NCBI RefSeq assembly: GCF_005298075.1
Contig: NZ_SZZH01000001.1
Location: 868,001 to 932,000, forward strand
Direction: 5' to 3'
DNA from: Nakamurella flava
GTDB lineage: Bacteria; Actinomycetota; Actinomycetes; Mycobacteriales; Nakamurellaceae
DNA length: 64,000 nt
Both the position numbers and the translations under genes were made by a program. Below, one piece after another: positions 1 through 64,000 of the stretch. A model generated the notes under the pieces. That model saw only the letters and a list, made by a program, of their open reading frames with translations. It had not been told where the DNA came from and did not search any database. Within the stretch, counting starts at the first letter, position 1; every line of letters begins with the position of its first letter.

Positions 1-61
1 CTGTCGGTGCTGCGGAGCAGAATCGGGAACGTAGGCCACGACGGACGGGAGGAGGTGCGAC

Positions 62-430
62 GTGCTGTTGCGAAATGCTGTGGGGGAAACGCTGCGCGAC
101 GCGCGGACCAGACAGAACCGCACACTGCGGGACGTGTCCACTGCGGCCAACGTCTCGCTGGGGTATCTGTCCGAGGTCGAGCGTGGTCGCAAGGAAGCGT
201 CCAGCGAGTTGCTCGCCTCCATCTGTGACGCCCTCGAGCTCGAGGTGTCGGACCTGCTGGACACCGTGAGCCGGACCATGCGGGTCGAGCAGACCGCCGG
301 CAAGGGCGTGCTGGCCAACGCCACCAAGAACGGACTGCCGGCCACGGCGGCGGGCAACCGTTCGGCGAAGCTGGACATCGACCCGAGCCTGCGGATCGTC
401 GTGCCCTACACCCGGGCCCCGGTGGGTTGA
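62..430 (+). CDS. clgR: ClgR-like XRE-family transcriptional regulator
   Basis: A 122-residue DNA-binding protein with an N-terminal helix-turn-helix domain (about residues 8-62). It carries the run [14 protein letters not shown], which closely resembles ClgR of Actinobacteria (Rv2745c in M. tuberculosis), an activator of clp protease and envelope-stress genes. The start is GTG at 62, supported by a GGAGGAGG ribosome site at about 49-56. The tail after residue 65 is alanine-rich and variable, as in that family. It is usually found downstream of pgsA and cinA, but those would lie left of the window. Family assignment is firm; the exact regulon is inferred. Confidence 0.85.
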
Positions 431-436
431 TCGTCC

Positions 437-462
437 GCCGGCCCGGGGAGACCCGGGCCGGC
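437..462. terminator. Bidirectional terminator hairpin, 11-bp stem
   Basis: A perfect inverted repeat (GCCGGCCCGGG, loop GAGA, then its complement) sits in the 36-bp gap between the convergent clgR-like and folA genes. There is no U-tract on either side, which is common in high-GC Actinobacteria. Confidence 0.75.
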
Positions 463-466
463 CCCG

Positions 467-976
467 TCAGGCCCGTCGTTCGTACCGAACGTAGCGGCAG
501 CCGTCGCCCGCCTCGTCCGACACTCGCGCCCAGTCTCGCCCGTCGATGGCCGGAAACGTGGTGTCCCCGGCGACCTCCAGGTCGATCTCGGTGATCTCGA
601 GTGCCGCTGCGTCCCCGATCGTCTGCCGGTAGATCTCTCCGCCACCGACCACGCTGACCCGCTCGGCCCCGGCCAGCAGCGCCAGCGCGTCGGCGACCGA
701 GTGTGTGACCTCCACGCCGTCGGCCCCCCACAGCGGGTCCCGGGTGATGACCACGGTGCGACGGCCCGGCAGCGGTCGGCCGATCGCATCGAAGGTCCGA
801 CGCCCCATGATCATCGGCGCGCCCATCGTCAACCGCTTGAACCGGCGCAGATCGTCCGGCAGGTGCCACGGCATCCCGCCGTCCGCGCCGATGACGCCGT
901 TGCGGGCGACGGCGGCGACGAGGGTCATCGGAGGCAGCGGGCCCGCGGCCGCGCCGACCATCTCGTGCTTGCTCAT
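467..976 (-). CDS. folA: Dihydrofolate reductase
   Basis: Reduces dihydrofolate to tetrahydrofolate with NADPH, regenerating the cofactor that ThyA consumes. The 169-residue protein has the substrate segment MPWHLPDD (35-42) and the NADPH-binding segment around [12 protein letters not shown] (55-66), both standard for DHFR. The start at 976 overlaps the thyA stop as ATGA, so translation is probably coupled. A methionine at residue 17 is where most family members begin and is an alternative start. The thyA-folA order is the classic arrangement. Confidence 0.96.
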
Positions 977-1767
977 ACGGCGATCGGCGCCTTGATGCCC
1001 GGGTGCGACACGTAGTCGCGGATCACGATGTCCTCGTAGCGGAAACCGTCGATCTCGTGGACGTCCGGGTTCAGTTCTAGCCGGGGGAGCGGCAGCGGTG
1101 TCCGGGTCAGCTGGAGGCGGGCCTGTTCGAAGTGGTTGGAGTACAGGTGCGCGTCACCCAGGGTGTGGACGAAATCACCCGGCCGCAGCCCGACGACCTG
1201 GGCCATCATCTGCGTCAGCAGCGCATAGGAGGCGATGTTGAACGGCACCCCGAGGAAGACGTCGGCGGACCGCTGGTACAGCTGGCAGCTCAGGCGCCCG
1301 TCGGCGACGTAGAACTGGAACAGGGCGTGGCACGGCGGCAACGCCATGTCGCCCACCTCGGCGACGTTCCAGGCCGAGACGATGTGCCGCCGCGAATCCG
1401 GGTTATCCCGCAGCGACCGCACCACGGCGGCGATCTGGTCGATGTGCCGGCCGTCGGGGGTGGGCCAGGAGCGCCACTGGTGCCCGTAGACCGGGCCCAG
1501 GTCGCCGTCGGGACCGGCCCACTCGTCCCAGATGGTGACGCCGCGTTCCTGCAGCCACCGCACGTTTGTCGACCCCTGGAGGAACCACAGCAGTTCGACC
1601 ACGATCGACCGCAGATGCAGCTTCTTCGTGGTCACCACCGGGAAGCCGTCGGCCAGGTCGAAACGCATCTGGTGACCGAAGACGCTGCGGGTGCCCGTCC
1701 CGGTGCGGTCGGACTTGTCGGAGCCGGTGGCCAGGATGCGCTCGAGGAGCTCGTGATACTGCTGCAC
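973..1767 (-). CDS. thyA: Thymidylate synthase
   Basis: Makes dTMP from dUMP using methylene-tetrahydrofolate. The 264-residue length matches the short-form enzyme of E. coli. The catalytic cysteine lies in [11 protein letters not shown] (Cys146), Arg21 is in the RTGTGT segment, and the phosphate-binding pair is in DSRRHIV (Arg126/127). It is the first gene of a two-gene operon with folA, overlapping it by four bases. No odd features are seen. Confidence 0.98.
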
Positions 1768-1859
1768 CCGAACAGGCTAGGCCCCGGGGAACCGGCGGGG
1801 TACCGCCACGCCGGGGGCCGCGGACCGCGCGCGACACGGCGCTGACTACCGTGGGTCCC

Positions 1860-2657
1860 ATGGCCGACCTCGCACCGACCACCGTGCAGACCCGTCCCGA
1901 CCAGTCCGACACCGAACTCGCCGAGTATCTCGTCCGCACCGCCGGTGATCTAGCCGCGCGGATGCGGACGGCGGGGCTGACCGTCGACCAGAAGACCAGC
2001 ATCAGCGACGTCGTCTCGGACGCCGACAAGGCGGCCGAGGCGATGATCGTCGCCGAGCTCGCCCACTCCCGGCCGGCCGACGGGCTGCTCGGTGAGGAGG
2101 GCGCGTCGGCGCCCGGCGACCGCACCTGGGTGATCGACCCGGTGGACGGCACCTTCAACTTCGTGTCGAACCTGCCGGCCTGGTGTTCGGCCCTGGCGCT
2201 GGTCGACGACGAGGTCCCGCTGCTCGGGGCCATCTACCAGCCCAACACCGACGAGATGTGGATCGGCGGGGTCGATCACCCGACGACCCTGAACGGGGTC
2301 CCGATCCCGCAGCTGGTCGACCGTCCACTGCACGAGCTGGCGATCTCCACCTACCTCAGCCCGGAACGTCTGCACGAACCGGAGCTGCGCGAGAGCCTGC
2401 TGCGGGCCATCACCGGGTCCGCGTCGATCCGCATCATCGGCTCGGGGTCCATCGAGCTGGCCGCCGTGGCCTCCGGCCGGCTGGGCGTCTGGTTGCACGC
2501 CGACACGCTGCCGTGGGACTGGATGCCCGGTCGAGCGATCATCGAGGCGGCCGGCGGGGTGACCGAGGTCTTCGAGCACGGCGGCCACCGCTGGCACGTC
2601 GCCGGCCCGCCCACCGCGGTGGCGCAGGCCAAGCAGACGGTCGTCGGCGCCGGCTGA
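1860..2657 (+). CDS. Inositol monophosphatase family protein
   Basis: A Mg2+-dependent, Li+-sensitive-type sugar or inositol phosphatase of 265 residues. Family motifs are present: GEE (78-80), the metal site DPVDGT (93-98) and the C-terminal WDWMPGRAIIEAAGG segment. ATG at 1860 is chosen because the open frame further upstream runs through the thyA promoter region and lacks family similarity. It is divergent from thyA. Substrate cannot be fixed from sequence: inositol-1-phosphate, histidinol phosphate (HisN-type) and fructose-1,6-bisphosphate are all possible. Confidence 0.9.
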   Translation: MADLAPTTVQTRPDQSDTELAEYLVRTAGDLAARMRTAGLTVDQKTSISDVVSDADKAAEAMIVAELAHSRPADGLLGEEGASAPGDRTWVIDPVDGTFNFVSNLPAWCSALALVDDEVPLLGAIYQPNTDEMWIGGVDHPTTLNGVPIPQLVDRPLHELAISTYLSPERLHEPELRESLLRAITGSASIRIIGSGSIELAAVASGRLGVWLHADTLPWDWMPGRAIIEAAGGVTEVFEHGGHRWHVAGPPTAVAQAKQTVVGAG

Positions 2658-2744
2658 CTCGTCCGTCCGCGTCGGCGGGCGGCTCCCGTCCGCTGGCAGC
2701 GGACATCGTGGGTCCGGGGGCGTCCGGTGAGGGACGATGCGGGC

Positions 2745-4619
2745 ATGTCCGCCATCTCCGTCGCGCTCACCGTCGTCGCACTGGTGGCCGTGGGCACCGC
2801 GGTGAGCGTCCTGGCCCGCCGGGTGAACGTGCCGGCCCCGCTGCTGCTGGTGGCGATCGGTATCGGGGCGTCGTACCTGCCGTTCGTCCCGGCCATCGAG
2901 CTCACTCCTGAACTGGTGCTGCTGGGGTTGTTGCCGCCGCTGTTGTACTCGGCGGCCATCCGCACCCCGTTAACCGATCTGCGGGCCAACCGTCGGGTGA
3001 TCGGGCTGCTCGCCGTCGGGTTGGTGCTGTTCACGACACTCGTCGTCGGTCTGGTGACCTGGTGGATCCTGCCGGTCCCGTTCGCCGCCGCCCTGGCGTT
3101 CGGGGCCGTCGTCGCCCCGCCCGACGCGGTGGCGGCCACCGCCGTGGCCCGGCGGATCGGTCTGCCCCGCCGGATCGTGACGGTCCTGGAGGGCGAGTCG
3201 CTGCTGAACGACGCCACGGCACTGGTCGCGTTGCGGACGGCGATCGCGGCCGTCGGCGGCACGGTGAGCGTGTGGAGCAGCGGGCTGGACTTCGCTTGGG
3301 CGGCCGCCGGCGGGGTGCTCATCGGCCTGGTGATCGCGGCCGTGGTGGCGTTCGTGCGGCGGCGCATCCAGGACTCGGTCGTGGACACCGCAGTCTCGCT
3401 GCTGGCCCCGTTCCTGGCCTATCTGCCGGCCGAGGAGGTCCACGCGTCCGGGGTGCTGGCCGTCGTGACCACCGGGCTGGTGCTGGGGCACAAGGCGCCG
3501 GTGCTGCAGAACGCGACGTCGCGGATGAACGAGCGCATCAACTGGTCGACCATCGAGTTCCTGCTGGAGAACGCGGTCTTCCTGCTCATCGGTCTGCAGG
3601 TGCATGCCATCGCCGACGGCCTGCGGGAGTCCGACCTGAGCCCCCTGGTGATCGCCGGGTTCTGTCTGGCCGCGCTGGTCGCGGTGATCGTGTCCCGGCC
3701 GCTGTGGGTGTTCCCGGTCCGCTATCTGCTGCTGCGTCCCCGGATGGCCGACGGGACCGCGGTGCCGTGGGCCAACACGGCGATCGTGGCGTGGGCCGGG
3801 ATGCGGGGGGTCGTGACCCTGGCGGCCGCGTTCGTGTTGCCGAGCACCCTGCCCGAGGTGCAGGTGCTGATCCTCGGCGCATTCGTGGTCACGGCGGGAA
3901 CGTTGTTGCTGCAGGGGTTGTCGTTGCCGTGGTTGGCCCGCCGGTTGCGGGTCCGCGGTCCCGACCCCCGACAGGACGCGTTGGCCGAGGCCGACATCAC
4001 GGCGGCGGCGACGACGGCCGGGCTCGCCGAGTTGGATCGGCTGGCCCGCGAGGAGGACGACCCGGAGCTGCTGGCCAAACTGCGTCGCCGCTCGGAGGCC
4101 CGGGCCAACGCGGTGTGGGAACGGCTGGGACGCCCGGAGGCGGGGGAGACGCCCAGTGAGGCCCACCGCCGGTTGCGGCTGGGCATGCTGGCCGCCGAAC
4201 GGGCCGCGGTGCTCAAGATCCGGGACACCGGCGGTGTGGACAGTGAGGTGCTCTCGTCCGTGCTGGCCGACCTGGACGTCGAGGAATCGATGATCGAGCA
4301 GGCCACCGAACGGGCCCCGTCGTGGGCGGACAAGCCGCTCACCACGCCGCTGCGGGCCACCTCCTCGTGCGCGGAACTGGACGCCGCGGGTGACTGGGCC
4401 GAGCCGCAGACCACCCAGGGGTGTGTGGACTGCCTGGTCGAGGGCACGCGCTGGGTGCATCTGCGGCTGTGTCTGCGGTGCGGGTTCGTCGGCTGCTGCG
4501 ACTCGTCGGTCGGCCGACACGCCGAGCGTCACTTCCACCGCACCGGGCATCCGGTCATCCGCAGCTTCGAGCCGGGGGAAGCGTGGCGCTGGTGCTACGT
4601 GCACGACCTGCTGGGCTGA
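2745..4619 (+). CDS. CPA1-type Na+/H+ antiporter with C-terminal UBP zinc finger
   Basis: A 624-residue membrane protein. The first about 400 residues form roughly 12 hydrophobic segments with the ion-path signature around PPDAVAATAV and the GESLLNDATAL segment of NhaP/CPA1 exchangers. A charged cytoplasmic linker follows (about 400-530). The last about 85 residues are a ubiquitin-protease-type zinc finger rich in Cys and His (CVDC, CLRCGFVGCC, HAERHF, WCYVHD). ATG 2745 has a GGTGAGG site 13 bases upstream; GTG 2727 in frame is an alternative. The fusion exists in other bacteria, but the finger has no known ligand there since ubiquitin is absent. Confidence 0.9.
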   Translation: MSAISVALTVVALVAVGTAVSVLARRVNVPAPLLLVAIGIGASYLPFVPAIELTPELVLLGLLPPLLYSAAIRTPLTDLRANRRVIGLLAVGLVLFTTLVVGLVTWWILPVPFAAALAFGAVVAPPDAVAATAVARRIGLPRRIVTVLEGESLLNDATALVALRTAIAAVGGTVSVWSSGLDFAWAAAGGVLIGLVIAAVVAFVRRRIQDSVVDTAVSLLAPFLAYLPAEEVHASGVLAVVTTGLVLGHKAPVLQNATSRMNERINWSTIEFLLENAVFLLIGLQVHAIADGLRESDLSPLVIAGFCLAALVAVIVSRPLWVFPVRYLLLRPRMADGTAVPWANTAIVAWAGMRGVVTLAAAFVLPSTLPEVQVLILGAFVVTAGTLLLQGLSLPWLARRLRVRGPDPRQDALAEADITAAATTAGLAELDRLAREEDDPELLAKLRRRSEARANAVWERLGRPEAGETPSEAHRRLRLGMLAAERAAVLKIRDTGGVDSEVLSSVLADLDVEESMIEQATERAPSWADKPLTTPLRATSSCAELDAAGDWAEPQTTQGCVDCLVEGTRWVHLRLCLRCGFVGCCDSSVGRHAERHFHRTGHPVIRSFEPGEAWRWCYVHDLLG

Positions 4620-4632
4620 GCCGCCGGCCCGG

Positions 4633-5340
4633 TCAGTTCGTGCTGTAGGGCAGTCGACCCAGCTCCACCGCCGGGCGGGTGGCCAGCGTGCTGAGCTGCG
4701 CCGATTCCCGTCGGAGCAGCTCCATCTCCCGCTCCAGGCGGTTGCCCGCCGTCTCCGCGGTGAGCAGCCGCTGCTTGTCCGGCAGGTCCACCACGACGGC
4801 CGCTGCCACCAGGTAGGACAGCAGCACCGGGTCGGCGGGCAGGTCGGACGCCGGTTCGGCAACCTGGCCCTGCGCCCGGTACATGGCGTCCCGGTAGTCC
4901 AGGAACTGGCGGGTGACCTGCGGAGCCAGATCGGCGGCGTGGGCCGAGGTCAGCTCCGGCAGGAGTTCCAGGGTGCCGGTGAGCGGTTCGTCCGGGTCGT
5001 CGACCGGGTCGACGTCGACCAGGCGGAAGCGCCGGGTGCCGGCGACCACGATGTCCCAGCGGCCGTCGGCGTAGGACTGCGCGGCGCGCAGGCCCGCCAG
5101 GCAACCGACGGAGTACAGCGTCGGCCCCGTCTCGTCGGCGTCGGCGGCGGTCCGGGCGGCGACCTCGCGCCCGGCCCGGATGGCCACCACGCCGAACTGG
5201 CGTTGGTCGGGAGCCCGTTCCTGCAGGCCGGCGACCAGGCGCCGGTAGCGGGTCTCGAAGATGTGGAGCGGGAGCAGGGCACCGGGGAAGAGCACCGTTC
5301 CGAGCGGGAACAGTGGAACACCGGTGAGCAGTCCGGTCAT
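4633..5340 (-). CDS. Lon-protease substrate-binding-domain protein
   Basis: A 235-residue stand-alone version of the N-terminal (LAN/PUA-like) domain of Lon protease, without ATPase or protease domains. The family signature PLFPLGTVLFPGALLPLHIF starts at residue 9, followed by FETRYRRLV. ATG 5340 places this signature at the N-terminus as in homologues, so an upstream in-frame extension is rejected. Such solo proteins are widespread in Actinobacteria and their role is not established. It converges on the antiporter gene with only 13 bases between stops. Confidence 0.88.
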   Translation of the reverse strand: MTGLLTGVPLFPLGTVLFPGALLPLHIFETRYRRLVAGLQERAPDQRQFGVVAIRAGREVAARTAADADETGPTLYSVGCLAGLRAAQSYADGRWDIVVAGTRRFRLVDVDPVDDPDEPLTGTLELLPELTSAHAADLAPQVTRQFLDYRDAMYRAQGQVAEPASDLPADPVLLSYLVAAAVVVDLPDKQRLLTAETAGNRLEREMELLRRESAQLSTLATRPAVELGRLPYSTN

Positions 5341-5399
5341 GCCGACGAATCTACGGATTCTCCGGCCGGGCGGTCGGGCTCGACCCGCGCAACGTGCGA

Positions 5400-5936
5400 T
5401 CAGGTCTGCCGACGACGCGCCCGAAACGCGGCGACGTTGGTGCGGTTGGAGCAACCGGTGCTGCAGAACCGGCGGGACCGGTTCTTGGTGAGATCGACGA
5501 GCACGTCGTCGCAGTCGTCGGCCGCGCACACCTGCAACCGGGCGATCTCGTCAGCGCGGATGACGTCGACCATCGCCATGGCCGCTTCGACGGCCATCCG
5601 GTCGGCGAGCGGCGCGTCCGGAGGCGTGGCGTGCAGGTGGTAGTCCCATCCGTCGTGCCGGATCAGCTGAGGCAGGGCGTGGGTGCGGCGCAGCACGTCG
5701 TTGACCCGGTCGACGAGTTCGTCGCGGTCGCACCGCCACCACGCCTCGAGTTCCGGTCGCAGTCGGCGGACGGCGGCGAGTTCGGCGTCGTCGCCGGTGA
5801 CCGCGCCGCTCCACTGCCATTCGCGGACGAAGTCGGCCAGCCCGTCGGCGGCGGCGAGCTGGTCGTCGCCGTGCGCGGTGTTGACCAGGGCGGCGGCCGA
5901 GGCCAGGGCGACCTCGGTGTCATGAGCAAAGACCAC
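5400..5936 (-). CDS. CGNR zinc-finger protein (putative regulator)
   Basis: A 178-residue protein with an N-terminal ABATE-like region and a C-terminal CGNR-type zinc finger (about 137-172). The cysteine pairs are visible in CAADDC and FCSTGCSNR; the usual CGNR tetrad reads CSNR. These proteins are thought to bind DNA and regulate stress or transport genes. It is divergent from the EamA transporter gene at 6022, so it probably regulates that promoter, an arrangement often seen for this family. Confidence 0.88.
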   Translation of the reverse strand: MVFAHDTEVALASAAALVNTAHGDDQLAAADGLADFVREWQWSGAVTGDDAELAAVRRLRPELEAWWRCDRDELVDRVNDVLRRTHALPQLIRHDGWDYHLHATPPDAPLADRMAVEAAMAMVDVIRADEIARLQVCAADDCDDVLVDLTKNRSRRFCSTGCSNRTNVAAFRARRRQT

Positions 5937-6021
5937 GTTGACTCCTTACGGGCCGCCGATTAGGCTCGGGCTGTCGGTAATGACTGTAGCTTGTTTAGCT
6001 CATGACAGATCGGGGTGTGTG

Positions 6022-7062
6022 ATGTCGCGTTCGGCAGGGACGACGATCGGCGGTGGACGGGGCCTGACGACGGCCCTGCTGTCGGCGTTGTTCTTCGGCA
6101 CCTCCGGCACCCTCGCCGCCGCGTTGCTGACGTCCGGCTGGTCGGCCGGGGCCGCGGTGACCCTGCGGGTCGGCGGCGCCGCGCTGGTGTTGACCCCGTT
6201 CGCCCTCTGGCAGCTGCGCGGCCGCTGGGGCCTGCTGCGGCGGAACCTGCCGATGATCGTGGTCTTCGGACTGCTGGCCGTGGCCGGTTGTCAGTGGTTC
6301 TACTTCAACGCGGTCGCCCGACTCTCGGTCGGCGTGGCCCTGCTGCTGGAGTACCTGGGCATCCTGGTCGTCGTGGCCTGGATGTGGCTGCGGCACCACC
6401 AGCGGCCCCGCCGACTGACCGTGGGCGGGGCCGTCGCCGCCCTGCTGGGCCTGGTCCTCGTGCTCGACGTGACCGGGTCGGCGCGCATCGACATCGTCGG
6501 CGTGCTCTGGGGTCTCGCGGCCGCCGTCGGACTCGCCGCCTACTTCGTGCTCTCCGCCCGCACCGAGGACACGCTGCCCCCGCTGGTCACCGCGTGGGGA
6601 GCCATGGTCACCGGGGCCGTGGGGCTCGGCGTGCTGGGGGCCACCGGACTGGTGCCCTTCGACCTGCGGACCGACGCGGTCCGGCTGCTCGGCACCGAGA
6701 TGCCCTGGTACGTGGCCATCGCCGCCCTGGTGTTCGTCTCGACGGTGCTGGCCTACGTCACCGGCATCGCCGCGGCGCGCGCACTCGGAGCCCGGATGGC
6801 GTCCTTCGTCGGTCTGACCGAGGTGCTGTTCGCGGTCCTGTTCGCCGCCGTGCTGCTCGGTCAGGTCCCGGGCGGCATGCAACTGGCCGGCGGTCTGCTC
6901 ATCCTGCTGGGAGTCACCGCCGTCCGCGTCGACGAGCTGAGCGGTGACCGGTCGTCCCCGGCGGGCGCACCCGATCCCGGCACGGTGATCGGCGCCGACC
7001 CGGTCGTCCCCGGTTCCCCGGGCGCGCCCGCGGGTGTCCGAACGTCGACGACCGGCCGTTGA
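6022..7062 (+). CDS. EamA/DMT-family transporter
   Basis: A 346-residue inner-membrane protein with ten predicted hydrophobic segments arranged as two EamA repeats, the drug/metabolite transporter layout (RhtA-like exporters). ATG 6022 is preferred over an upstream in-frame start because it begins just before the first membrane segment. The last about 45 residues are a Pro/Gly-rich cytoplasmic tail. It is divergent from the CGNR regulator. The substrate, possibly an amino acid or drug, cannot be told. Confidence 0.85.
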   Translation: MSRSAGTTIGGGRGLTTALLSALFFGTSGTLAAALLTSGWSAGAAVTLRVGGAALVLTPFALWQLRGRWGLLRRNLPMIVVFGLLAVAGCQWFYFNAVARLSVGVALLLEYLGILVVVAWMWLRHHQRPRRLTVGGAVAALLGLVLVLDVTGSARIDIVGVLWGLAAAVGLAAYFVLSARTEDTLPPLVTAWGAMVTGAVGLGVLGATGLVPFDLRTDAVRLLGTEMPWYVAIAALVFVSTVLAYVTGIAAARALGARMASFVGLTEVLFAVLFAAVLLGQVPGGMQLAGGLLILLGVTAVRVDELSGDRSSPAGAPDPGTVIGADPVVPGSPGAPAGVRTSTTGR

Positions 7063-7295
7063 CCGACCGGGTCACCCGTGCTGCGGTCGGCGGTCTGCCC
7101 CGGGCAGGAGGGCGGATAACCCCCCTACCCGACCACGTCCCCGCCGGAAACACTGCGTGCGCATGGTTCGGACGGCCACGATCACCCGCTGATCGCGGTG
7201 CCCGACGACTCCCTCGCCGCACAAGCTCTCCACCGCTTTCAGTCGGCGCTCGGTGATCGTTCAGTCGCCCGGGTTGTGCTGTACGTGGCACGACA

Positions 7296-7325
7296 GCCGG
7301 TCGATCCCAGGTGGGATCGACCGGC
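7296..7325. promoter_or_regulatory. 30-bp near-perfect palindrome ahead of FAD-domain gene
   Basis: Two 14-base arms (GCCGGTCGATCCCA and its complement) flank a GG centre. It lies 22 bases before the ATG at 7347 and just before the GGAAGCGGAG ribosome site. It could be a regulator's operator or an RNA hairpin in the 5' leader. The rest of the 7063-7346 gap holds no recognisable gene. Confidence 0.6.
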
Positions 7326-7346
7326 CCGACGGAAGCGGAGAACCCG

Positions 7347-8075
7347 ATGAGCACCCCGATGACCACCCGCGGCTGGAGCACCACCGAGCTGACCCTGGCC
7401 TTGCGGGCCACCGTGCGCGGCGACGTCGTCACCGCCGAGGACCCGAGCTTCGCCGCGGCCGCGTTCGGGGTCGACACCACCCCGGGTCGGGCTCCCGAGG
7501 TCGTCGTCGTCGCCGCCGACGCCCAGGATGTCGCCGCGGTGGCCCGGCTGGCCCCGGCCATCGGCCGCCGGGTCCGGACGCTGGCCAGTGCAACGGTCGG
7601 CCGACACGCGGCCGGACCCCTCGCCGTGCCGCCGGGCACCATCCTGGTCGTCACCCGGCTGCTCACCCGCGTGAACGTGGACTCGACCCGCCGCGAGGTC
7701 ACCGCCGGGGTCGGCGCCGGCTGGCGCGAGGTGGTCCGCGCCCTGGCGCCGCTCGGCCTGCAGGTGGCCGTCGACGCCGACCGCCCGGCCGGTACCGCGG
7801 TCGTCCCGGATCCGACCCGCTCGGGCATCGTCGGGGTCGAGGTGGTGACCGCCGAGGGGTCCTTGCGGCGACTGCGGTCCGGCGAGGGGCCGACCGACGA
7901 CCGGGACCGGTTCGCGGCCCTGATCGCCGGAGCGACCTGCTTCGGGGTGGTCACCGCCATCACCCTGCGGCTGGCCCCGCTGGCGCCCGCCGCGCCGGTC
8001 CGGCCGTTCGTCGACGCCCGCCCTAGAAACGGCCGGGCACTGGAACTCTGCGCGGCGGAACCGACCCGGGCCTGA
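7347..8075 (+). CDS. Shortened FAD-binding (PCMH-type) oxidoreductase domain protein
   Basis: A 242-residue protein resembling only the N-terminal FAD_binding_4 domain of berberine-bridge or glycolate-type oxidases. Visible landmarks are VVVVAADAQDVAAVARLA, the VTAGVGAGWREVV segment and the GATCFGVVTAITLRLAP strand. Full-length relatives are about 450 residues, so the substrate domain is missing. The usual histidine- and glycine-rich flavin loop is degenerate (TVGRHAAGP). ATG 7347 follows a GGAAGCGGAG site. It lies 30 bases before dgdA and is probably cotranscribed. It could be a decaying gene or a flavin-free binding protein. Confidence 0.7.
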   Translation: MSTPMTTRGWSTTELTLALRATVRGDVVTAEDPSFAAAAFGVDTTPGRAPEVVVVAADAQDVAAVARLAPAIGRRVRTLASATVGRHAAGPLAVPPGTILVVTRLLTRVNVDSTRREVTAGVGAGWREVVRALAPLGLQVAVDADRPAGTAVVPDPTRSGIVGVEVVTAEGSLRRLRSGEGPTDDRDRFAALIAGATCFGVVTAITLRLAPLAPAAPVRPFVDARPRNGRALELCAAEPTRA

Positions 8076-9412
<1,337 letters not shown>

Positions 9413-9413
<1 letters not shown>

Positions 9414-9946
9414 TGCACGGCGGGGACCCGGCGCCCGAGGCGTCGGGACCGGTCGCCCGGCCGCGGCGGCCGGGTCGGGCCGAGCAGCAGATCCGCGACG
9501 CCATCGCCCGGGGCGAATTCGACGATCTGCCGGGCGCCGGGAAACCTCTGCCGGCCGAGTTGCTCTCGCGGGACGAGCACTGGTGGATCCGCCAGTTCGC
9601 CGAACGGGAGCAGACGCCGGGGTCGGCGTTCCTGCCGGCCGCGCTGCAGATCCGCAAGGAGGTGCAGACGCTGGCCGAGCGGGTGGCGGTGATGACCACC
9701 GAGGCCTCGGTGCGCCGCACCGTGCTCGACCTGAACGCCCGCATCCGGGCTGAGATCCTGCTACCCACCTCGTCGATCGTGCTCGGCGTCGGGGAACAGG
9801 ACGAGCAGGATGTGGTCGACGGGTGGCATCGGGCGGTCGCCGCCCGCCGCGCGGCCACCGTCCGCGAGGCCGCCGACCGCGCCGCCGCGGTCCCGGCACC
9901 GCGGCGCGGCTGGCGTCGGTGGTTGTGGGGGCCGGGTCAGGGGTGA
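9413..9946 (+). CDS. DUF1992 (DnaJ-homologue subfamily C28-like) protein
   Basis: A 177-residue cytoplasmic protein with the DUF1992 hallmark near residues 23-46 (EQQIRDAIARGEFDDLPGAGKPL in two adjoining parts) and an internal WWIRQFAERE helix. No J domain is present. Function of the family is unknown. The start ATG overlaps the dgdA stop (TGATG), so it is translationally coupled to it. The 3' end overlaps the convergent MFS gene by ten bases. Confidence 0.85.
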
Positions 9947-11304
9947 GGACGCGACCCGGCCGACGGCTCCGCTCCGTCCGGCCGACTCGCGGCCGACCCG
10001 TGCGGGTCGGCGTCCGGTGCGTCCCGCAGCGGATGGGCCCGCTCGTCGGCCCCGAGTCGGGCCACCGCCAGGGTCACCACGGCGACCACGGCGGGAGCCA
10101 GGCCGGCGACGAGGAACGTCGGCGCCAGACCGATGGCCTCACCCACCGGCCCGGCCAACGCCATCGACACCGGCATCAGCGCCAGCGAGACGAAGAAGTC
10201 CAGGCTGGACACCCGGCCGAGCATGGCCGGCGGGACCCGTCGCTGCAGCAACGTGCCCCAGACGACCTGCGCACTGGAGAAGCAGAACCCGGCCACGAAC
10301 AGGGCCACGGCCATCAGCCACAGCTGCGACGTCAGCCCGATGACCGCGATCGGCACGCTGCCCACGCCCCAGCCCAGCAGCATGAAGGTCAGATAGCGCC
10401 GGGGGAGCGGCACCGAGGCGACGACCAACGACCCGATGGCTCCGCCGGCGCCGAAGACGGCCAGCGCCAGCGCGAAGGCCCCGGCCCCGCCACCGGTCTG
10501 GTTCTTCACCGCGAACGGGAGCAGCACCTCCACGGGACCCATCACCGCCAGCACGGCGAGGACGGCGAACAGCAGGGTCGCGAGCAGCCACCGGGTCCGC
10601 ACCATGTAGGCGAAGCCGTCCCGGATGTCGGCCACCGCGGCCCGCAGCGGGTGGCGCGACCGGTCCACCTCCCGACGCACCGGCGTGCTGCGCATCCCGG
10701 CCACCACGACCACGGCCGCGACCTGGACGGCGGCGATGACGGCGAAGGCCAGTCCGGTCGGGCCCACGGCGATGAGCAGACTGGCCAGCGCCGGCCCGGC
10801 GGCCTGCATCACGGTCGGCCGCAGCATGCCCTCCAACCCGTTGGCGGCCAGCAGTTCCTCGGGTGCGAGCAGGGAGGGCAACCAGGCCGAGTACGCCGGG
10901 AAGAAGAACCCGTCGGCCATGCCGAGCACGAGGGCCAGTGCCGCGAGCTGCCAGACCTGGATGAGGCCGGTCAGGGACAGGGCCGCGGCGGTGGCGTAGC
11001 AGGCGGCCCGCAGACTCTCGACGACGAGCAGGATCGACCGCTGAGGGACGCGGTCCGCGACGGCGCCACCGACCAGGACGGTGGACACCAGGCCGACGGC
11101 CGCGGCGGTGGCCACCAGGGACAGATCGCTCGGGTCGCCCCCCAGTTGCACGACCTGCCACACCGATGCCACGAGCCAGACCCCGACGCTGAGCAGCGAG
11201 GCGACCAGGGCGCCGGCCAGCCGCCGGAACTGGTCGTCGACCAGGGGCCGCAGGGCGCGCGGCACGCCGCGCCGGGCTTGCGCGGGCTGCGCGGAGGAGG
11301 ACAT
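9937..11304 (-). CDS. MFS transporter (EntS/MFS_3-like exporter)
   Basis: A 455-residue, 12-segment major facilitator. The first loop carries GGAVADRVPQRSILL, a standard MFS motif A variant, and the overall layout resembles the MFS_3 group that includes the siderophore exporter EntS. ATG 11304 is chosen over an upstream in-frame start because it gives a short polar N-terminus before the first membrane segment. It stands alone on this strand. Substrate unknown. Confidence 0.85.
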   Translation of the reverse strand: MSSSAQPAQARRGVPRALRPLVDDQFRRLAGALVASLLSVGVWLVASVWQVVQLGGDPSDLSLVATAAAVGLVSTVLVGGAVADRVPQRSILLVVESLRAACYATAAALSLTGLIQVWQLAALALVLGMADGFFFPAYSAWLPSLLAPEELLAANGLEGMLRPTVMQAAGPALASLLIAVGPTGLAFAVIAAVQVAAVVVVAGMRSTPVRREVDRSRHPLRAAVADIRDGFAYMVRTRWLLATLLFAVLAVLAVMGPVEVLLPFAVKNQTGGGAGAFALALAVFGAGGAIGSLVVASVPLPRRYLTFMLLGWGVGSVPIAVIGLTSQLWLMAVALFVAGFCFSSAQVVWGTLLQRRVPPAMLGRVSSLDFFVSLALMPVSMALAGPVGEAIGLAPTFLVAGLAPAVVAVVTLAVARLGADERAHPLRDAPDADPHGSAASRPDGAEPSAGSRPHP

Positions 11305-11496
11305 GACCGGGACGCTCCGACGGGCCGACGATGGAAAAGGGACCTCAGCCTGCAATGTCGCACGCCCCACCGACAACGCATTTCCGACCGGCGGAGTCCC
11401 GCGATCTCCGGCGACGGGGAACAGGTTCCGGCCGTGGCGGGTTGTAGCGAAGGCCGGTGATCGCGCCGGCTGTCGAGCAGTGCAGGAGTGCCGATC

Positions 11497-12615
11497 GTGT
11501 CAGCCGCCCCGTCGTTCGCCCCGCCACACCCCGCCCCGTCCACCGCGTCGAACGGCACCACGTCCGGGGTCGGTCCGTTGACCCTGACCCGTCCGACGGA
11601 CGGCGGCCGGGTTCGGTTGTCGGTGCTCGACCTGGCCGGCGTCGGCGACGGGGTGACCGTCAGTGAGGCGCTGGCGGCCACCACCGAGTTGGCCGTCACC
11701 ACGGAACGTCTGGGCTACCACCGGTTCTGGGTCGCCGAGCACCACGGCATGCCTGCGGTGGCGTCGGCCGCCCCGCCCGTGCTGCTGGCCCACCTGGCCG
11801 CGCACACCACCTCGATCCGGCTGGGCTCGGGCGGGGTGATGCTCCCCAACCACGCACCGCTCGCGGTGGCCGAGCAGTTCGGCACCCTCGCCGCGTTGCA
11901 CCCGGGCCGCATCGATCTCGGACTGGGGCGGGCCCCCGGCAGCGACCAGCTGACCGCTCATGCCTTGCGCCGCCGGATGGCCGGCACCGACGGCGACGAC
12001 TTCGCCGCCCAGGTCGCCGAGCTCCGCCACTTCCTGCAGGACTCGTTCCCGCCGTCGCACCCCTACGCCCGCATCCTGACCACCCCACGGGCCGACGTGC
12101 CGCTGTACATCCTGGGCTCGTCGGATTACGGGGCACGGCTCGCGGCCAAGCTCGGCCTGCCCTATGCCTTCGCCTACCACTTCGCGGGGGCGAACGGCGG
12201 CGCCGAACTCGCGCTCGAGCTCTACCGTTCGCAGTTCCGTCCGTCGGCGACCCTGGCCGAGCCGTACTCGATGATCGGCGTCACCGCTCTGGCGGCCGAG
12301 ACCGACGAGCAGGCCCAGTACGAGGCACGGGCCGGGGCGCTGTCGATGCTCCTGCTGCGCTCCGGTCGCCTGCAGGCCATCCCCACCCCCGAGCAGGCCG
12401 CCGAGTACCCCTACCGCCCCGAGGAGCTGCAGCTGCTGGCGGCGATGAGCGGTACCGAGATCGTCGGCACGGCCGACACGGTCGCCGACGAGCTGGCCGA
12501 CGTCGCCGGCCGGCTCGGAGCCGACGAACTGCTGATCACCAGCCGGGTACACGGAGCGGCGACCCGGCGGCGCTCGTTCGAGCTGTTGGCCGCGCAGGTC
12601 CGCGCCGGGAGCTGA
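11497..12615 (+). CDS. LLM-class flavin-dependent oxidoreductase (luciferase-family group 1)
   Basis: A 372-residue TIM-barrel flavoprotein of the luciferase-like superfamily. Typical segments are GYHRFWVAEHHG, LGSGGVMLPNHAPL and RIDLGLGRAPGSD, the last being diagnostic for the MsnO8/YhbW-like group. GTG 11497 is chosen because AGGAG (11484-11488) sits eight bases upstream; GTG 11488 overlaps that site. It is unlinked to the sulfur island and stands between two MFS genes. The substrate is unknown. Confidence 0.88.
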   Translation: MSAAPSFAPPHPAPSTASNGTTSGVGPLTLTRPTDGGRVRLSVLDLAGVGDGVTVSEALAATTELAVTTERLGYHRFWVAEHHGMPAVASAAPPVLLAHLAAHTTSIRLGSGGVMLPNHAPLAVAEQFGTLAALHPGRIDLGLGRAPGSDQLTAHALRRRMAGTDGDDFAAQVAELRHFLQDSFPPSHPYARILTTPRADVPLYILGSSDYGARLAAKLGLPYAFAYHFAGANGGAELALELYRSQFRPSATLAEPYSMIGVTALAAETDEQAQYEARAGALSMLLLRSGRLQAIPTPEQAAEYPYRPEELQLLAAMSGTEIVGTADTVADELADVAGRLGADELLITSRVHGAATRRRSFELLAAQVRAGS

Positions 12616-12677
12616 CCGACCGGCGGCGGACAGAGTGGCGCGGTCGGGGTGCCCGAAAGCGGGCACAATCCGCGTCG

Positions 12678-13916
12678 ATGAGTACGCCGCCTGGTCCCGA
12701 CCCTTCCCCGACCCCCGCGCTCCCGGTCGTGCCCCGCCGGTCCCGGGCGGCGGTCAGCCTGCTCTTCGCCCTGATGGGCGTGACCATGGGCAGCTGGGCG
12801 GCGCGCATCCCCGGCGTCCGCGCCCAGGTCGGGGTGGACGACGTCCAATGGGGCCTCATCATCCTGGCCGCGCCGGCCGGGAGCCTGATCACCCTGCTGA
12901 TCGTGACCCGGTTGATCGGGACCGTCGGGGCCCGCCGCCTCGTGCTCCCGGGAGCGGTGGCGGTGCTGGTGGTGGTTCCGGTGACCGCGGCATCGGGTCG
13001 GATCGACGTTCTGCTGGTCGCGGTGTTCCTCCAGGGGGCGGCCACCGGGTTGCTGGCCACCCCGATGAACGCGCTGGCCGTGCTCGTGGAACGGGACTAC
13101 CGGCGACCGATCATGTCCGGTTTCCACGCCGTGTTCAGCCTGGGCCAGCTCACCGGTGGTCTGGCCGGTGCGGTGGCGGCCGACCTGGGGATCTCGCCGG
13201 CCCGCCAGTTGTCCGGTTCCGGGGTGCTGCTCGGTGCTGCGCTGCTGGCCGTGGCGCGCTGGGTGCCGAGGGACCATCCGGCCCTGACGGGGCCGTCCTC
13301 GCCGGCGGCGAAGGGGGAGACCCGTCGGGGACGCCGGGTCATCACCCCGCAACTGTTGCTGCTGGCCGCCATCGCCCTGCTGTCGTCGATCAACGAGGGC
13401 GCGGCCGTGCAGTGGAGCGCGCAGTACGGCGCGGTCGCCGGCGCGGCCGGGGCCAGTGTCGGCGCCCTGGTGTTCTCCACGTTCTCGGTGGCGATGACGG
13501 CGGCCCGGTTGCGGGGTGACCGGCTGGCCGGACGCTGGGGGCGGGTGCGGTTCGTCCGACTGTCGGCGCTGCTGGCCGGGGTGGGGATGGCGGCGGGCCT
13601 GGTCTGGGGTGGCACCGCGGGCGCGTTCCTGGCCTTCGCCCTGCTCGGGGTGGGAAGCGGTTGCATCATCCCGACGGTGATGGCACTGGCCGGCAACCAG
13701 CCGGGGATCGCCGCGGGCCAGGGCGTCGCGGTGGCCTCGCTGGGGCAGTGGCCTGCCTTCCTGCTCGGCCCGCCAGTCATCGGGGCGCTGGCCGGGGTCG
13801 TCGGTCTGCGGTGGGGCCTGGGCCTGGTGGTGGTCAGCGCCCTGCTCATCTCCGCCCTGGCCGGTCGCCTGCGGGACCCGGGGCAACCGGAACGCCAGGT
13901 GCTCCGCACCCCCTGA
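12678..13916 (+). CDS. MFS transporter (YbjJ-like)
   Basis: A 412-residue major facilitator with about 12 membrane segments after a proline-rich cytoplasmic N-terminus. The segments MGSWAARIPGVRAQ and GFHAVFSLGQLTGGLAG are typical of the YbjJ-type subgroup. Start ATG 12678 follows the LLM gene by 62 bases, so the two may be cotranscribed. A hairpin lies directly after the stop. Substrate unknown. Confidence 0.85.
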   Translation: MSTPPGPDPSPTPALPVVPRRSRAAVSLLFALMGVTMGSWAARIPGVRAQVGVDDVQWGLIILAAPAGSLITLLIVTRLIGTVGARRLVLPGAVAVLVVVPVTAASGRIDVLLVAVFLQGAATGLLATPMNALAVLVERDYRRPIMSGFHAVFSLGQLTGGLAGAVAADLGISPARQLSGSGVLLGAALLAVARWVPRDHPALTGPSSPAAKGETRRGRRVITPQLLLLAAIALLSSINEGAAVQWSAQYGAVAGAAGASVGALVFSTFSVAMTAARLRGDRLAGRWGRVRFVRLSALLAGVGMAAGLVWGGTAGAFLAFALLGVGSGCIIPTVMALAGNQPGIAAGQGVAVASLGQWPAFLLGPPVIGALAGVVGLRWGLGLVVVSALLISALAGRLRDPGQPERQVLRTP

Positions 13917-13936
13917 GACGCCGTTCGGGCGGCGTC
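13917..13936. terminator. Terminator hairpin after MFS gene
   Basis: GACGCCG and CGGCGTC pair around a TTCGGG loop, starting one base after the stop codon. It lies in the 44-base gap between convergent genes and probably serves both. Confidence 0.65.
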
Positions 13937-13960
13937 CCAGGGCGAGCGGGCGGCGTCCGG

Positions 13961-14176
13961 TCAGAAATCGGGTCGCTGGGCCCGCGCCTCCGCGGGCGAT
14001 CCGGCGTCCGCCGGTCCGGTGTCGTCGCCGTGTTCGACCGGACCCTTGATCGCGGGATCGGTCGCGCCGTCCGGGTCGGTCAGGGGGGAGGACTGCCAGG
14101 ACTCGGTGACGTCGGCCATCCGGTCGGTGGAGTCGGTGGTGGCCTCGTCGTCCGGGGGTGGGGTGGCAGCGGTCAT
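13961..14176 (-). CDS. Small acidic hypothetical protein
   Basis: A 71-residue hydrophilic protein rich in Asp, Thr, Ala and Pro with no membrane segment and probably little fixed structure. ATG 14176 has an excellent GGAGG site five bases upstream, which is the main support that it is translated. It is divergent from the AAA ATPase gene at 14372. I do not recognise a family. Confidence 0.65.
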   Translation of the reverse strand: MTAATPPPDDEATTDSTDRMADVTESWQSSPLTDPDGATDPAIKGPVEHGDDTGPADAGSPAEARAQRPDF

Positions 14177-14371
14177 GGCGTCCTCCTGAGCGGATGGCGG
14201 ATCTGTGCCGAACTGTTTACCCAGCCCTGACGCCCACGACACCCACCGGACCATGCCGACCGGAGCCAGATTCTACCCGCGGCCCGCCGTCGAGACCGCT
14301 TCCGGCGGACCGATTTCGCGCTCCGCGCAGCGACGGTCCCGGTGTCGGTGCCGCGGCGTACGTTGACCGCC

Positions 14372-15802
14372 ATGAGCGAGAGTGCCGTCCCCGTCGTCCC
14401 CGAACAGCCGGCCGGTCTGCCGACCACGGTCGGTGAGCTGCGCGCCTCGGGGGCCGTCGCCCGGAGCGTGAAGACCGAGCTGCGGGACAACCTGCTGGAC
14501 GCCCTGCGGTCGGGGCGCGACCCGTGGCCCGGCATCGTCGGTTTCGACGCGACCGTGCTGCCCCAACTGGAACGCGCGATCATCGCCGGCCATGACCTGG
14601 TGCTGTTGGGGGAACGCGGCCAGGGCAAGACCAGACTGTTGCGCACCCTGGTTGGACTGCTCGACGAATGGTCGCCGGTGATCGTCGGGTCCGAGATCGG
14701 CGAGCATCCGCTCGACCCCGTGACCGTCGGGTCCCGCCGGGCGGCGGCCGAGCAGGGTGACGCGTTGCCCGTCGGGTGGCGGCACCGCAGCGAGCGGTAC
14801 ACCGAGAAGCTCGCCACCCCGGACACCGCGGTCGCCGACCTGATCGGCGACATCGACCCGGTCAAGGTGGCCGAGGGCCGGTCGCTGGGCGATCCGGAGA
14901 CCATCCACTTCGGTCTGGTGCCGCGGGCCCACCGCGGCATCATGGCCATCAACGAGCTCCCCGATCTGGCCGAGCGGATCCAGGTCTCGTTGCTGAACGT
15001 CATGGAGGAACGGGACATCCAGGTCCGCGGCTACAGCGTGCGGCTCCCGCTGGACGTGCTGCTGGTCGCCTCGGCCAACCCGGAGGACTACACCAACCGC
15101 GGCCGCATCATCACCCCGCTCAAGGACCGCTTCGGGGCCGAGATCCGCACCCACTACCCGCTGGAGCTGGCCGACGAGGTGGCGGTCATCGAGCAGGAGG
15201 CGCAGCTGCCGGCCGCGGTACCGGCCCACCTGCTGGAGATCATCGCGCGGTTCGTGCGTCATCTGCGGGAGTCCTCGGCCATCGACCAGGGTTCCGGGGT
15301 GTCGGCGCGGTTCGCGGTGGCCGCCGCCGAGACGGTCGCCGCCGCTGCCCTCCGCCGGGCCGCCCTGACCGGCGAGGAGGGCGCCACCGCCCGCCCGGTC
15401 GATCTGGAGTCGGTGTTGCCCGTGCTCCGGGGGAAGCTGGAGTTCGCCACCGGCCAGGAGGGTCGCGAGAGCGAACTGCTCGAGCATCTGCTGCGCCGGG
15501 CGACCGCCGAGACCGCCCGGCACCGGCTGCGCGGACTCGACCTGTCGCCGCTGGTCGACGCCGTGACCTCGCATCCGCTGCGGACCGGCGACCGGGTCCC
15601 GGCGGCCGCGGTGGTCGACGCTGCCCCGAACCTGGAGGTCGTCGGGCAGCTCGCCGAACGGCTCGGGGCGGCGGGGACCGAGGACCCGGGGCCGTTCGCC
15701 GCGGCGGTCGAGCTGGCGCTGGAGCTCCTGTTCCTGACGCGCAAGATCACCAAGGAACCCGACGCGGACGACGCCACCGGCACGGCGGTCAGCTATGGCT
15801 AG
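14372..15802 (+). CDS. AAA+ ATPase, magnesium-chelatase (ChlI/BchI)-like, partner of VWA protein
   Basis: A 476-residue ATPase with Walker A GERGQGKT (80-87), a sensor-type segment ANPEDYTNRGRI and the helical insert of the chelatase/MoxR clade. It resembles M. tuberculosis Rv0958. No chlorophyll genes are present, so it is not a true chelatase subunit. The family normally works with a VWA protein to remodel or insert cofactors into a client, and the VWA gene follows 36 bases later. Client unknown. Confidence 0.88.
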   Translation: MSESAVPVVPEQPAGLPTTVGELRASGAVARSVKTELRDNLLDALRSGRDPWPGIVGFDATVLPQLERAIIAGHDLVLLGERGQGKTRLLRTLVGLLDEWSPVIVGSEIGEHPLDPVTVGSRRAAAEQGDALPVGWRHRSERYTEKLATPDTAVADLIGDIDPVKVAEGRSLGDPETIHFGLVPRAHRGIMAINELPDLAERIQVSLLNVMEERDIQVRGYSVRLPLDVLLVASANPEDYTNRGRIITPLKDRFGAEIRTHYPLELADEVAVIEQEAQLPAAVPAHLLEIIARFVRHLRESSAIDQGSGVSARFAVAAAETVAAAALRRAALTGEEGATARPVDLESVLPVLRGKLEFATGQEGRESELLEHLLRRATAETARHRLRGLDLSPLVDAVTSHPLRTGDRVPAAAVVDAAPNLEVVGQLAERLGAAGTEDPGPFAAAVELALELLFLTRKITKEPDADDATGTAVSYG

Positions 15803-15838
15803 GGCCGGGTCTTCTGCGGCGCACGGGGGGCGCGACCG

Positions 15839-17854
15839 ATGAGTTCCGCTGACGACACGGCCAACGAGGCCGGACGCCGCGCCCGGGCCGCCCGCCGCCG
15901 CCAGTGGTCGTACGGCGCCTACCGGGAAGGGCCGGACCCGTTGGCGCCGCCGTTCGACATCGACGCAGCGATCGACCGGATCGGCCGGGACGTCATGGAG
16001 GGGAGTTCGCCCCGCCAGGCGATGCGAGAGCTGTTGCGGCAGGGCATGTCCGGCCGCAGTGGTCTGGACGAGCTGACCCGTCGGCTGCGGGAGCGGCGGC
16101 GGGAGCTGCAACGGGACAACCGCATCGACGGCACCCTGCAGGAGGTGCGGGAGCTGCTCGACAAGGCCCTGACCGCCGAACGGCAGACATTGGCCCGGCA
16201 GGACTCCGAGGACGCCCGGTTCCGTGAGATGGACCTGGACACGTTGCCGGACAACACCGGTCGCGCGGTGCGGGCGTTGCAGCCGTACCAGTGGCAGTCG
16301 CCGGAGGCGCGTGCTGCGTACGAGGAGATCCAGAACCTGCTCGGCCGGGAGATGCTCGACCAGCGCTTCGCCGGCATGAAGGAGGCGCTGCAGCAGGCGA
16401 CTCCGCAGGACGCCGAGGACGTCCGACGGATGCTCGACGATCTGAACAAGCTGCTGGACGCGCACGCCGCCGCGCCGGACAGCCCGTCGGTGCAGGCCCA
16501 GTTCGATCAGTTCATGGCCGAGCACGGGCGCTTCTTCCCGGAGCAGCCCGAGTCGGTCGACGAGCTGGTCGACCTGCTGGCCGCGCGGTCGGCCGCGGCG
16601 CAGCGGATGATGCAGTCGCTCTCGCCCCAGCAGCGTGCCGAATTGGCCGAGCTGAGTCAGCAGGCGTTCGGCGATCCGCGGCTGGCCCAGTCGCTGGCCG
16701 AACTGGACGGCCGGTTGCAGGGCCTGCGACCGGGGGAGGACTGGTCCGGGCCGGGCCAGGGCCGGCAACCCCGGTTCCGGGGCGACAACCCCATGGGCCT
16801 GGGGGAGGCGACCCGGGCCATGGAGGAACTGGGTCGCATCGACGAGCTCACCGACCGCCTCGGCCAGAGTTACCCGGGGGCCGAGCTGGCGGATATCGAT
16901 CCCGACGAGCTGGCCGCCGCACTGGGCGAGGATGCCCGCGTCGATCTGCAGGCGCTGCGCGACCTGGAACGCGAACTACAGGAGCAGGGTGTCTTCGAGC
17001 GAGCCCCGGACGGGTCGCTGCAGCTGTCGCCGCGAGCGTTGCGCCGGCTGGGGGAGTCGGCCCTTCGAGAAGTGGTCGACCGGATCGCCGGGCGCCGGGG
17101 CGAGCGGGCGACCCGCCGTTCCGGGGCGGCCGGTGAGCCGACCGGGGCCAGTCGGCCGTGGGCGTTCGGCGACACCGAGGCCTGGAACGTGCCCCGGACG
17201 CTGCTGAACGCCCAGCTCCGCCGGGCCGCCGGGGACGATCGCCCGCTCGACGTGGCCGACGTCGAGGTGGTCGACACCGAACGGCGCCGGCAGGCCGCGG
17301 TCGCGTTGTGCGTCGACACGTCGTGGTCGATGGTGCAGGACGGCCGGTGGGTGCCGATGAAACGCACCGCACTGGCCCTGCACCACCTCATCTCGACCCG
17401 CTTCCGGACGGACGCACTGCAGCTGGTGACGTTCGGCCGGGCGGCGTCGAAGGTCGGGCTGGGCGAGCTGGTCGAGTTGGAGGGCGCCTGGGTGCAGGGC
17501 ACCAACCTGCACCACGCCCTGCTGCTGGCCGGCGAACATCTGCGCCGCCACCCGGACGCCATCCCGGTGGTGCTGGTGGTCACCGACGGCGAACCGACCG
17601 CCCACCTGGAACCCGATGGGCATCCGGTGTTCTCGTACCCGCCCACCGAGCTGACCCTGGGATTGACGATCGCCGAGCTGGACCGGTTGACCGTCCGGCG
17701 CGCGGCGGTCACCTTCTTCGTCCTGGGTGACGACCCGGGGCTGGCCCACCTGGTCGACTCGCTGGCCCGCCGGTGCGGTGGACGGGTGGTGGCCCCGGAC
17801 CTGGACGGGTTGGGGGCCGAGGTGGTGGCCGACTACCTGCGGACGCGTCGTTGA
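15839..17854 (+). CDS. VWA-domain protein, partner of ChlI-like ATPase
   Basis: A 671-residue protein, the same size as Rv0959 of M. tuberculosis. The N-terminal two thirds are charged and helical, with many Arg/Glu-rich coiled-coil stretches. The C-terminal VWA domain (about 485-670) has a metal-ion-dependent adhesion site: CVDTSWSM near 490, GTNLHHALL and VVTDGEPT. The first motif is DTSWS rather than DxSGS, a conserved variation within this subfamily. It forms an operon with the ATPase and probably presents the client. Confidence 0.88.
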   Translation: MSSADDTANEAGRRARAARRRQWSYGAYREGPDPLAPPFDIDAAIDRIGRDVMEGSSPRQAMRELLRQGMSGRSGLDELTRRLRERRRELQRDNRIDGTLQEVRELLDKALTAERQTLARQDSEDARFREMDLDTLPDNTGRAVRALQPYQWQSPEARAAYEEIQNLLGREMLDQRFAGMKEALQQATPQDAEDVRRMLDDLNKLLDAHAAAPDSPSVQAQFDQFMAEHGRFFPEQPESVDELVDLLAARSAAAQRMMQSLSPQQRAELAELSQQAFGDPRLAQSLAELDGRLQGLRPGEDWSGPGQGRQPRFRGDNPMGLGEATRAMEELGRIDELTDRLGQSYPGAELADIDPDELAAALGEDARVDLQALRDLERELQEQGVFERAPDGSLQLSPRALRRLGESALREVVDRIAGRRGERATRRSGAAGEPTGASRPWAFGDTEAWNVPRTLLNAQLRRAAGDDRPLDVADVEVVDTERRRQAAVALCVDTSWSMVQDGRWVPMKRTALALHHLISTRFRTDALQLVTFGRAASKVGLGELVELEGAWVQGTNLHHALLLAGEHLRRHPDAIPVVLVVTDGEPTAHLEPDGHPVFSYPPTELTLGLTIAELDRLTVRRAAVTFFVLGDDPGLAHLVDSLARRCGGRVVAPDLDGLGAEVVADYLRTRR

Positions 17855-17945
17855 GCAGGCGACCGGCGTTCGGCCATGACCGGACGGGACGTCGTTCCGT
17901 GGCTGCACCGGCGTGAGTCGGCAGCCGGTCGGGAACTCAGCTGCC

Positions 17946-18125
17946 ATGACGATGACCCCGCAGTCCCCCGAGAACGCCGGCGATCAGCCCGATATCGCCC
18001 CAGCCGCTCCCACCACCCCCACCCCGGACGCGCAGGACAAGCCGGCCCAGGTCCAGGAGGACAACGACCCGGACGTGCAGGTCGCCCGCGGCGACGACGC
18101 GGAAGGCGCCGTCGGCCAGGGCTGA
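17946..18125 (+). CDS. Small acidic hypothetical protein
   Basis: A possible 59-residue protein rich in Pro, Asp, Gln and Ala, with no hydrophobic segment. ATG at 17946 or 17952 could start it; the ribosome site is weak (GGGAAC). It resembles in composition the small acidic protein at 13961-14176. A strong terminator follows 25 bases after the stop, which supports a transcript ending here. No family recognised. Confidence 0.4.
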   Translation: MTMTPQSPENAGDQPDIAPAAPTTPTPDAQDKPAQVQEDNDPDVQVARGDDAEGAVGQG

Positions 18126-18150
18126 GGTCGACCATATCGGTCACCAGGGA

Positions 18151-18191
18151 CGACTGCGGGGCCCGGGCGGTGTGCCCGGGCCCCGCAGTCG
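18151..18191. terminator. Strong bidirectional terminator, 18-bp perfect stem
   Basis: CGACTGCGGGGCCCGGGC and its exact complement flank a five-base GGTGT loop. It separates convergent genes ending at 18125 (+) and 18221 (-). It is the longest perfect stem I found in the window. Confidence 0.9.
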
Positions 18192-18220
18192 TGCGGCCGT
18201 GACGCCGGCCCGAAGCCTGG

Positions 18221-19657
18221 TCAGTGGCCGCGGCGCGCGTTCTGCTCGCTCTCGGCGTCGCTGCGCCCACTGGCGCCGCCGTGGCGGCGGTCCACGATGA
18301 TCCCGGCGATGAGCACGACGACCGCCAGCGCGACCGACAGCAGCAGCTGCACCCGCTGATCGGGCAGCGTGATCATGACGATCATGACGAACACGATGAA
18401 GGCGATGGCCAGGTAGGTCAGCCACGGGTAGAGCCACATGCGGACCGCGGGGCGGGCGCCCTCGGCGTCGAGTTTGCGGCGGGACACCAGCTGGCTCAGG
18501 GCGATGACCAGGTAGACGAACAGCGCGACGGCGCCGGTGGTCGCCAGCAGGTAGCCGAAGAGGTCCTCGGGCAGCACGTAGTTGCCGACGATGCCCGCGA
18601 AGCCCAGCACCATCGACGCCAGGACGGCGTTGCGGGGGACACCGCTCGGGGTGATCCGACGCAGCGCCCGGGGCGCGTCACCGCGGACGGACAGCGAGAA
18701 GATCATGCGCGACGCGGTGTAGAGGCCGGAGTTCAGGCACGAGGCCACCGCGGTCAGCACCACCACGTTCATGATCTGGTCCGCGTGCGGGATTCCCATG
18801 ACCTGCAGGGCCGACTGGTAGCTGCCGACCGCCGGGTCCAGGGTGTTCCACGGCACCAGGCAGACGACGATGAAGATCGACCCCAGGTAGAACAGGCCGA
18901 TCCGCCAGATCACCGAGTTGGTGGCGCGGGTGATGCCCTTCTCCGGGTTGGCCGACTCGGCCGCCGCGATGGTCACGATCTCGGTCCCCATGAACGAGAA
19001 CATCGTGGTCAGCATGGCGGCGATGACGGCCCCGAAACCCAGTGGCATGAAGCCACCCTCGGCGGTCAGCAGGGAGATGCCGGACTGCTCCGAACTGGGC
19101 AGCCAGCCCAGGATGGCGGCCAGACCCAGGGCGATGAACGCGACGATGGCGACGACCTTGATGAGCGCGAACCAGAACTCGAACTCGCCGTAGTTGCCGA
19201 CGCTGATGAGGTTGGTCGCCGTCAGCAACAACGTGATCACGGCGGCCCAGATCCACTGCTCGCCGCCGAGCCAGTTGTGCAGGATGAGCGCGCCGGCGGT
19301 GGCCTCGACCGGGATGACGAGCACCCAGAACCACCAGTAGAGCCAGCCGACGGAGAATCCGGCCCAGCGTCCGAGGGACCGGTCGGCGTAGGTGGAGAAC
19401 GAGCCGGTGTCCGGATGGGCGGTGGCCATCTCGCCGAGCATGCGCATCACCAGGACGACGAGTGTCCCGGCGAACAGGTAGGACAGCAGCACCGCCGGTC
19501 CGGCCAGGTTGATCGCCGTGGCGGACCCGACGAACAGCCCGGCGCCGATGACCCCGGCGATCGAGATCATGGTGACGTGACGCGGTTTCAGACTCGTACC
19601 GAGGCCGTGTCCGGCGGACTGCTCCGGACCGGCCGGCGATCGATCGATGGTGGCCAA
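18221..19657 (-). CDS. Amino acid permease (APC superfamily, GabP/AnsP-like)
   Basis: A 478-residue, 12-segment secondary transporter. The first helix reads MISIAGVIGAGLFVGS, the classic consensus of the amino acid transporter family, and SGLYTASRMIFSL lies in helix 8. TTG 19657 is chosen as start: an AGGAGG site (19664-19669) precedes it by six bases, while in-frame ATG 19723 and earlier starts lack one. The substrate within the GABA, asparagine, lysine and aromatic permease group cannot be decided. Confidence 0.9.
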   Translation of the reverse strand: MATIDRSPAGPEQSAGHGLGTSLKPRHVTMISIAGVIGAGLFVGSATAINLAGPAVLLSYLFAGTLVVLVMRMLGEMATAHPDTGSFSTYADRSLGRWAGFSVGWLYWWFWVLVIPVEATAGALILHNWLGGEQWIWAAVITLLLTATNLISVGNYGEFEFWFALIKVVAIVAFIALGLAAILGWLPSSEQSGISLLTAEGGFMPLGFGAVIAAMLTTMFSFMGTEIVTIAAAESANPEKGITRATNSVIWRIGLFYLGSIFIVVCLVPWNTLDPAVGSYQSALQVMGIPHADQIMNVVVLTAVASCLNSGLYTASRMIFSLSVRGDAPRALRRITPSGVPRNAVLASMVLGFAGIVGNYVLPEDLFGYLLATTGAVALFVYLVIALSQLVSRRKLDAEGARPAVRMWLYPWLTYLAIAFIVFVMIVMITLPDQRVQLLLSVALAVVVLIAGIIVDRRHGGASGRSDAESEQNARRGH

Positions 19658-19891
19658 GAGGGACCTCCTGAGGTTGGGCCCGGGCGGCGACTGACCGGAC
19701 GCCGGGAACTGCGGATCGATCATGCTCCGGCTCCGTTCGCACGGCGAAGCGAAACGCCCATTTGCCGCAGGGGTGGCGAAGTGCCGGTTCGTGCCGAAGG
19801 CCGGGGGGCCGCGAGTCGCGGTGCGTATCGTGCAGGGCAGGGGTCGCGCAGGGCAGGGGTCTGCGGCGCAGGCGGCACCCGAGGAGGTCCG

Positions 19892-20404
19892 ATGGTGGAA
19901 CCCAGCGATGGCCGCCGCCGCGTCCGGGCCGGGCACGGGGACCGGGAACGGGCCGTTCGCCTGCTGGCCGACCATTTCACCGAGGGGCGGCTCGATCCCG
20001 AGGAATTCGACCGCCGCGCCACCGACGCGTACGCGGCGGTCTACGTCGATCAATTGCGGGTCCTGTTCGACGACCTACCAGGCTTCGGTGCCGTGTTCGG
20101 GCCGGACGTCGTCGACGGGACACCGGCCACGGGTGGCGGCGACGCCCGTCGCCCGGGACCGGTGCCGGCCTACCGCGCCGACACCCGGTGGGCGCCGCCC
20201 CCGACCTCGCACAGCCGGTACCGGGCGCCCGCGACCGGGCCGACGCCCACCCCGGCGGTCGCGGGCGTCGTCCTCACCGTGGCGATCGTGATCCTCGTGG
20301 CCGTCCTGGTCGTCGTCACCAGGGGGATCGCGGTCCTGCCGCTGATCTTCATCGCCCTGCCGTTCTTCGTCGGCGGAGCCCGCCGCCGCCGTCCGCCCGG
20401 CTGA
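19892..20404 (+). CDS. DUF1707 membrane protein
   Basis: A 170-residue protein. The N-terminal DUF1707 domain (about 12-55) has RAGHGDRERAVRLLADHF and the DPEEFDRRATDAYAA helix, a SHOCT-like domain common in Actinobacteria. A proline-rich linker follows, then two membrane segments (about 117-160) and a basic tail RRRRPP. ATG 19892 has a GAGGAGG site five bases upstream. Function is unknown; family members occur with cell-wall stress and secretion genes. Confidence 0.85.
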   Translation: MVEPSDGRRRVRAGHGDRERAVRLLADHFTEGRLDPEEFDRRATDAYAAVYVDQLRVLFDDLPGFGAVFGPDVVDGTPATGGGDARRPGPVPAYRADTRWAPPPTSHSRYRAPATGPTPTPAVAGVVLTVAIVILVAVLVVVTRGIAVLPLIFIALPFFVGGARRRRPPG

Positions 20405-20520
20405 GCGTCCACCTCGGCACCGATCCACCCGGCGACCCCGGTGGGCCCGGGCCCGACCCGTTGGCGGGACATGTCCGGTGTTCCCCTGGGCGCGGGCCGG
20501 GCGGGTCCTAGGGTTCAGCC

Positions 20521-21912
20521 ATGACACAGGCGGCGCCGCACGATCATCTGGGGGTGGCGTTCGCGCCCGAGCACGTCGGTCCCGGCCGCGCCGACCGCCG
20601 CCTGGTCGGACGCAAGGCCCTCGGGCACTGGGATCCGGCCACCCGCGGTCACGATCCGCTGCAGACCATCCTCGGTCAGGAGAACGTCCGGCTGCCCGGC
20701 CTGCTGCCCCTGCGCCACGGCCGCATGGCGTCCTCGCCGTGGGCCTACTACCGGGGCGCGGCGGCGGTGATGGCGGCCGACCTGGCCTCGACCCCGCACA
20801 CCGAGATCATGGTCCAGCTCTGCGGTGACGCCCATGTCCTGAACTTCGGTCTCTGGAACACCCCGGAGCGCACCCTGGCGTTCGACCTCCGCGACTTCGA
20901 CGAGACCCTGCCCGGGCCGTTCGAATGGGATCTGAAGCGTTTCCTGGCCAGCGTGCCCGTGCTCGCCCGGGAGAACGGGGTGAGCCAGGAGCTGGCCGTG
21001 CAGGCCGTCCGATCGGGATACCGGGAGTACCGGGGATGGATGCGCCGGTACGCGACCTCGACGATCCTGCAGGTCTGGTCGGACACCGTCGACGCCGCAT
21101 CCCTGGTGCACTTCCTCTCCGGCGCGGAGGACAGCGGCCTGGACCAGCTCATCGAGAAGCAGGCCCGCAAGCGGACCAGCCGGGGGGCGGCCAGGAAGTT
21201 GGTGATGGTCTCCGACGGCCGGCGACGCATCTCCGAGGATCCGCCCTACCGCTCGCACGACCTGCGCCAGTTCGCCGGGACCCTGCAGGAGGCCATCGAC
21301 AACTACCTGCACTCGGTGCCGGCCCAATTGTCCAGCCTGCTGTCCCGGTTCGACATCGTCGACGTCGTCCAGCAGGTCGTCGGGGTGGGCAGTGTCGGCA
21401 TGCGGATCGGTCTGATGCTGGCCGAGGAGCGCGCGTCGGGCGACCCGCTCTTCTTCCAGATCAAGGAAGCGACGGCGTCGGTGTACGAGCCGTTCCTGGC
21501 GCCGGCCAGGCAGGACAACCACGGCGCCCGGGTGGTCCAGGGCCAGCGACTCATCCAGTCGGCCGGTGACATGTTCCTGGGGTGGACGTCAGTGGGGGTC
21601 GGCGACGACCGGACGGATTTTTACGTGCGCCAGTTCCGCGACGGCAAGGTGATCCCGCGGGGCGACGTCATCGCTCCGTACCTCGGCCAGTTCGCCGGCG
21701 CGTGTGGCCGCGTCCTGGCCCGGGCCCACGCCCGCAGTGGCGACGCCGCCGCGATCGCCGACTACCTCGGCACGAACGACAAGGCCGAGGAGGCGCTGGT
21801 GCGTTTCGCACTGGCCTACGCCGATCAGACCGAACGGGACCACGCCCAGCTCGCCGCCGCGGCGGCGGACGGCACCATCTCCTCGACCGAGGGGTGGCCG
21901 GGCAAGTCCTGA
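20521..21912 (+). CDS. DUF2252 protein (kinase-like fold family)
   Basis: A 463-residue cytoplasmic protein of the DUF2252 family. Landmarks are the MASSPWAYYRGAA segment, CGDAHVLNFGLW and FDLRDFDETLPGPFEWDLKR. The GDAHxxNFG and DFD pieces look like the catalytic loop and metal-binding motif of aminoglycoside-phosphotransferase-like kinases, so a small-molecule kinase activity is plausible but unproven. ATG at 20521 follows a 116-base gap. Confidence 0.85.
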   Translation: MTQAAPHDHLGVAFAPEHVGPGRADRRLVGRKALGHWDPATRGHDPLQTILGQENVRLPGLLPLRHGRMASSPWAYYRGAAAVMAADLASTPHTEIMVQLCGDAHVLNFGLWNTPERTLAFDLRDFDETLPGPFEWDLKRFLASVPVLARENGVSQELAVQAVRSGYREYRGWMRRYATSTILQVWSDTVDAASLVHFLSGAEDSGLDQLIEKQARKRTSRGAARKLVMVSDGRRRISEDPPYRSHDLRQFAGTLQEAIDNYLHSVPAQLSSLLSRFDIVDVVQQVVGVGSVGMRIGLMLAEERASGDPLFFQIKEATASVYEPFLAPARQDNHGARVVQGQRLIQSAGDMFLGWTSVGVGDDRTDFYVRQFRDGKVIPRGDVIAPYLGQFAGACGRVLARAHARSGDAAAIADYLGTNDKAEEALVRFALAYADQTERDHAQLAAAAADGTISSTEGWPGKS

Positions 21913-21983
21913 CCCGGTGCGGCCCCGGGCCCGGCGACCGCGATACTGGGGCGCGACGTCGTCGTCACCCCGGAGGTCTGCCT

Positions 21984-23396
21984 GTGTCCACCCTGCTCGC
22001 CCGTCACGCCACCGTCCTGGTCACCATGGACGAACAGCGCCGGGAGATCCCCGACGGCGGTCTCTTCGTCCGCGACGGCGTCATCGAGCAGGTCGGGCCC
22101 ACTACGGAGCTTCCCGAGACCGCCGACCAGGTCATCGATCTCACCGATCAGCTGCTGCTGCCCGGGCTGGTCAACGGGCATCACCACCTCGACCAGGTGC
22201 TGACCCGCAACCTGCCCGCCGGGCAGAACACCAATCTCTTCCCGTGGTTGCGGGCCCACTACGAGATCTGGGGTTCCCGCACCCCGGAGGCTGCCCGGAC
22301 CGCCACCCTCGTCGGCGGTGCGGAGCTCGCCCTGTCCGGGTGCACCACGCTGTTCGACCACGCCTACGTCTTCCAGAACGGCTGCCGGGTCGACGACCAG
22401 ATCGGCGCGGCCGCCGAGCTGGGTATCCGGTTCGCGGTGTCCCGCGGGAGCATGTCGCTGGGGGAGTCGCAGGGCGGCCTGCCGCCGGACTCCTGCGTGG
22501 AGGACGAGGACGCGATCCTGGCCGACTGCGAACGGGTCATCGCCGCGCACCACGACCCGCGGCCGGGGTCGATGACGCAGATCGTGCTGGCCCCGTGCTC
22601 GCCGTTCTCGGTGACCTCGCAGCTGATGCGGGACTCGGCCGAGCTCGCCCGCCGGCACGGGGTGCGGCTGCACACCCACCTGGCCGAGACCCTCGACGAG
22701 GAACTGTTCACCCTGCAGCACCACGGCCTGCGGCCGGTGGCCTACATGCAGGAGCTCGACTGGGTGGGCGACGACGTCTGGTACGCGCATGCCATCCACG
22801 TCGACGACACCGAGATCGCCCTGTTCGCGGCGACCGGGACGGGCGCCTGCCACTGCCCGTCGTCCAACATGCGGCTCGCGTCGGGCATCGCGCCGGTGAA
22901 GAAGTACCTGGACGCCGGAGTGCCGGTCGGCCTGGGCGTCGACGGTTCGGCCAGCAACGACAGTTCCAACATGCTGGCCGAAGTGCGGCAGGCCATGTTG
23001 CTGGCGCGGCTGCGGATGGGTCTGCGCCCACCGGAGGGCCCGGCGAGTCTGCTGCCCACCTCGCACCCGCTGCGGGCGCACGAATGGGTCACCGCCCGGC
23101 AGGTGCTCGAACTGGGGACGCTGGGCGGTGCGCGACTGCTGGGACGCACCGACATCGGCGCCCTGACGGTCGGCAAGCGGGCCGACTTCTTCACGCTCGA
23201 CCTGAACACCATCGACTTCGCCGGTGGCCTGGCCGACCCGGTGGCCGCCGCGGTGTTCTGCGCGCCCCAGCGGGCGAACTGGACGGTGGTCGACGGCCGG
23301 GTGCTGGTGCAGGAGGGCCGGGTGGTCACCGTCGACATGGAGCCGGTCGTGGCCGAGCACAACCGGCACGCCGCGCGCATGGCCGGGATCGGCTGA
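21984..23396 (+). CDS. 8-oxoguanine deaminase / amidohydrolase family
   Basis: A 470-residue metal-dependent hydrolase of the amidohydrolase superfamily, closest to bacterial 8-oxoguanine deaminases that convert 8-oxoguanine to urate. Metal ligands are visible: HHH in VNGHHHLD, HTHLAET, and the late aspartate in GLGVDGSASND. GTG 21984 follows a CGGAGG site by seven bases. It lies 71 bases after the DUF2252 gene and may be cotranscribed. Related s-triazine or hydroxyatrazine hydrolases are the main alternative. Confidence 0.82.
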   Translation: MSTLLARHATVLVTMDEQRREIPDGGLFVRDGVIEQVGPTTELPETADQVIDLTDQLLLPGLVNGHHHLDQVLTRNLPAGQNTNLFPWLRAHYEIWGSRTPEAARTATLVGGAELALSGCTTLFDHAYVFQNGCRVDDQIGAAAELGIRFAVSRGSMSLGESQGGLPPDSCVEDEDAILADCERVIAAHHDPRPGSMTQIVLAPCSPFSVTSQLMRDSAELARRHGVRLHTHLAETLDEELFTLQHHGLRPVAYMQELDWVGDDVWYAHAIHVDDTEIALFAATGTGACHCPSSNMRLASGIAPVKKYLDAGVPVGLGVDGSASNDSSNMLAEVRQAMLLARLRMGLRPPEGPASLLPTSHPLRAHEWVTARQVLELGTLGGARLLGRTDIGALTVGKRADFFTLDLNTIDFAGGLADPVAAAVFCAPQRANWTVVDGRVLVQEGRVVTVDMEPVVAEHNRHAARMAGIG

Positions 23397-23610
23397 GCCG
23401 AAGAGGGCGGCGCTGCCCGAGAGTGCTCCACCGCCCGGCAGGGAAGGTCATGGACCCAAAGCCAGCGCCTGGGATGCAGATACCCGCGGCAGGGCGGGCG
23501 AAACACCACGGCGTGCAGACCCTCTCGGTATATCGATGATCATCCGGTCACTCGGTCGATGAGGGCGGGCGTATTCCCGCCGGCCGTCCACCACCCGAGG
23601 CGAGATGTCG

Positions 23611-23636
23611 GTCAGCGTGGTCTGTCTCACGCTGAC
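23611..23636. promoter_or_regulatory. Palindrome upstream of the SAM-IV promoter
   Basis: GTCAGCGTG and CACGCTGAC flank an eight-base spacer. It ends 15 bases before the -35 box of the sulfur operon promoter and so could be an activator site; it could also end transcription from the deaminase gene. A weaker six-bp hairpin (GGCGGG/CCCGCC) lies at 23564-23581. Confidence 0.5.
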
Positions 23637-23651
23637 GGGGGCCACAGATGT

Positions 23652-23680
23652 TTGACCGCATCGCAGCGGTGATCTACCTT
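23652..23680 (+). promoter_or_regulatory. Sigma-70-type promoter of the organosulfur operon
   Basis: TTGACC (23652-23657), 17-base spacer, TACCTT (23675-23680). The riboswitch aptamer begins at 23688, where transcription should start. The second SAM-IV operon has the same -35 box and spacing. Confidence 0.75.
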
Positions 23681-23687
23681 GATCGCA

Positions 23688-23803
23688 GGTCACGAGTTCC
23701 AGCGCACAGCCCCGGCTTGTTGGACGGCAACCCTCCCATCGCGGCGGGGTGCTCCGGGTGAGGACCTGGTCGGCATCGACGAGATGCCGGCAAGCGCGCG
23801 GCC
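23688..23803 (+). promoter_or_regulatory. SAM-IV riboswitch
   Basis: A cis-acting RNA that binds S-adenosylmethionine. The conserved core matches the mycobacterial SAM-IV sequence as I recall it: GGTCACGAG, CCCCGGCTTG, CGGCAACCCTCC, GGGGTGCTCCGGGTGA, GGACCTGG, then a variable stem (CGGCATC/GATGCCG) and the CAAGCGCG pseudoknot strand. The same blocks recur in order at 41936-41824 on the other strand. It is followed by a Cys leader peptide and a large sulfur operon, fitting repression when SAM is plentiful. Confidence 0.94.
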
Positions 23804-23817
23804 CGTTCCACCGGGCC
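23800..23817 (+). promoter_or_regulatory. Expression-platform hairpin after SAM-IV
   Basis: GGCCCG and CGGGCC pair around TTCCAC right at the end of the aptamer. The second SAM-IV element has an analogous hairpin in the same place. It could mask or release the downstream leader start at 23839; no U-tract follows. Confidence 0.5.
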
Positions 23818-23838
23818 CCTCAGGGAAGAACCGAACGC

Positions 23839-23949
23839 ATGACGACCACGAACGACCAGCCGGCGCAGCGCCGGGTCGTGTCCGTGCTGTCCGTGCAGCG
23901 ACGTCACGTCGATCTGCAGCGCGTCTCCAGCGCGCTCTGTTGTCGCTGA
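23839..23949 (+). CDS. Cysteine-sensing leader peptide (RRHVDLQRVSSALCCR type)
   Basis: A 36-residue peptide starting at ATG 23839 and ending QRRHVDLQRVSSALCCR then stop. The C-terminal block is the actinobacterial putative leader peptide family found before cysteine and sulfur genes. Published work on mycobacteria shows uORFs ending in consecutive Cys codons attenuate downstream genes when cysteine is available. Here it lies between the SAM-IV riboswitch and the ABC transporter, so the operon may sense both SAM and Cys-tRNA. GTG codons further in could be alternative starts. Confidence 0.85.
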   Translation: MTTTNDQPAQRRVVSVLSVQRRHVDLQRVSSALCCR

Positions 23950-24309
23950 CCACGACCTCGGTTCCCGGCACCCACTGATCCGTCGCCGCCCGGCCGCTGT
24001 CGGCCGCTGACGGTCCCTCCCGCGTCCCCGACGGTGGTCCGCTCCGCGGATCGCTGATCAACGCGCGGCCCGGTCGGCATCGACGTCCCCTCGCGCAGAG
24101 TGCGTCCCCGGCGCACATCGCCGCCGCGGCCGGCCATCTGGGCGGGGCGGCCGCATCCGGGACGCCGCGCACCTCCGGTCCGACCTTCCCGCAGGACCGT
24201 CACCGTCGACGGACCACCGCACCGGCCATCGCCGTCGGTGTTTTCCCCTCGCCTCGGCGACGCCCGAGCACCTCGACCCTCGGGCGACAATTCTTCGAAA
24301 GGCCCTCCC
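23950..24309 (+). promoter_or_regulatory. 360-base attenuation region between leader peptide and operon
   Basis: No gene seen. The stretch is C-rich on this strand. The clearest structure is a hairpin at 24261-24286 (CGCCCGAG, ten-base loop, CTCGGGCG) that ends 10 bases before the GAAAGG ribosome site of the next gene. It is a candidate attenuator responding to ribosome position on the Cys leader. Confidence 0.5.
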
Positions 24310-25395
24310 ATGACCAGACGCTCGCTCCGGCGGCGCCTCGCCTCCACCACCGCGGCCACCGCCGCCGCACTGGGTCTGGTGATGACCCTGGCCGCCTGCG
24401 GTGGCGGCAGCATTGCCGCGACGGGATCGACCACGTCGGCTCCGTCGGCGACCGTCGCCGGCACGGGCACCGACCTGTCCGCGGTCACGCTGCGGGTCGG
24501 GGAGACCGGCTGGAAGCAGCAGGAGCTGCTGCTGCAGAGCGCCGGACTGGCCGACACCCCGTATCGCACCGAGTTCAGCCTGTTCCAGGGCGGCAACCTG
24601 CAGTTGGAGGCGCTGGGGGCCGACGCCATCGATCTGGCCAGCGCCAGCGAGATCCCGCCGATCTTCGCCGCCCAGTCCGGTGGTCCCGGCTCGCTGACCA
24701 TCTCGGCCGTGCGGCAGGGCAACACCCTGACCCAGGAGGTGGTGGTTCCCGAGGGGAGCACCATCGCCTCGGTCGAGCAGCTCAAGGGCCGCAAGGTCGC
24801 GTACGTCCAGAACACCACCGCGCACTACTTCCTGTACCAGTCGGTCGCCGCCGCCGGGCTGCAGTGGTCGGACATCGAGGCCGTCCCGCTGTCCACCAGC
24901 GACGGTCTGGCCGCGCTGCTGTCCGGGCAGGTCGATGCGCTCGCCTCCTACGGCAACGCGGTCATCACGGCCCACGCCAAGGGCGCCACCACGCTGGTCG
25001 ACGCGCGCGACATCCTGTCCGGCAACTTCCTGTACGTCACCCGGCCGGCCACCAACGCCGACCCGGCGACCAAGGCGGCGATCCTGGACTTCTACGACCG
25101 ACTCGAGAAGGGCTTCGCCTGGGCCCGGTCCCACCCTGACGACTGGGCCGCGGTGATCGCCCGGGAGACCAAGCAGCCCGTCGAGCAGGCTCGGCAGGTC
25201 TTCGTGGACGGGGAACAGCAACGCCCCAGCCACTTCGTCCCGACCTCGGCGCAGGCCATCGCCTCCCAGCGGAAGATCGTCGACACCTTCGTACAGGCCG
25301 GCATTCTCACCGCCACCGTCGACATCGGCCAGTACTGGACCACCGAGTACGACCAGGGCCTTCAGGCGATTCAGGCGGCCTCCGATGCCGGCTGA
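24310..25395 (+). CDS. ABC substrate-binding lipoprotein, sulfonate/taurine/nitrate type (SsuA-like)
   Basis: A 361-residue extracytoplasmic solute receptor. A basic N-terminus and hydrophobic stretch end in the lipobox LAAC (lipidated Cys30). The mature part has SsuA-like landmarks: LQLEALGADAIDLASASEIPP (in two adjoining parts), LKGRKVAYVQNTTAHYFLY and DALASYGNAV. It delivers an organosulfur ligand to the permease encoded next, overlapping its start by 11 bases. ATG 24310 has GAAAGG upstream. The ligand is unknown; aliphatic sulfonates are the family default, but the SAM/Cys control supports a sulfur compound. Confidence 0.88.
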   Translation: MTRRSLRRRLASTTAATAAALGLVMTLAACGGGSIAATGSTTSAPSATVAGTGTDLSAVTLRVGETGWKQQELLLQSAGLADTPYRTEFSLFQGGNLQLEALGADAIDLASASEIPPIFAAQSGGPGSLTISAVRQGNTLTQEVVVPEGSTIASVEQLKGRKVAYVQNTTAHYFLYQSVAAAGLQWSDIEAVPLSTSDGLAALLSGQVDALASYGNAVITAHAKGATTLVDARDILSGNFLYVTRPATNADPATKAAILDFYDRLEKGFAWARSHPDDWAAVIARETKQPVEQARQVFVDGEQQRPSHFVPTSAQAIASQRKIVDTFVQAGILTATVDIGQYWTTEYDQGLQAIQAASDAG

Positions 25396-26299
25396 CGCGA
25401 TTGTGCGGCCGGTCACCGGACAGGTCGGCGCCGGTGTCATCACCGCGCAACGGCCGGCCGAGCCGGCTTCCGGGCCGGCACGGACGGTGGCCACCACGGT
25501 GGTCGCCGGCCACACCCGTCGCCGGGGCGGCCGCCCCGCCGTGCCGCGCTGGGTGGTCAAGACGATCAGCCCCCTGGTGCTGGTGATCGGCTGGGCGGTG
25601 GCCAGTGCGTCCGGCCTGCTGCCGCGGACCACCCTGGCCGCACCGCAGGACGTGCTGGTCAAGGCCCGCGAGCTGTGGTCCTCCGGCGAGCTGCCCCGGG
25701 CCATCGCCGCGTCGGCCGAACGGGTCGGACTGGGACTGGCCATCGGCGTCACCGCCGCCGTCGTCATCGCCCTGCTGTCGGGCCTGTTCCGGCTGGGTGA
25801 GGACATTCTCGACGCCCCGATCCAGATGCTCCGCACCGTCCCGGTCATCGGGCTCATCCCGCTGCTGATCATCTGGTTCGGCATCGGCGACGAACCGAAA
25901 CTGATCCTCATCGCTCTCGGTGTGTTCTTCCCGCTCTACCTCAACCTGTTCGCTGGGATCCGCGGCACCGACCCCGCCCTCATCGAGGCGGGCCGCACCG
26001 TCGGGCTGCGCCGCTTCGGCCTGATCCGGCACGTCATCCTGCCGTCCGCGGTGCCGTCCGGCCTGGTCGGTCTGCGGTATTCGATCGGGGTGTCCTGGCT
26101 GATCCTCGTCTTCGCCGAGACCATCAACGCCACCACGGGTATCGGCTTCCTCATCAACAACGCCCGCGAGTTCTTCGAGACCGACACCATCGTGCTGTGC
26201 CTCGTGCTGTACGCGGTCCTCGGGCTGCTCGCGGACGTCTTCGTCCGCCTTCTGGAAAGGGTGTTGCTGGCATGGCGACCGACCTTCACCGGAGCCTGA
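25385..26299 (+). CDS. ABC transporter permease (SsuC-like)
   Basis: A 304-residue inner-membrane subunit with an unusually long polar N-terminus (about 60 residues) followed by about six membrane segments. The ATPase-contact loop is visible as EAGRTVGLRRFGLIRHVILP, close to the EAA consensus of binding-protein-dependent permeases. ATG 25385 lies inside the receptor gene's last codons, which indicates translational coupling. Together with 24310 and 26272 it forms a complete importer. Confidence 0.9.
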   Translation: MPADAIVRPVTGQVGAGVITAQRPAEPASGPARTVATTVVAGHTRRRGGRPAVPRWVVKTISPLVLVIGWAVASASGLLPRTTLAAPQDVLVKARELWSSGELPRAIAASAERVGLGLAIGVTAAVVIALLSGLFRLGEDILDAPIQMLRTVPVIGLIPLLIIWFGIGDEPKLILIALGVFFPLYLNLFAGIRGTDPALIEAGRTVGLRRFGLIRHVILPSAVPSGLVGLRYSIGVSWLILVFAETINATTGIGFLINNAREFFETDTIVLCLVLYAVLGLLADVFVRLLERVLLAWRPTFTGA

Positions 26300-26988
26300 G
26301 CGCCGCCCGGGTCACCGGCCTGACCAAGACGTTCGGTGACCGCCGGGTGATCGACGACCTGCACCTGGACATCGCGCCGGGGGAGTTCGTCGCCCTGCTG
26401 GGGGCCAGCGGCTGCGGCAAGAGCACCCTGCTGCGGGTGCTGGCCGGCCTGGACACCGAGATCAGCGGTCGAGTCGAGGTCGCGGACCGGCGGGCCGTCG
26501 CGTTCCAGGCGCCCCGGCTGCTGCCGTGGAAGAAGGTCTGGCGCAACGTCGTCCTCGGCCTGCCCGGCCGGCCGGACCGCGCCCGGGCTGAGGCGGCCCT
26601 GGCCGAGGTCGGTCTGAGCCACCGCAGCGACGTCTGGCCCAAGGTGCTGTCCGGGGGTGAGGCGCAGCGGGCGTCACTGGCCCGCGCGCTGGTCCGCGAA
26701 CCCGACCTGCTGCTGCTCGACGAACCGTTCTCGGCGCTCGACGCCCTGACCCGGCTCACCGCCCAGGCGCTGGTCGCCGACCTGTGGACCGTTCACCGCT
26801 GCGCCGTGCTGCTGGTCACGCACGACGTCGAGGAGTCGGTCCGGCTCGCCGACCGGGTCCTGGTGATGCGGGACGGCGTCATCGCCCATGAGGTCGTCGT
26901 CGACCTCCCCCGCCCGCGGGACGTGGCCGACCCCCGGGTCGTCGCGCTGCGGGCCGAACTGCTGGCCCACTTGGGGGTGCATTCCTGA
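26272..26988 (+). CDS. ABC transporter ATP-binding protein (SsuB-like)
   Basis: A 238-residue ATPase with Walker A GASGCGKST, the Q-loop area FQAPRLLPWKKVW (typical of SsuB/TauB), signature LSGGEAQR and Walker B LLLLDEPFSALD, then the switch histidine in LLVTHDVEES. It overlaps the 3' end of the permease gene; a GGAAAGG site lies upstream of ATG 26272. Its stop overlaps the next ATG (TGATG). Confidence 0.93.
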   Translation: MATDLHRSLSAARVTGLTKTFGDRRVIDDLHLDIAPGEFVALLGASGCGKSTLLRVLAGLDTEISGRVEVADRRAVAFQAPRLLPWKKVWRNVVLGLPGRPDRARAEAALAEVGLSHRSDVWPKVLSGGEAQRASLARALVREPDLLLLDEPFSALDALTRLTAQALVADLWTVHRCAVLLVTHDVEESVRLADRVLVMRDGVIAHEVVVDLPRPRDVADPRVVALRAELLAHLGVHS

Positions 26989-28436
26989 TGAGCGTGTCCA
27001 TCCTGGATCACCGGTCGTCGGCCCGGCCCGCCGACCGTGACGCCCACCGGGCGCACCTGTTGACCCGGCTGCGCGACGAGCTGTCCGACGGTGAGGTCTT
27101 CACCGGCGACGATGATCTCGATCGCGTCGCCACCGACCGGTCCGGTCACCGATTGCCCGGCCGGCCACTCGCCCTGGTCCGACCGTGGACGACCGCCGGC
27201 GTCGCCGCGACCCTGCGGCTCGCGTCGGCCACCGGCACCGTGGTGGTGCCCCGGGGCGCCGGCACCGGCCTCTCCGGAGGGGCCAGCGCACCCGACGGCT
27301 CCCTCGTGCTGTCCACCGAGCGGTTGAACCGGATCCTGCAGATCGACCCGGCCGACCAGGTCGCGGTCGTGCAGGCCGGGGTGGTGACCGCCGACCTGGA
27401 CGCCGCCGCGGCCGAGCACGGGCTGACCTACGCCCCCGACCCGGCCAGCTGGCGGCAATCGACCATCGGCGGCAACATCGCGACCAACGCCGGCGGTCTG
27501 CACTGCGTGAAGTACGGCGTGACCCGCGAGTCGGTGCTGGCCCTGACGGCGGTCCTGGCCGACGGCACCGTGCTGCCGGTCGGTCACCGCACCATCAAGG
27601 GCGTGGCCGGCTTCGATCTGACCGGGCTGTTCGTCGGCTCGGAGGGCACCCTCGGCGTGGTCGTCGAGGCCACCGTGCGGCTGCGTCCCCGGCCCGCCCG
27701 CACCCGCACGCTGGCCGCCTGGTTCCCGTCCGCCGCGGCGGCCGCCGCGGGTGTGCTCGTCGCCCTGGCCCAGGGCGTCACGCCGAGCGTGCTCGAACTG
27801 CTGGACGCCGGCACGCTGCGAGCCATCGACGAGGGCCAGGGCACCGACCTGGCCGAGTACGGATCGGCGCTGCTGCTGGTGCAGACCGACGGCCTCGGTG
27901 CCGATGCCGAGATCGCCGCGCTGGCCGGGGCTCTCGTCGACCTGGGCGCCGATGTCGACCTGCCCGAGGGGGCCGAGGCCGATCGGTACTTCGAGCTGCG
28001 CCGCAGCGGACGGGTGCTGGACGAGCGGTTGTGGTTCGTCGGCGAGGACGTCGCCGTGCCCCGATCGGCGATGGGCCCGTTGCTCGAGCGGATCGAACGG
28101 ATCGGCGCCGCGCACGGCGTGAGCACGTCGGTCGTCGCGCACGCCGGCGACGGGAACCTGCACCCGGCGTTCACGCTGCCCCGCGTCACGGGGGAGTCCG
28201 AGCCGCCACTCGCGCTGGAGCGGGCCGCGGACGACCTGGTCCGCGCGGCCCTGGCCCTGGGCGGCACCATCACCGGCGAACACGGGGTCGGCATCACCAA
28301 ACGCCGCTGGCTGGAACAGGAACTCGGGGCGCCGGTGGTGGACCTGCAGCGACGTCTCAAATCCGTCTTCGACCCGGCCGGTGTGCTGAACCCGCACACG
28401 TGGCTCGCAAAGGAGCCATCGTGGCCCGCATCCTGA
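26988..28436 (+). CDS. FAD-linked dehydrogenase/oxidase (GlcD-like)
   Basis: A 482-residue flavoprotein of the VAO/PCMH family, like glycolate oxidase GlcD and D-lactate or D-2-hydroxyglutarate dehydrogenases. The FAD loop is PRGAGTGLSGGA; the C-terminal FAD-oxidase domain has HAGDGNLHP and GEHGVGITKRRWL. In this operon it presumably oxidises a 2-hydroxy acid released from the organosulfur substrate. The ATG overlaps the ssuB-like stop. Substrate is inference. Confidence 0.88.
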   Translation: MSVSILDHRSSARPADRDAHRAHLLTRLRDELSDGEVFTGDDDLDRVATDRSGHRLPGRPLALVRPWTTAGVAATLRLASATGTVVVPRGAGTGLSGGASAPDGSLVLSTERLNRILQIDPADQVAVVQAGVVTADLDAAAAEHGLTYAPDPASWRQSTIGGNIATNAGGLHCVKYGVTRESVLALTAVLADGTVLPVGHRTIKGVAGFDLTGLFVGSEGTLGVVVEATVRLRPRPARTRTLAAWFPSAAAAAAGVLVALAQGVTPSVLELLDAGTLRAIDEGQGTDLAEYGSALLLVQTDGLGADAEIAALAGALVDLGADVDLPEGAEADRYFELRRSGRVLDERLWFVGEDVAVPRSAMGPLLERIERIGAAHGVSTSVVAHAGDGNLHPAFTLPRVTGESEPPLALERAADDLVRAALALGGTITGEHGVGITKRRWLEQELGAPVVDLQRRLKSVFDPAGVLNPHTWLAKEPSWPAS

Positions 28437-29695
28437 GCATCTCCGCCAGCCCGCAACCCGGCTCGAGCACGTTCGCCGTCCTGAGCACGGTCAACCGCCG
28501 GCTGACCGGCGCCGGGCACCGGGTCGACACGCTCCGGTTGCGTGATCTGCCGCCGTCGGCGCTGCTGGCCGCGGACGTCACCGACCCGGCCATCTCCGTC
28601 GCGCTGGAACAGGTCCGGGAGGCCGACGCGTTGGTGGTGGCCACGCCGATCTACCAGGCGTCGTACGCCGGCTTGCTCAAGGTGTTCCTCGATGTCGTCC
28701 CGCAGTTCGGGCTGCGGGGCAAGGCGGTGTTGCCGATCGCCACCGGCGGGTCCACGGCGCACGTGCTGTCGGTCGACTACGCGCTGCGGCCGGTGCTGTC
28801 GGTGCTCGGCGCGTCGGTGGCTCCGGGCTGGTTCGTGCCATCGCCCCATGTCCGCCACTGGCCGGACGGGGGAGTGCTGGTCGACGCGGCGTCCGCCGGC
28901 CCTCTGGCCCAGGTCGTCACCGAGTTCCTGGCCACGCTCACACCACCAGCCGGGGGGCCGGCCCTGGCGGCCGAGGTGCCCATCCGGGTGGATCGACCGG
29001 CCGGGCCGCCGGTGTCGCCGGTGGCCGGATCGGGTGACCTGACGGTCCTGACCCTGGATCCCGACGATCCCCGGCTCGCCCCGCTGCTGACCGACCTGCG
29101 CGTCGAGTACGGCTCCCGTTACGGCCGGGACACCCCGAACTCGTTGCTCACCGAGGTGCCGGTCAGCGACTTCCGTTCGCCCCACGGCGCTTTCCTGCTG
29201 TTGCTGGAGAACGGTGTCCCGGTCGCCGGTGGGGCGCTGCGCCGCCGCGACGCCGACACCGCCGAGGTCAAGCGCATGTGGACCGCCTCCGGGCACCGAC
29301 GGCGCGGACTGGGCCGGCGGGTCCTCGCCGAACTGGACCGTACCGCCGGATCGCTCGGCTACCGGCAGCTCTACCTGACGACGGGACCCCGCCAGCCGGA
29401 GGCCCGCGCGCTCTACCTGGCCGCCGGCTTCACCCCGTTGTTCGACGTCGCCGCCGACCCCGAGACCATCGGCCCGCTGCCGTTCGTCAAGCCGGTCCGC
29501 GACGTGCCGGCCCGGCCGGTGGCCGACCTGGCGCCGGTGACGGTGGCCGTCGGCCCGGGCGAGGCATGCGAGCGTGAAACGACTCTCGTCGGCTGCCGTC
29601 AGGGTGGCCCGGACCGCTCCCGCGACCTGGCGGTGGCCCAGGTGCGACGTCAGGTGCACAGCCGACTGATCGACCAGAGCGGACCGACGCCATGA
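28421..29695 (+). CDS. Fusion: NADPH-dependent FMN reductase (SsuE-like) + GNAT acetyltransferase
   Basis: A 424-residue two-domain protein. Residues 1-170 are a flavodoxin-like FMN reductase with SASPQPGSST and TPIYQASYAGLLKVFLD, resembling SsuE, which supplies reduced FMN to monooxygenases. Residues about 205-350 are a GNAT N-acetyltransferase with the acetyl-CoA loop SGHRRRGLGRRVL and QPEARALYLAAGF. A 60-residue tail follows. GTG 28421 has AAAGGAG five bases upstream and overlaps the preceding gene. I see no frameshift at the junction, so the fusion looks genuine. N-acetylation plus flavin supply in one chain suggests a step on an amino-acid-like thiol compound. Confidence 0.87.
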   Translation: MARILSISASPQPGSSTFAVLSTVNRRLTGAGHRVDTLRLRDLPPSALLAADVTDPAISVALEQVREADALVVATPIYQASYAGLLKVFLDVVPQFGLRGKAVLPIATGGSTAHVLSVDYALRPVLSVLGASVAPGWFVPSPHVRHWPDGGVLVDAASAGPLAQVVTEFLATLTPPAGGPALAAEVPIRVDRPAGPPVSPVAGSGDLTVLTLDPDDPRLAPLLTDLRVEYGSRYGRDTPNSLLTEVPVSDFRSPHGAFLLLLENGVPVAGGALRRRDADTAEVKRMWTASGHRRRGLGRRVLAELDRTAGSLGYRQLYLTTGPRQPEARALYLAAGFTPLFDVAADPETIGPLPFVKPVRDVPARPVADLAPVTVAVGPGEACERETTLVGCRQGGPDRSRDLAVAQVRRQVHSRLIDQSGPTP

Positions 29696-31776
29696 CGGTG
29701 CGCTCCGACGCGGCCCGGATCGACCGTCGAGGCGGCCGGCCCGCCGATGCCACCCCCCGCCACCGCCGCCTCGTCGTCGTCGGCGGCGGGCCGCGGGCGT
29801 TCGGAGTGCTCGAGCGGATCGCGGCCAACGCCCAGAGGTGGCCTGCGGCGGCCGAGCTGGAGATCGTGGTCGTCGACCCGCACCCGGCGGGAGCCGGCCG
29901 GATCTGGCGCGACGACCAGTCCGGTCTGCTGTGGATGAACTCGGTGGCCCGGGACGTCACGGTTTTCCCCGACACCTCGGTGACCATGGCCGGACCGGTG
30001 GTCGCCGGACCCGCACTGCACGAATGGATGGCCGGTGAGGGCCGACCCGGGCTCGCCGCCGCGGGACTGCTGGATGAGGCCGACGTGACCGGTCCGGACG
30101 GGTTCGCCTCCCGCCGCATCCAGTCCCGGTACCTGGACTGGGCGTGGCGGCGGGTGCTGGCCGCCCTGCCGCCCGCGATCCGGGTGACCCAGCACACCAC
30201 CACCGCGCTCGCGGTCACCGACACCGGATCCGCCCGTCAGCAGGTCGATCTGGCCGACGGGACCACGCTGACCGCCGATGCGGTGGTGCTGGCCCAGGGC
30301 TATCTGGATCGCAGCCTGTCGGACGCGGACCAGGCGTTCGCGCGAGCCGCCGAACGTCATGCTCTGACCTACATCCCGCCCGGTCCCACCGCCGACCTCG
30401 ACCTGTCGGCGCTGGGCGCCGGCGAATCCGTCGTCGTCCGGGGGATGGGCCTGGCCTTCGTCGACCTCGTCGTGCTGCTCACCCAGGGACGGGGCGGACG
30501 GTTCCACGAAGAGGACGGACGACTGCGCTACGAGGCGTCGGGGGCCGAGCCCGTGCTGTACGTCGGTTCGCGCCGCGGGGTTCCTTACCACGCCAAGCTC
30601 GGTTACCGGCGGTCGGTCACCGGGCCGGCGACCACCCGCTACCTGACTGCAGCGGCCGTCGCGGCGCTGCCACGCAACGACCGGGGACACCTCGACTTCC
30701 GCAAGGATGTGTGGCCGCTGGTGGTCCGCGAGCTGGCGGTCGCCCACTACGAGGAGTTGTTCTCGCGGCACCCGGACCGCACGACGGTGCCGTGGAGCGA
30801 GTTCCTCCACCGGTTCGAGAACGGCTTTGTCGTCGACACTCTCGAGCACTCGTCGTTCGGTCGCTACCTGACCGCAGCCGTCCCGGCGGCGGCCGACCAC
30901 TTCGATCTGCCCCGCATCGACCGCCCGTTCGCCGGCCATCGGTTCGCCGACGCGCACGCGGTGGACCGCGCGGTGGCCGATCACGTCGCCGAGGATCTCC
31001 GCCGCCGCGCCGACCCGTCCTTCTCGCCCGACGCCGCCGTGTTCGACGCGCTGCTGGCCGTTTTCGGTGCCCTGGCCGGGGCCCTGCGTTCCGGATCGAT
31101 CGGCCCGGCGGACCGGGTCCGGTGGGTGGAGAACCGCTTCCACGGGCTGTTCTCGTTCCTCGCCAGCGGGCCGCCCCCTCGTCGGCTGGTCGAGCTGCTG
31201 GCCCTGCAGGAGGCCGGCCTCGTCCACTTCCTCGGGCCGGACATCACCGTGCAGCTTCGCGGCGGCCGGTTCGTCGCGTCCTCACCGGCCGCTCCCGGGA
31301 CGGTCACCACCCGGGCCCTGGTGGACGCCCGGCTGACCCGGCCCGACGTCCTGGCGGCCACCGACCCGATCATCCGTGGGCTGCTGGCGACCGGCCAACT
31401 GGCGGCCGAGGACATCGTCGACGACGACGGAGTCGCGCTCGGCGGCGGACAGCTGCTGGCCGACGCGTCCGGTCGGGCGATCCGGGCCGACGGCTCGGTG
31501 CATCTCCGGCGCTTCCTGCTCGGCCCGTCGGTCTCCGGCTCGGCCGGGTCGGCCGGTTTCGCCCGGCCCGGCTTCAACGGTCCGGGTTTCCGGCAGAACG
31601 ACGCGGTGGCCCGCGACCTGCTGGAGCTGCTGAGCGCCGACGTCCACAGTGGCTCAGCCGCCGGACCCCACACCCGCGACCCGCGGCGCCCGACTCTGCC
31701 CGCCGACCACCCACCGGGGCACCGCGCCACCGTCGACCACCACCTGCCCTCCGATCGAAAGGTCGCCGTTCGATGA
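29692..31776 (+). CDS. FAD/NAD(P)-binding protein (FAD_NAD_binding_9 family)
   Basis: A 694-residue protein with an N-terminal Rossmann motif VVVGGGPRAFGVLERI (about 24-39) typical of the family that includes HI_0933-like and adenylate-forming-cluster oxidoreductases. A second landmark is VVLAQGYLDRSLSD. No membrane segments. ATG 29692 overlaps the previous stop (ATGA). It may be an N-hydroxylating or C-S-oxidising flavoenzyme, or a reductase for the operon's monooxygenases; sequence does not decide. Confidence 0.8.
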   Translation: MTVRSDAARIDRRGGRPADATPRHRRLVVVGGGPRAFGVLERIAANAQRWPAAAELEIVVVDPHPAGAGRIWRDDQSGLLWMNSVARDVTVFPDTSVTMAGPVVAGPALHEWMAGEGRPGLAAAGLLDEADVTGPDGFASRRIQSRYLDWAWRRVLAALPPAIRVTQHTTTALAVTDTGSARQQVDLADGTTLTADAVVLAQGYLDRSLSDADQAFARAAERHALTYIPPGPTADLDLSALGAGESVVVRGMGLAFVDLVVLLTQGRGGRFHEEDGRLRYEASGAEPVLYVGSRRGVPYHAKLGYRRSVTGPATTRYLTAAAVAALPRNDRGHLDFRKDVWPLVVRELAVAHYEELFSRHPDRTTVPWSEFLHRFENGFVVDTLEHSSFGRYLTAAVPAAADHFDLPRIDRPFAGHRFADAHAVDRAVADHVAEDLRRRADPSFSPDAAVFDALLAVFGALAGALRSGSIGPADRVRWVENRFHGLFSFLASGPPPRRLVELLALQEAGLVHFLGPDITVQLRGGRFVASSPAAPGTVTTRALVDARLTRPDVLAATDPIIRGLLATGQLAAEDIVDDDGVALGGGQLLADASGRAIRADGSVHLRRFLLGPSVSGSAGSAGFARPGFNGPGFRQNDAVARDLLELLSADVHSGSAAGPHTRDPRRPTLPADHPPGHRATVDHHLPSDRKVAVR

Positions 31777-32699
31777 CGCTCACGACCACCCACCCACGAG
31801 GCCATTCCGGACCGGTCGCACCGCCGGCCGAACCCGGGGCCGGATCCGAGGAGGCGATCGCGTCCTGGCGGGCCTGGCGGGCCACCCGGTCCGCCGAGTT
31901 GCGCCGCCCGCACGGTTGGCTCAGCCTGGCCGGCTTCGCCTGGTTGACCCCGGACGCGATCGACGTGCCCGGGCTGCCGGGACGCTGGTCCGCGGACGAC
32001 GAGACGGTCACCCTCGCCGCCCGCACCTCCGACGCGCTGTACCCGGTCGGCGAATCGCGGCGCACCGACACCGTCGATGTGCCGGCCGATCCCTTCGCCG
32101 TCCCGTCGAGCGGGTCGCTGGCCGGAACCGTGCGGTTTCCGGTGCCGGACGGCGCGTCGGTGCTGGCGGTCCGGCACGGCGACCGCCAGGTCGAGCTGCT
32201 GCGCCGGGCCGGCCGGCCGGCCCTGCGCATCCGGGACCCGCACGCCGCCACCCGAACCGGGTTCCGGGGCATCCCCACCTTCGACTGGACCGACACGTGG
32301 CTGCTCACGGCCCGTTTCGTCCCGACGCCGGAGCCCGTGGCCGAGGTGGTGCTGACCGCCCGTCCCGACCTGCTCACCACCGCGGTCACCCACGGCCGGG
32401 TCGATTTCTCGGTGGCGGGGACCCCGGTGTCGTTGGCCGCGACGGTCGGCGGCGACGGGGGACTGACCGTCGCCTTCCGCGACCTCACCAACGGCGTCCT
32501 GACGGCGCCGTGGCGCGTGCTGAGCACGGCGGCACCGGACGAGCGGCATCAGGTGCTGCTGGACTTCAACCGGGCGGTCAACCCGCCGTTCGCGTTCACG
32601 GCCCACGGCACCTGCCCGGCCCCCGTCGCCGCCAACCGAGTCCCGGTGGCCGTCACCGCCGGCGAACAGGCTCCGCTGGTCCCGGGGAGCGCGCGATGA
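31773..32699 (+). CDS. DUF1684 protein
   Basis: A 308-residue soluble protein. Family landmarks are RRPHGWLSLAGFAWL (about residues 44-58) near the start, the FRGIPTFDWTDTWLL segment and LLDFNRAVNPPFAFT near the end. The function of DUF1684 is unknown. Its placement between flavoenzymes, with four-base overlaps to both neighbours, argues for a role in the same pathway, for example as a hydrolase or binding protein. That is context only. Confidence 0.85.
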   Translation: MTLTTTHPRGHSGPVAPPAEPGAGSEEAIASWRAWRATRSAELRRPHGWLSLAGFAWLTPDAIDVPGLPGRWSADDETVTLAARTSDALYPVGESRRTDTVDVPADPFAVPSSGSLAGTVRFPVPDGASVLAVRHGDRQVELLRRAGRPALRIRDPHAATRTGFRGIPTFDWTDTWLLTARFVPTPEPVAEVVLTARPDLLTTAVTHGRVDFSVAGTPVSLAATVGGDGGLTVAFRDLTNGVLTAPWRVLSTAAPDERHQVLLDFNRAVNPPFAFTAHGTCPAPVAANRVPVAVTAGEQAPLVPGSAR

Positions 32700-33268
32700 C
32701 CGCCATCGTCGCCGTCCGCGACCCGCGGGTCGTCGTGCTGGTCGGCAACCCCAAAGCCGGGTCGAGGACCCGCCAGCTCGCCGAGCGCACCGCGGACGCC
32801 ATCGTCCCGGGGGCCGACGCGACGACCGTCGACATCGCCACGCTGGCCGGGGGGCTGCTCGTCCCGTGGCAGCTGTCGGCCGAAGCTGCGGCCGCCGTCG
32901 ACGCGGTACTCGCCGCCGATCTGGTCGTGCTGGGAACCCCGACCTACAAGGCGTCCTACCCCGGGGTCCTCAAGCTGTTCCTCGACGCGTTCGCCGCCGG
33001 CTCGCTGACGCGCACGATCGTCCAGCCGGTGATCACGGCCGGAGGTGAGGTGCATCGACACCTGGTCGACATCCACCTTCGCCCGGTGCTCACCGAGCTC
33101 GGCGCGCTGACACCGGTGCCCTCCCTGATCATCACCGAGTCCGAGATCGGCCGGTTCTCCGAGCTGCTGGACGAGCACGTCCTTCAGCACGGCCCCGCCC
33201 TGCGTGCCGTCCTCGATGCGGTGGCCGGTCGACCCACCACCACCCCCACTGCGGAGGCTCTGCGATGA
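32696..33268 (+). CDS. NADPH-dependent FMN reductase
   Basis: A 190-residue flavodoxin-like reductase with LVGNPKAGSRT near the start and TPTYKASYPGVLKLFLDAF, which matches the SsuE/MsuE type and the first domain of the fusion at 28421. It should supply FMNH2 to the two monooxygenases encoded immediately downstream. ATG overlaps the DUF1684 stop, and its own stop overlaps the next ATG. Confidence 0.9.
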   Translation: MTAIVAVRDPRVVVLVGNPKAGSRTRQLAERTADAIVPGADATTVDIATLAGGLLVPWQLSAEAAAAVDAVLAADLVVLGTPTYKASYPGVLKLFLDAFAAGSLTRTIVQPVITAGGEVHRHLVDIHLRPVLTELGALTPVPSLIITESEIGRFSELLDEHVLQHGPALRAVLDAVAGRPTTTPTAEALR

Positions 33269-34413
33269 CCACCACGCCCCTGTTGATCGGCGTCGCCCTG
33301 GACGGAGCCGGCTGGCACCCCGCCGCCTGGCGGGAGCCGACCGCCCATCCGGCCGCCCTCTTCGCCAGCCGCACGTGGGTCGAACTGGCCCGGACCGCGG
33401 ACACCGGCGGGCTCGACTTCCTCACCCTCGAGGACGTCTTCGCCCCGGCGGCCGACGGGAGTGCCCCGGTCCGGCTGGACGCCACGCTGCTGGCCGCCCG
33501 GCTCGCCCCGGTCACCACCGCGATCGGTCTGCTGCCCTCGGTCGCGGCCCAGCAGACCGAGCCGTTCCACGCGGCCAAGGCCATCGCCACCCTCGACTAC
33601 GCGGCGACCGGACGGGCCGGCGTCCTGGTGCGCGCGTCCACCTCGCCCGCCGAATACGCCCACCTCGGTCGTCGTACCGGACCGGCCCCGGCGGCCGAAC
33701 GCTACGGCGAGGTGGCCGACTACGTCGAGGTGCTGCGACGGCTGTGGGACAGCTGGGAGGACGACGCCGAGATCCGCGACGCCGCGACCGGCCGGTTCGT
33801 CGACATCGACAAGCTGCACTACATCGACTTCGCCGGGCCGCACTTCTCGGTCAAGGGGCCGTCCATCACGCCCCGTCCGCCGCAGGGGCAGCCGCCGGTC
33901 GCGGTGACGGTCGACGCGTCCGCCCTCACCGACCCGACGGCGCTGCGGGCCGCGGTGCGTGGGGCCGACCTGGTGCTGGCGCCGGCGGCCGACGTCGGGG
34001 AATTCGGGGTCGCTGCGGACCGCATCCGCGCGAGCGCTCCGACGCCGGACCAGGGTCCGGCGATCGTCGCCGAGATCGCTGTCGCGCTGGACCGTCCCGG
34101 GGATCCGGCCGATCGGCGTCTGGCCCGGCTGGACGGCCGGCAGTCCTGGTCGTCCCCGACCGCGGTCGTCGGCGGTTCGGCCGACGCGGTCGCCGACACC
34201 ATCGGGCGCTGGCAGGCGGCCGGGGCGGACGGTGTCCGGCTGCGCCCGGCGGTCCTGCCCGACGACCTGCACGCCATCACCGACGACCTGCTGCCCGCCC
34301 TGCGCGCCCGTGGGCTGACCCGCCCGGCCGAGAACGCGGCCGCCACCTTCCGGGACAGGCTGGGTCTGGCCCGTCCCGAGAACCGTTACGCCACCTCAGG
34401 AGTCAGCGCATGA
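33265..34413 (+). CDS. LLM-class flavin-dependent monooxygenase
   Basis: A 382-residue luciferase-fold protein. Segments such as LARTADTGGLDFLTLEDVF, VTTAIGLLPSV and HYIDFAGPHFSVKGP are typical of bacterial LLM oxidoreductases linked to N-acetyl-cysteine-conjugate or sulfonate breakdown. It is expected to use FMNH2 and O2 to oxidise or cleave C-S bonds. It overlaps neighbours by four bases on both sides. Confidence 0.88.
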   Translation: MTTTPLLIGVALDGAGWHPAAWREPTAHPAALFASRTWVELARTADTGGLDFLTLEDVFAPAADGSAPVRLDATLLAARLAPVTTAIGLLPSVAAQQTEPFHAAKAIATLDYAATGRAGVLVRASTSPAEYAHLGRRTGPAPAAERYGEVADYVEVLRRLWDSWEDDAEIRDAATGRFVDIDKLHYIDFAGPHFSVKGPSITPRPPQGQPPVAVTVDASALTDPTALRAAVRGADLVLAPAADVGEFGVAADRIRASAPTPDQGPAIVAEIAVALDRPGDPADRRLARLDGRQSWSSPTAVVGGSADAVADTIGRWQAAGADGVRLRPAVLPDDLHAITDDLLPALRARGLTRPAENAAATFRDRLGLARPENRYATSGVSA

Positions 34414-35786
34414 CCAGCCCCCGTCCCCGCAAGCAGGTCCACCTCGCCGCGCACTTCCCGGGGGTCAACAACACCACGGTGTGGAGCGACCCCCGGTCGG
34501 GCAGCCACATCGAGTTCGACTCCTTCGTGCGTTTCGCGCAGATCGCCGAACGGGCCAAGTTCGACTTCCTGTTCCTGGCCGAGGGGCTGCGGCTGCGCGA
34601 ACAGAACGGCCGGATCTACGACCTCGACGTCGTCGGCCGCCCGGACACGTTCACCGTGCTGGCCGCCCTGGCCGCGGTCACCGACCGGCTGGGTCTGACC
34701 GGCACCATCAACTCGACGTTCAACGAGCCGTTCGAGGTGGCCAGCCAGTTCGCCTCCCTCGACCATCTGTCGGACGGCCGGGCCGCCTGGAACGTCGTCA
34801 CTTCCTGGGACGCGTTCACCGGTGAGAACTTCCGCCGCGGCGGGTATCTCCCGGAGTCGGACCGGTACGAGAGGGCGCAGGCGTTCCTCGACGCGGCCAC
34901 CACGCTGTTCGACTCCTGGGACGGGGTCGACGTGGTCGCCGACGCCGAGTCCGGCCGGCTGTTCTCCGCCGACGAACCCGGCACCTACGCGATCCGCGAC
35001 GACTTCTTCGACATCGCCGGACGTTTCCCGGTGCCGACCAGCCCCCAGGGCCGGCCGGTGATCTTCCAGGCCGGCGATTCCAAGCGCGGCCGGGAGTTCG
35101 CGGCCGCGTCGGCCGACGCGATCTTCACCCGGCACGGGACGCTCGACGCCGGCCAGGCGTTCTACGCCGACGTCAAGGGGCGCCTGTCCCGCTACGGACG
35201 CACGCACGACGAACTGCTGGTCCTGCCGGCCGCGACGTTCGCGCTGGCCGACACCGACGAGCAGGCGGCGGAACTCGCGGCCGAGATCCGCCGCCAGCAG
35301 GTCAGCCCGCAGACCGCCCTGCGGTTCGCCGAGCAACTGTGGAACCGCAACCTCTCCGACTACGACCCGGACGGCCCGGTCCCGGAGTTCGACCCGGTCG
35401 AGGGCGAGCACACCATCGCGCGGGGCCGGGCCAGCGTCCGCCAGCACGGCGACCGGCTCACCGAAGCCCAGCGGTGGCGCCGGCTGGGCGCCGAGAAGGG
35501 CCTGTCCCTGCGGGAGGTGGTCATCGAGGTCACCGGCCGGCAGAACTTCATCGGCTCCCCGGAGACGATCGCCGCCACCATCGACCGGTACGTGCAGGCC
35601 GACGCCAGCGACGGCTTCATCCTCGTCCCGCACATCACCCCGGACGGGTTGGCCGAGTTCGCCGACCGGGTGGTGCCGCTCCTGCAGGAGCGGGGCGTGT
35701 TCCGGACCGAGTACACCGGGACCACCCTGCGGGACCACCTCGGCCTGCGGGTGCCGACCCCACGGTCGCTGGCCGGCGCCCGATGA
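34410..35786 (+). CDS. NtaA/DmoA-family FMN-dependent monooxygenase
   Basis: A 458-residue two-component monooxygenase. Landmarks are QVHLAAHFPGVNNTTVWSDP, FDFLFLAEGLRLRE and the SDGRAAWNVVTSWD block, all typical of NtaA, DmoA, SnaA and B. subtilis YtnJ/YxeK. YxeK-type enzymes split S-modified N-acetyl-cysteines, and DmoA splits dimethyl sulfide, so a C-S bond cleaving role is plausible. ATG 34410 overlaps the previous stop. Confidence 0.9.
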   Translation: MTSPRPRKQVHLAAHFPGVNNTTVWSDPRSGSHIEFDSFVRFAQIAERAKFDFLFLAEGLRLREQNGRIYDLDVVGRPDTFTVLAALAAVTDRLGLTGTINSTFNEPFEVASQFASLDHLSDGRAAWNVVTSWDAFTGENFRRGGYLPESDRYERAQAFLDAATTLFDSWDGVDVVADAESGRLFSADEPGTYAIRDDFFDIAGRFPVPTSPQGRPVIFQAGDSKRGREFAAASADAIFTRHGTLDAGQAFYADVKGRLSRYGRTHDELLVLPAATFALADTDEQAAELAAEIRRQQVSPQTALRFAEQLWNRNLSDYDPDGPVPEFDPVEGEHTIARGRASVRQHGDRLTEAQRWRRLGAEKGLSLREVVIEVTGRQNFIGSPETIAATIDRYVQADASDGFILVPHITPDGLAEFADRVVPLLQERGVFRTEYTGTTLRDHLGLRVPTPRSLAGAR

Positions 35787-36523
35787 CCGGCACGCTGCCC
35801 GTCCCGGATCTCGGCCTGCCCGCCGATCCGACTCTCGGCGACCCGGTGCTGGACCAGCCGGTCTGGGCCTCACTGCTCGGCGTGCACGGTCGGCTGGCCG
35901 AGCGGCACCGCCGGGCCGCCCGCTACCACCCCGACGTCGCCGGTTTCGTGGCCCTGTCGGACCCCGACGACCCGGCAGCCTGGGCCGATCTGGCCGCCCT
36001 GGTCGGGCCGGGGGTCACCGTGGCGCTGTCCGGCGTTACCGCGCCACCGCCACCCGGCTGGCGGATCGGCGAGGACCTGCCCGGCGTACAGATGGTCGAC
36101 GTCTCCGTGGACAAACGACCCGACCCGGAGGCGATACGGCTGACCCGGGAGGACGTCCCGGAAATCCTGGACCTCGTCGACCGGACCCGGCCGGGCCCGT
36201 TCCGCCCGGGGACCATCGAGCTCGGCACCTACCTGGGCATCCGGCGGGGTGGACGACTGGTCGCAATGGCCGGCGAGCGTCTGCACCCACCGGGATGGAC
36301 CGAGATCAGCGCCGTGTGCACCGATCCCGGATACCGGGGCCAGGGTCTGGCGACCCGCTTGGTGTCCGCGGTCGGCGCCGGTATCGCGGCCCGCGGCGAA
36401 CGGGCGCTGCTGCACGCCTGGGCCGGCAACGTCTCGGCCATCCGGCTGTACGAATCGCTGGGCTTCCGACTGCGCCGCACGACCCGGTTCGCCCAGTACA
36501 CGACCCCGGAGGATGCCTCATGA
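35783..36523 (+). CDS. GNAT N-acetyltransferase
   Basis: A 246-residue protein whose C-terminal half (about 110-240) is a GNAT domain with the acetyl-CoA pyrophosphate loop DPGYRGQGLATRLV and AGNVSAIRLYESLGF. The N-terminal half is poorly characterised. In B. subtilis sulfur operons, GNATs acetylate S-modified cysteines before flavin cleavage, so a similar protecting step is a fair guess here. It overlaps both neighbours by four bases. Confidence 0.87.
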   Translation: MTGTLPVPDLGLPADPTLGDPVLDQPVWASLLGVHGRLAERHRRAARYHPDVAGFVALSDPDDPAAWADLAALVGPGVTVALSGVTAPPPPGWRIGEDLPGVQMVDVSVDKRPDPEAIRLTREDVPEILDLVDRTRPGPFRPGTIELGTYLGIRRGGRLVAMAGERLHPPGWTEISAVCTDPGYRGQGLATRLVSAVGAGIAARGERALLHAWAGNVSAIRLYESLGFRLRRTTRFAQYTTPEDAS

Positions 36524-37749
36524 CGGCGGTGCTCGGGGCGGTCGAGCCGACGGGCCTGGCCCGGCCGACGGTGAGTCTCGAGACCGCCCGTCGGCTCACC
36601 GCTCTCACCGCCGGGTTCCCGCTGCAACCGGTGGGACCGGGCAGCATCCCGTTGAGTGGTGGGATTCCCGCCCCGGACGTCCTGCCGGTGGCCGAACTGG
36701 CCGAGAGTTTCGCGACCGTCCTGACCGACCCGGCCGCCGCCACCGTGTCCCTGCCCTACGCGCGGCCCGAGGGCGTGGCCGAGCTCAGGGCGTGGCTGGC
36801 CGACCGGGAGGGCGTCGCCGACCCGGACCGCATCCAGGTGACCGACGGGGCGCTGCACGCCATCTCGCTGATCATGCAGGCCGTGCTGGATCCCGGTGAC
36901 CTGGTGCTGGTCGAGAGCCCCACCTTCCCGCTGGCCCTGCGCCTGCTGCAGTATCACGGGGCCCGGTGGGAACCGGTGCCGGTCGACGCGCACGGACTGG
37001 ACGTCGACGAACTGGAACGGCGGCTGCGGGCCGGGGTGCGCCCCCGAATGCTCTACCTGATCCCGGACTTCCAGAACCCGACCGCGGTGACCCTCTCGGC
37101 CCAGCGCCGCACCCGGTTGGTCGAGCTGGCCGAGCGGTACGGTTTCGTCGTCCTGGCCGACAACCCCTACCAGGAGCTGACTTTCGGTGGTAATCCGCTG
37201 CCCGGGTTGGACGTCGGCTCCGATCGGGTCGTCCGGGCGAACACGTTCTCCAAGACGCTGGGCCCGGGGTTGCGGACCGGCTGGCTGGTGCTGCCCCGGT
37301 GGTTGCGGGAACCGGTCACGGTGGTCAGGGCCAACACCGACCAGTTCACCTCCCTGGTCACCCAGCGGGCCATCGCCGACCTGGTGACCCGGCCGGGCCG
37401 ATTCGAGCAGATCGTGCAGCGGGCGCGGGTCGCGTACGCCCGCCGGGCCGCGACCCTGCGCGCCGCTCTGCTGGCCGAGACCGACGGGGCCCTGGCGGTT
37501 CCCGACGTCGACGGCGGCATCTTCCTGTGGGCCCGGATCACCCGGCCCGGTCTGGACGCCGATCAGGTCCTGGAACGGGCGCTGCTGGAGGGGACGAACT
37601 TCCAGCCGGGTCGGCACTTCGACGCGGCCAGCAGCGACGGCTCCGGCCCGGCGTACCGCCGGCACCTGCGGCTGGGGTTCTCCGCAGTCGCCGAGGACGA
37701 CCTCGTCGAGGCGGCCCGACGGTTGGGCCGTGCGGTCCGTGCGCAGTAG
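36520..37749 (+). CDS. PLP-dependent aminotransferase (class I/II, MocR/LysN-like)
   Basis: A 409-residue fold-type I aminotransferase. PLP lysine lies in NTFSKTLGPGLRTGW and the PLP-anchoring Asp/Tyr pair in VLADNPYQELTF. IPLSGGIPAPDVLP near the start is typical of the 2-aminoadipate/valine-pyruvate group. It is the last gene of the 12-gene operon and could transaminate the amino acid left after sulfur release. The stop codon lies inside a palindrome shared with the convergent gene. Confidence 0.9.
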   Translation: MTAVLGAVEPTGLARPTVSLETARRLTALTAGFPLQPVGPGSIPLSGGIPAPDVLPVAELAESFATVLTDPAAATVSLPYARPEGVAELRAWLADREGVADPDRIQVTDGALHAISLIMQAVLDPGDLVLVESPTFPLALRLLQYHGARWEPVPVDAHGLDVDELERRLRAGVRPRMLYLIPDFQNPTAVTLSAQRRTRLVELAERYGFVVLADNPYQELTFGGNPLPGLDVGSDRVVRANTFSKTLGPGLRTGWLVLPRWLREPVTVVRANTDQFTSLVTQRAIADLVTRPGRFEQIVQRARVAYARRAATLRAALLAETDGALAVPDVDGGIFLWARITRPGLDADQVLERALLEGTNFQPGRHFDAASSDGSGPAYRRHLRLGFSAVAEDDLVEAARRLGRAVRAQ

Positions 37750-37761
37750 CCGCTAGCGGCT
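37748..37761. terminator. Palindrome across two convergent stop codons
   Basis: AGCCGCTAGCGGCT spans the aminotransferase stop (37747-37749) and the LysE stop on the other strand. It is a short possible bidirectional terminator; only three bases separate the genes. Confidence 0.45.
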
Positions 37762-38427
37762 GCTGAGAGCGAGCTTCACGCCGAATCCGGCGATGACGGT
37801 GCCCGTCACTCCATCCATGACCCGCCGCGTCCTCGGGCGCTGCAGGATCGATCGGACTCGGCGGGCGACGAGCACGAGGGCCGCTGACCACACCACGCCC
37901 AGGGCGACATGGACGCCGGCCAGCAGCACGCCGAAGGGCAACGGCGAGGCACCGGCGGGGATGAACTGGGGGAGCAGGGCGACGTAGAAGGCGCCCATCT
38001 TGGGGTTCAGCAGATTGGTGGCGGCACCGCGCCGCCAGCCAGCGCGAAAGGCGCCCCGTTCGTCGCCTTTGTCGACCTCCACGCCGTCAGTGCCAGCCGG
38101 GGACACCGGGCTCCCCTGCGGTGCGCCACCCGCATCGCGGCGCGCGGCCCACAGCATCCTCAGGCCCATCCAGACCAGGTACGCCGCGCCGGTCCAGCGC
38201 AGCACCTCGTAGGCCAGGGTGGAGGCGGTGACCACGGCGGTGATGCCCAGCGATGTAGCGACCCCCCAGATCAGGGTGCCGGTCTGAATGCCGGTGACGA
38301 CGCCCCAGGCGCGCCGCGGGTGTCCGGTTGCCGCCGTGCGCACGATCAGGGCGGTGTCCAACCCTGGGGTGACGGTCAGCAGGCCCACAACGAGGATGAA
38401 CGACCACACGGCACTCAGTGTTGTCAC
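37753..38427 (-). CDS. LysE/RhtB-family exporter
   Basis: A 224-residue inner-membrane protein with six hydrophobic segments and the family motif TVTPGLDTALIVRTA near the N-terminus and NLLNPKMGAFYVALLPQF in the middle. Such proteins export amino acids, including cysteine or O-acetylserine (EamB/RhtB). GTG 38427 is used; TTG 38436 in frame is an alternative. It lies 100 bases after the cystine receptor gene on the same strand, with a hairpin between. Confidence 0.85.
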   Translation of the reverse strand: MTTLSAVWSFILVVGLLTVTPGLDTALIVRTAATGHPRRAWGVVTGIQTGTLIWGVATSLGITAVVTASTLAYEVLRWTGAAYLVWMGLRMLWAARRDAGGAPQGSPVSPAGTDGVEVDKGDERGAFRAGWRRGAATNLLNPKMGAFYVALLPQFIPAGASPLPFGVLLAGVHVALGVVWSAALVLVARRVRSILQRPRTRRVMDGVTGTVIAGFGVKLALSSR

Positions 38428-38472
38428 CCGCGGCAAACTACCCGGCGCTGGTTCGTTCCGGAAGCAACCGCC

Positions 38473-38515
38473 GACACCGCCGACCCGGCCCGCGAGGGGC
38501 TGGACCGGCGGTGTC
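38473..38515 (-). terminator. Hairpin between cystine-receptor and LysE genes
   Basis: GACACCGCC and GGCGGTGTC pair across a 25-base loop in the 108-base gap. It may end or weaken transcription of the ABC operon before the exporter gene. Confidence 0.4.
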
Positions 38516-38535
38516 CTTGCACGGCGCCTGGGGGT

Positions 38536-39543
38536 TCAGCCGGTCTTGGGCAGACCCGGCGGGTTGATCTCGGACTTGTCGACGGCCTCGCTGCCGAGCT
38601 GCCAACGGTCGAGAACCTGCTGATAGGTCCCGTTCTCGATGGTGTGGTTGATCGCGGCGGCGTACGCCTGCGCCAGCCCGTTGCCCTTGAGGGACAGCAC
38701 GGCGATCTCGCCCTGCAGGGCGTCTCCGGCACCGGAGAAGGTGCCGATCACCGTGGTCTCGCCGGTGCTGGCCGCGTGGAACTGCGCGGTCGGGTTCGGC
38801 CCGAGATACCCGTCGATGCGGCCCGACGACAGGGCCAGGTAGTAGTCGGTCGAGTTCTGGAAGTACTTGATGTCGATCGGCGCGAGACCGTCCGCCACGT
38901 TCGCCTCGTTCCAGTCGACCAGCAGCTTCTCCTGGTTGGTGCCCGATCCGACGGCGATCACCTTGCCGGCGAGGTCCTTGCGACCGGACACCGTCCACGG
39001 ATCGTCCGCGCGGCTTTCCAGACCGAGGGTGTCCTGCCGGTAGGTGGCGAAGTCGTACTTCTCCTTGCGTTCCTCGGTGACGGTGACATTGGAGATGAAG
39101 GCGTCCGCCTCACCGGAGTCGATGCGGACGAAGTTCTGCGCCCAGTCGGCGGTCCCTTCCTCCACCTGCAGGCCCAGGACGTCGGAGAACAATTCGGCCA
39201 AGTCGACCTCGGAGCCGATCAGGGTGGTGTCGTCGTCGGCGTAGAAACGCAGGGGCGGAGCGGTTCCGGCCGATCCGGTGATGCGGATCGTGCCCCGGTC
39301 CCGGATCTCCTGGGGGACGAGAGCGGCGATGGCGTCGACCTTCTCGGTGCGGATGCGGTTCTGGTCCGGCGTCAGGTTGAACGTCGCCGCCGAGCCGGTC
39401 TGCGCGGCGGCCGGCGACGCGGTGCCGTCACTGGTGCTCGCGGCCGGGGAAGTCGACGAGCCGCCGCCGCAGGCGGCCAGCATCAGAGCCGCGGCCATGA
39501 CGGCCGAGGTCACAGCGGCGCCGCGACGGAGTCGGGTGAGCAT
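38536..39543 (-). CDS. ABC substrate-binding lipoprotein, polar amino acid (cystine) type
   Basis: A 335-residue receptor with lipobox LAAC (lipidated Cys25). The mature domain follows the SBP_bac_3 pattern: IGSEVDLAELFSDVLGL, ADAFISNVTVTEERKEKYDF and LALSSGRIDGYLGPNP. A Ser/Thr/Ala-rich linker follows the lipid anchor. Cystine is the likely ligand given the SAM-IV riboswitch and Cys leader at the operon start. ATG 39543 has an AAAGGAT site. Confidence 0.87.
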   Translation of the reverse strand: MLTRLRRGAAVTSAVMAAALMLAACGGGSSTSPAASTSDGTASPAAAQTGSAATFNLTPDQNRIRTEKVDAIAALVPQEIRDRGTIRITGSAGTAPPLRFYADDDTTLIGSEVDLAELFSDVLGLQVEEGTADWAQNFVRIDSGEADAFISNVTVTEERKEKYDFATYRQDTLGLESRADDPWTVSGRKDLAGKVIAVGSGTNQEKLLVDWNEANVADGLAPIDIKYFQNSTDYYLALSSGRIDGYLGPNPTAQFHAASTGETTVIGTFSGAGDALQGEIAVLSLKGNGLAQAYAAAINHTIENGTYQQVLDRWQLGSEAVDKSEINPPGLPKTG

Positions 39544-39594
39544 GGTGGATCCTTTCGTTGGGGTGGAGCGGCGGGTGACAGGGATTGCCGAGGA

Positions 39595-39665
39595 CCGGGG
39601 GCGGCGCAGGTGCGCGCCCCCGGGTGCGGGAGAGGAAGTCGAGAGGGGGCGCCGGGCTGGCGCCC
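39595..39665 (-). other. Two intercistronic hairpins between ATPase and receptor genes
   Basis: CCGGGGGCG pairs with CGCCCCCGG at 39595-39623, and GGGCGCC with GGCGCCC at 39647-39665. They lie in the 125-base gap between two genes of the cystine ABC operon. They may stabilise or partly end the transcript, setting receptor-to-membrane-subunit ratio. Confidence 0.5.
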
Positions 39666-39668
39666 GGA

Positions 39669-40490
39669 TCAAAGGACGGCCTGCAGGAAGGCGCGGGTCC
39701 GGTCCTGGGCGGGACGGTCGAGAACCTGGGCGGGCGGCCCTTCCTCGACGACGACACCCTGATCCATGAAGACGATCCGGTCGGCGGTCTCCCGGGCGAA
39801 GGCGATCTCGTGGGTGACGATGACCAGGGTCCGGCCCTGGGCGGCGAGATCCCGGATCACGGCGAGGACCTCGCCGACCAGTTCCGGATCCAGGGCCGAG
39901 GTCGGTTCGTCGAAGAGCAGGACCTCGGGCTCCAGAGCCAGCGCCCGGGCGATGGCCACCCGCTGCTGCTGGCCGCCGGACAGCTGCCGGGGATAGGCGT
40001 CGGCCTTGTCGGCCACCCCCACCGCGGCGAGCAACTCCCTGGCCCGGTCGAGCACCTCCTCCCGGGGACGGCGTTGCGCGGAGCCCGGCGCCTCGACGAC
40101 GTTCTGCAGCACCGTCAGATGCGGGAAGAGGTTGAAGTTCTGGAACACGAAGCCCACTTTGACGCGTTGACGCAGGATGTCCCGCTCGGAGAGTTCGTGC
40201 AGCCGGGTGCCCTGCAGGCGGTAGCCGATGGGTTCGGCACCCACCAGGATCAGACCCTGGTCGACCTTCTCGAGGTGGTTGATACAGCGGAGCAGGGTGG
40301 ACTTGCCCGAGCCGGACGGTCCGATGATGGCGACCACCTCGCCCCGTCGAACCCGCAAGTCGATGCCGTCCAGCACGGTGAGCTTGCCGTAGGACTTGTG
40401 CACACCGAAGATCTCCAGGGCGTCCGCCGAGTCGGCCGGTGCCGGGGCTCCGGAGCGGCGGCCGCGCAGCCGGTCGAACAGGCCGCTCAT
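39669..40490 (-). CDS. ABC transporter ATP-binding protein, cystine/polar amino acid type
   Basis: A 273-residue ATPase with Walker A GPSGSGKST, Q-loop FVFQNFNLFPHLTVLQNV (a hallmark of polar amino acid importers such as GlnQ and TcyC), signature LSGGQQQR, Walker B VLLFDEPTSALD and switch VTHEIAFA. A 30-residue polar N-terminus precedes the domain. ATG 40490 overlaps the permease stop. Confidence 0.93.
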   Translation of the reverse strand: MSGLFDRLRGRRSGAPAPADSADALEIFGVHKSYGKLTVLDGIDLRVRRGEVVAIIGPSGSGKSTLLRCINHLEKVDQGLILVGAEPIGYRLQGTRLHELSERDILRQRVKVGFVFQNFNLFPHLTVLQNVVEAPGSAQRRPREEVLDRARELLAAVGVADKADAYPRQLSGGQQQRVAIARALALEPEVLLFDEPTSALDPELVGEVLAVIRDLAAQGRTLVIVTHEIAFARETADRIVFMDQGVVVEEGPPAQVLDRPAQDRTRAFLQAVL

Positions 40491-41443
40491 CGGGCGTCTC
40501 CGTTCACCCGAGCGCGCAGGCGCTGCCAGGGAGTCGGCGGCAGGGTGCGCACGGCCCCCTTGGCGTAGTGCCGCTCCACGTAGTACTGGACGACCGACAG
40601 GGCCGTGGTCAGCACGATGTACCAGACGGTGGCGACCATGAGCAGCGGGACGACCCGCCCGTTGCGGCCGTAGATGACCTGCACCTGGTAGAAGAGCTCG
40701 GCGATCGCCATGGTGGAGACGATGGACGTGCCCTTGAACAGGCTGATCACCTCGTTGGCGGCGTTCGGCAGGATGCCGCGCATGGCCTGGGGCAGCACGA
40801 TGCGGAAGAACTGCCGCCGGCGGGGCAGGCCCAACGCGGCCGCCGCCTCCAGTTGACCGGGGTCGACCGAGAGGATGCCGCCGCGGATGATCTCGGCGGA
40901 GTAGGCGGCCTGGTGCAGCCCGAGACCGATGACGGCGGCGGCCATCCCACTGATCGTGGAGTTGACGTCGACGCTGAACAGGCCGGGTCCGAACGGCACC
41001 CCGATCGAGATGCTCTGGTAGAGGTAGGCGATGTTGAACCAGAACAGCAGTTGCACGATCAACGGGATCGAGCGGAAGGCCCAGACGTAGGTCCACGAGA
41101 TCGTCTGCAGCACCGGGTTCTTCGACAGGCGGGCGGCTGCCAGTGCGATACCGAGCGCGAAACCGAGCACGGTGCCGTAGATGGTGAGCTGCACCGTCAG
41201 CCACAGGGCCCGCAGCACCGCGGGAGCGGTGAAGTAGTCGGCGAACGCGGGCCAGTCCCAGCCGGGGTTGGTGATGAGACCGTTGACGAACTGGGCGACC
41301 AGGACGAGCGCGCCGGCGGCCGCGGCCCACCGCCAGGGGTGGCGGGACCGGACGACGGTCAGGCTCGACGGGTCGAGGGACGATGAGCGCGGGTCGGCAT
41401 CGGGATGCGACGCCCCCGGATGCTCGATGAGCGAAGAGGACAT
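40487..41443 (-). CDS. ABC transporter permease, cystine/polar amino acid type
   Basis: A 318-residue membrane subunit with five to six segments and the His/Glu/Gln-type permease landmarks: WLTVQLTIYGTVLGF, VWAFRSIPLIVQLLFW and the ATPase loop QLEAAAALGLPRRRQFFRIV. The N-terminus has about 40 extra polar residues. ATG 41443 is chosen over an upstream in-frame start that would run into the attenuator hairpin. First structural gene after the SAM-IV/leader region. Confidence 0.9.
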   Translation of the reverse strand: MSSSLIEHPGASHPDADPRSSSLDPSSLTVVRSRHPWRWAAAAGALVLVAQFVNGLITNPGWDWPAFADYFTAPAVLRALWLTVQLTIYGTVLGFALGIALAAARLSKNPVLQTISWTYVWAFRSIPLIVQLLFWFNIAYLYQSISIGVPFGPGLFSVDVNSTISGMAAAVIGLGLHQAAYSAEIIRGGILSVDPGQLEAAAALGLPRRRQFFRIVLPQAMRGILPNAANEVISLFKGTSIVSTMAIAELFYQVQVIYGRNGRVVPLLMVATVWYIVLTTALSVVQYYVERHYAKGAVRTLPPTPWQRLRARVNGDAR

Positions 41444-41531
41444 GACGGCTTTCGGGCCGGGCCCCGTAAGGGGTGCGACGGACAGGCATCGGGTCGGGTG
41501 GCGGACGCGATGACCGGGACACGGGTCGCTG

Positions 41532-41562
41532 CCGTGGTGGTCGCCGGCGACGACCACCACGG
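41532..41562 (-). terminator. Attenuator-like hairpin between Cys leader and ABC permease
   Basis: A perfect 12-bp stem (CCGTGGTGGTCG and complement) with a seven-base loop lies 83 bases after the leader peptide stop and 88 before the permease start. It is the strongest structure in this leader and the natural candidate for conditional termination. Confidence 0.7.
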
Positions 41563-41645
41563 GAGGACGCAAGATCAGCGCGCCGAGAAGACCGGCAGCG
41601 CAACAGAAGTGGTCGCCGAAGGGACCGGTTCAGCGCAGAGCTGGG

Positions 41646-41780
41646 TCAGCCGGCCGGACACAGGGCGCTGGACACGCGCTGCAGGTCGATGTGCCGGCGG
41701 CAGGAGCGGTCGCTGGCCGCGGCCAGGAAGCAGGCGCACAGGCCGGCGAACACGCGTGGTGTCGCGTCGATACGCGTCAT
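41646..41780 (-). CDS. Cysteine-sensing leader peptide (RRHIDLQRVSSALC type)
   Basis: A 44-residue peptide from ATG 41780, ending CRRHIDLQRVSSALCPAG then stop. The C-terminal block is nearly the same as in the leader at 23839-23949, despite unrelated sequence before it. It holds four cysteines, two in GLCACFL, one before the arginine pair and one near the end. It lies between the second SAM-IV riboswitch and the cystine-type ABC genes. A GGAGG site lies 11 bases before the ATG. Confidence 0.82.
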   Translation of the reverse strand: MTRIDATPRVFAGLCACFLAAASDRSCRRHIDLQRVSSALCPAG

Positions 41781-41810
41781 GGTGGATTGAGCCCTCCCGT
41801 CGTCCGGTAG

Positions 41811-41829
41811 GGGCTCCGTCGCGGAGCCC
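41811..41829 (-). promoter_or_regulatory. Expression-platform hairpin after second SAM-IV
   Basis: GGGCTCCG and CGGAGCCC form an eight-bp stem around a three-base loop at the 3' edge of the aptamer, the same place as the 23800-23817 hairpin. Confidence 0.55.
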
Positions 41830-41936
41830 GTGCTTGCCGGCATCATTCGACCGGCCAGGTCCTCACCCGGAGCACCCCACCACGGACGGAGGGTTGCCGA
41901 TCAGCAAGCCGGGGCTGTGCGCTGATACTCGTGACC
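41824..41936 (-). promoter_or_regulatory. SAM-IV riboswitch (second copy)
   Basis: On the minus strand it reads GGTCACGAG, CAGCGCACAGCCCCGGCTTG, CGGCAACCCTCC, GGGGTGCTCCGGGTGA, GGACCTGG, then a variable stem and GCAAGCACGGG. These blocks match the first copy and the mycobacterial SAM-IV consensus. Differences from the first copy fall mostly in variable stems. It controls the cystine-type ABC operon. Confidence 0.94.
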
Positions 41937-41943
41937 TGCCGCG

Positions 41944-41972
41944 ACCATAAGACATGGCGGCGGGTCGGTCAA
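41944..41972 (-). promoter_or_regulatory. Sigma-70-type promoter of the cystine ABC operon
   Basis: On the minus strand: TTGACC (41972-41967), 17-base spacer, TATGGT (41949-41944). The aptamer starts at 41936, seven bases downstream of the -10 box. Same -35 and spacing as the promoter at 23652-23680. Confidence 0.75.
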
Positions 41973-42412
41973 CCTGGTGCTCGAAGCTCGAAGCATGACG
42001 ACCGCCACCGTCAGACGCATTCCGTCGCAACGATTTCCGGCCAGCCGCCTGATCCGCGACGGTCGGGGGTGGTGTTGCCCACGATCTGCTGTCCGGAGTT
42101 GAACATCGGTCAAATCAGCCCGTACCGTCGCCGGGTGCGTGCTGGTGCCCCGATCGACCGACCCCGTGAACCACGGGTGTCGCAGTTGACGCCGCCGGCC
42201 CTGTTCTCCCACGCCGTGACGCCCGGCCGGCTCTGTACCGGCGACTGAACAGGCGCACTGCACTTCCGCGACGGACATCAGCGGCGACCAGTCTTCCGCA
42301 CCCCTCGGGTGTGTCGGAGATGACGTGGTGACGCCCGCAGTCAGTCGAACTCGCCGCTTCCCATCCTGACCCGACCGGGCGATCGCGCCCGGCGCTCCCG
42401 AGAGGTACCCGC
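41973..42412 (+). other. Gene-free leader region before metQ
   Basis: About 440 bases without a convincing gene. A possible promoter is TTGAAC (42099-42104), 18-base spacer, TACCGT (42123-42128). A GTG at 42135, where transcription would start, opens a 37-codon frame to 42248 that could be a leaderless uORF. A seven-bp hairpin (CCGGGCG/CGCCCGG) at 42375-42392 precedes the GAGAGG ribosome site. I find no SAM-IV, SAM-I or Cys-leader signature here. Confidence 0.4.
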
Positions 42413-43366
42413 ATGTCCACCGGATCCGACACCCCCGACCAGCCCTCACTCCCGCCGCGGCTGCCTGATCGCCGTCAGTCCCGTCGCGGCCTGCTCGTCG
42501 GCGCCGCCGTCTCAGCGGTGGCCGTCGTCGTCGCCGCCACCCTGCTGATCGTCAACCTCACCAAGTCGGGCGACGACAAGGCGGTGGTGCGCGTCGGCAC
42601 CACCGAGGCCAGCGCCGACTACTGGCCGATCCTGAAGAACCTGGCCAGCCAGAACGGCATCGACCTGCAGACCGTGAATTTCGGCGACTACACCCAGGCC
42701 AACCCGGCGCTCGCCCAGGGGCAGATCGACCTGAACCTGTTCCAGCACCTGCTGTTCCTCGCCAACTACAACGTCTCGGCCGGTCAGACCCTCACCCCGA
42801 TCGGTTCGACCGTCGTCGTGCCCCTGGGGCTGTACTCGAACCGATACACCGCGCTTGACCAGATCCCGGCCGGGGGTCAGGTGGCCATCCCTAACGACCC
42901 GACCAACCAGGCCCGGGCGCTGCTCGTGCTCCAGCAGGCCGGTCTCATCTCGCTGACCGGGGGCGGCACCGTGCTGTCGACCCCGGCCGACGTCGACACC
43001 GCCGCCTCCAAGGTGACGGTGGTCCCGGTGGACGCCCAGCAGACGGTGACCTCGTTGTCCTCGGTCGACGCCGCGGTCGTCAACAACAACTTCGCGCTGG
43101 ACGCCAAGCTCGATCCGTCCAAGGCGCTGTACAACGACGATCCGTCCAAGCCGGCCGCGGAGCCATACATCAACGCGTTCGTCGCCCGCGACGCGGACAA
43201 GGCCAACCCCACGTACCTCAAGCTCGTCGAGCTCTACCACGACCCATCGGTGACCGATGCCGTCGTGAAGGCCTCGCAGGGCACGGCCGTGATCGTCGAT
43301 CGTCCCGAGGCCGACCTGCAGACCATCCTGGGCCAGCTCCAGGACACCGTCCGCAGCGCGCAGTGA
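42413..43366 (+). CDS. metQ: Methionine ABC transporter substrate-binding protein
   Basis: A 317-residue NlpA-family receptor. VRVGTTEASADYWPILKN, ALAQGQIDLNLFQHLLFL and AIPNDPTNQARALLVLQQAG are typical of MetQ. Unlike most MetQ proteins it has no lipobox cysteine: residues about 27-49 form a single hydrophobic anchor after a basic QSRRG segment, so it is probably membrane-tethered by a helix. First of a metQ-metN-metI operon. Confidence 0.9.
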   Translation: MSTGSDTPDQPSLPPRLPDRRQSRRGLLVGAAVSAVAVVVAATLLIVNLTKSGDDKAVVRVGTTEASADYWPILKNLASQNGIDLQTVNFGDYTQANPALAQGQIDLNLFQHLLFLANYNVSAGQTLTPIGSTVVVPLGLYSNRYTALDQIPAGGQVAIPNDPTNQARALLVLQQAGLISLTGGGTVLSTPADVDTAASKVTVVPVDAQQTVTSLSSVDAAVVNNNFALDAKLDPSKALYNDDPSKPAAEPYINAFVARDADKANPTYLKLVELYHDPSVTDAVVKASQGTAVIVDRPEADLQTILGQLQDTVRSAQ

Positions 43367-43394
43367 CCCGGCTCTCGGCAGACGGGGAGGCACC

Positions 43395-44426
43395 ATGACC
43401 ACAACACCACTGATCCAGTTCCGCGACGTGGGCAAGACCTTCGGCACCGGTCCGGCAACTGTCACTGCCCTGCAATCCATCTCGCTCGACATCGACGCCG
43501 GCGAGATCTTCGCCATCATCGGCGGATCGGGCGCCGGCAAGAGCACGCTGGTGCGGCTGATCAACGCCCTGGAGAAGGTCACGTCGGGTTCGCTGCAGGT
43601 GCAGGGAACGGACATCACCACGTTGTCCGAACGCGAACTGCGAACGGTCCGCTCCGGCATGGGCATGGTCTTCCAGCAGTTCAACCTGCTGCGCTCGCGC
43701 ACCGTCTTCGGGAACGTCGCCTATCCGCTGAAGGTCGCCGGGTGGTCGAAGGAGAGGCAGAAGGAGCGGGTGACCGAGCTCCTGCATTTCGTCGGCCTCC
43801 TCGAGAAGGCCTGGGCCTACCCGGACCAGCTCTCCGGTGGCCAGAAGCAACGGGTCGGCATCGCCCGCGCGCTGGCCACCAACCCGGCCATTCTGCTGGC
43901 CGACGAGGCCACCAGCGCGCTGGACCCGGAGACCACCCAGGACGTGCTCCGGCTCCTGGCCCGGGTCAATTCCGAGCTGGGGATCACCGTCGTGGTCATC
44001 ACCCACGAGATGGACGTGGTGCGCGCGATCGCCGACCGCGTCGCCGTGCTCGAGAAGGGCCGACTCATCGAGGTGGGCACCGTGTACGACGTGTTCTCCG
44101 CGCCGAAAGCGGCGACCACCCGGGCGTTCGTGGAATCGGCCCTGCGGGATCGTCCGCAACCCGAGGACATCGAGCGCCTCCGGCAGAGCTACCCCGGCCG
44201 GCTGGTGTCGGTCGACGTCACCGCCGGCGACCAGCTGGGCCGGGTGCTGACCGCCCGGGCCAGGGTCAGCGACCTCGAGTTCGACGTCGTCTTCGGCGGC
44301 ATCACATCCTTGCGGGACGGCTCGTTCGGCAACATCACGCTGGCGTTGTCGGGATCGGACGCCGCGGTCGACGCGACGGTGGCCGAGCTGCGGACCGTCA
44401 CCACCGTGGAGGAGGTGACCGGATGA
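43395..44426 (+). CDS. metN: Methionine ABC transporter ATP-binding protein with NIL domain
   Basis: A 343-residue ATPase: Walker A GGSGAGKST, signature LSGGQKQR, Walker B ILLADEATSALD, switch ITHEMDVV. The C-terminal about 80 residues are a NIL regulatory domain (SDLEFDVVFGGITSLRDGSF), which in E. coli MetN binds methionine and inhibits import. Starts 28 bases after metQ; its stop overlaps the metI start. Confidence 0.95.
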   Translation: MTTTPLIQFRDVGKTFGTGPATVTALQSISLDIDAGEIFAIIGGSGAGKSTLVRLINALEKVTSGSLQVQGTDITTLSERELRTVRSGMGMVFQQFNLLRSRTVFGNVAYPLKVAGWSKERQKERVTELLHFVGLLEKAWAYPDQLSGGQKQRVGIARALATNPAILLADEATSALDPETTQDVLRLLARVNSELGITVVVITHEMDVVRAIADRVAVLEKGRLIEVGTVYDVFSAPKAATTRAFVESALRDRPQPEDIERLRQSYPGRLVSVDVTAGDQLGRVLTARARVSDLEFDVVFGGITSLRDGSFGNITLALSGSDAAVDATVAELRTVTTVEEVTG

Positions 44427-45085
44427 ACGAGGACTGGAGCGTCCTCGGACCGGTCTTTGCGACGTCCATCGTCCAGACCCTGGTGATGGTCACCGTCACC
44501 ATGCTGCTGGGCGGGTTCTTCGGCCTGGTGCTCGGCGTCCTGCTGTACACCACCCGACGGGGCGGCCTGCTGGCCAACCGGCCCGCGTCCGCCATCCTGA
44601 ACGTGCTGGTCAACATCGTCCGGCCGATCCCGTTCATCATCTTCATCACCGCGGTGGGGCCGCTGACGCTGGCCGCGATGGGGACGACGATCGGCACGGC
44701 GGCGGCGATCTTCCCGCTCACGCTGGCCGCCTCGTTCGGCATCTCCCGGATCGTCGAGCAGAACCTGGTGACCATCGACCCGGGCGTGATCGAAGCGGCC
44801 CGGGCCATGGGCGCCGGTCCGTGGCGGATCATCACCACCCTGCTCATCCCGGAGGCCCTCGGGCCGCTGATCCTCGGCTACACGTTCGTCTTCGTGGCCG
44901 TGGTCGACATGACGGCGGTGGCCGGCGCGGTCGGCGGCGGGGGCCTGGGCAACTTCGCCATCACCTACGGCTACCAGCGCTTCAACTGGGTGGTCACCTG
45001 GATCGCGGTGCTGGCCATCATCGTGCTGGTCCAGCTGGCCCAGTTCCTCGGCAACGCGCTGGCCGCCCGGGCGTTGCGTCGTTGA
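44423..45085 (+). CDS. metI: Methionine ABC transporter permease
   Basis: A 220-residue, five-segment membrane subunit. The MetI landmarks RPIPFIIFITAVGPLT and IDPGVIEAARAMGAGPW are clear, and AGAVGGGGLGNFAITYGYQRF is the family's C-terminal signature. ATGA overlap with metN. Ends the operon; a hairpin separates it from the convergent ligase gene. Confidence 0.95.
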   Translation: MNEDWSVLGPVFATSIVQTLVMVTVTMLLGGFFGLVLGVLLYTTRRGGLLANRPASAILNVLVNIVRPIPFIIFITAVGPLTLAAMGTTIGTAAAIFPLTLAASFGISRIVEQNLVTIDPGVIEAARAMGAGPWRIITTLLIPEALGPLILGYTFVFVAVVDMTAVAGAVGGGGLGNFAITYGYQRFNWVVTWIAVLAIIVLVQLAQFLGNALAARALRR

Positions 45086-45100
45086 ACCGGCGCGAGGGTG

Positions 45101-45124
45101 ACCCGGCGGGTCAGTCCGCCGGGT
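45101..45124. terminator. Bidirectional terminator hairpin after metI
   Basis: ACCCGGCGG and CCGCCGGGT pair around GTCAGT. It lies between convergent metI and the ligase gene and overlaps the latter's stop codon. Confidence 0.7.
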
Positions 45125-46250
45125 GTCCCTCGCGCAGTTCCCGGACCAACGCGGCGACGACGGCCTTGAGGCTGCCCTCGTTGGCGCGGGCCACGGCCAG
45201 CTGCCGCTGGTAGCTGGCTCCGTGTTCGACGATGTGCAGGATGTCCTGCAGCTCGTTCACGCAGTCCAGGTCGGCGGCGACCGGTTCCAGCACGCCGATC
45301 AGCCGGCGCAGGTCGTCACCGACAAGAAGCTCGTCGCCGGAACGGTTCTGGATGATGATGGCGTCCATCCCGTACCGGGCGGCGCGCCACTTGTTCTCCC
45401 GGACGAACCACGGGGGCAGGGTCGGGATCTCGCGACCGGCGTCCAGTTCGCGGGACAGGTACTCGACCAGGCACTGGGTGAGCGCGGCGATCGACCCGAT
45501 CTCGCTGGCCGTCGAGATGCCGTCGAAGGTACGGATCTCGATCGTGCCCCACTTCGGGGACGGGCGGATGTCGAACCGCAGCTCGCTGAACACGTCGATG
45601 ACCCCGGTGTGCAGCAGGTCGTCCACCATCGCCTCGTACTGGGTCCAGTCCGACAGTTGCGGGGGGAGTCCGGCGGTCGGCAACTGCTGGAACATCAGCG
45701 CGCGGTTCGAGGCGTAGCCGGTGGTCTCGCCGGACCAGAACGGGCTCGAGGCGCTGAGGGCCTGGAAGTGCGGGACGTAGGTGAGCAGTCCGTCGATGAT
45801 CGGCAGCACCTTGTCGCGGTCCTCGATACCGACGTGCACGTGCACGCCCCAGATCATCATCTGCCGGCCCCACCAGCGGGTCCGGTCGATGAGGGTGTCG
45901 TAACGGTGGTTGCCCGGGGTGACCTGCTGGCCGAACCACTGACTGAACGGGTGGGTGCCCGAGGACATGAGCTGCACCCCCATCGGCTCGGCGAACCGGT
46001 AGACCCGGTCGACCATGGCGGTCAGGTCGGCCACCGCGTGGCCGACGCGGTGGTGCGGGGCGCTGACGATCTCGACGGTGTTGGTGAGCAGCTCGCCGGT
46101 GACGTGCGGAAAACCCTCCGCCGCACCGAGCCGGGCGAGCAGTTCGGGGGCGGCGGGGGAGAGTTCGCCACTGCGCCGGTCGACGCAGGCGATCTCCCAC
46201 TCGAGACCGACCCGGGACCGCTCGGACGCGGCGAAATCGATGGTGCCCAT
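45111..46250 (-). CDS. Glutamate-cysteine ligase-like carboxylate-amine ligase (GCS2 family)
   Basis: A 379-residue enzyme of the YbdK/GCS2 family, close to Rv0433. Landmarks are GLEWEIACVD (metal and nucleotide site), IWGVHVHVGIEDRD and EIRTFDGISTASEIGS. Family members join the glutamate gamma-carboxyl to cysteine or related amines. ATG 46250 starts at the conserved TIDFAASE segment; a longer in-frame extension upstream is low-complexity and rejected. Next to methionine uptake genes, a thiol-related role fits but true gamma-glutamylcysteine synthesis is unproven. Confidence 0.87.
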   Translation of the reverse strand: MGTIDFAASERSRVGLEWEIACVDRRSGELSPAAPELLARLGAAEGFPHVTGELLTNTVEIVSAPHHRVGHAVADLTAMVDRVYRFAEPMGVQLMSSGTHPFSQWFGQQVTPGNHRYDTLIDRTRWWGRQMMIWGVHVHVGIEDRDKVLPIIDGLLTYVPHFQALSASSPFWSGETTGYASNRALMFQQLPTAGLPPQLSDWTQYEAMVDDLLHTGVIDVFSELRFDIRPSPKWGTIEIRTFDGISTASEIGSIAALTQCLVEYLSRELDAGREIPTLPPWFVRENKWRAARYGMDAIIIQNRSGDELLVGDDLRRLIGVLEPVAADLDCVNELQDILHIVEHGASYQRQLAVARANEGSLKAVVAALVRELREGHPAD

Positions 46251-46567
46251 GGGCCAATCCAAACAGCCCGGGCGGGCACCTTCCGCACCGCATCGGTGCC
46301 GGGCTTCGCCGTCCGTCCGCACGGCGGAAGATTGACCGGTCGTCGGCCCCGATTCCTCCGGCCGTTCGGTGGCGACGTCGGCCCACCGCTGTTCCTCCCG
46401 CTTGCGATCCGCGGCACGTTCCCTCAGCCGCGCCCCTAGACCCACCGAACAGGTCAGGCCCAGACCCGGGGCCGGCATCGCCGGGTATCGCGGGAGGGTC
46501 GGCCCCGTGGGCTCCCGGATCGGCTTGTCAGGGCCGTGGCGCACGCCGGAGCGGGGGAAGATGAAGC
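46251..46567. other. Divergent intergenic region
   Basis: A 317-base gap between the ligase and the gene at 46568. I see no RNA gene, repeat or clear promoter box beyond a GGGGGAAG ribosome site at 46553-46560. The frame open on the minus strand here looks like an upstream extension without coding character. Confidence 0.4.
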
Positions 46568-47014
46568 GTGACCACCACCGGGATGGACAGTTGGGACCGC
46601 GTTCTGGGCCGCACCAAGCCGGCCAAGGGGGAGCGCGCGGCGACCGCGCAGTACGTCGGCGGCGACGAGAGCGTGGTGTCCCGGTCGACCGCCGGCCGGG
46701 TCCGGCAATCCGACGACGACCGTGAGGTGATGGCCGGGAACGTGACCGCCCTGGTCACCGACCGGCGCCTGATCCTGCTGCACAGCACCGGTGGCTTTCG
46801 GCCCAAGTGGAGCGCGATCACCCTGCCGTTCGGTCACCTCGAACCGGTCGGCGCCGCGGCTGCGGGCGCGCCGGTCGACGTTCTGGTGCCGACGTCCGGG
46901 CGCCGCGGGTACCTGGTGACCCTGGACACCGCCGAGGCGGCGGAGGGATTGCGGGCCGCGCTGTTCGGGGCGTTGACCGCCTACCGACGAGACCGCATGG
47001 GCCTGCCGGACTGA
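46568..47014 (+). CDS. Conserved hypothetical protein, PH-like domain
   Basis: A 148-residue soluble protein. The middle (about 50-100) looks like the bacterial PH/YokE-like beta fold, with VTALVTDRRLILLHSTGG and WSAITLPFGHLEPV, the typical 'read-out strand then turn' layout. GTG 46568 has GGGGGAAG seven bases upstream; ATG 46583 is an alternative. No partners are evident from the surroundings. Family assignment is tentative. Confidence 0.7.
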   Translation: MTTTGMDSWDRVLGRTKPAKGERAATAQYVGGDESVVSRSTAGRVRQSDDDREVMAGNVTALVTDRRLILLHSTGGFRPKWSAITLPFGHLEPVGAAAAGAPVDVLVPTSGRRGYLVTLDTAEAAEGLRAALFGALTAYRRDRMGLPD

Positions 47015-47202
47015 TCGCGACCGGCCCGTCCGCGTCCAGGTCCCCGGGGGTGACCAGGCGGATCGATACGATGACGGTCGGGGGTTCTTCCCCGTCCGGG
47101 GCCTGCTGACACCCCGGGGTCCGTCGAGGTGGGGAGCCGGAGATTTCGCGCGAGAGGGGCCATTCGACGCCGTCCGGTGTCGTTCGCCGTCGTCTCTGGC
47201 TC

Positions 47203-47529
47203 GTGGCGGTTTTCGCCGTCGTCTCCGTCCTGCTCCTGCTGCCCGTGACGGGGCCGTCGGGTGGCGGTGGGGAACCGGCCGAGGTGTCGACCGTGGCGCT
47301 GCTCGACCCGTCTGCGGTCATGGACGAGCGGCCCATCCCTGGCCGTGACGAGGCTCCGCTTCCCGCCTCGCCGCCCGCGGTGCTGGTGGTCGTTCTCGTC
47401 GCCGTGGGCCTGGTGCGGCGGTCAGCCCGGACCGATCAGCATCGGATCCCGGTCGGCCGGCCGGGGCGGATACCGCAACCGCTTTCGACCCTCGGATGGG
47501 GCGCGACACCGGGTCTGCTGCGCGTGTAG
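47203..47529 (+). CDS. Possible small membrane protein
   Basis: A possible 108-residue protein with two hydrophobic segments (about 1-17 and 58-70) and a Pro/Glu/Asp-rich loop between them. GTG 47203 lies inside the first hydrophobic segment, and the open frame extends back to 47110 without another standard start, so the real N-terminus is uncertain. No family recognised. Confidence 0.35.
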   Translation: MAVFAVVSVLLLLPVTGPSGGGGEPAEVSTVALLDPSAVMDERPIPGRDEAPLPASPPAVLVVVLVAVGLVRRSARTDQHRIPVGRPGRIPQPLSTLGWGATPGLLRV

Positions 47530-47659
47530 CCCGGCCCGGGCTGCCTCGACCCCTCCTGCGCGGACCCGTCGTGGTCCGCACTCCCGACGAAAGGCCCTGG
47601 CGTCATGCGCCTGTCCACACCACTCTGCGCTGCACCGTCCGCGGACGGAGGAACCAGCC

Positions 47660-48889
47660 GTGCGTAAATACCTGCTCGTCGGGCTGGCCGTCGTGCTGGC
47701 CGCCACCACCGGCGTCCTCATCTACCAGGGCAGCAGCGGCGGCCCGGGCGCTGCTGCCGGTGCTGACGTGACGGTCACCCAGACCACCACGGTCGGCGGT
47801 GGCCCGGCCTCCTCCGACCCGGCGTCCTCCTCGGACCCGGCCGGCTCGTCGAGCCCGTCCGGTCCGCCGCCCACCATCGAGGGTCGGGCCGCCACCAACA
47901 TCCCGATGACCAAGCTGGCCCCTGGCGAGAAGGCCCCGCAGTTCGTCATCTTCTCGTTCGACGGTGCCGGTTCGCACACCAAGTGGCAGGAGTTCATGGC
48001 GGCCGCGCAGCCGACGAACTCCCGCATCAACGGCTTCCTGACCGGTCTGTACCTGCTGGCCGACGAGAACAAGAGCAAGTACACCGGCCCCGGTCACTCG
48101 CCCGGGAAGTCGTCCGTCGGTTTCGGCGGCACCACCGACGAGATCGCCACCTTGATCGGCGACCTCAACGCCGCCTACGCCGCCGGCCACGAGATCGGCA
48201 CCCACTACAACGGCCACTTCTGCGCCGGGTCCGAGCCGAGCGGCAACAACTGGACGACCGCGGACTGGTCGAACGAGCTGGACCAGTTCTTCGGGTTCCT
48301 GGAGAACTACCAGGCCAACAACCCGGGAGCGAACCTGCCCACGCTGAACGTGCCGGCCGATGCCATCAAGGGCGGCCGCACGCAGTGCCTGGAAGGCACC
48401 CTGCCCACCCTCGTCCCGGCCTGGAAGGAGCACGGCCTGACCTACGACTCGTCCATGCCGGCCCCGGCCAAGGGCGTGTACTGGCCGCAGAAGGTCGACG
48501 GGATCTGGGAGTTCTACATGCCGTTCGTCTACTCGCCGGCCTTCGAGGGGTCGGTCATGTTGATGGACTACAACATGTGGATCAAGTTCAACAAGGGGGA
48601 GAACCAGCCGGAGACCGCGCCGCAGTTGCGGCAGATCGTGTACGACACGTACACGCACCTGTACGACGAGGCGCTGAGCGGGAACCGGGCGCCGCTGCTG
48701 ATCGCGAACCACTTCAACAACTGGAACGGGAACTCGTTCAACGAGCCCACGCTGCGGTTCATGACCGACTACTGCGGCAAGCCCGACACCTACTGCGCGA
48801 CCTACCAGGACGTCATCGCGTGGATGGAAATGCAGGACCCGGCCGTGCTGCAGCAGCTGCTGGACCAGGCGCCGGTGGCGGCGGCCTGA
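47660..48889 (+). CDS. Secreted polysaccharide-deacetylase-like (NodB-fold) protein
   Basis: A 409-residue exported protein: N-terminal membrane anchor (about 3-25), a Ser/Pro/Thr-rich linker (about 28-75), then a deacetylase-like barrel. [10 protein letters not shown] corresponds to NodB motif 1 and [12 protein letters not shown] to motif 2 with its metal-binding His pair. The second Asp of the usual FDDG is replaced by Gly. GTG 47660 follows a GGAGGA site. Likely acts on cell-wall or extracellular glycans, but activity is uncertain given the motif change. Confidence 0.8.
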
Positions 48890-49769
48890 CCGGCTGGACC
48901 GCCGTGGGTTCGCTGACCGGGGCTCCCGGGTCGGTCCGGCTGCCGCTGCGTTCCGCGCCGATCCCGGCAACGACGACGCACAGCAGCCCGACCGCCGGGA
49001 GCACCCCGGGCACCTGACCGAGCAGCACCAGCCCGATCACCAGGGCCAGCGCCGGTTCGAGGCTCATGAGCGTGCCGAATGCGGCTGCGGTCAACCGGCG
49101 CAGGGCCAGCATCTCGAGGGCGAACGGAACGACCGGCACCAGCAGTGCGAGGCCGATCCCGATGACCAGCAGCTCCGGGGTGAGGCGCGGGAGCGTCACG
49201 GGTCCGGCGACCAGCGTCGCGACGACACCCGCCACGGGCATCGAGACGGCGAGTCCGCGGATTCCGCTGACCCGGTCGCCGACGCGCTGGGTGAGCAGGA
49301 TGTAGGCCGCCCAGCAGGCCGCCGCGCCCAGCGCGTACAGGACGCCGACCGCGTCGGTGGTGCCCCGCCAGGGTTCGGTCAGCAGCAGCACCCCGGCCGC
49401 GGCTGGCAGCACCCAGATCCGGGCCGGACCGCGTCCCCGCCAGGCGGCCACCAACAGTGGGCCGAGGAACTCCAGAGCGCTGGCCGTCCCGAGCGGTAGC
49501 CGACTGGCCGCCGCCATGAAGAGCATGGTCAGTGCGGCGGTGACGACTCCCAGCACGACGCAGGTCAGCAGGTCGGAGCGGGTGTACCAGGACCGGCGAG
49601 GGCGAACGAAGACCAGCAGGAGCACGCCGGCCCAGGCCAGCCGGAGCCAGGCGGCGCCCTCGGCTCCCAGGCGGTCGAACAGTCCGACGGACGCGGCCAG
49701 ACCCAACTGGATCAGGGCCATCGAGGCGACGGCCAGGACGACGCCCTGGCGGGCGGGTGCGAGGTTCAC
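48813..49769 (-). CDS. EamA-family transporter (RhtA-like)
   Basis: A 318-residue protein with ten hydrophobic segments and two EamA repeats. [19 protein letters not shown] and [20 protein letters not shown] are typical of the RhtA threonine/homoserine exporter type. Starts GTG 49769, divergent from a LysR-type regulator that probably controls it. Its Pro/Ala-rich tail overlaps the 3' end of the deacetylase-like gene by 77 bases on the other strand. Confidence 0.87.
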
Positions 49770-49863
49770 GTACCCGATCAGACCAGCCGTCGACCGTTCA
49801 CGTCCACGTGGCGATCTCGAACAAACTGTTCACTGTGGATGATGAGTGGTCCATACTGGGCGG

Positions 49864-50805
49864 GTGGACCCCCGCCGGTTGCGGCTACTACGTGAGCTGG
49901 CCCGGCTCGGCTCCATGCAACTGGTCGCCGACGAACTCGGCGTGACCACCTCGACCGTCTCCCAGCAGATCGCCGCGTTGGCCAAGGACGTCGGGCTCGC
50001 GCTCATCGAGCCGGACGGTCGTCGGGTGCGGTTGACGCCGGCCGGCCGCCGACTGGCCGACCACGCCGCGACGATCCTCGCCGCGATCGACACCGCGCGG
50101 GCCGACCTGCAGCCCGGCGACCCGGCGGGCACCGTCCGGGTCGCCGGGTTCGCCACCGCCATCCGCCGGGCCCTGCTGCCGGCCATCCGCGACCTGTCCC
50201 GCGACCATCCGAGGATCACCCTGCGGGTCCGGGAACACGAGCCACCGGAGGCGCTTGACCTGTTGGCCGCCGGCGCCGTCGACCTGGCCCTGGTCTACGA
50301 CTTCACGGTCGCGCCCCGGGTGCTGGACGAGTCCCTCGAGGTGCTGCCGCTCTGGACGGCGTCGTGGTCGATGGGGGTCCCGGACGATCCGGGGATCGGC
50401 CGGTGCGGGGCGGACGCCGAGGGTCTGACCGCCCCCGAAGTGTTGGGCCGCCTCCGAGAGCGGTTGTGCATCGTCAACTCCCGGGACACCGCCGACGAGA
50501 CCGTGCTGCGTCTGCTGGGTTCGCTGGCCGGTTTCACGCCGCTCATCGCCCATCGGGCCGACAGTCTCGAGCTGGTCGTCGATCTCATCACCGGCGGGCA
50601 GGGTGTCGGCCTGCTGCCACAGGCCTGGCCGCCGACCCCCGGCGTCAGACTGCTCCCGCTGCACGATCCGGACGTGGTGCAACGGGCCTTCGTGGTGACC
50701 CGACGCGGCCATACGCAGTGGGCTCCGCTGGGCATCGTGCGCCGACTGCTGACCGACCGGGCATCCGCCGACACCGGCGTCCGCGCCACCGCCGCGGACC
50801 GGTGA
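49864..50805 (+). CDS. LysR-family transcriptional regulator
   Basis: A 313-residue regulator with N-terminal winged helix (RLRLLRELARLGSMQLVADE, then TTSTVSQQIAAL) and a LysR effector domain. GTG 49864 matches the usual LysR N-terminus; a CATACT -10-like box (49851-49856) suggests a leaderless transcript. GTG 49846 is an alternative. Divergent from the EamA gene 94 bases away, the standard layout for a dedicated regulator. Confidence 0.88.
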   Translation: MDPRRLRLLRELARLGSMQLVADELGVTTSTVSQQIAALAKDVGLALIEPDGRRVRLTPAGRRLADHAATILAAIDTARADLQPGDPAGTVRVAGFATAIRRALLPAIRDLSRDHPRITLRVREHEPPEALDLLAAGAVDLALVYDFTVAPRVLDESLEVLPLWTASWSMGVPDDPGIGRCGADAEGLTAPEVLGRLRERLCIVNSRDTADETVLRLLGSLAGFTPLIAHRADSLELVVDLITGGQGVGLLPQAWPPTPGVRLLPLHDPDVVQRAFVVTRRGHTQWAPLGIVRRLLTDRASADTGVRATAADR

Positions 50806-50810
50806 CTCGA

Positions 50811-51257
50811 TCAGTCGTCGGGGAGCCGCCCACCGCGCTGCTTCTTCAGTTGTCCCCGCTGCTTCTTGGCGCTGATCCGTCGTTCCTGCGACCCGCGCGT
50901 GGGCCTGGTCCTCCTGCGCGGCGGGGCGGGCAAGGCGATCGCCTGCCGGATCGCCGTGGCCAGCCGGGCGCGGGCCGCTTCCCGGTTGCGCAGCTGCTGA
51001 CGGAATTCGCTGGCCGCGATCGTCAGGACGCCGTCGACCAGCCGCGGACCGAGCCGCTCGGCCAGCCGAGCCCGCTGGAGGCCGGTCAGTCCCGGGATCT
51101 CCAGCACCCGCACCGACAGCTCGGCCCGGCTGTCCGCGGTGTTGACGCCCTGGCCGCCGGGTCCGGAGGAGCGGCTGAACCGCCAGTCGAGCATCGCCGC
51201 GGGCACGACGAGCCGGTCGGTGACCGGCAGATCGCCGGACGGGTCGTCGGTGGGCAC
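50811..51257 (-). CDS. arfB: ArfB/YaeJ-type peptidyl-tRNA hydrolase (ribosome rescue)
   Basis: A 148-residue release-factor-like protein. SSGPGGQGVNTADSRAEL carries the GGQ motif that hydrolyses peptidyl-tRNA, and the basic tail RRISAKKQRGQLKKQR is the segment that enters the empty mRNA channel in ArfB. GTG 51257 is chosen by comparison with family length; GTG 51275 is also possible. It follows the VWA gene by 28 bases and may be read from the same transcript. Confidence 0.9.
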   Translation of the reverse strand: MPTDDPSGDLPVTDRLVVPAAMLDWRFSRSSGPGGQGVNTADSRAELSVRVLEIPGLTGLQRARLAERLGPRLVDGVLTIAASEFRQQLRNREAARARLATAIRQAIALPAPPRRRTRPTRGSQERRISAKKQRGQLKKQRGGRLPDD

Positions 51258-51285
51258 CGGCGGAGTGTGCCGCACCCCGGCGCGC

Positions 51286-52461
51286 TCAGGCGCGTTCGGC
51301 GCGGTAGCGATGGGCCCAGGCCGCGACCTCGCCGCTCTCGATCGCGCACGCCAGGAGATCGGGGAAGGCGTCCGGGGTGCAGGCGAACGCCGGCACCCCG
51401 ATGGCTTCCAGAGCGGCGGCATGGTCCCGGTCGTAGGCGGGCGCGCCGTTGTCGGAGAGCGCCAACAGGGCCACGACCTGCACGCCGGCCAGTTTCATCG
51501 CGTTCATCCGGCGGATGAGCTCGCCGTGGATACCGCCCTCGTACAGGTCGGAGATCAGCACGAAGATGCTGTCGTTCGGAGCGGTGATGAGCTCCTGGCA
51601 GTGCGCGACGGCCTTGTTGATGTCGGTGCCACCACCGAGTTGCACCCCGAACAGCACATCCACCGGGTCGGTCAGCTGGTCGGTGAGGTCCACGACGCGG
51701 GTGTCGAAGACGACCAGCGACGTCCGCAACGACTTCAGCGAGGCCAGCACCGCGCCGAAAACCGCGGCGTACACGACCGACTCGGCCATGGAACCGGATT
51801 GGTCGATGGCGACGACGACGTGCCGCTGCACCTGGTTCTCACGCCGCCCGTAACCGATCAACCGCTCCGGGACGACCGTTCGCCGTTCCGGGATCCAGTG
51901 CCGCAGGTTGGCGGCAATCGTCCGCGGCCAGTCGATGTCGGCGGTCCGGCGGGGCCGGCGGCTACGGGACGACCGTTGCAGCGCCCCGCGGATCGACGAG
52001 CGGGTCCGCTCGGCCAGCCGCTCCTCGATCTGCCGCACCACCCGACCGACCACCAACCGGGCGGTGGCCCGGGACGTCTCCGGCAGCAACCGGCTCAGCC
52101 CCATGATGGTCGCCACCAGTTCGACATCCGGTTCCACCGCCTCGAGCAGTTCCGGTTCGAGCAACAACTGGTGCAGTTGCAGCCGCTCCACCGCATCCCG
52201 CTGCAGCACCTGCACCACCGAGGACGGGAAGTAGGTGCGGATGTCTTCGAGCCAACCGACCACCCGCGGCGCGGAGGAACCCAGGCCGGCGCTGCGCTTG
52301 CCGCCGCCGGTACCGCCCGGTCCGGTCCGGTCGTAGACCGCACCCAACGCACCGTCCACCCGACGGTCATCGGCGGACAGCGAGACGCCGCTGTCCGCAT
52401 CGTCCGCGGGCGGCCCGACGAGCAGCCGCCACCGTCGCATCCGTTCGGTCTCGTCGGTCAT
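51286..52461 (-). CDS. VWA-domain protein of the MoxR/SWIM cluster
   Basis: A 391-residue protein with a C-terminal VWA domain: MIDAS residues in VAIDQSGSM, GGGTDINKA and LISDLYEGG. The N-terminal half is helical. VWA proteins of this type pair with MoxR ATPases (gene at 54767) to remodel clients. Overlaps the DUF5682 gene by four bases. Confidence 0.9.
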   Translation of the reverse strand: MTDETERMRRWRLLVGPPADDADSGVSLSADDRRVDGALGAVYDRTGPGGTGGGKRSAGLGSSAPRVVGWLEDIRTYFPSSVVQVLQRDAVERLQLHQLLLEPELLEAVEPDVELVATIMGLSRLLPETSRATARLVVGRVVRQIEERLAERTRSSIRGALQRSSRSRRPRRTADIDWPRTIAANLRHWIPERRTVVPERLIGYGRRENQVQRHVVVAIDQSGSMAESVVYAAVFGAVLASLKSLRTSLVVFDTRVVDLTDQLTDPVDVLFGVQLGGGTDINKAVAHCQELITAPNDSIFVLISDLYEGGIHGELIRRMNAMKLAGVQVVALLALSDNGAPAYDRDHAAALEAIGVPAFACTPDAFPDLLACAIESGEVAAWAHRYRAERA

Positions 52462-54770
52462 CGGCCGCGCACCTCGCCCAGGAGAAGCCGGGCGGTGGCG
52501 AGCACCGGGGCCGCGACCCGCAGGTCAACCCCGGCGAGCGCGCCTGGATCGGCCACCCGGGCCGAGTCGGAACCGCCCAGAGCACGGGCGGCGGTGAGCA
52601 GGTTGCCCCGTTCGGCCGGTTCGAACTGGCCGAACCCCCGACGCAGCAGCGGCGCCACGAGCAGGAACTCGTCGGCGTCCAGGCCGGCCACCCAGCGGTC
52701 CAGCACGGACAGCAACGCCCGGTCGTGGATGAGCAGCAGCGCACCGCCGGCGGTGAAACCCTCCACCCACCATGCCTTATCGGTGGTGTCGCGGCCGACG
52801 GACAGGGCGGCGTGCAGCCGGTCGGCCGCGGCTTGCCGGTCCATCCGATCGGCGTCCATGAGCAGGCGGACCAGGCGACCACCCAGCAGAGCCGGCAGGT
52901 CCCGGCGGTCGGCGGCTTCGGCGAGCGCGCCGTACCACCCATCGCGGGCGGCGCCGGCCGGCAGCAGCGGCACGGCCTCGTGTGCGGCCTCCAGGTGGGG
53001 TCGCAGGTCCCGGGCGGCGTCGTCGTTCAGTCCGCCGATCGCCGCCGGCAGTCCGGCGCACAGGCGGGTCAGCACGGCCTGCGCGACATCGGCCAGCGCC
53101 CCGGTGTCCACCCCGCGGACCGACCCGTACCGCTGAGCCCGGACCAGCGCGGGCAGGGCCTGCAGCAGGCCGGTGATGTCCGCGCTCGCGGCGGCGAAAC
53201 GGTCCAGCCGACCGGTCAGATCCCCCAGGACATCGGGGAGTTCGGCGGTGATGGCATCGGCGATGGCGCTGGCGCAGCCGGCCAGGCTGTCCGCGCCATC
53301 GACCAGGCGGTGGCCGGCGGCGGACGCCACCGTGGTGCCCCACAGGGACGCCTCGACCAGGCGGACCTCCAGCTCCGGTCGCCAGGCGACGGTCCAGCCC
53401 TCCTTGAACGTGCCGGTGCCCGTCACCTGTTCTGGGCGGGCCCAGTCGACCCGCAGGATCCGCAGCCGCCACCACAGCTGCGAGCGGCGCCGGTCGTTGC
53501 GGGTGCGCAGGTCCAGCACCACCTCCCGGGGCTTGGGGTCGAACTTGATGCGCAACGACCGGGCGGTGGCCCGGACGTCCGCGGTGAGCGGGACGGTCGG
53601 CGCGGCGTCGGGCACACTGCCCAGCTGTTCGCCGACGACCGCCTCGCGCACGACGAACCCGAGGGACAGATCGCTGCCGTCGCACAGCACGGCCCGGGTG
53701 GCGTCGAGCACCTCGGTCAGTCCCGGTTCGGGTCGCTCGCGCACGGCGGCCAAGGTGCGGGCCAGGCGGACGGCCTCGATGACGTTCGCCGTGGAAGTGG
53801 GAAGGTCGTGGTCTCGCAGTACCCGCGCGGTCGCAGACAGCCAGTGTTCCAACGGGTGGTCGGTGGCGGTGAACAGGTGCCCGTACCAGCCGGGGGAATC
53901 CACGCCGGCGCCGTATCCGGACGAGGAAGCCAGCCGGGAGTGGGTCCAAGGCACCCAGGTCGCGGTCACCTTCGCCGCCTGGGTCGTGGCGGTCAGCTGC
54001 CGCAGGACGGCGTTGTCGGCGGTCGCCGTGGGGGGTTTGCCGGGTAGCGTGCCGGCCAGTGCGGGGGCATGCCAGGCGCCGCAGACCACCGCGACCCGCT
54101 CGGCCCCGGCCTTGACGGCGGCCCGCAGCTGTTTGCGCATCTGCGCCTCGCGCTGCAGGGTGCGCTCGTCGTGCTCGGGATGGGCGGTGCGGACGGCGGT
54201 CATCGCCTCGGTGACGGCGTCGAAGGAATCGAGAGGGTCATCCGGGGAACGGTTCTCGACGACGTCCTCCCACCAGCGTTCCGGGTCGTCGTGTCCGGCG
54301 GCGCCGGCCAGCAACGCGATCGGGTCGGTCCGCAGCCGCGTCGCCGCGTCATCGGTGTCCGTCGCCGCCTCGGCTTCCGTGTCCGTGTCCGTGTCCGTGT
54401 CGGTATGCGGCTCGGTGGGCGCCTGCTCAGCGGGGTCGTCGTCCTTGGGGCGGCCGAGGACCAGGGCCGCCGGCAGATCCATGAACGAGACCGGCACGTC
54501 GCGCTCGACGGCCCAGTGCAGGGCCTGCCACTCTGGTGAGAACACAGCGAACGGCCAGAACGCGGCCGCCGCCGGGTCGTCGTTGCGGTAGGCGAGCACG
54601 GCGACGGGCGGCCGGAGCTCCGGTTCGGCGACGAGGCCGACCAGCGCGTCGGCCTCCGGAGGCCCCTCGATGAGCAGACGGTCCGGGGAGTACCGCTCCA
54701 GGGCGGCGCGGACGGCGCGGGCCGACCCGGGACCGTGGTGCCGCACCCCGAACACCCGGGTGGTGCTCAC
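52458..54770 (-). CDS. DUF5682 protein
   Basis: A 770-residue protein of the DUF5682 family. The N-terminus VFGVRHHGPGSARAVRAAL and LLIEGPPEADAL resemble TraB/ChaN-type folds with a conserved His-His-Gly. An Asp/Thr/Glu-rich low-complexity segment (about 117-142, repeated TDTDTD) interrupts the first domain. No known activity. Consistently encoded beside MoxR and VWA genes, so probably the client or effector of that ATPase system. Confidence 0.85.
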   Translation of the reverse strand: MSTTRVFGVRHHGPGSARAVRAALERYSPDRLLIEGPPEADALVGLVAEPELRPPVAVLAYRNDDPAAAAFWPFAVFSPEWQALHWAVERDVPVSFMDLPAALVLGRPKDDDPAEQAPTEPHTDTDTDTDTEAEAATDTDDAATRLRTDPIALLAGAAGHDDPERWWEDVVENRSPDDPLDSFDAVTEAMTAVRTAHPEHDERTLQREAQMRKQLRAAVKAGAERVAVVCGAWHAPALAGTLPGKPPTATADNAVLRQLTATTQAAKVTATWVPWTHSRLASSSGYGAGVDSPGWYGHLFTATDHPLEHWLSATARVLRDHDLPTSTANVIEAVRLARTLAAVRERPEPGLTEVLDATRAVLCDGSDLSLGFVVREAVVGEQLGSVPDAAPTVPLTADVRATARSLRIKFDPKPREVVLDLRTRNDRRRSQLWWRLRILRVDWARPEQVTGTGTFKEGWTVAWRPELEVRLVEASLWGTTVASAAGHRLVDGADSLAGCASAIADAITAELPDVLGDLTGRLDRFAAASADITGLLQALPALVRAQRYGSVRGVDTGALADVAQAVLTRLCAGLPAAIGGLNDDAARDLRPHLEAAHEAVPLLPAGAARDGWYGALAEAADRRDLPALLGGRLVRLLMDADRMDRQAAADRLHAALSVGRDTTDKAWWVEGFTAGGALLLIHDRALLSVLDRWVAGLDADEFLLVAPLLRRGFGQFEPAERGNLLTAARALGGSDSARVADPGALAGVDLRVAAPVLATARLLLGEVRGR

Positions 54771-55876
54771 TCGATGACCTGCCGGCAGGCCCGGTAGAAG
54801 TCGCGCCAGTCGCTGCGCTGCCGGACCACGGTCTCCAGGTACTCGGTCCAGGCGACCCGGTCGGCGACGGGGTCCTTGACGACCGCGCCCGTGATGCCGC
54901 CGGCGACGTCGGCGGCGCGCAGCACCCCGTCACCGAAGTGGGCGGCCAACGCCCAGCCGCCGGTGACGACCGAGATCGCCTCCGCGGTGGACAGGCTGCC
55001 GCTCGGCACCTTCAGCGCGGTCCGACCGTCGGTGGTCACCCCTGCGCGGAGCTCGCGGAAAACGGTGACCACGCGGCGGATCTCGTCGCTCGCCTCCGTG
55101 GTGGGCAGGTCCAGGGTGCGGCCCAGTTCGGCGACCCGGGTGGCGACGCTGCCGACTTCCTCCTCGATGCCGGCCGGCAGCGGGAGCACCACGGTGTTGA
55201 AGCGGCGCCGTAGCGCCGCGGACAGGTCGTTGACCCCGCGGTCGCGGTCGTTGGCGGTGGCGATGACGTTGAACCCCCGGCGGGCGGCCACCTCGGTCCC
55301 GATCTCCGGGATGGGCAGCGTCTTCTCGCTGAGCACCGTGATCAACGCGTCCTGCACGTCCGACGGCATCCGGGTCAGTTCCTCGATGCGGGCGATGGCG
55401 CCGGTCCGCATCGCGGTGAGCACGGGCGACGGGACCAGCGCGGCCTCGCTCGGGCCCTCGGCGAGCAGTCGCGCGTAGTTCCACCCGTACCGGATCGACT
55501 CCTCACCGGTGCCGGCGGTGCCCTGGATGAGCAGCGTGGAGTCCCCACTGATGGCCGCGGCCAGATGCTCGGACACCCACGATTTCGCGGTCCCCGGCAC
55601 ACCGAGTAACAGCAGGGCACGATCGGTGGCGACGGTGGCCACAGCCACTTCCATCAGCCGCCGCGACCCGACGTACTTGGGACTGATGACCGTGTCGCCG
55701 GCGGTCCCACCCAGCAGGTAGGTGACCACCGCCCACGGTGACAGACGCCAGCTCTCCGGGCGGGGCCGGTCATCCACGGCCGCCAGCGCTGTCAGTTCAG
55801 TGGCGAACTGCTGCTCGGCGTGGGGCCGCAGGATGGTGGGGGCATCGGTCACTGCGTCGGTCACTGCGTCGGTCAT
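54767..55876 (-). CDS. MoxR-family AAA+ ATPase
   Basis: A 369-residue ATPase. Walker A is GVPGTAKS (a MoxR-style loop), Walker B region IARIEELTRMPSDVQDAL, sensor 1 NVIATANDRDRGVNDL and the arginine-finger segment AALRRRFNTVV. The N-terminus repeats TDAV twice (12-base tandem repeats at the gene start). Centre of the five-gene cluster, overlapping both neighbours by four bases. Confidence 0.92.
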   Translation of the reverse strand: MTDAVTDAVTDAPTILRPHAEQQFATELTALAAVDDRPRPESWRLSPWAVVTYLLGGTAGDTVISPKYVGSRRLMEVAVATVATDRALLLLGVPGTAKSWVSEHLAAAISGDSTLLIQGTAGTGEESIRYGWNYARLLAEGPSEAALVPSPVLTAMRTGAIARIEELTRMPSDVQDALITVLSEKTLPIPEIGTEVAARRGFNVIATANDRDRGVNDLSAALRRRFNTVVLPLPAGIEEEVGSVATRVAELGRTLDLPTTEASDEIRRVVTVFRELRAGVTTDGRTALKVPSGSLSTAEAISVVTGGWALAAHFGDGVLRAADVAGGITGAVVKDPVADRVAWTEYLETVVRQRSDWRDFYRACRQVIE

Positions 55877-57351
55877 CGAGAACCTTCCGGGCGGGGGAGC
55901 GCACCGTGCAGGACGGCCCGCAGGGTGAGGATTCGGACGGCGGGGGAGGCGCGGGAGACCAGGGCGCTGGCGTTCTCACCGGACGCGCGCTCGATGATCT
56001 GCCGGGCCAGGCCGGCGATCTCGGGGCAGTCGGCGAGGGCGGTGCGTTCGGCCCAGGCGTCCCACAGTGGTCGCGCGGCCGGGATGCCGACGGCGCCGGA
56101 GGTGGCGAGCCAGGGGCCCAGCCGGCGGCTCACCCCGATCGGCCAGGGCCGCTCGAGCGCGTCCAGCAGCGGGCTGAGATGGCCGGGCCGCACCCGCGGG
56201 TCGGCCAGCAGCCGTTCGAAACAGGCCGTCAGCGCGTCCGGGGCCAGGACCGCCCACAGGCCGGCATCGACGACGGGGGTGGGCCCGGCGTCCGCGGCGA
56301 CGTCGAGTTGCTGGCGGACCAGGACGAAGGCCAGGTCGGCGTGGCGGAAGGTCACGGCGGCGCGCCGGAAACCGGGGCGCAGCGGCCGTAGTTCGGGCGC
56401 GCCGACCAGCGGCAGGAGATCGGCGCCGAAGACGGTCGGCCAGTCGACGGGGTCGATGCGGCTCAGGACCGTGGTCCACGGGTCGTGGTCGGGGGCCGGC
56501 CAGGGGGCGAACTCCTGGGGCGTCGGGTCGGTCAGGGTGATCACCGGCGGGCGCAGCAGCCGACGGCGCACCACGAGGTGCCGGGCGGCCAGGGTCTGCA
56601 TGTCGCGGCGGAGCGGCGACTGCGGGATCCGGGTGAGCAGATCGAGCGCGGCCATGACGACGGCGCGGCTCCGGTCGCCGACCGCGGCCAGCAGCAGGTC
56701 CTGGTCGGCCGGGCCGAGGTTGACGGACAGGGCGGCCAGCAGCTCCACCCGGCTCGCCGCCGGTTCCCGGGTGAAACCGTCCGCCAGCAGCGCCCGAGCT
56801 CCGTCCGGATCGACGCGGCGGCGGGCCCGCAGCCAGCGGGTGCGATCGAGCAACGTGCCGTCGTCCCAGACCCGCGGGTCGTCCGGATCGGGGCCGCCGG
56901 CCGCGGCCCAGCGCGGGTTCAGGACCGTCAGCAGGCCACCGATCGCTCCGCCGACCGGCCCGGCCGCGGCCGACCGCACGGCCGTGCGCGGGTCGTCCAG
57001 CAGCACCGGGACCAGGTCGGGCGGCAGTCGCAGCCCGGCCCGGTCGATCGCGGTGATGGCTTCGACGAGAACCGCCTCGTGTGTGCGCATGCGGACCAGT
57101 TCCTGGCGGACGGCGTCCGGTATCTCGGGCCGGGTCTCCGCGGGGGCGGTAGCCGCCGCGGACGGATCCGCTGGGGACGACGGTCGGGGGGTGCACCGTC
57201 GGGCGACGGCCGACAGGGCGGCGGCATCGAGGAGCGCGACCGCCGGCTCGTCGGCCGGCCCGGCCGGGCGCAGTTCGTCGGGGAGTCGGTCGAGGTCGAG
57301 TCCGCGACGGGCGGTGCCGACCGTGGCGGCGACGACGAGATCGCCGGTCAC
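55873..57351 (-). CDS. DUF5691 protein
   Basis: A 492-residue, mostly helical protein of the DUF5691 family, with HEAT-like helical pairs suggested by repeating ALxxLL patterns (for example SRVELLAALSVNLGPADQDL and RAVVMAALDLLTRI). GTG 57351 overlaps the SWIM gene stop (GTGA), and the protein then starts near the family's TGDLVVAATVGTARRG segment. Function unknown; cluster membership suggests a scaffold. Confidence 0.82.
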   Translation of the reverse strand: MTGDLVVAATVGTARRGLDLDRLPDELRPAGPADEPAVALLDAAALSAVARRCTPRPSSPADPSAAATAPAETRPEIPDAVRQELVRMRTHEAVLVEAITAIDRAGLRLPPDLVPVLLDDPRTAVRSAAAGPVGGAIGGLLTVLNPRWAAAGGPDPDDPRVWDDGTLLDRTRWLRARRRVDPDGARALLADGFTREPAASRVELLAALSVNLGPADQDLLLAAVGDRSRAVVMAALDLLTRIPQSPLRRDMQTLAARHLVVRRRLLRPPVITLTDPTPQEFAPWPAPDHDPWTTVLSRIDPVDWPTVFGADLLPLVGAPELRPLRPGFRRAAVTFRHADLAFVLVRQQLDVAADAGPTPVVDAGLWAVLAPDALTACFERLLADPRVRPGHLSPLLDALERPWPIGVSRRLGPWLATSGAVGIPAARPLWDAWAERTALADCPEIAGLARQIIERASGENASALVSRASPAVRILTLRAVLHGALPRPEGSR

Positions 57352-58700
57352 CAGACCGCTCCCAGCCGGGTGATGGCACCGTCGCGGGTCACGGCGGCGG
57401 GCCGGAGACCGTCGGGGTTCCATTCCCCGGCGATGTCGACGACGGTGCCGGCGGTCATCGCGAACAGTCGCCACAGTTCGAGGTCCTCACCGACGAGGGT
57501 GACCGTCCGGCCGGTGGGGTCGGTGAGCACCCATCCGGCGGGCAGCGGGTCCACCCGGCCACGGATGACGACGGCGATCTGCCGTTGCCAGGGGTCGGCC
57601 GCCAGCGCGGTGGTCCACCGGGTAGCCGCCTCCTCGACGGTGTCCACCGGCGGTCGCCACCCGGTCACGGGCACGGGGTCGGTGTGCACGGCGCCGACGG
57701 CGGCGCGCAGGCCGGCCCGCCCGGGATAGAAGTGCAGGTCGGCGTCGATGACGGTGCCCGGGATCAGTGAGGTGTCGGGGGCGGCGTTGCCCGTGGTGAA
57801 GAACAGCACCTGCGCCCAACGGCCCCGGTCCCGTCCGTGCAACCACACCCGGCGGGTGCTGACGGTCTCACTGTCGAGGTCGCGCAGGGCGACGACCGTC
57901 CAGGTGTCCCGCTCCGCCGGTCGGGCCAGGACGTCGGCCTTGGGCACCGTGAAACCGATGTGTTCGCGGACGGTGTCGACCAGGTCGGGCGGTAGATCGG
58001 ATCGGCCGGCCCACCCCCGGTTCAGCAGGTGCAGCAGGGCCAGTTCGTCCAGCAGCCGGGCCGGCCAGTCGGGGCCGCCGGCGCTGACCAACGGCGGGAG
58101 CCGCCGCAGCCACGCCGCCACCCCCGGGGCCTGGGCGTCCACCATCCGGGCGGCGGTCGGTTCGGCCCATGCCCACGGATCGGCAGCCACCCGGGCCAGG
58201 CCGGCGGCGACCTGATCGGCCAGCCAGCGGTCCAGCTCGGCCAGGCCGTCGTCGACCCGGCGCTCCCGTTCGGCGGCGCGGTCGGCGGTGGCGGCCAGCT
58301 GCGCCGCGGTGCGTTCGGGCGGGGCGTCCGTGGCAGCAGCGGCCTTGGTCCGCGCGCCGGCAGCGAAAGCCGCCGCCCTGGCGGTGATCTCACCGGACTC
58401 ACCGATCGCACCCGCCGCCCACAGGAACAGCAGACCGAGGGCGTGCTTGCAGGGGAACTTCCGGGATGGGCACGAACACTGGTAGCGGCGGCCGGCGGTG
58501 TCGACAGTGACTTCGTAGGGGGTGCGTCCGCTGCCCTGGCACTGACCCCACACCAGCCCCTCGGCCGACCCCACCGACGACCACGGCCCGGGGGTGGCCA
58601 GCCGCCGGCCGGCGACCTGCGCGGCCGAGTCCGGCGCAGCCGCCATCACCTGCTCGACACTCCACCTCGTCCCGACCACCCGGTCACTGTAGGCAGCCAT
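57348..58700 (-). CDS. SWIM zinc-finger protein
   Basis: A 450-residue protein with a SWIM finger near residue 75 (CSCPSRKFPCKH), a DNA- or protein-binding zinc motif. It is the first gene of the five-gene cluster, with 183 bases between it and helR upstream. The remaining protein has no motif I recognise. Family and position match SWIM proteins found with MoxR/VWA/DUF5682 genes. Confidence 0.88.
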   Translation of the reverse strand: MAAYSDRVVGTRWSVEQVMAAAPDSAAQVAGRRLATPGPWSSVGSAEGLVWGQCQGSGRTPYEVTVDTAGRRYQCSCPSRKFPCKHALGLLFLWAAGAIGESGEITARAAAFAAGARTKAAAATDAPPERTAAQLAATADRAAERERRVDDGLAELDRWLADQVAAGLARVAADPWAWAEPTAARMVDAQAPGVAAWLRRLPPLVSAGGPDWPARLLDELALLHLLNRGWAGRSDLPPDLVDTVREHIGFTVPKADVLARPAERDTWTVVALRDLDSETVSTRRVWLHGRDRGRWAQVLFFTTGNAAPDTSLIPGTVIDADLHFYPGRAGLRAAVGAVHTDPVPVTGWRPPVDTVEEAATRWTTALAADPWQRQIAVVIRGRVDPLPAGWVLTDPTGRTVTLVGEDLELWRLFAMTAGTVVDIAGEWNPDGLRPAAVTRDGAITRLGAVW

Positions 58701-58883
58701 GATCGGGGCGCGGACCCAGGCCTGACCGGCGCCGGTCGACGGCGCAGGACCGACCGGCTCCGTCGCGCATGTTCCTCGAAGCCTTGACCAGTCCGAGTGT
58801 GGCGTTCACTCTCGGGTCGCCCATCCGACGCGACTGTCGAGTTCTTCCTCGTCCGGCCTCTCCTCGGCCGCCGACGAGCACGT

Positions 58884-61118
58884 CTAGCGGCTCACCATCA
58901 CCAGCTCACCGGTCGAGCGGGTCATGGCGACGTACCGGTCGACGGCCCGGGCCCGGTGATGCTCGGGGTCGGCGACCAGTGGCTCGTCGGGATCGACCAG
59001 GACGACGAGATCGAACTCCAGGCCCTTGACGGTGAGCGGGTCGAGCGACCGCACCCGGGTCGAAGGTGGTGAGTAGTCGGCCGCACCGATGACACAGGCC
59101 ACCCCGTCGTCGTTCTCGCGCAGCCAGTCCCGGACGACCTGGTCGAGCTCAGCCAGCCGAGCGCAGTGGACCGGCCGCCCACTGCGGCGGACGGACACGG
59201 GGACGGTCGCATCCGGGACGGCGGCGAGGATGACCGGGGCGGCCATCTCCATCACTTCCTCCGGGGTGCGGTAGTTGATGGTCAGGGTGTGTTCCCGGAC
59301 CTGTCGGAACCCGGCCGCCGTCAGCCGGTGGGTCCACGGGCCATCGGTGTCGACCCGCGATTGCGCCCGGTCACCGGCGATGGTGAAACTCTGACTGGGG
59401 CAGCGGGCCAGCAGCATCTGCCACTCGGCGCGGGTGAGTTCCTGGGCCTCGTCGACGACGACGTGGGCGAAGGGCCCGGCGAACCGGTCCCGCGGGCTGT
59501 CGTCGGGGTCGTCCTCGATGAGCGCCGCACGCATGTCGTCGATCCGGAACATCGACATCACCTGCAGTTCCGTGTCGTCCGACGCCATCAGATGGTCGAC
59601 CACATCGCTCATCGCTCGTTCGCGCGATTGTTCGTCCGCGGCTCGTCGTCGACGCCGGTCCGCGATCTGACTGTCGCCGAGGCGGCGGCAGGCCGCGTCC
59701 AGCCACGGCAGGTCGGCGACCGTCCATGCGGTCGGTTCCCGTCGCTGCAGGGCGTCGACACGAGCGTTGTCCCAGTCGGGGGCGCAGCGCCGCAGGTAGG
59801 CCCGAACGGTCCACAGGTCGCCGATCAGGTCGGTGGCTTCGATCATCGGCCAGGCGCGGTGCAGCGTCGCGCGCAGGTCCCGGTGCCGACGGAGAGCTCG
59901 CCGCTGCTCGCCGACCTCCACGTCCCCGCCGTCGACATCGTCCTTCGGTAAGAGGATGTCGACGATCTCGTTGAGGATCGGTTCCCGAGCCTCGTTGTGC
60001 GGCACCCCGGTCTCTCGGACAGCCGCGGAGGCGGCGGCCCAGTCGGCAGCGGTGACGACGTGGTCCCGCCAGTCGGTCTCGATCACCAGGTCGTCGGTGG
60101 GCGGGTCCTCGTGGAATCGCACCGCCGCGTCCACGATGGCGCTCACGTCGGCGTCCCCCTTCCAGCGGGCCACCTGCGGGTCGGTCTCGGCCTGCGCGCG
60201 GACGCCCTCGGGGACGAGGTCGCGCAGGGTCGTGGTCAGCACCCCTTCCTCCCCGAGACTGGGCAGGACGTCACCGACGTAGGACAGGTACTGGCGGTGC
60301 GGGCCGATGAACAGCACGCCACCCCGGCGGTGCCCCAGGCGGGGATCGGCGTAGAGCAGGTATGCGGTGCGGTGCAGGGCGACCACCGTCTTGCCGGTGC
60401 CGGGTCCACCGTCGACGACCAGCGCGCCGGCGGAGTCGGCCCGGATGATCGCGTCCTGGTCGGCGGCGATGGTGCCCAGCACGTCCCGCATCTTGTCGGT
60501 CCGGCTTGCGCCGAGGCTGGCCAAGAATGCCGATTGATCATCAAAGGCAGCCTGTTCTGCCTGCTGACCGGAGGCCGAGTCCAGCAACTCCCGGTCGAAC
60601 ACCTCGTCCCAGTAGTCAGTGATGCGCCCGGCCGTCCAGTGATAGCGACGACGACTGCGCAGACCACGCGGATCGCCGTGGGTGGCGGCGAAGAAGGGCT
60701 CGGCGCCGGGGGAGCGCCAGTCGACCAGCAGGGTGCGGCCGTCAGCGGTCGAGACGCCGCGACGGCCGATGTACCGCGGCGCACCGCCACCGAGCGGGAT
60801 GACGCGGCCCAGGCACAGGTCGAGGCCGTAGCGCTGCAGGTCCCGGTGCCGGGCGGTGAGCCGGTGGATCTCCTGGTCGCGTTCCATCGCCACCGGGCCC
60901 TCTCTGTCCAGCACATCCCGGCCCTGTTGGCCGGCCTCCCGCCGGGTGGTCGCCAGACGGCTGTCCACGGCGGCCATCTCGGCGGCCAGGCACTCCCGCA
61001 GCTCGGTGAAGAACCGTTCGTCCTCCGCGACCAGGACCGCGGCGGCCTTGGCCGACCGGCAGGCCGGCAACGCGAACACGGTGGCGCGGGGGTCGGTCGG
61101 CGGATGGGTCGATGACAC
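58884..61118 (-). CDS. helR: HelR-type RNA polymerase recycling ATPase (UvrD-like helicase)
   Basis: A 744-residue superfamily-1 ATPase: Walker A GGPGTGKT near residue 250, Walker B VVVDEAQEL, motif VI-like VDRYVAMTRS. The N-terminal YIGRRGVSTADGRTLLVDWRSP block is typical of HelD/HelR proteins that strip RNA polymerase off DNA; HelR displaces rifamycin-stalled enzyme. GTG 61118 has GGAG eight bases upstream. A rifamycin-associated-element-like palindrome lies 80 bases before the start, as known for helR in other Actinobacteria. Confidence 0.88.
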   Translation of the reverse strand: MSSTHPPTDPRATVFALPACRSAKAAAVLVAEDERFFTELRECLAAEMAAVDSRLATTRREAGQQGRDVLDREGPVAMERDQEIHRLTARHRDLQRYGLDLCLGRVIPLGGGAPRYIGRRGVSTADGRTLLVDWRSPGAEPFFAATHGDPRGLRSRRRYHWTAGRITDYWDEVFDRELLDSASGQQAEQAAFDDQSAFLASLGASRTDKMRDVLGTIAADQDAIIRADSAGALVVDGGPGTGKTVVALHRTAYLLYADPRLGHRRGGVLFIGPHRQYLSYVGDVLPSLGEEGVLTTTLRDLVPEGVRAQAETDPQVARWKGDADVSAIVDAAVRFHEDPPTDDLVIETDWRDHVVTAADWAAASAAVRETGVPHNEAREPILNEIVDILLPKDDVDGGDVEVGEQRRALRRHRDLRATLHRAWPMIEATDLIGDLWTVRAYLRRCAPDWDNARVDALQRREPTAWTVADLPWLDAACRRLGDSQIADRRRRRAADEQSRERAMSDVVDHLMASDDTELQVMSMFRIDDMRAALIEDDPDDSPRDRFAGPFAHVVVDEAQELTRAEWQMLLARCPSQSFTIAGDRAQSRVDTDGPWTHRLTAAGFRQVREHTLTINYRTPEEVMEMAAPVILAAVPDATVPVSVRRSGRPVHCARLAELDQVVRDWLRENDDGVACVIGAADYSPPSTRVRSLDPLTVKGLEFDLVVLVDPDEPLVADPEHHRARAVDRYVAMTRSTGELVMVSR

Positions 61119-61197
61119 GTCGGCAGCTCCAGACCGGCGCACTCCCGAGGAGTTTCCCCAGGTGGGCACCTACGGCTGACGAGTGTGCGACCGACCC

Positions 61198-61217
61198 GGG
61201 GTCTTGCCGCAAGACCG
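61198..61217. promoter_or_regulatory. Rifamycin-associated element (RAE)-like palindrome
   Basis: GGTCTTGC-C-GCAAGACC (61200-61216) inside GGGGTCTTGCCGCAAGACCG. It closely matches the CTTGCnGCAAG core of the RAE that precedes rifamycin-resistance genes, including helR. It overlaps possible -35 boxes on both strands (TTGCGG toward helR, TTGCCG toward the secreted protein). Confidence 0.8.
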
Positions 61218-61232
61218 GGGGTGCGCTATAGC
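61204..61232 (+). promoter_or_regulatory. Rightward promoter overlapping the RAE-like element
   Basis: TTGCCG (61204-61209), 17-base spacer, TATAGC (61227-61232). It would transcribe toward the secreted-protein gene at 61627. The 394 bases between hold no convincing gene. Confidence 0.5.
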
Positions 61233-61626
61233 TTGGAGTGGGAGAGAAGACCATTCGGCGTGATCGGGACGGATGGCCGACCTCATGGCACTGGCCTGCT
61301 GCCCCGTGCCTACGGAGTTCCAAGACGAAGTCGCATTTGAGACCTTCGCGGCGATGCGAGTGCTCGGCCGATCGTGCGCGTGGGGCCGCAAGGCCAGCCG
61401 ACGCTCACGTGCTGAGCGCGGTTGCCGGGCCCGCGCGGGAACCCTTCGCCCGGATCCGTGTCCGGTTCGCGCGACATGTCGCGACTACTGGCAACGGTGC
61501 GTGAACCGAGGGTCGCCCGGCTGGGTGAGGTCACGAAAAGGTCACAGCAACATCTCGACAAGATCACAGCGAGGGGTAGCGTCTTCCGTCAGTTGCGTGT
61601 CCCGATCCAATGAGGAGGACCCCCGC

Positions 61627-62163
61627 ATGACGAACATCAAGACCCGCATCGCTGCCGGAATCGGCGCCCTAGGCATCGCTCTCGGCGCCGCCGTCGCCCT
61701 GCCCGGTACCGCGTCCGCCGCCGCGGACTGCCAGGGCAGCAGCTACTCCGGCCACTGCGTCGACACGACGAACGTGGTGAGCGGCGAGATCATTCTCGAC
61801 ACCGTTCCACTGCAGAACAACTCGCCCTACACCGCGACCATGACCTGTTCGTTCGGACAGGCGGCCACCGCCGAACTATCGGCCACCGCGACGATCTCGG
61901 GTGAGGTCTCCGGACAGATCGTCGGCGCCGTCAAGGCCACCGCGGGCGTTTCGGCGTCGGTTTCGGTGACGGCGTCGGCATCGGCGAGCACCGAGGCCGC
62001 CGGTTCCATCGAACTCGGACCCGGCCAGTCGGTCGTCTGCCAGCGGTTCGCCAGCGTCTACACGACCGACGTCCACGAGTACGACTACTCGCCGTCCGGT
62101 ACGTCCAACGAACGGAACTACTCGGCCACCGTGCCGTCCACGATCGGCGCCCGCATCTCCTGA
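61627..62163 (+). CDS. Secreted hypothetical protein with four cysteines
   Basis: A 178-residue exported protein. Signal peptide about 1-31 (basic start, hydrophobic core, cleavage after TASA or ASAAA). The mature part is rich in Ser, Thr, Ala and Val with an alternating pattern suggesting beta-sheet; cysteines in ADCQG, GHCVD, TMTCSF and VVCQRF could form two disulfides. ATG 61627 has AGGAGG upstream. No family recognised. It is divergent from helR and may share its inducible region. Confidence 0.8.
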   Translation: MTNIKTRIAAGIGALGIALGAAVALPGTASAAADCQGSSYSGHCVDTTNVVSGEIILDTVPLQNNSPYTATMTCSFGQAATAELSATATISGEVSGQIVGAVKATAGVSASVSVTASASASTEAAGSIELGPGQSVVCQRFASVYTTDVHEYDYSPSGTSNERNYSATVPSTIGARIS

Positions 62164-62182
62164 CGGACGACCGACCCGAACC

Positions 62183-62219
62183 ACGGTGGTCGGGTGGCGC
62201 CCCGCCGCCCGGCCACCGT
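62183..62219. terminator. Bidirectional terminator hairpin
   Basis: ACGGTGGTCGGG pairs with CCCGGCCACCGT (one G-T pair) across a 13-base loop, between the convergent secreted-protein and nei1 genes. Confidence 0.65.
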
Positions 62220-63046
62220 CAGTCGGCCTGACACGACGGACACCAGAACAGGTTCCGCGCCACCATCACCTCGGTCCGCACCGCAGTGCCACAGATCCGG
62301 CAAGGCAACCCGGCCCGGCGGTAGACGTAATGGGCGTCCAGTCGCCGGGCCTGGCCGGTGCGACGCGCCCGGTCCTCGGGGCGGGTGGTCACGATCCGCC
62401 CGGCCCGCACACCCGCCTTCATCAGCGTGACGGTGTCCTCCCATAGCGGTTCCCACTCGTCGACGGTGATCGCCTTGCCCGGCCGGAACGGCGAGATCCT
62501 TTGCCGGAACAGCACTTCCGCCCGGTAGACGTTGCCGATACCGGCCAGCACGGACTGATCCATCAACAGCGCCCCGATCGACGTCCGGGACCGGGAGATC
62601 CGGGCGAACGCCCGCTCCGAATCGGCCCGCCCCGCGGCGCCGCGCTTGGCGCGCAACGGGTCCGGGCCGAGCCGGTCGAGGATGCTCTGCACCTCACCGT
62701 CGTCCAGCAACTCGCAGGCGGTCGCCCCGCGCAGGTCGGTCCACACCCCCGCACCGTCCTCACCAGGACCCTCCCAGCGCATGCGCAGCGCACCCCGCGG
62801 CTCCGGCGGCTCACCGGTACCCGTCGTGTACTTGCCGTACAGGCCCAGGTGCACGTGCACGGTGTCCGCGCCGAAGTGCGCGAACAGGTGCTTGCCGTAG
62901 GAGGTGACGTCGTCCAGGACCCGGCCGTCGATCAGGGCGGCCTCGCGGGCGAACCGGCCCTGCGGGCTGGAGACGCGCACCTCCCGCCCGGCGAAGGCGG
63001 CGTCCTGCTCACGAGCGAGGCGGAAGAGGGTATGTCCTTCGGGCAC
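62219..63046 (-). CDS. nei1: Endonuclease VIII-like DNA glycosylase
   Basis: A 275-residue Fpg/Nei enzyme that removes oxidised pyrimidines. The catalytic N-terminus PEGHTLFRLA (Pro2, Glu3), SSPQGRF and the GIGNVYRAEVLFR helix agree with M. tuberculosis Nei1. The C-terminal zinc finger has CRICG and CPSC. GTG 63046 gives the essential N-terminal proline after Met removal. Confidence 0.93.
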   Translation of the reverse strand: MPEGHTLFRLAREQDAAFAGREVRVSSPQGRFAREAALIDGRVLDDVTSYGKHLFAHFGADTVHVHLGLYGKYTTGTGEPPEPRGALRMRWEGPGEDGAGVWTDLRGATACELLDDGEVQSILDRLGPDPLRAKRGAAGRADSERAFARISRSRTSIGALLMDQSVLAGIGNVYRAEVLFRQRISPFRPGKAITVDEWEPLWEDTVTLMKAGVRAGRIVTTRPEDRARRTGQARRLDAHYVYRRAGLPCRICGTAVRTEVMVARNLFWCPSCQAD

Positions 63047-63199
63047 CGAGCCATTGTTCCCAGCGGGAAGATCGCTGACGCGACGTGCGGTTCGTTGCGC
63101 ACGCTCTGGCCAGGTCGCAGTGAGGGGTGCGGCGGGCGACGGTGCGAAGAGGTCAGGCTCTAGTGTTCGGCGTGATCGAGAGGCCACGTCGGGGGACAG

Positions 63200-63976
63200 A
63201 TGATCACTGAGCAGGCCAGCCGGACGCCGGTCGGATCGTGGACGGTCCATGCGGTGACCGTGAGCCCGGAAGCGGGAGCGCCGGAAGGGCGTCCCACGGT
63301 GGTCATGGTCCACGGGCTGGGCATGTCCGCCCGGTCGCTACTGCCGACCGCCCGCCTGCTGGCCCGGGACTTCCGGGTGGTCCTTCCCGAACTGCCCGGC
63401 AACGGCCGGAGCACACGGCCGGCTGACGTCCTCGACGTCCCCGCCCTGGCCGACGCACTGGTCGATTGGATGGACAGGGTCGGTTTGCCGTCAGCCGTGC
63501 TCGTCGGACATTCGCTGGGCTCGCAGGTGGCCGTGCATGCCGCCGGTCGTCATCCGGACCGGGTCACCGCCCTGGTCCTGGTCAGCCCGAGCCGCGACCC
63601 GCTCATCAACACCCCCTGGAAGAAGGCCTTGCGACTCCTGCTCGACGGGCCCCGCGAGTCCCCGAAGCTCCTGCCGGTCGCCGTCGTCGACTACCTCCGA
63701 GCCGGCCCCATCCGCATGTGGCGCACCCTACGGGCCTCGCTGGAGACCGATCCAATCCGCACCCTCGGCCGCGTCCGGCAACCCACCCTGGTGGTACGCG
63801 GGGACCGGGACCTGCTGGTCTCCCCGTGGTGGGCGCGGACCATCTGCGCGGTGGTCGGTGACGGGCGCGTCGCCACCGTGACCGATGGCCCGCACGGTCT
63901 GCCGTTCAGCACTCCAGCAGATCTCACGCGGGCGATCATGCCCTTCCTCCGCGACTACCCCGGCCTTTTGTCATAG
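63200..63976 (+). CDS. Alpha/beta-hydrolase
   Basis: A 258-residue serine hydrolase. The oxyanion region is MVHGLGMSARSL, the nucleophile elbow GHSLGSQV, the acid in VRGDRDLLV and the histidine in DGPHGLPFS. ATG 63200 is divergent from nei1. No motif fixes the substrate. Confidence 0.88.
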   Translation: MITEQASRTPVGSWTVHAVTVSPEAGAPEGRPTVVMVHGLGMSARSLLPTARLLARDFRVVLPELPGNGRSTRPADVLDVPALADALVDWMDRVGLPSAVLVGHSLGSQVAVHAAGRHPDRVTALVLVSPSRDPLINTPWKKALRLLLDGPRESPKLLPVAVVDYLRAGPIRMWRTLRASLETDPIRTLGRVRQPTLVVRGDRDLLVSPWWARTICAVVGDGRVATVTDGPHGLPFSTPADLTRAIMPFLRDYPGLLS

Positions 63977-64000
63977 ACCTCGGGCGACGACCCCGGCTTC

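Follow-up and report, generated by a model that had tools for sequence, protein, structure and literature searches.

The ytm genes of Bacillus subtilis comprise GNAT acetyltransferase, cystine-type importer and flavin reductase functions. The ytm/ytn route runs from a GNAT through CmoO and CmoJ to a deacetylase, and YtnJ (CmoJ) cleaves N-acetyl-S-alkylcysteine sulfoxides (PMC10863075). In the scm (yxe) pathway of B. subtilis, S-(2-succino)cysteine is acetylated, a flavin monooxygenase then cuts the C-S bond oxidatively, and deacetylation follows (PMC12757645). SsuEADCB is a further system for comparison, containing SsuD besides an importer and a reductase.

The window analysed here, a stretch of 64,000 nucleotides from a soil-type actinobacterium of the genus Nakamurella, carries a twelve-gene operon that combines features of all three systems. 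It resembles ytm/ytn in a YtnJ-like monooxygenase (LLM2), GNAT domains, a flavin reductase and a cystine-type importer, the last in a convergent operon, and the likeness to ytm and yxe drawn in the initial annotation is therefore apt. Different from ytm/ytn are the candidate first oxygenase (a class B NAD(P)H flavoprotein), an apparently flavin-less luciferase-like subunit (LLM1), the DUF1684, GlcD and SsuABC proteins, a SAM-IV riboswitch plus Cys leader, and the lack of the deacetylase that ytm/ytn possesses. The proposed logic of acetylation, oxidative C-S cleavage and final deacetylation is shared with scm, whereas an additional oxygenase and carbon-handling genes are present here. The SsuABC-like importer and SsuE-type reductase recall SsuEADCB, but SsuD is missing from the operon. 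The features are as follows.

23688..23802 (+): SAM-IV riboswitch; Rfam RF00634, 104.9 bits
23839..23949 (+): leader ORF MTTTNDQ...RRHVDLQRVSSALCCR, proposed Cys-sensing peptide; tail conserved behind SAM-IV in relatives
24310..25395 (+): SsuA-like substrate-binding lipoprotein; NMT1, nearest solved structure SsuA 2x26 (E 7e-24)
25385..26299 (+): SsuC-like permease; PRK11365 SsuC 234 bits, under cut-off 347
26272..26988 (+): SsuB-like ATPase; PRK11247 242 bits, under cut-off 395
26988..28436 (+): GlcD-like FAD-linked 2-hydroxyacid dehydrogenase (glycolate/D-lactate type); FAD_binding_4 + FAD-oxidase_C
28421..29695 (+): SsuE/MsuE-type FMN reductase fused to GNAT acetyltransferase; TIGR03567 + Acetyltransf_1
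29692..31776 (+): 694-aa class B flavin monooxygenase; NAD_binding_9, 8cp2 (E 1.5e-92)
31773..32699 (+): DUF1684 protein; PF07920 109.5 bits
32696..33268 (+): second FMN reductase; PF03358 91 bits
33265..34413 (+): LLM1, NtaA-like luciferase-like monooxygenase subunit; 7e36_A (NtfO1), E 2.6e-36
34410..35786 (+): LLM2, NtaA/DmoA-family FMN-dependent monooxygenase, YtnJ/CmoJ-like; TIGR03860 386 bits
35783..36523 (+): GNAT acetyltransferase; FR47/Acetyltransf_1
36520..37749 (+): PLP class I/II aminotransferase, 2-aminoadipate / alanine-glyoxylate type; PF00155, 2egy, 2zc0
37753..38436 (-): LysE/RhtB-type efflux protein; TIGR00949 107.6 bits, under cut-off
38536..39672 (-): cystine-type ABC substrate-binding protein; PRK11260 cystine SBP 93 bits, under cut-off
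39669..40490 (-): cystine-type ABC ATPase; top NCBIfam match TcyN 334 bits, under cut-off 406
40487..41572 (-): cystine-type ABC permease, start approximate; top NCBIfam match PRK15100 cystine permease 141 bits
41646..41780 (-): second leader ORF ...RRHIDLQRVSSALCPAG; matches the tail of the first leader
41825..41936 (-): second SAM-IV riboswitch; RF00634, 101.8 bits

Operon organization and RNA control

The twelve plus-strand genes occupy 24310-37749 in the order initially annotated, and the proposed coupling extends to every junction, with overlaps at 11/11. The substrate-binding protein and permease genes share 11 bases, permease and ATPase 28, ATPase and GlcD a single base (TGATG), and GlcD and the fused reductase 16, followed by overlaps of 4 bases at each junction further 3'. 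Domain and family profiles bore out the earlier domain calls. The substrate-binding protein scored 139.8 bits against TIGR01728, under the 163.5 cut-off; the GlcD-like dehydrogenase gave 346 bits with TIGR00387 and matched the glycolate oxidase 9qgz (E 6e-96), and the reductase half of the fusion passed the TIGR03567 cut-off with 169.9 bits. The predicted structure of the DUF1684 protein (pLDDT 75) matched only uncharacterised haloarchaeal DUF1684 structures, and the open-access literature on DUF1684 with sulfur yielded just a thiol-based archaeal regulator, though subscription papers may differ; the family is now tied to sulfur genes.

SAM-IV riboswitches turn genes off at plentiful SAM, a pattern of uptake and salvage. 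Both elements in the window matched the family over its full length (positions 1-116 of 116), far above the Rfam gathering score of 38, confirming the suggested SAM control. In the convergent operon (41572-37753, minus strand), the genes of the cystine-type ABC importer follow a SAM-IV riboswitch of their own and a leader that matches the first; this second element and leader (41936-41646, minus strand) fell outside the span of the initial annotation. The suggested Cys control corresponds to the 36-codon ORF at 23839, which terminates in RRHVDLQRVSSALCCR; near-identical tails follow SAM-IV in relatives, the pattern RRH(V/I)DL.R..SALC occurring in leaders of seven Nakamurella loci. We propose that this Cys-ending leader acts via scarce Cys-tRNA. 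A classical attenuator gained no support beyond the conserved Cys-ending leader: the leader RNA contained no terminator-like site and folded no better than shuffled sequences. The recurrent pairing of SAM-IV with a Cys leader is a candidate two-signal RNA control of sulfur starvation.

Because an overlapping operon, a SAM-IV riboswitch and a Cys-ending leader occur together with a convergent cystine-type importer bearing its own SAM-IV and leader, organosulfur scavenging is very likely the function of the operon. For this part of the earlier reading, scavenging under SAM/Cys control, both the sequence and eleven same-genus loci provide good support; as a whole, the interpretation is partly supported.

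A flavoprotein related to L-aspartate N-hydroxylases

The characterised members of the fold family of the 694-aa flavoprotein N-hydroxylate an amino acid (PMC10404684). Calling it a FAD/NAD protein undersold it: it is a class B monooxygenase that resembles the aspartate N-hydroxylases but is altered in its substrate pocket. It matched the L-aspartate N-hydroxylase 8cp2 with an E value of 1.5e-92 and a structure-model TM of 0.91, and by sequence the operon-type proteins form a sister clade of these enzymes, separated from the aspartate type at 100% support. Fold, FAD and NADPH architecture, Arg13, Trp51, Asn62 and Arg577 are common to the flavoprotein and the FzmM/CreE type; the FAD-site residues Trp51 and Asn62 were retained in 111/111 operon-type sequences, Arg13 and Arg577 almost throughout, and Lys266 was present. 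In contrast, the aspartate/sulfate-binding cluster (Arg266/276/409/412/416 and Asn413) was absent in all 111, being replaced by K266, P276, L409, Y/F412, G413 and V/P/A416; the protein of the window carries K, P, L, F, A and G at 266, 276, 409, 412, 416 and 413. The neighbourhoods differ as well. Sulfur genes accompany the operon type in most loci, whereas the FzmM/CreE type has the nitrosuccinate lyase CreD, which was found nearby in 6/8 aspartate-type loci and 0/111 operon-type loci. We therefore reject the flavoprotein as a true aspartate N-hydroxylase, given the absence of both the substrate cluster and a neighbouring CreD.

The clade was seen only in actinobacteria here, usually annotated as 'FAD/NAD(P)-binding protein'. 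The open-access literature on aspartate N-hydroxylases and nitrosuccinate contained nothing on sulfur scavenging in its titles and abstracts, and no open-access paper combined SAM-IV riboswitch, monooxygenase and sulfur, though subscription papers may differ in both cases; we thus found no report of such a relative in sulfur metabolism. One scaffold appears to serve aspartate N-hydroxylation and sulfur loci alike, and its link to sulfur salvage makes this clade a candidate for the enzyme by which actinobacteria first oxidise cysteine S-conjugates.

The LLM1-LLM2 pair

LLM2 exceeded the cut-off of the NtaA/DmoA model TIGR03860 (386 vs 279.7 bits), and its closest solved protein was YtnJ (1yw1, E 1.3e-76); LLM1 reached 212 bits, below the same cut-off. 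The QAG.S motif present in LLM2 is missing from LLM1, in which residues of the FMN-phosphate-binding motif are absent; LLM1 is similar to NtfO1, a subunit of the NtfO1-NtfO2 heterodimer. Like NtfO1-NtfO2 and StmO1-StmO2, the genes form an adjacent pair of one FMN-binding and one diverged member, LLM1 corresponding to NtfO1 and LLM2 to NtfO2, so that LLM1 is, judging from its sequence, probably the flavin-less partner of LLM2. NtfO1-NtfO2 functions in polyketide tailoring, whereas LLM1 and LLM2 lie in a sulfur salvage locus, where the gene arrangement suggests a heterodimer.

Modules in relatives

The flavoprotein was present in 12/17 Nakamurella genomes, and SAM-IV riboswitches stood beside these genes in 9/11 same-genus loci read; L184 and L073 are one and the same contig. 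The same modules were found again in Kribbella, Streptomyces, Geodermatophilus and others. In other loci, the GNAT half of the fusion stands as a gene of its own in the neighbourhood of the flavoprotein, the 35783..36523 type of GNAT adjoins LLM2 in several genus loci, and relative L179 has GlcD after SsuBC, ahead of the rest. The genes thus move as modules and the twelve-gene set is one local assembly, so that a 'twelve-gene pathway', as initially proposed, is too strong. Gene order, riboswitches, protein families, recurring modules, the changed flavoprotein pocket and the loss of FMN-site residues in LLM1 are supported by the data.

Proposed route and alternatives

Our preferred explanation, which we regard as somewhat probable, is a sulfur-starvation operon salvaging imported organosulfur compounds, chiefly S-substituted cysteines, by a CmoO/CmoJ-like route in which the first oxygenase differs. 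A drop in SAM would relieve the SAM-IV riboswitch, and scarce Cys-tRNA would act through the Cys-ending leader. Substrates would enter via SsuABC and the convergent cystine-type importer, a GNAT would acetylate the amine, and the class B flavoprotein would oxygenate the substrate with NADPH and O2, most likely at sulfur. LLM2, probably with flavin-less LLM1 and FMNH2 from the two reductases, would then cleave the C-S bond; cysteine would be freed by a deacetylase from elsewhere in the genome, while GlcD and the aminotransferase could process the carbon remnant (glycolate/glyoxylate type). The two GNAT domains of the operon and a CmoJ-type LLM2, whose activity is predicted, are features of the CmoO/CmoJ route, and we propose that the CmoO-like role is filled by the flavoprotein or LLM1. 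In this scheme, we infer the substrates, the order of the steps, the oxidation of sulfur rather than nitrogen and the mechanism of the leader.

Several observations count against it. The operon encodes no sulfenate reductase, Amycolatopsis copies of the flavoprotein mostly lack these sulfur genes nearby, and the only characterised relatives hydroxylate nitrogen, not sulfur. In N. silvestris (L073), the flavoprotein occurs with an SsuD-like enzyme and no LLM1/LLM2 within the 22-kb locus, and therefore it need not feed LLM2. The initial annotation had also remarked on the missing deacetylase, and indeed none lies in or beside the operon, candidates being found only elsewhere in the genome. The weight of this objection is limited, because the host genome encodes, at other sites, two M20 amidohydrolases that score above the cut-off of the family, and one relative's cluster contains an M20 amidohydrolase, along with a rhodanese-like gene.

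General sulfonate use would explain why SsuABC opens the operon: SsuABC would import sulfonates, the reductases would feed LLM1/LLM2, sulfite would be released, and the flavoprotein and GNATs would be accessory. An SsuD-like gene adjoins the flavoprotein in relatives, and on a Streptomyces plasmid an SsuA-type importer and a sulfatase share a locus with LLM1-LLM2. However, LLM2 is of the NtaA/YtnJ type rather than SsuD, and no close SsuD-like gene that could complete the route was found elsewhere, a genome-wide search giving only partial matches of 28-32% to the relatives' SsuD-like protein. Moreover, a cystine-type importer, not SsuABC, accompanies most relatives of the flavoprotein cluster, and we know of no role for GNATs in sulfonate desulfonation, which leaves this explanation unlikely. 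Equally doubtful is that the flavoprotein N-hydroxylates a sulfur amino acid at its alpha-amine, with C-S cleavage following from the oxidised nitrogen and the GNAT acting on the hydroxylamine or product. The activity of the fold family, the link to amino-acid importers, and Arg13, Arg577 and Lys266, enough for one carboxylate, favour it; yet in many loci the reductase carries a fused GNAT or a GNAT gene is found close to the flavoprotein, and N-acetylation would block N-hydroxylation, and the CreD-like lyase is missing from the neighbourhoods. The flavoprotein would then represent a new functional class that N-oxygenates sulfur amino acids, sulfur release depending on nitrogen oxidation, a reading we consider unlikely; if true, this mode of C-S cleavage is undescribed in the literature found. 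A secondary-metabolite pathway to a product containing sulfur and N-O, SAM-controlled because it consumes sulfur, is very improbable. Aspartate N-hydroxylases and the NtfO1-NtfO2 pair do both come from biosynthetic clusters, but neither the operon nor the relatives' modules contain assembly-line or ligase genes, importers are present, and the direction of SAM-IV control fits uptake and salvage. The host genome's two other SAM-IV elements precede MetY-like and cysteine-desulfurase-like genes, targets that likewise resemble sulfur metabolism.

Operon organization and probable sulfur-responsive control

The initial annotation proposed a coupled twelve-gene operon for organosulfur scavenging (24310-37749). 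All twelve genes were found as stated, family scans matched its list of gene families, and 11/11 junctions overlapped by 1 to 28 bases, mostly as ATGA. With every junction overlapping, the genes are most naturally read as a single, translationally coupled operon. A minus-strand importer operon converges on it, leaving 3 bases between the stop codons; its permease and ATPase are best matched by cystine-importer models, and it includes a LysE-type efflux gene. Two of the four SAM-IV elements in the host genome (G000) flank this locus, and the other two were assigned to downstream genes by sequence reading:

23688-23802: SAM-IV riboswitch ahead of the twelve-gene operon
3' of 23688-23802: 36-codon leader ORF, C-terminal end SALCCR
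41825-41936, minus strand: second SAM-IV element, upstream of the importer
Minus strand, upstream of the same importer: second leader ORF, ...RRHIDLQRVSSALCPAG
G000 C1:2019094-2019211 (L158): SAM-IV before a MetY-like O-acetylhomoserine sulfhydrylase gene
G000 C3:295033-295148 (L155): SAM-IV before a cysteine-desulfurase-like PLP enzyme gene

A SAM-IV/cysteine desulfurase arrangement has been described in S. lividans (PMC8079986). Judged from these elements, the regulation of the locus points to sulfur. An amidohydrolase gene (about 22000-23396, plus strand), resembling 8-oxoguanine or chlorohydrolase-type deaminases by eye, ends just 5' of the riboswitch and is apparently unrelated to the operon.

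Eleven loci were read in the host's genus. SAM-IV occurred in 8/10 scanned as fetched, and the eleventh, from N. silvestris (scanned as L073), carried two elements. The scan gave no match in L181 and L187, the L187 importer starting at the stretch edge, where an upstream element would be invisible. Leader tails like RRH(V/I)DL.R..SALC were present in 7/11 same-genus loci and 0/10 aspartate-type or distant control loci; since only 6/73 other named loci had them, the combined SAM-IV and leader control is mainly a feature of the host's branch.

Divergence of the flavoprotein from aspartate N-hydroxylases

The sole solved relative of the 694-residue class B flavin monooxygenase (the flavoprotein) is the L-aspartate N-hydroxylase of Streptomyces sp. 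V2 (8cp2, E 1.5e-92), on whose chain its AlphaFold model (pLDDT 84.6) aligned with a target-normalised TM of 0.91. The aspartate- and sulfate-binding residues of that enzyme were determined by Rotilio et al. (PMC10404684). Residue comparison of 120 sequences, a Streptomyces-rich sample chosen by similarity to the window flavoprotein whose counts are descriptive, revealed two states. Nine aspartate-type sequences (eight genomic plus 8cp2) carried R266, R276, R409, R412, N413 and R416, whereas the operon type had K266 in 111/111 and lacked the rest of the cluster, mostly with P276, L409, Y/F412 and G413. Flavin-lining Trp51 and Asn62 were conserved throughout. The tree separated an aspartate clade (9 rows) from an operon clade (108 rows), each with 100% support, and placed three distant rows outside both.

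The neighbourhoods differed likewise. The nitrosuccinate lyase CreD lay near 6/8 genomic aspartate-type loci, none of which (0/8) had a scored sulfur gene nearby. CreD was near 0/111 operon-type loci, whose neighbours included a cystine-type permease (62), the luciferase-like monooxygenases LLM1 (61) and LLM2 (55), DUF1684 (48) and a reductase-linked GNAT (33). No link between this clade and sulfur was found in the literature searched.

In several actinobacterial families, aspartate-type N-hydroxylases with a CreD-like lyase nearby (L061, L062, L064-L066) likely belong to nitrosuccinate pathways. Operon-type genes of Amycolatopsis (L080-L082, L086, L088-L089, L091-L092, L100, L124, L135), mostly without LLM1/LLM2 or DUF1684 nearby, possibly represent a second use of the clade.

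Modular assembly among relatives

The flavoprotein is present in 12/17 genomes of the host's genus. The L179 locus keeps the window's gene order with an inserted importer, oxidase and SsuD-like gene: SsuC, SsuB, GlcD (an FAD-linked 2-hydroxyacid dehydrogenase), SAM-IV, cystine-type importer, amino-acid oxidase, reductase-GNAT fusion, flavoprotein, SsuD-like, DUF1684, FMN reductase, LLM1, LLM2, GNAT. LLM1-LLM2 stand apart under their own SAM-IV element in L182, L183, L185 and L188, with a GNAT alongside in L182, L183 and L188, and Kribbella has importer, reductase-GNAT, LLM1, LLM2, flavoprotein, SsuD-like and DUF1684. The window operon is thus a single local assembly of separable modules. The SsuD-like gene is absent from the window; the host genome's best matches to it cover part of the sequence at 28-32% identity. 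A second DUF1684 protein is encoded at G000 C1:255548-255979.

Two plasmid loci carry LLM1-LLM2 homologues with no flavoprotein among annotated neighbours: in L164 (S. clavuligerus pSCL4) they adjoin ssuE and a feature annotated as 'putative leader peptide', and in L165 (Streptomyces sp. NBC_01001) an SsuA-type importer, a sulfotransferase and a sulfatase.

Proposed pathway

LLM2 is an NtaA/DmoA-family enzyme whose nearest solved protein, YtnJ (CmoJ), cleaves N-acetyl-S-alkylcysteine sulfoxides (PMC10863075). LLM1 keeps the general family pattern and lacks residues 94-98% conserved in LLM2, QAG.S among them; a good match is NtfO1 (7e36) of the NtfO1-NtfO2 heterodimer (PMC8027225). Most simply, LLM1 may be a flavin-less partner subunit. 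After import, the substrate would be N-acetylated by a GNAT and oxygenated by the flavoprotein, LLM2(-LLM1) would cleave the C-S bond with FMNH2 supplied by the reductases, and an M20 enzyme encoded elsewhere in the genome would remove the acetyl group.

Oxygenation could fall on nitrogen rather than sulfur, N-hydroxylation being the known chemistry of the flavoprotein's family, but the GNAT tied to the flavoprotein would block the amine, and S-oxygenation is tentatively preferred for this reason. GlcD is nearest to a glycolate oxidase, and the operon aminotransferase to 2-aminoadipate and alanine-glyoxylate types; speculatively, both would suit a glycolate/glyoxylate remnant, for example from S-carboxymethylcysteine. 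Organosulfur scavenging, as initially annotated, is very probably the role of the locus, and S-conjugate salvage with the flavoprotein as first oxygenase is held with slightly better than even confidence.

Two M20 genes exceed the family cut-off in the host genome, both away from the operon. In a relative (G396, L185, 1876-4554), an M20 amidohydrolase gene and a rhodanese-like gene lie between LLM1-LLM2 copies inside a SAM-IV cluster, making the former a candidate N-acetylcysteine deacetylase. A weak M20 match in the host (G000 C4:155021-157334, L192) lies next to the gene that, in this genome, most resembles (39%) the amino-acid oxidase of the relatives' clusters.
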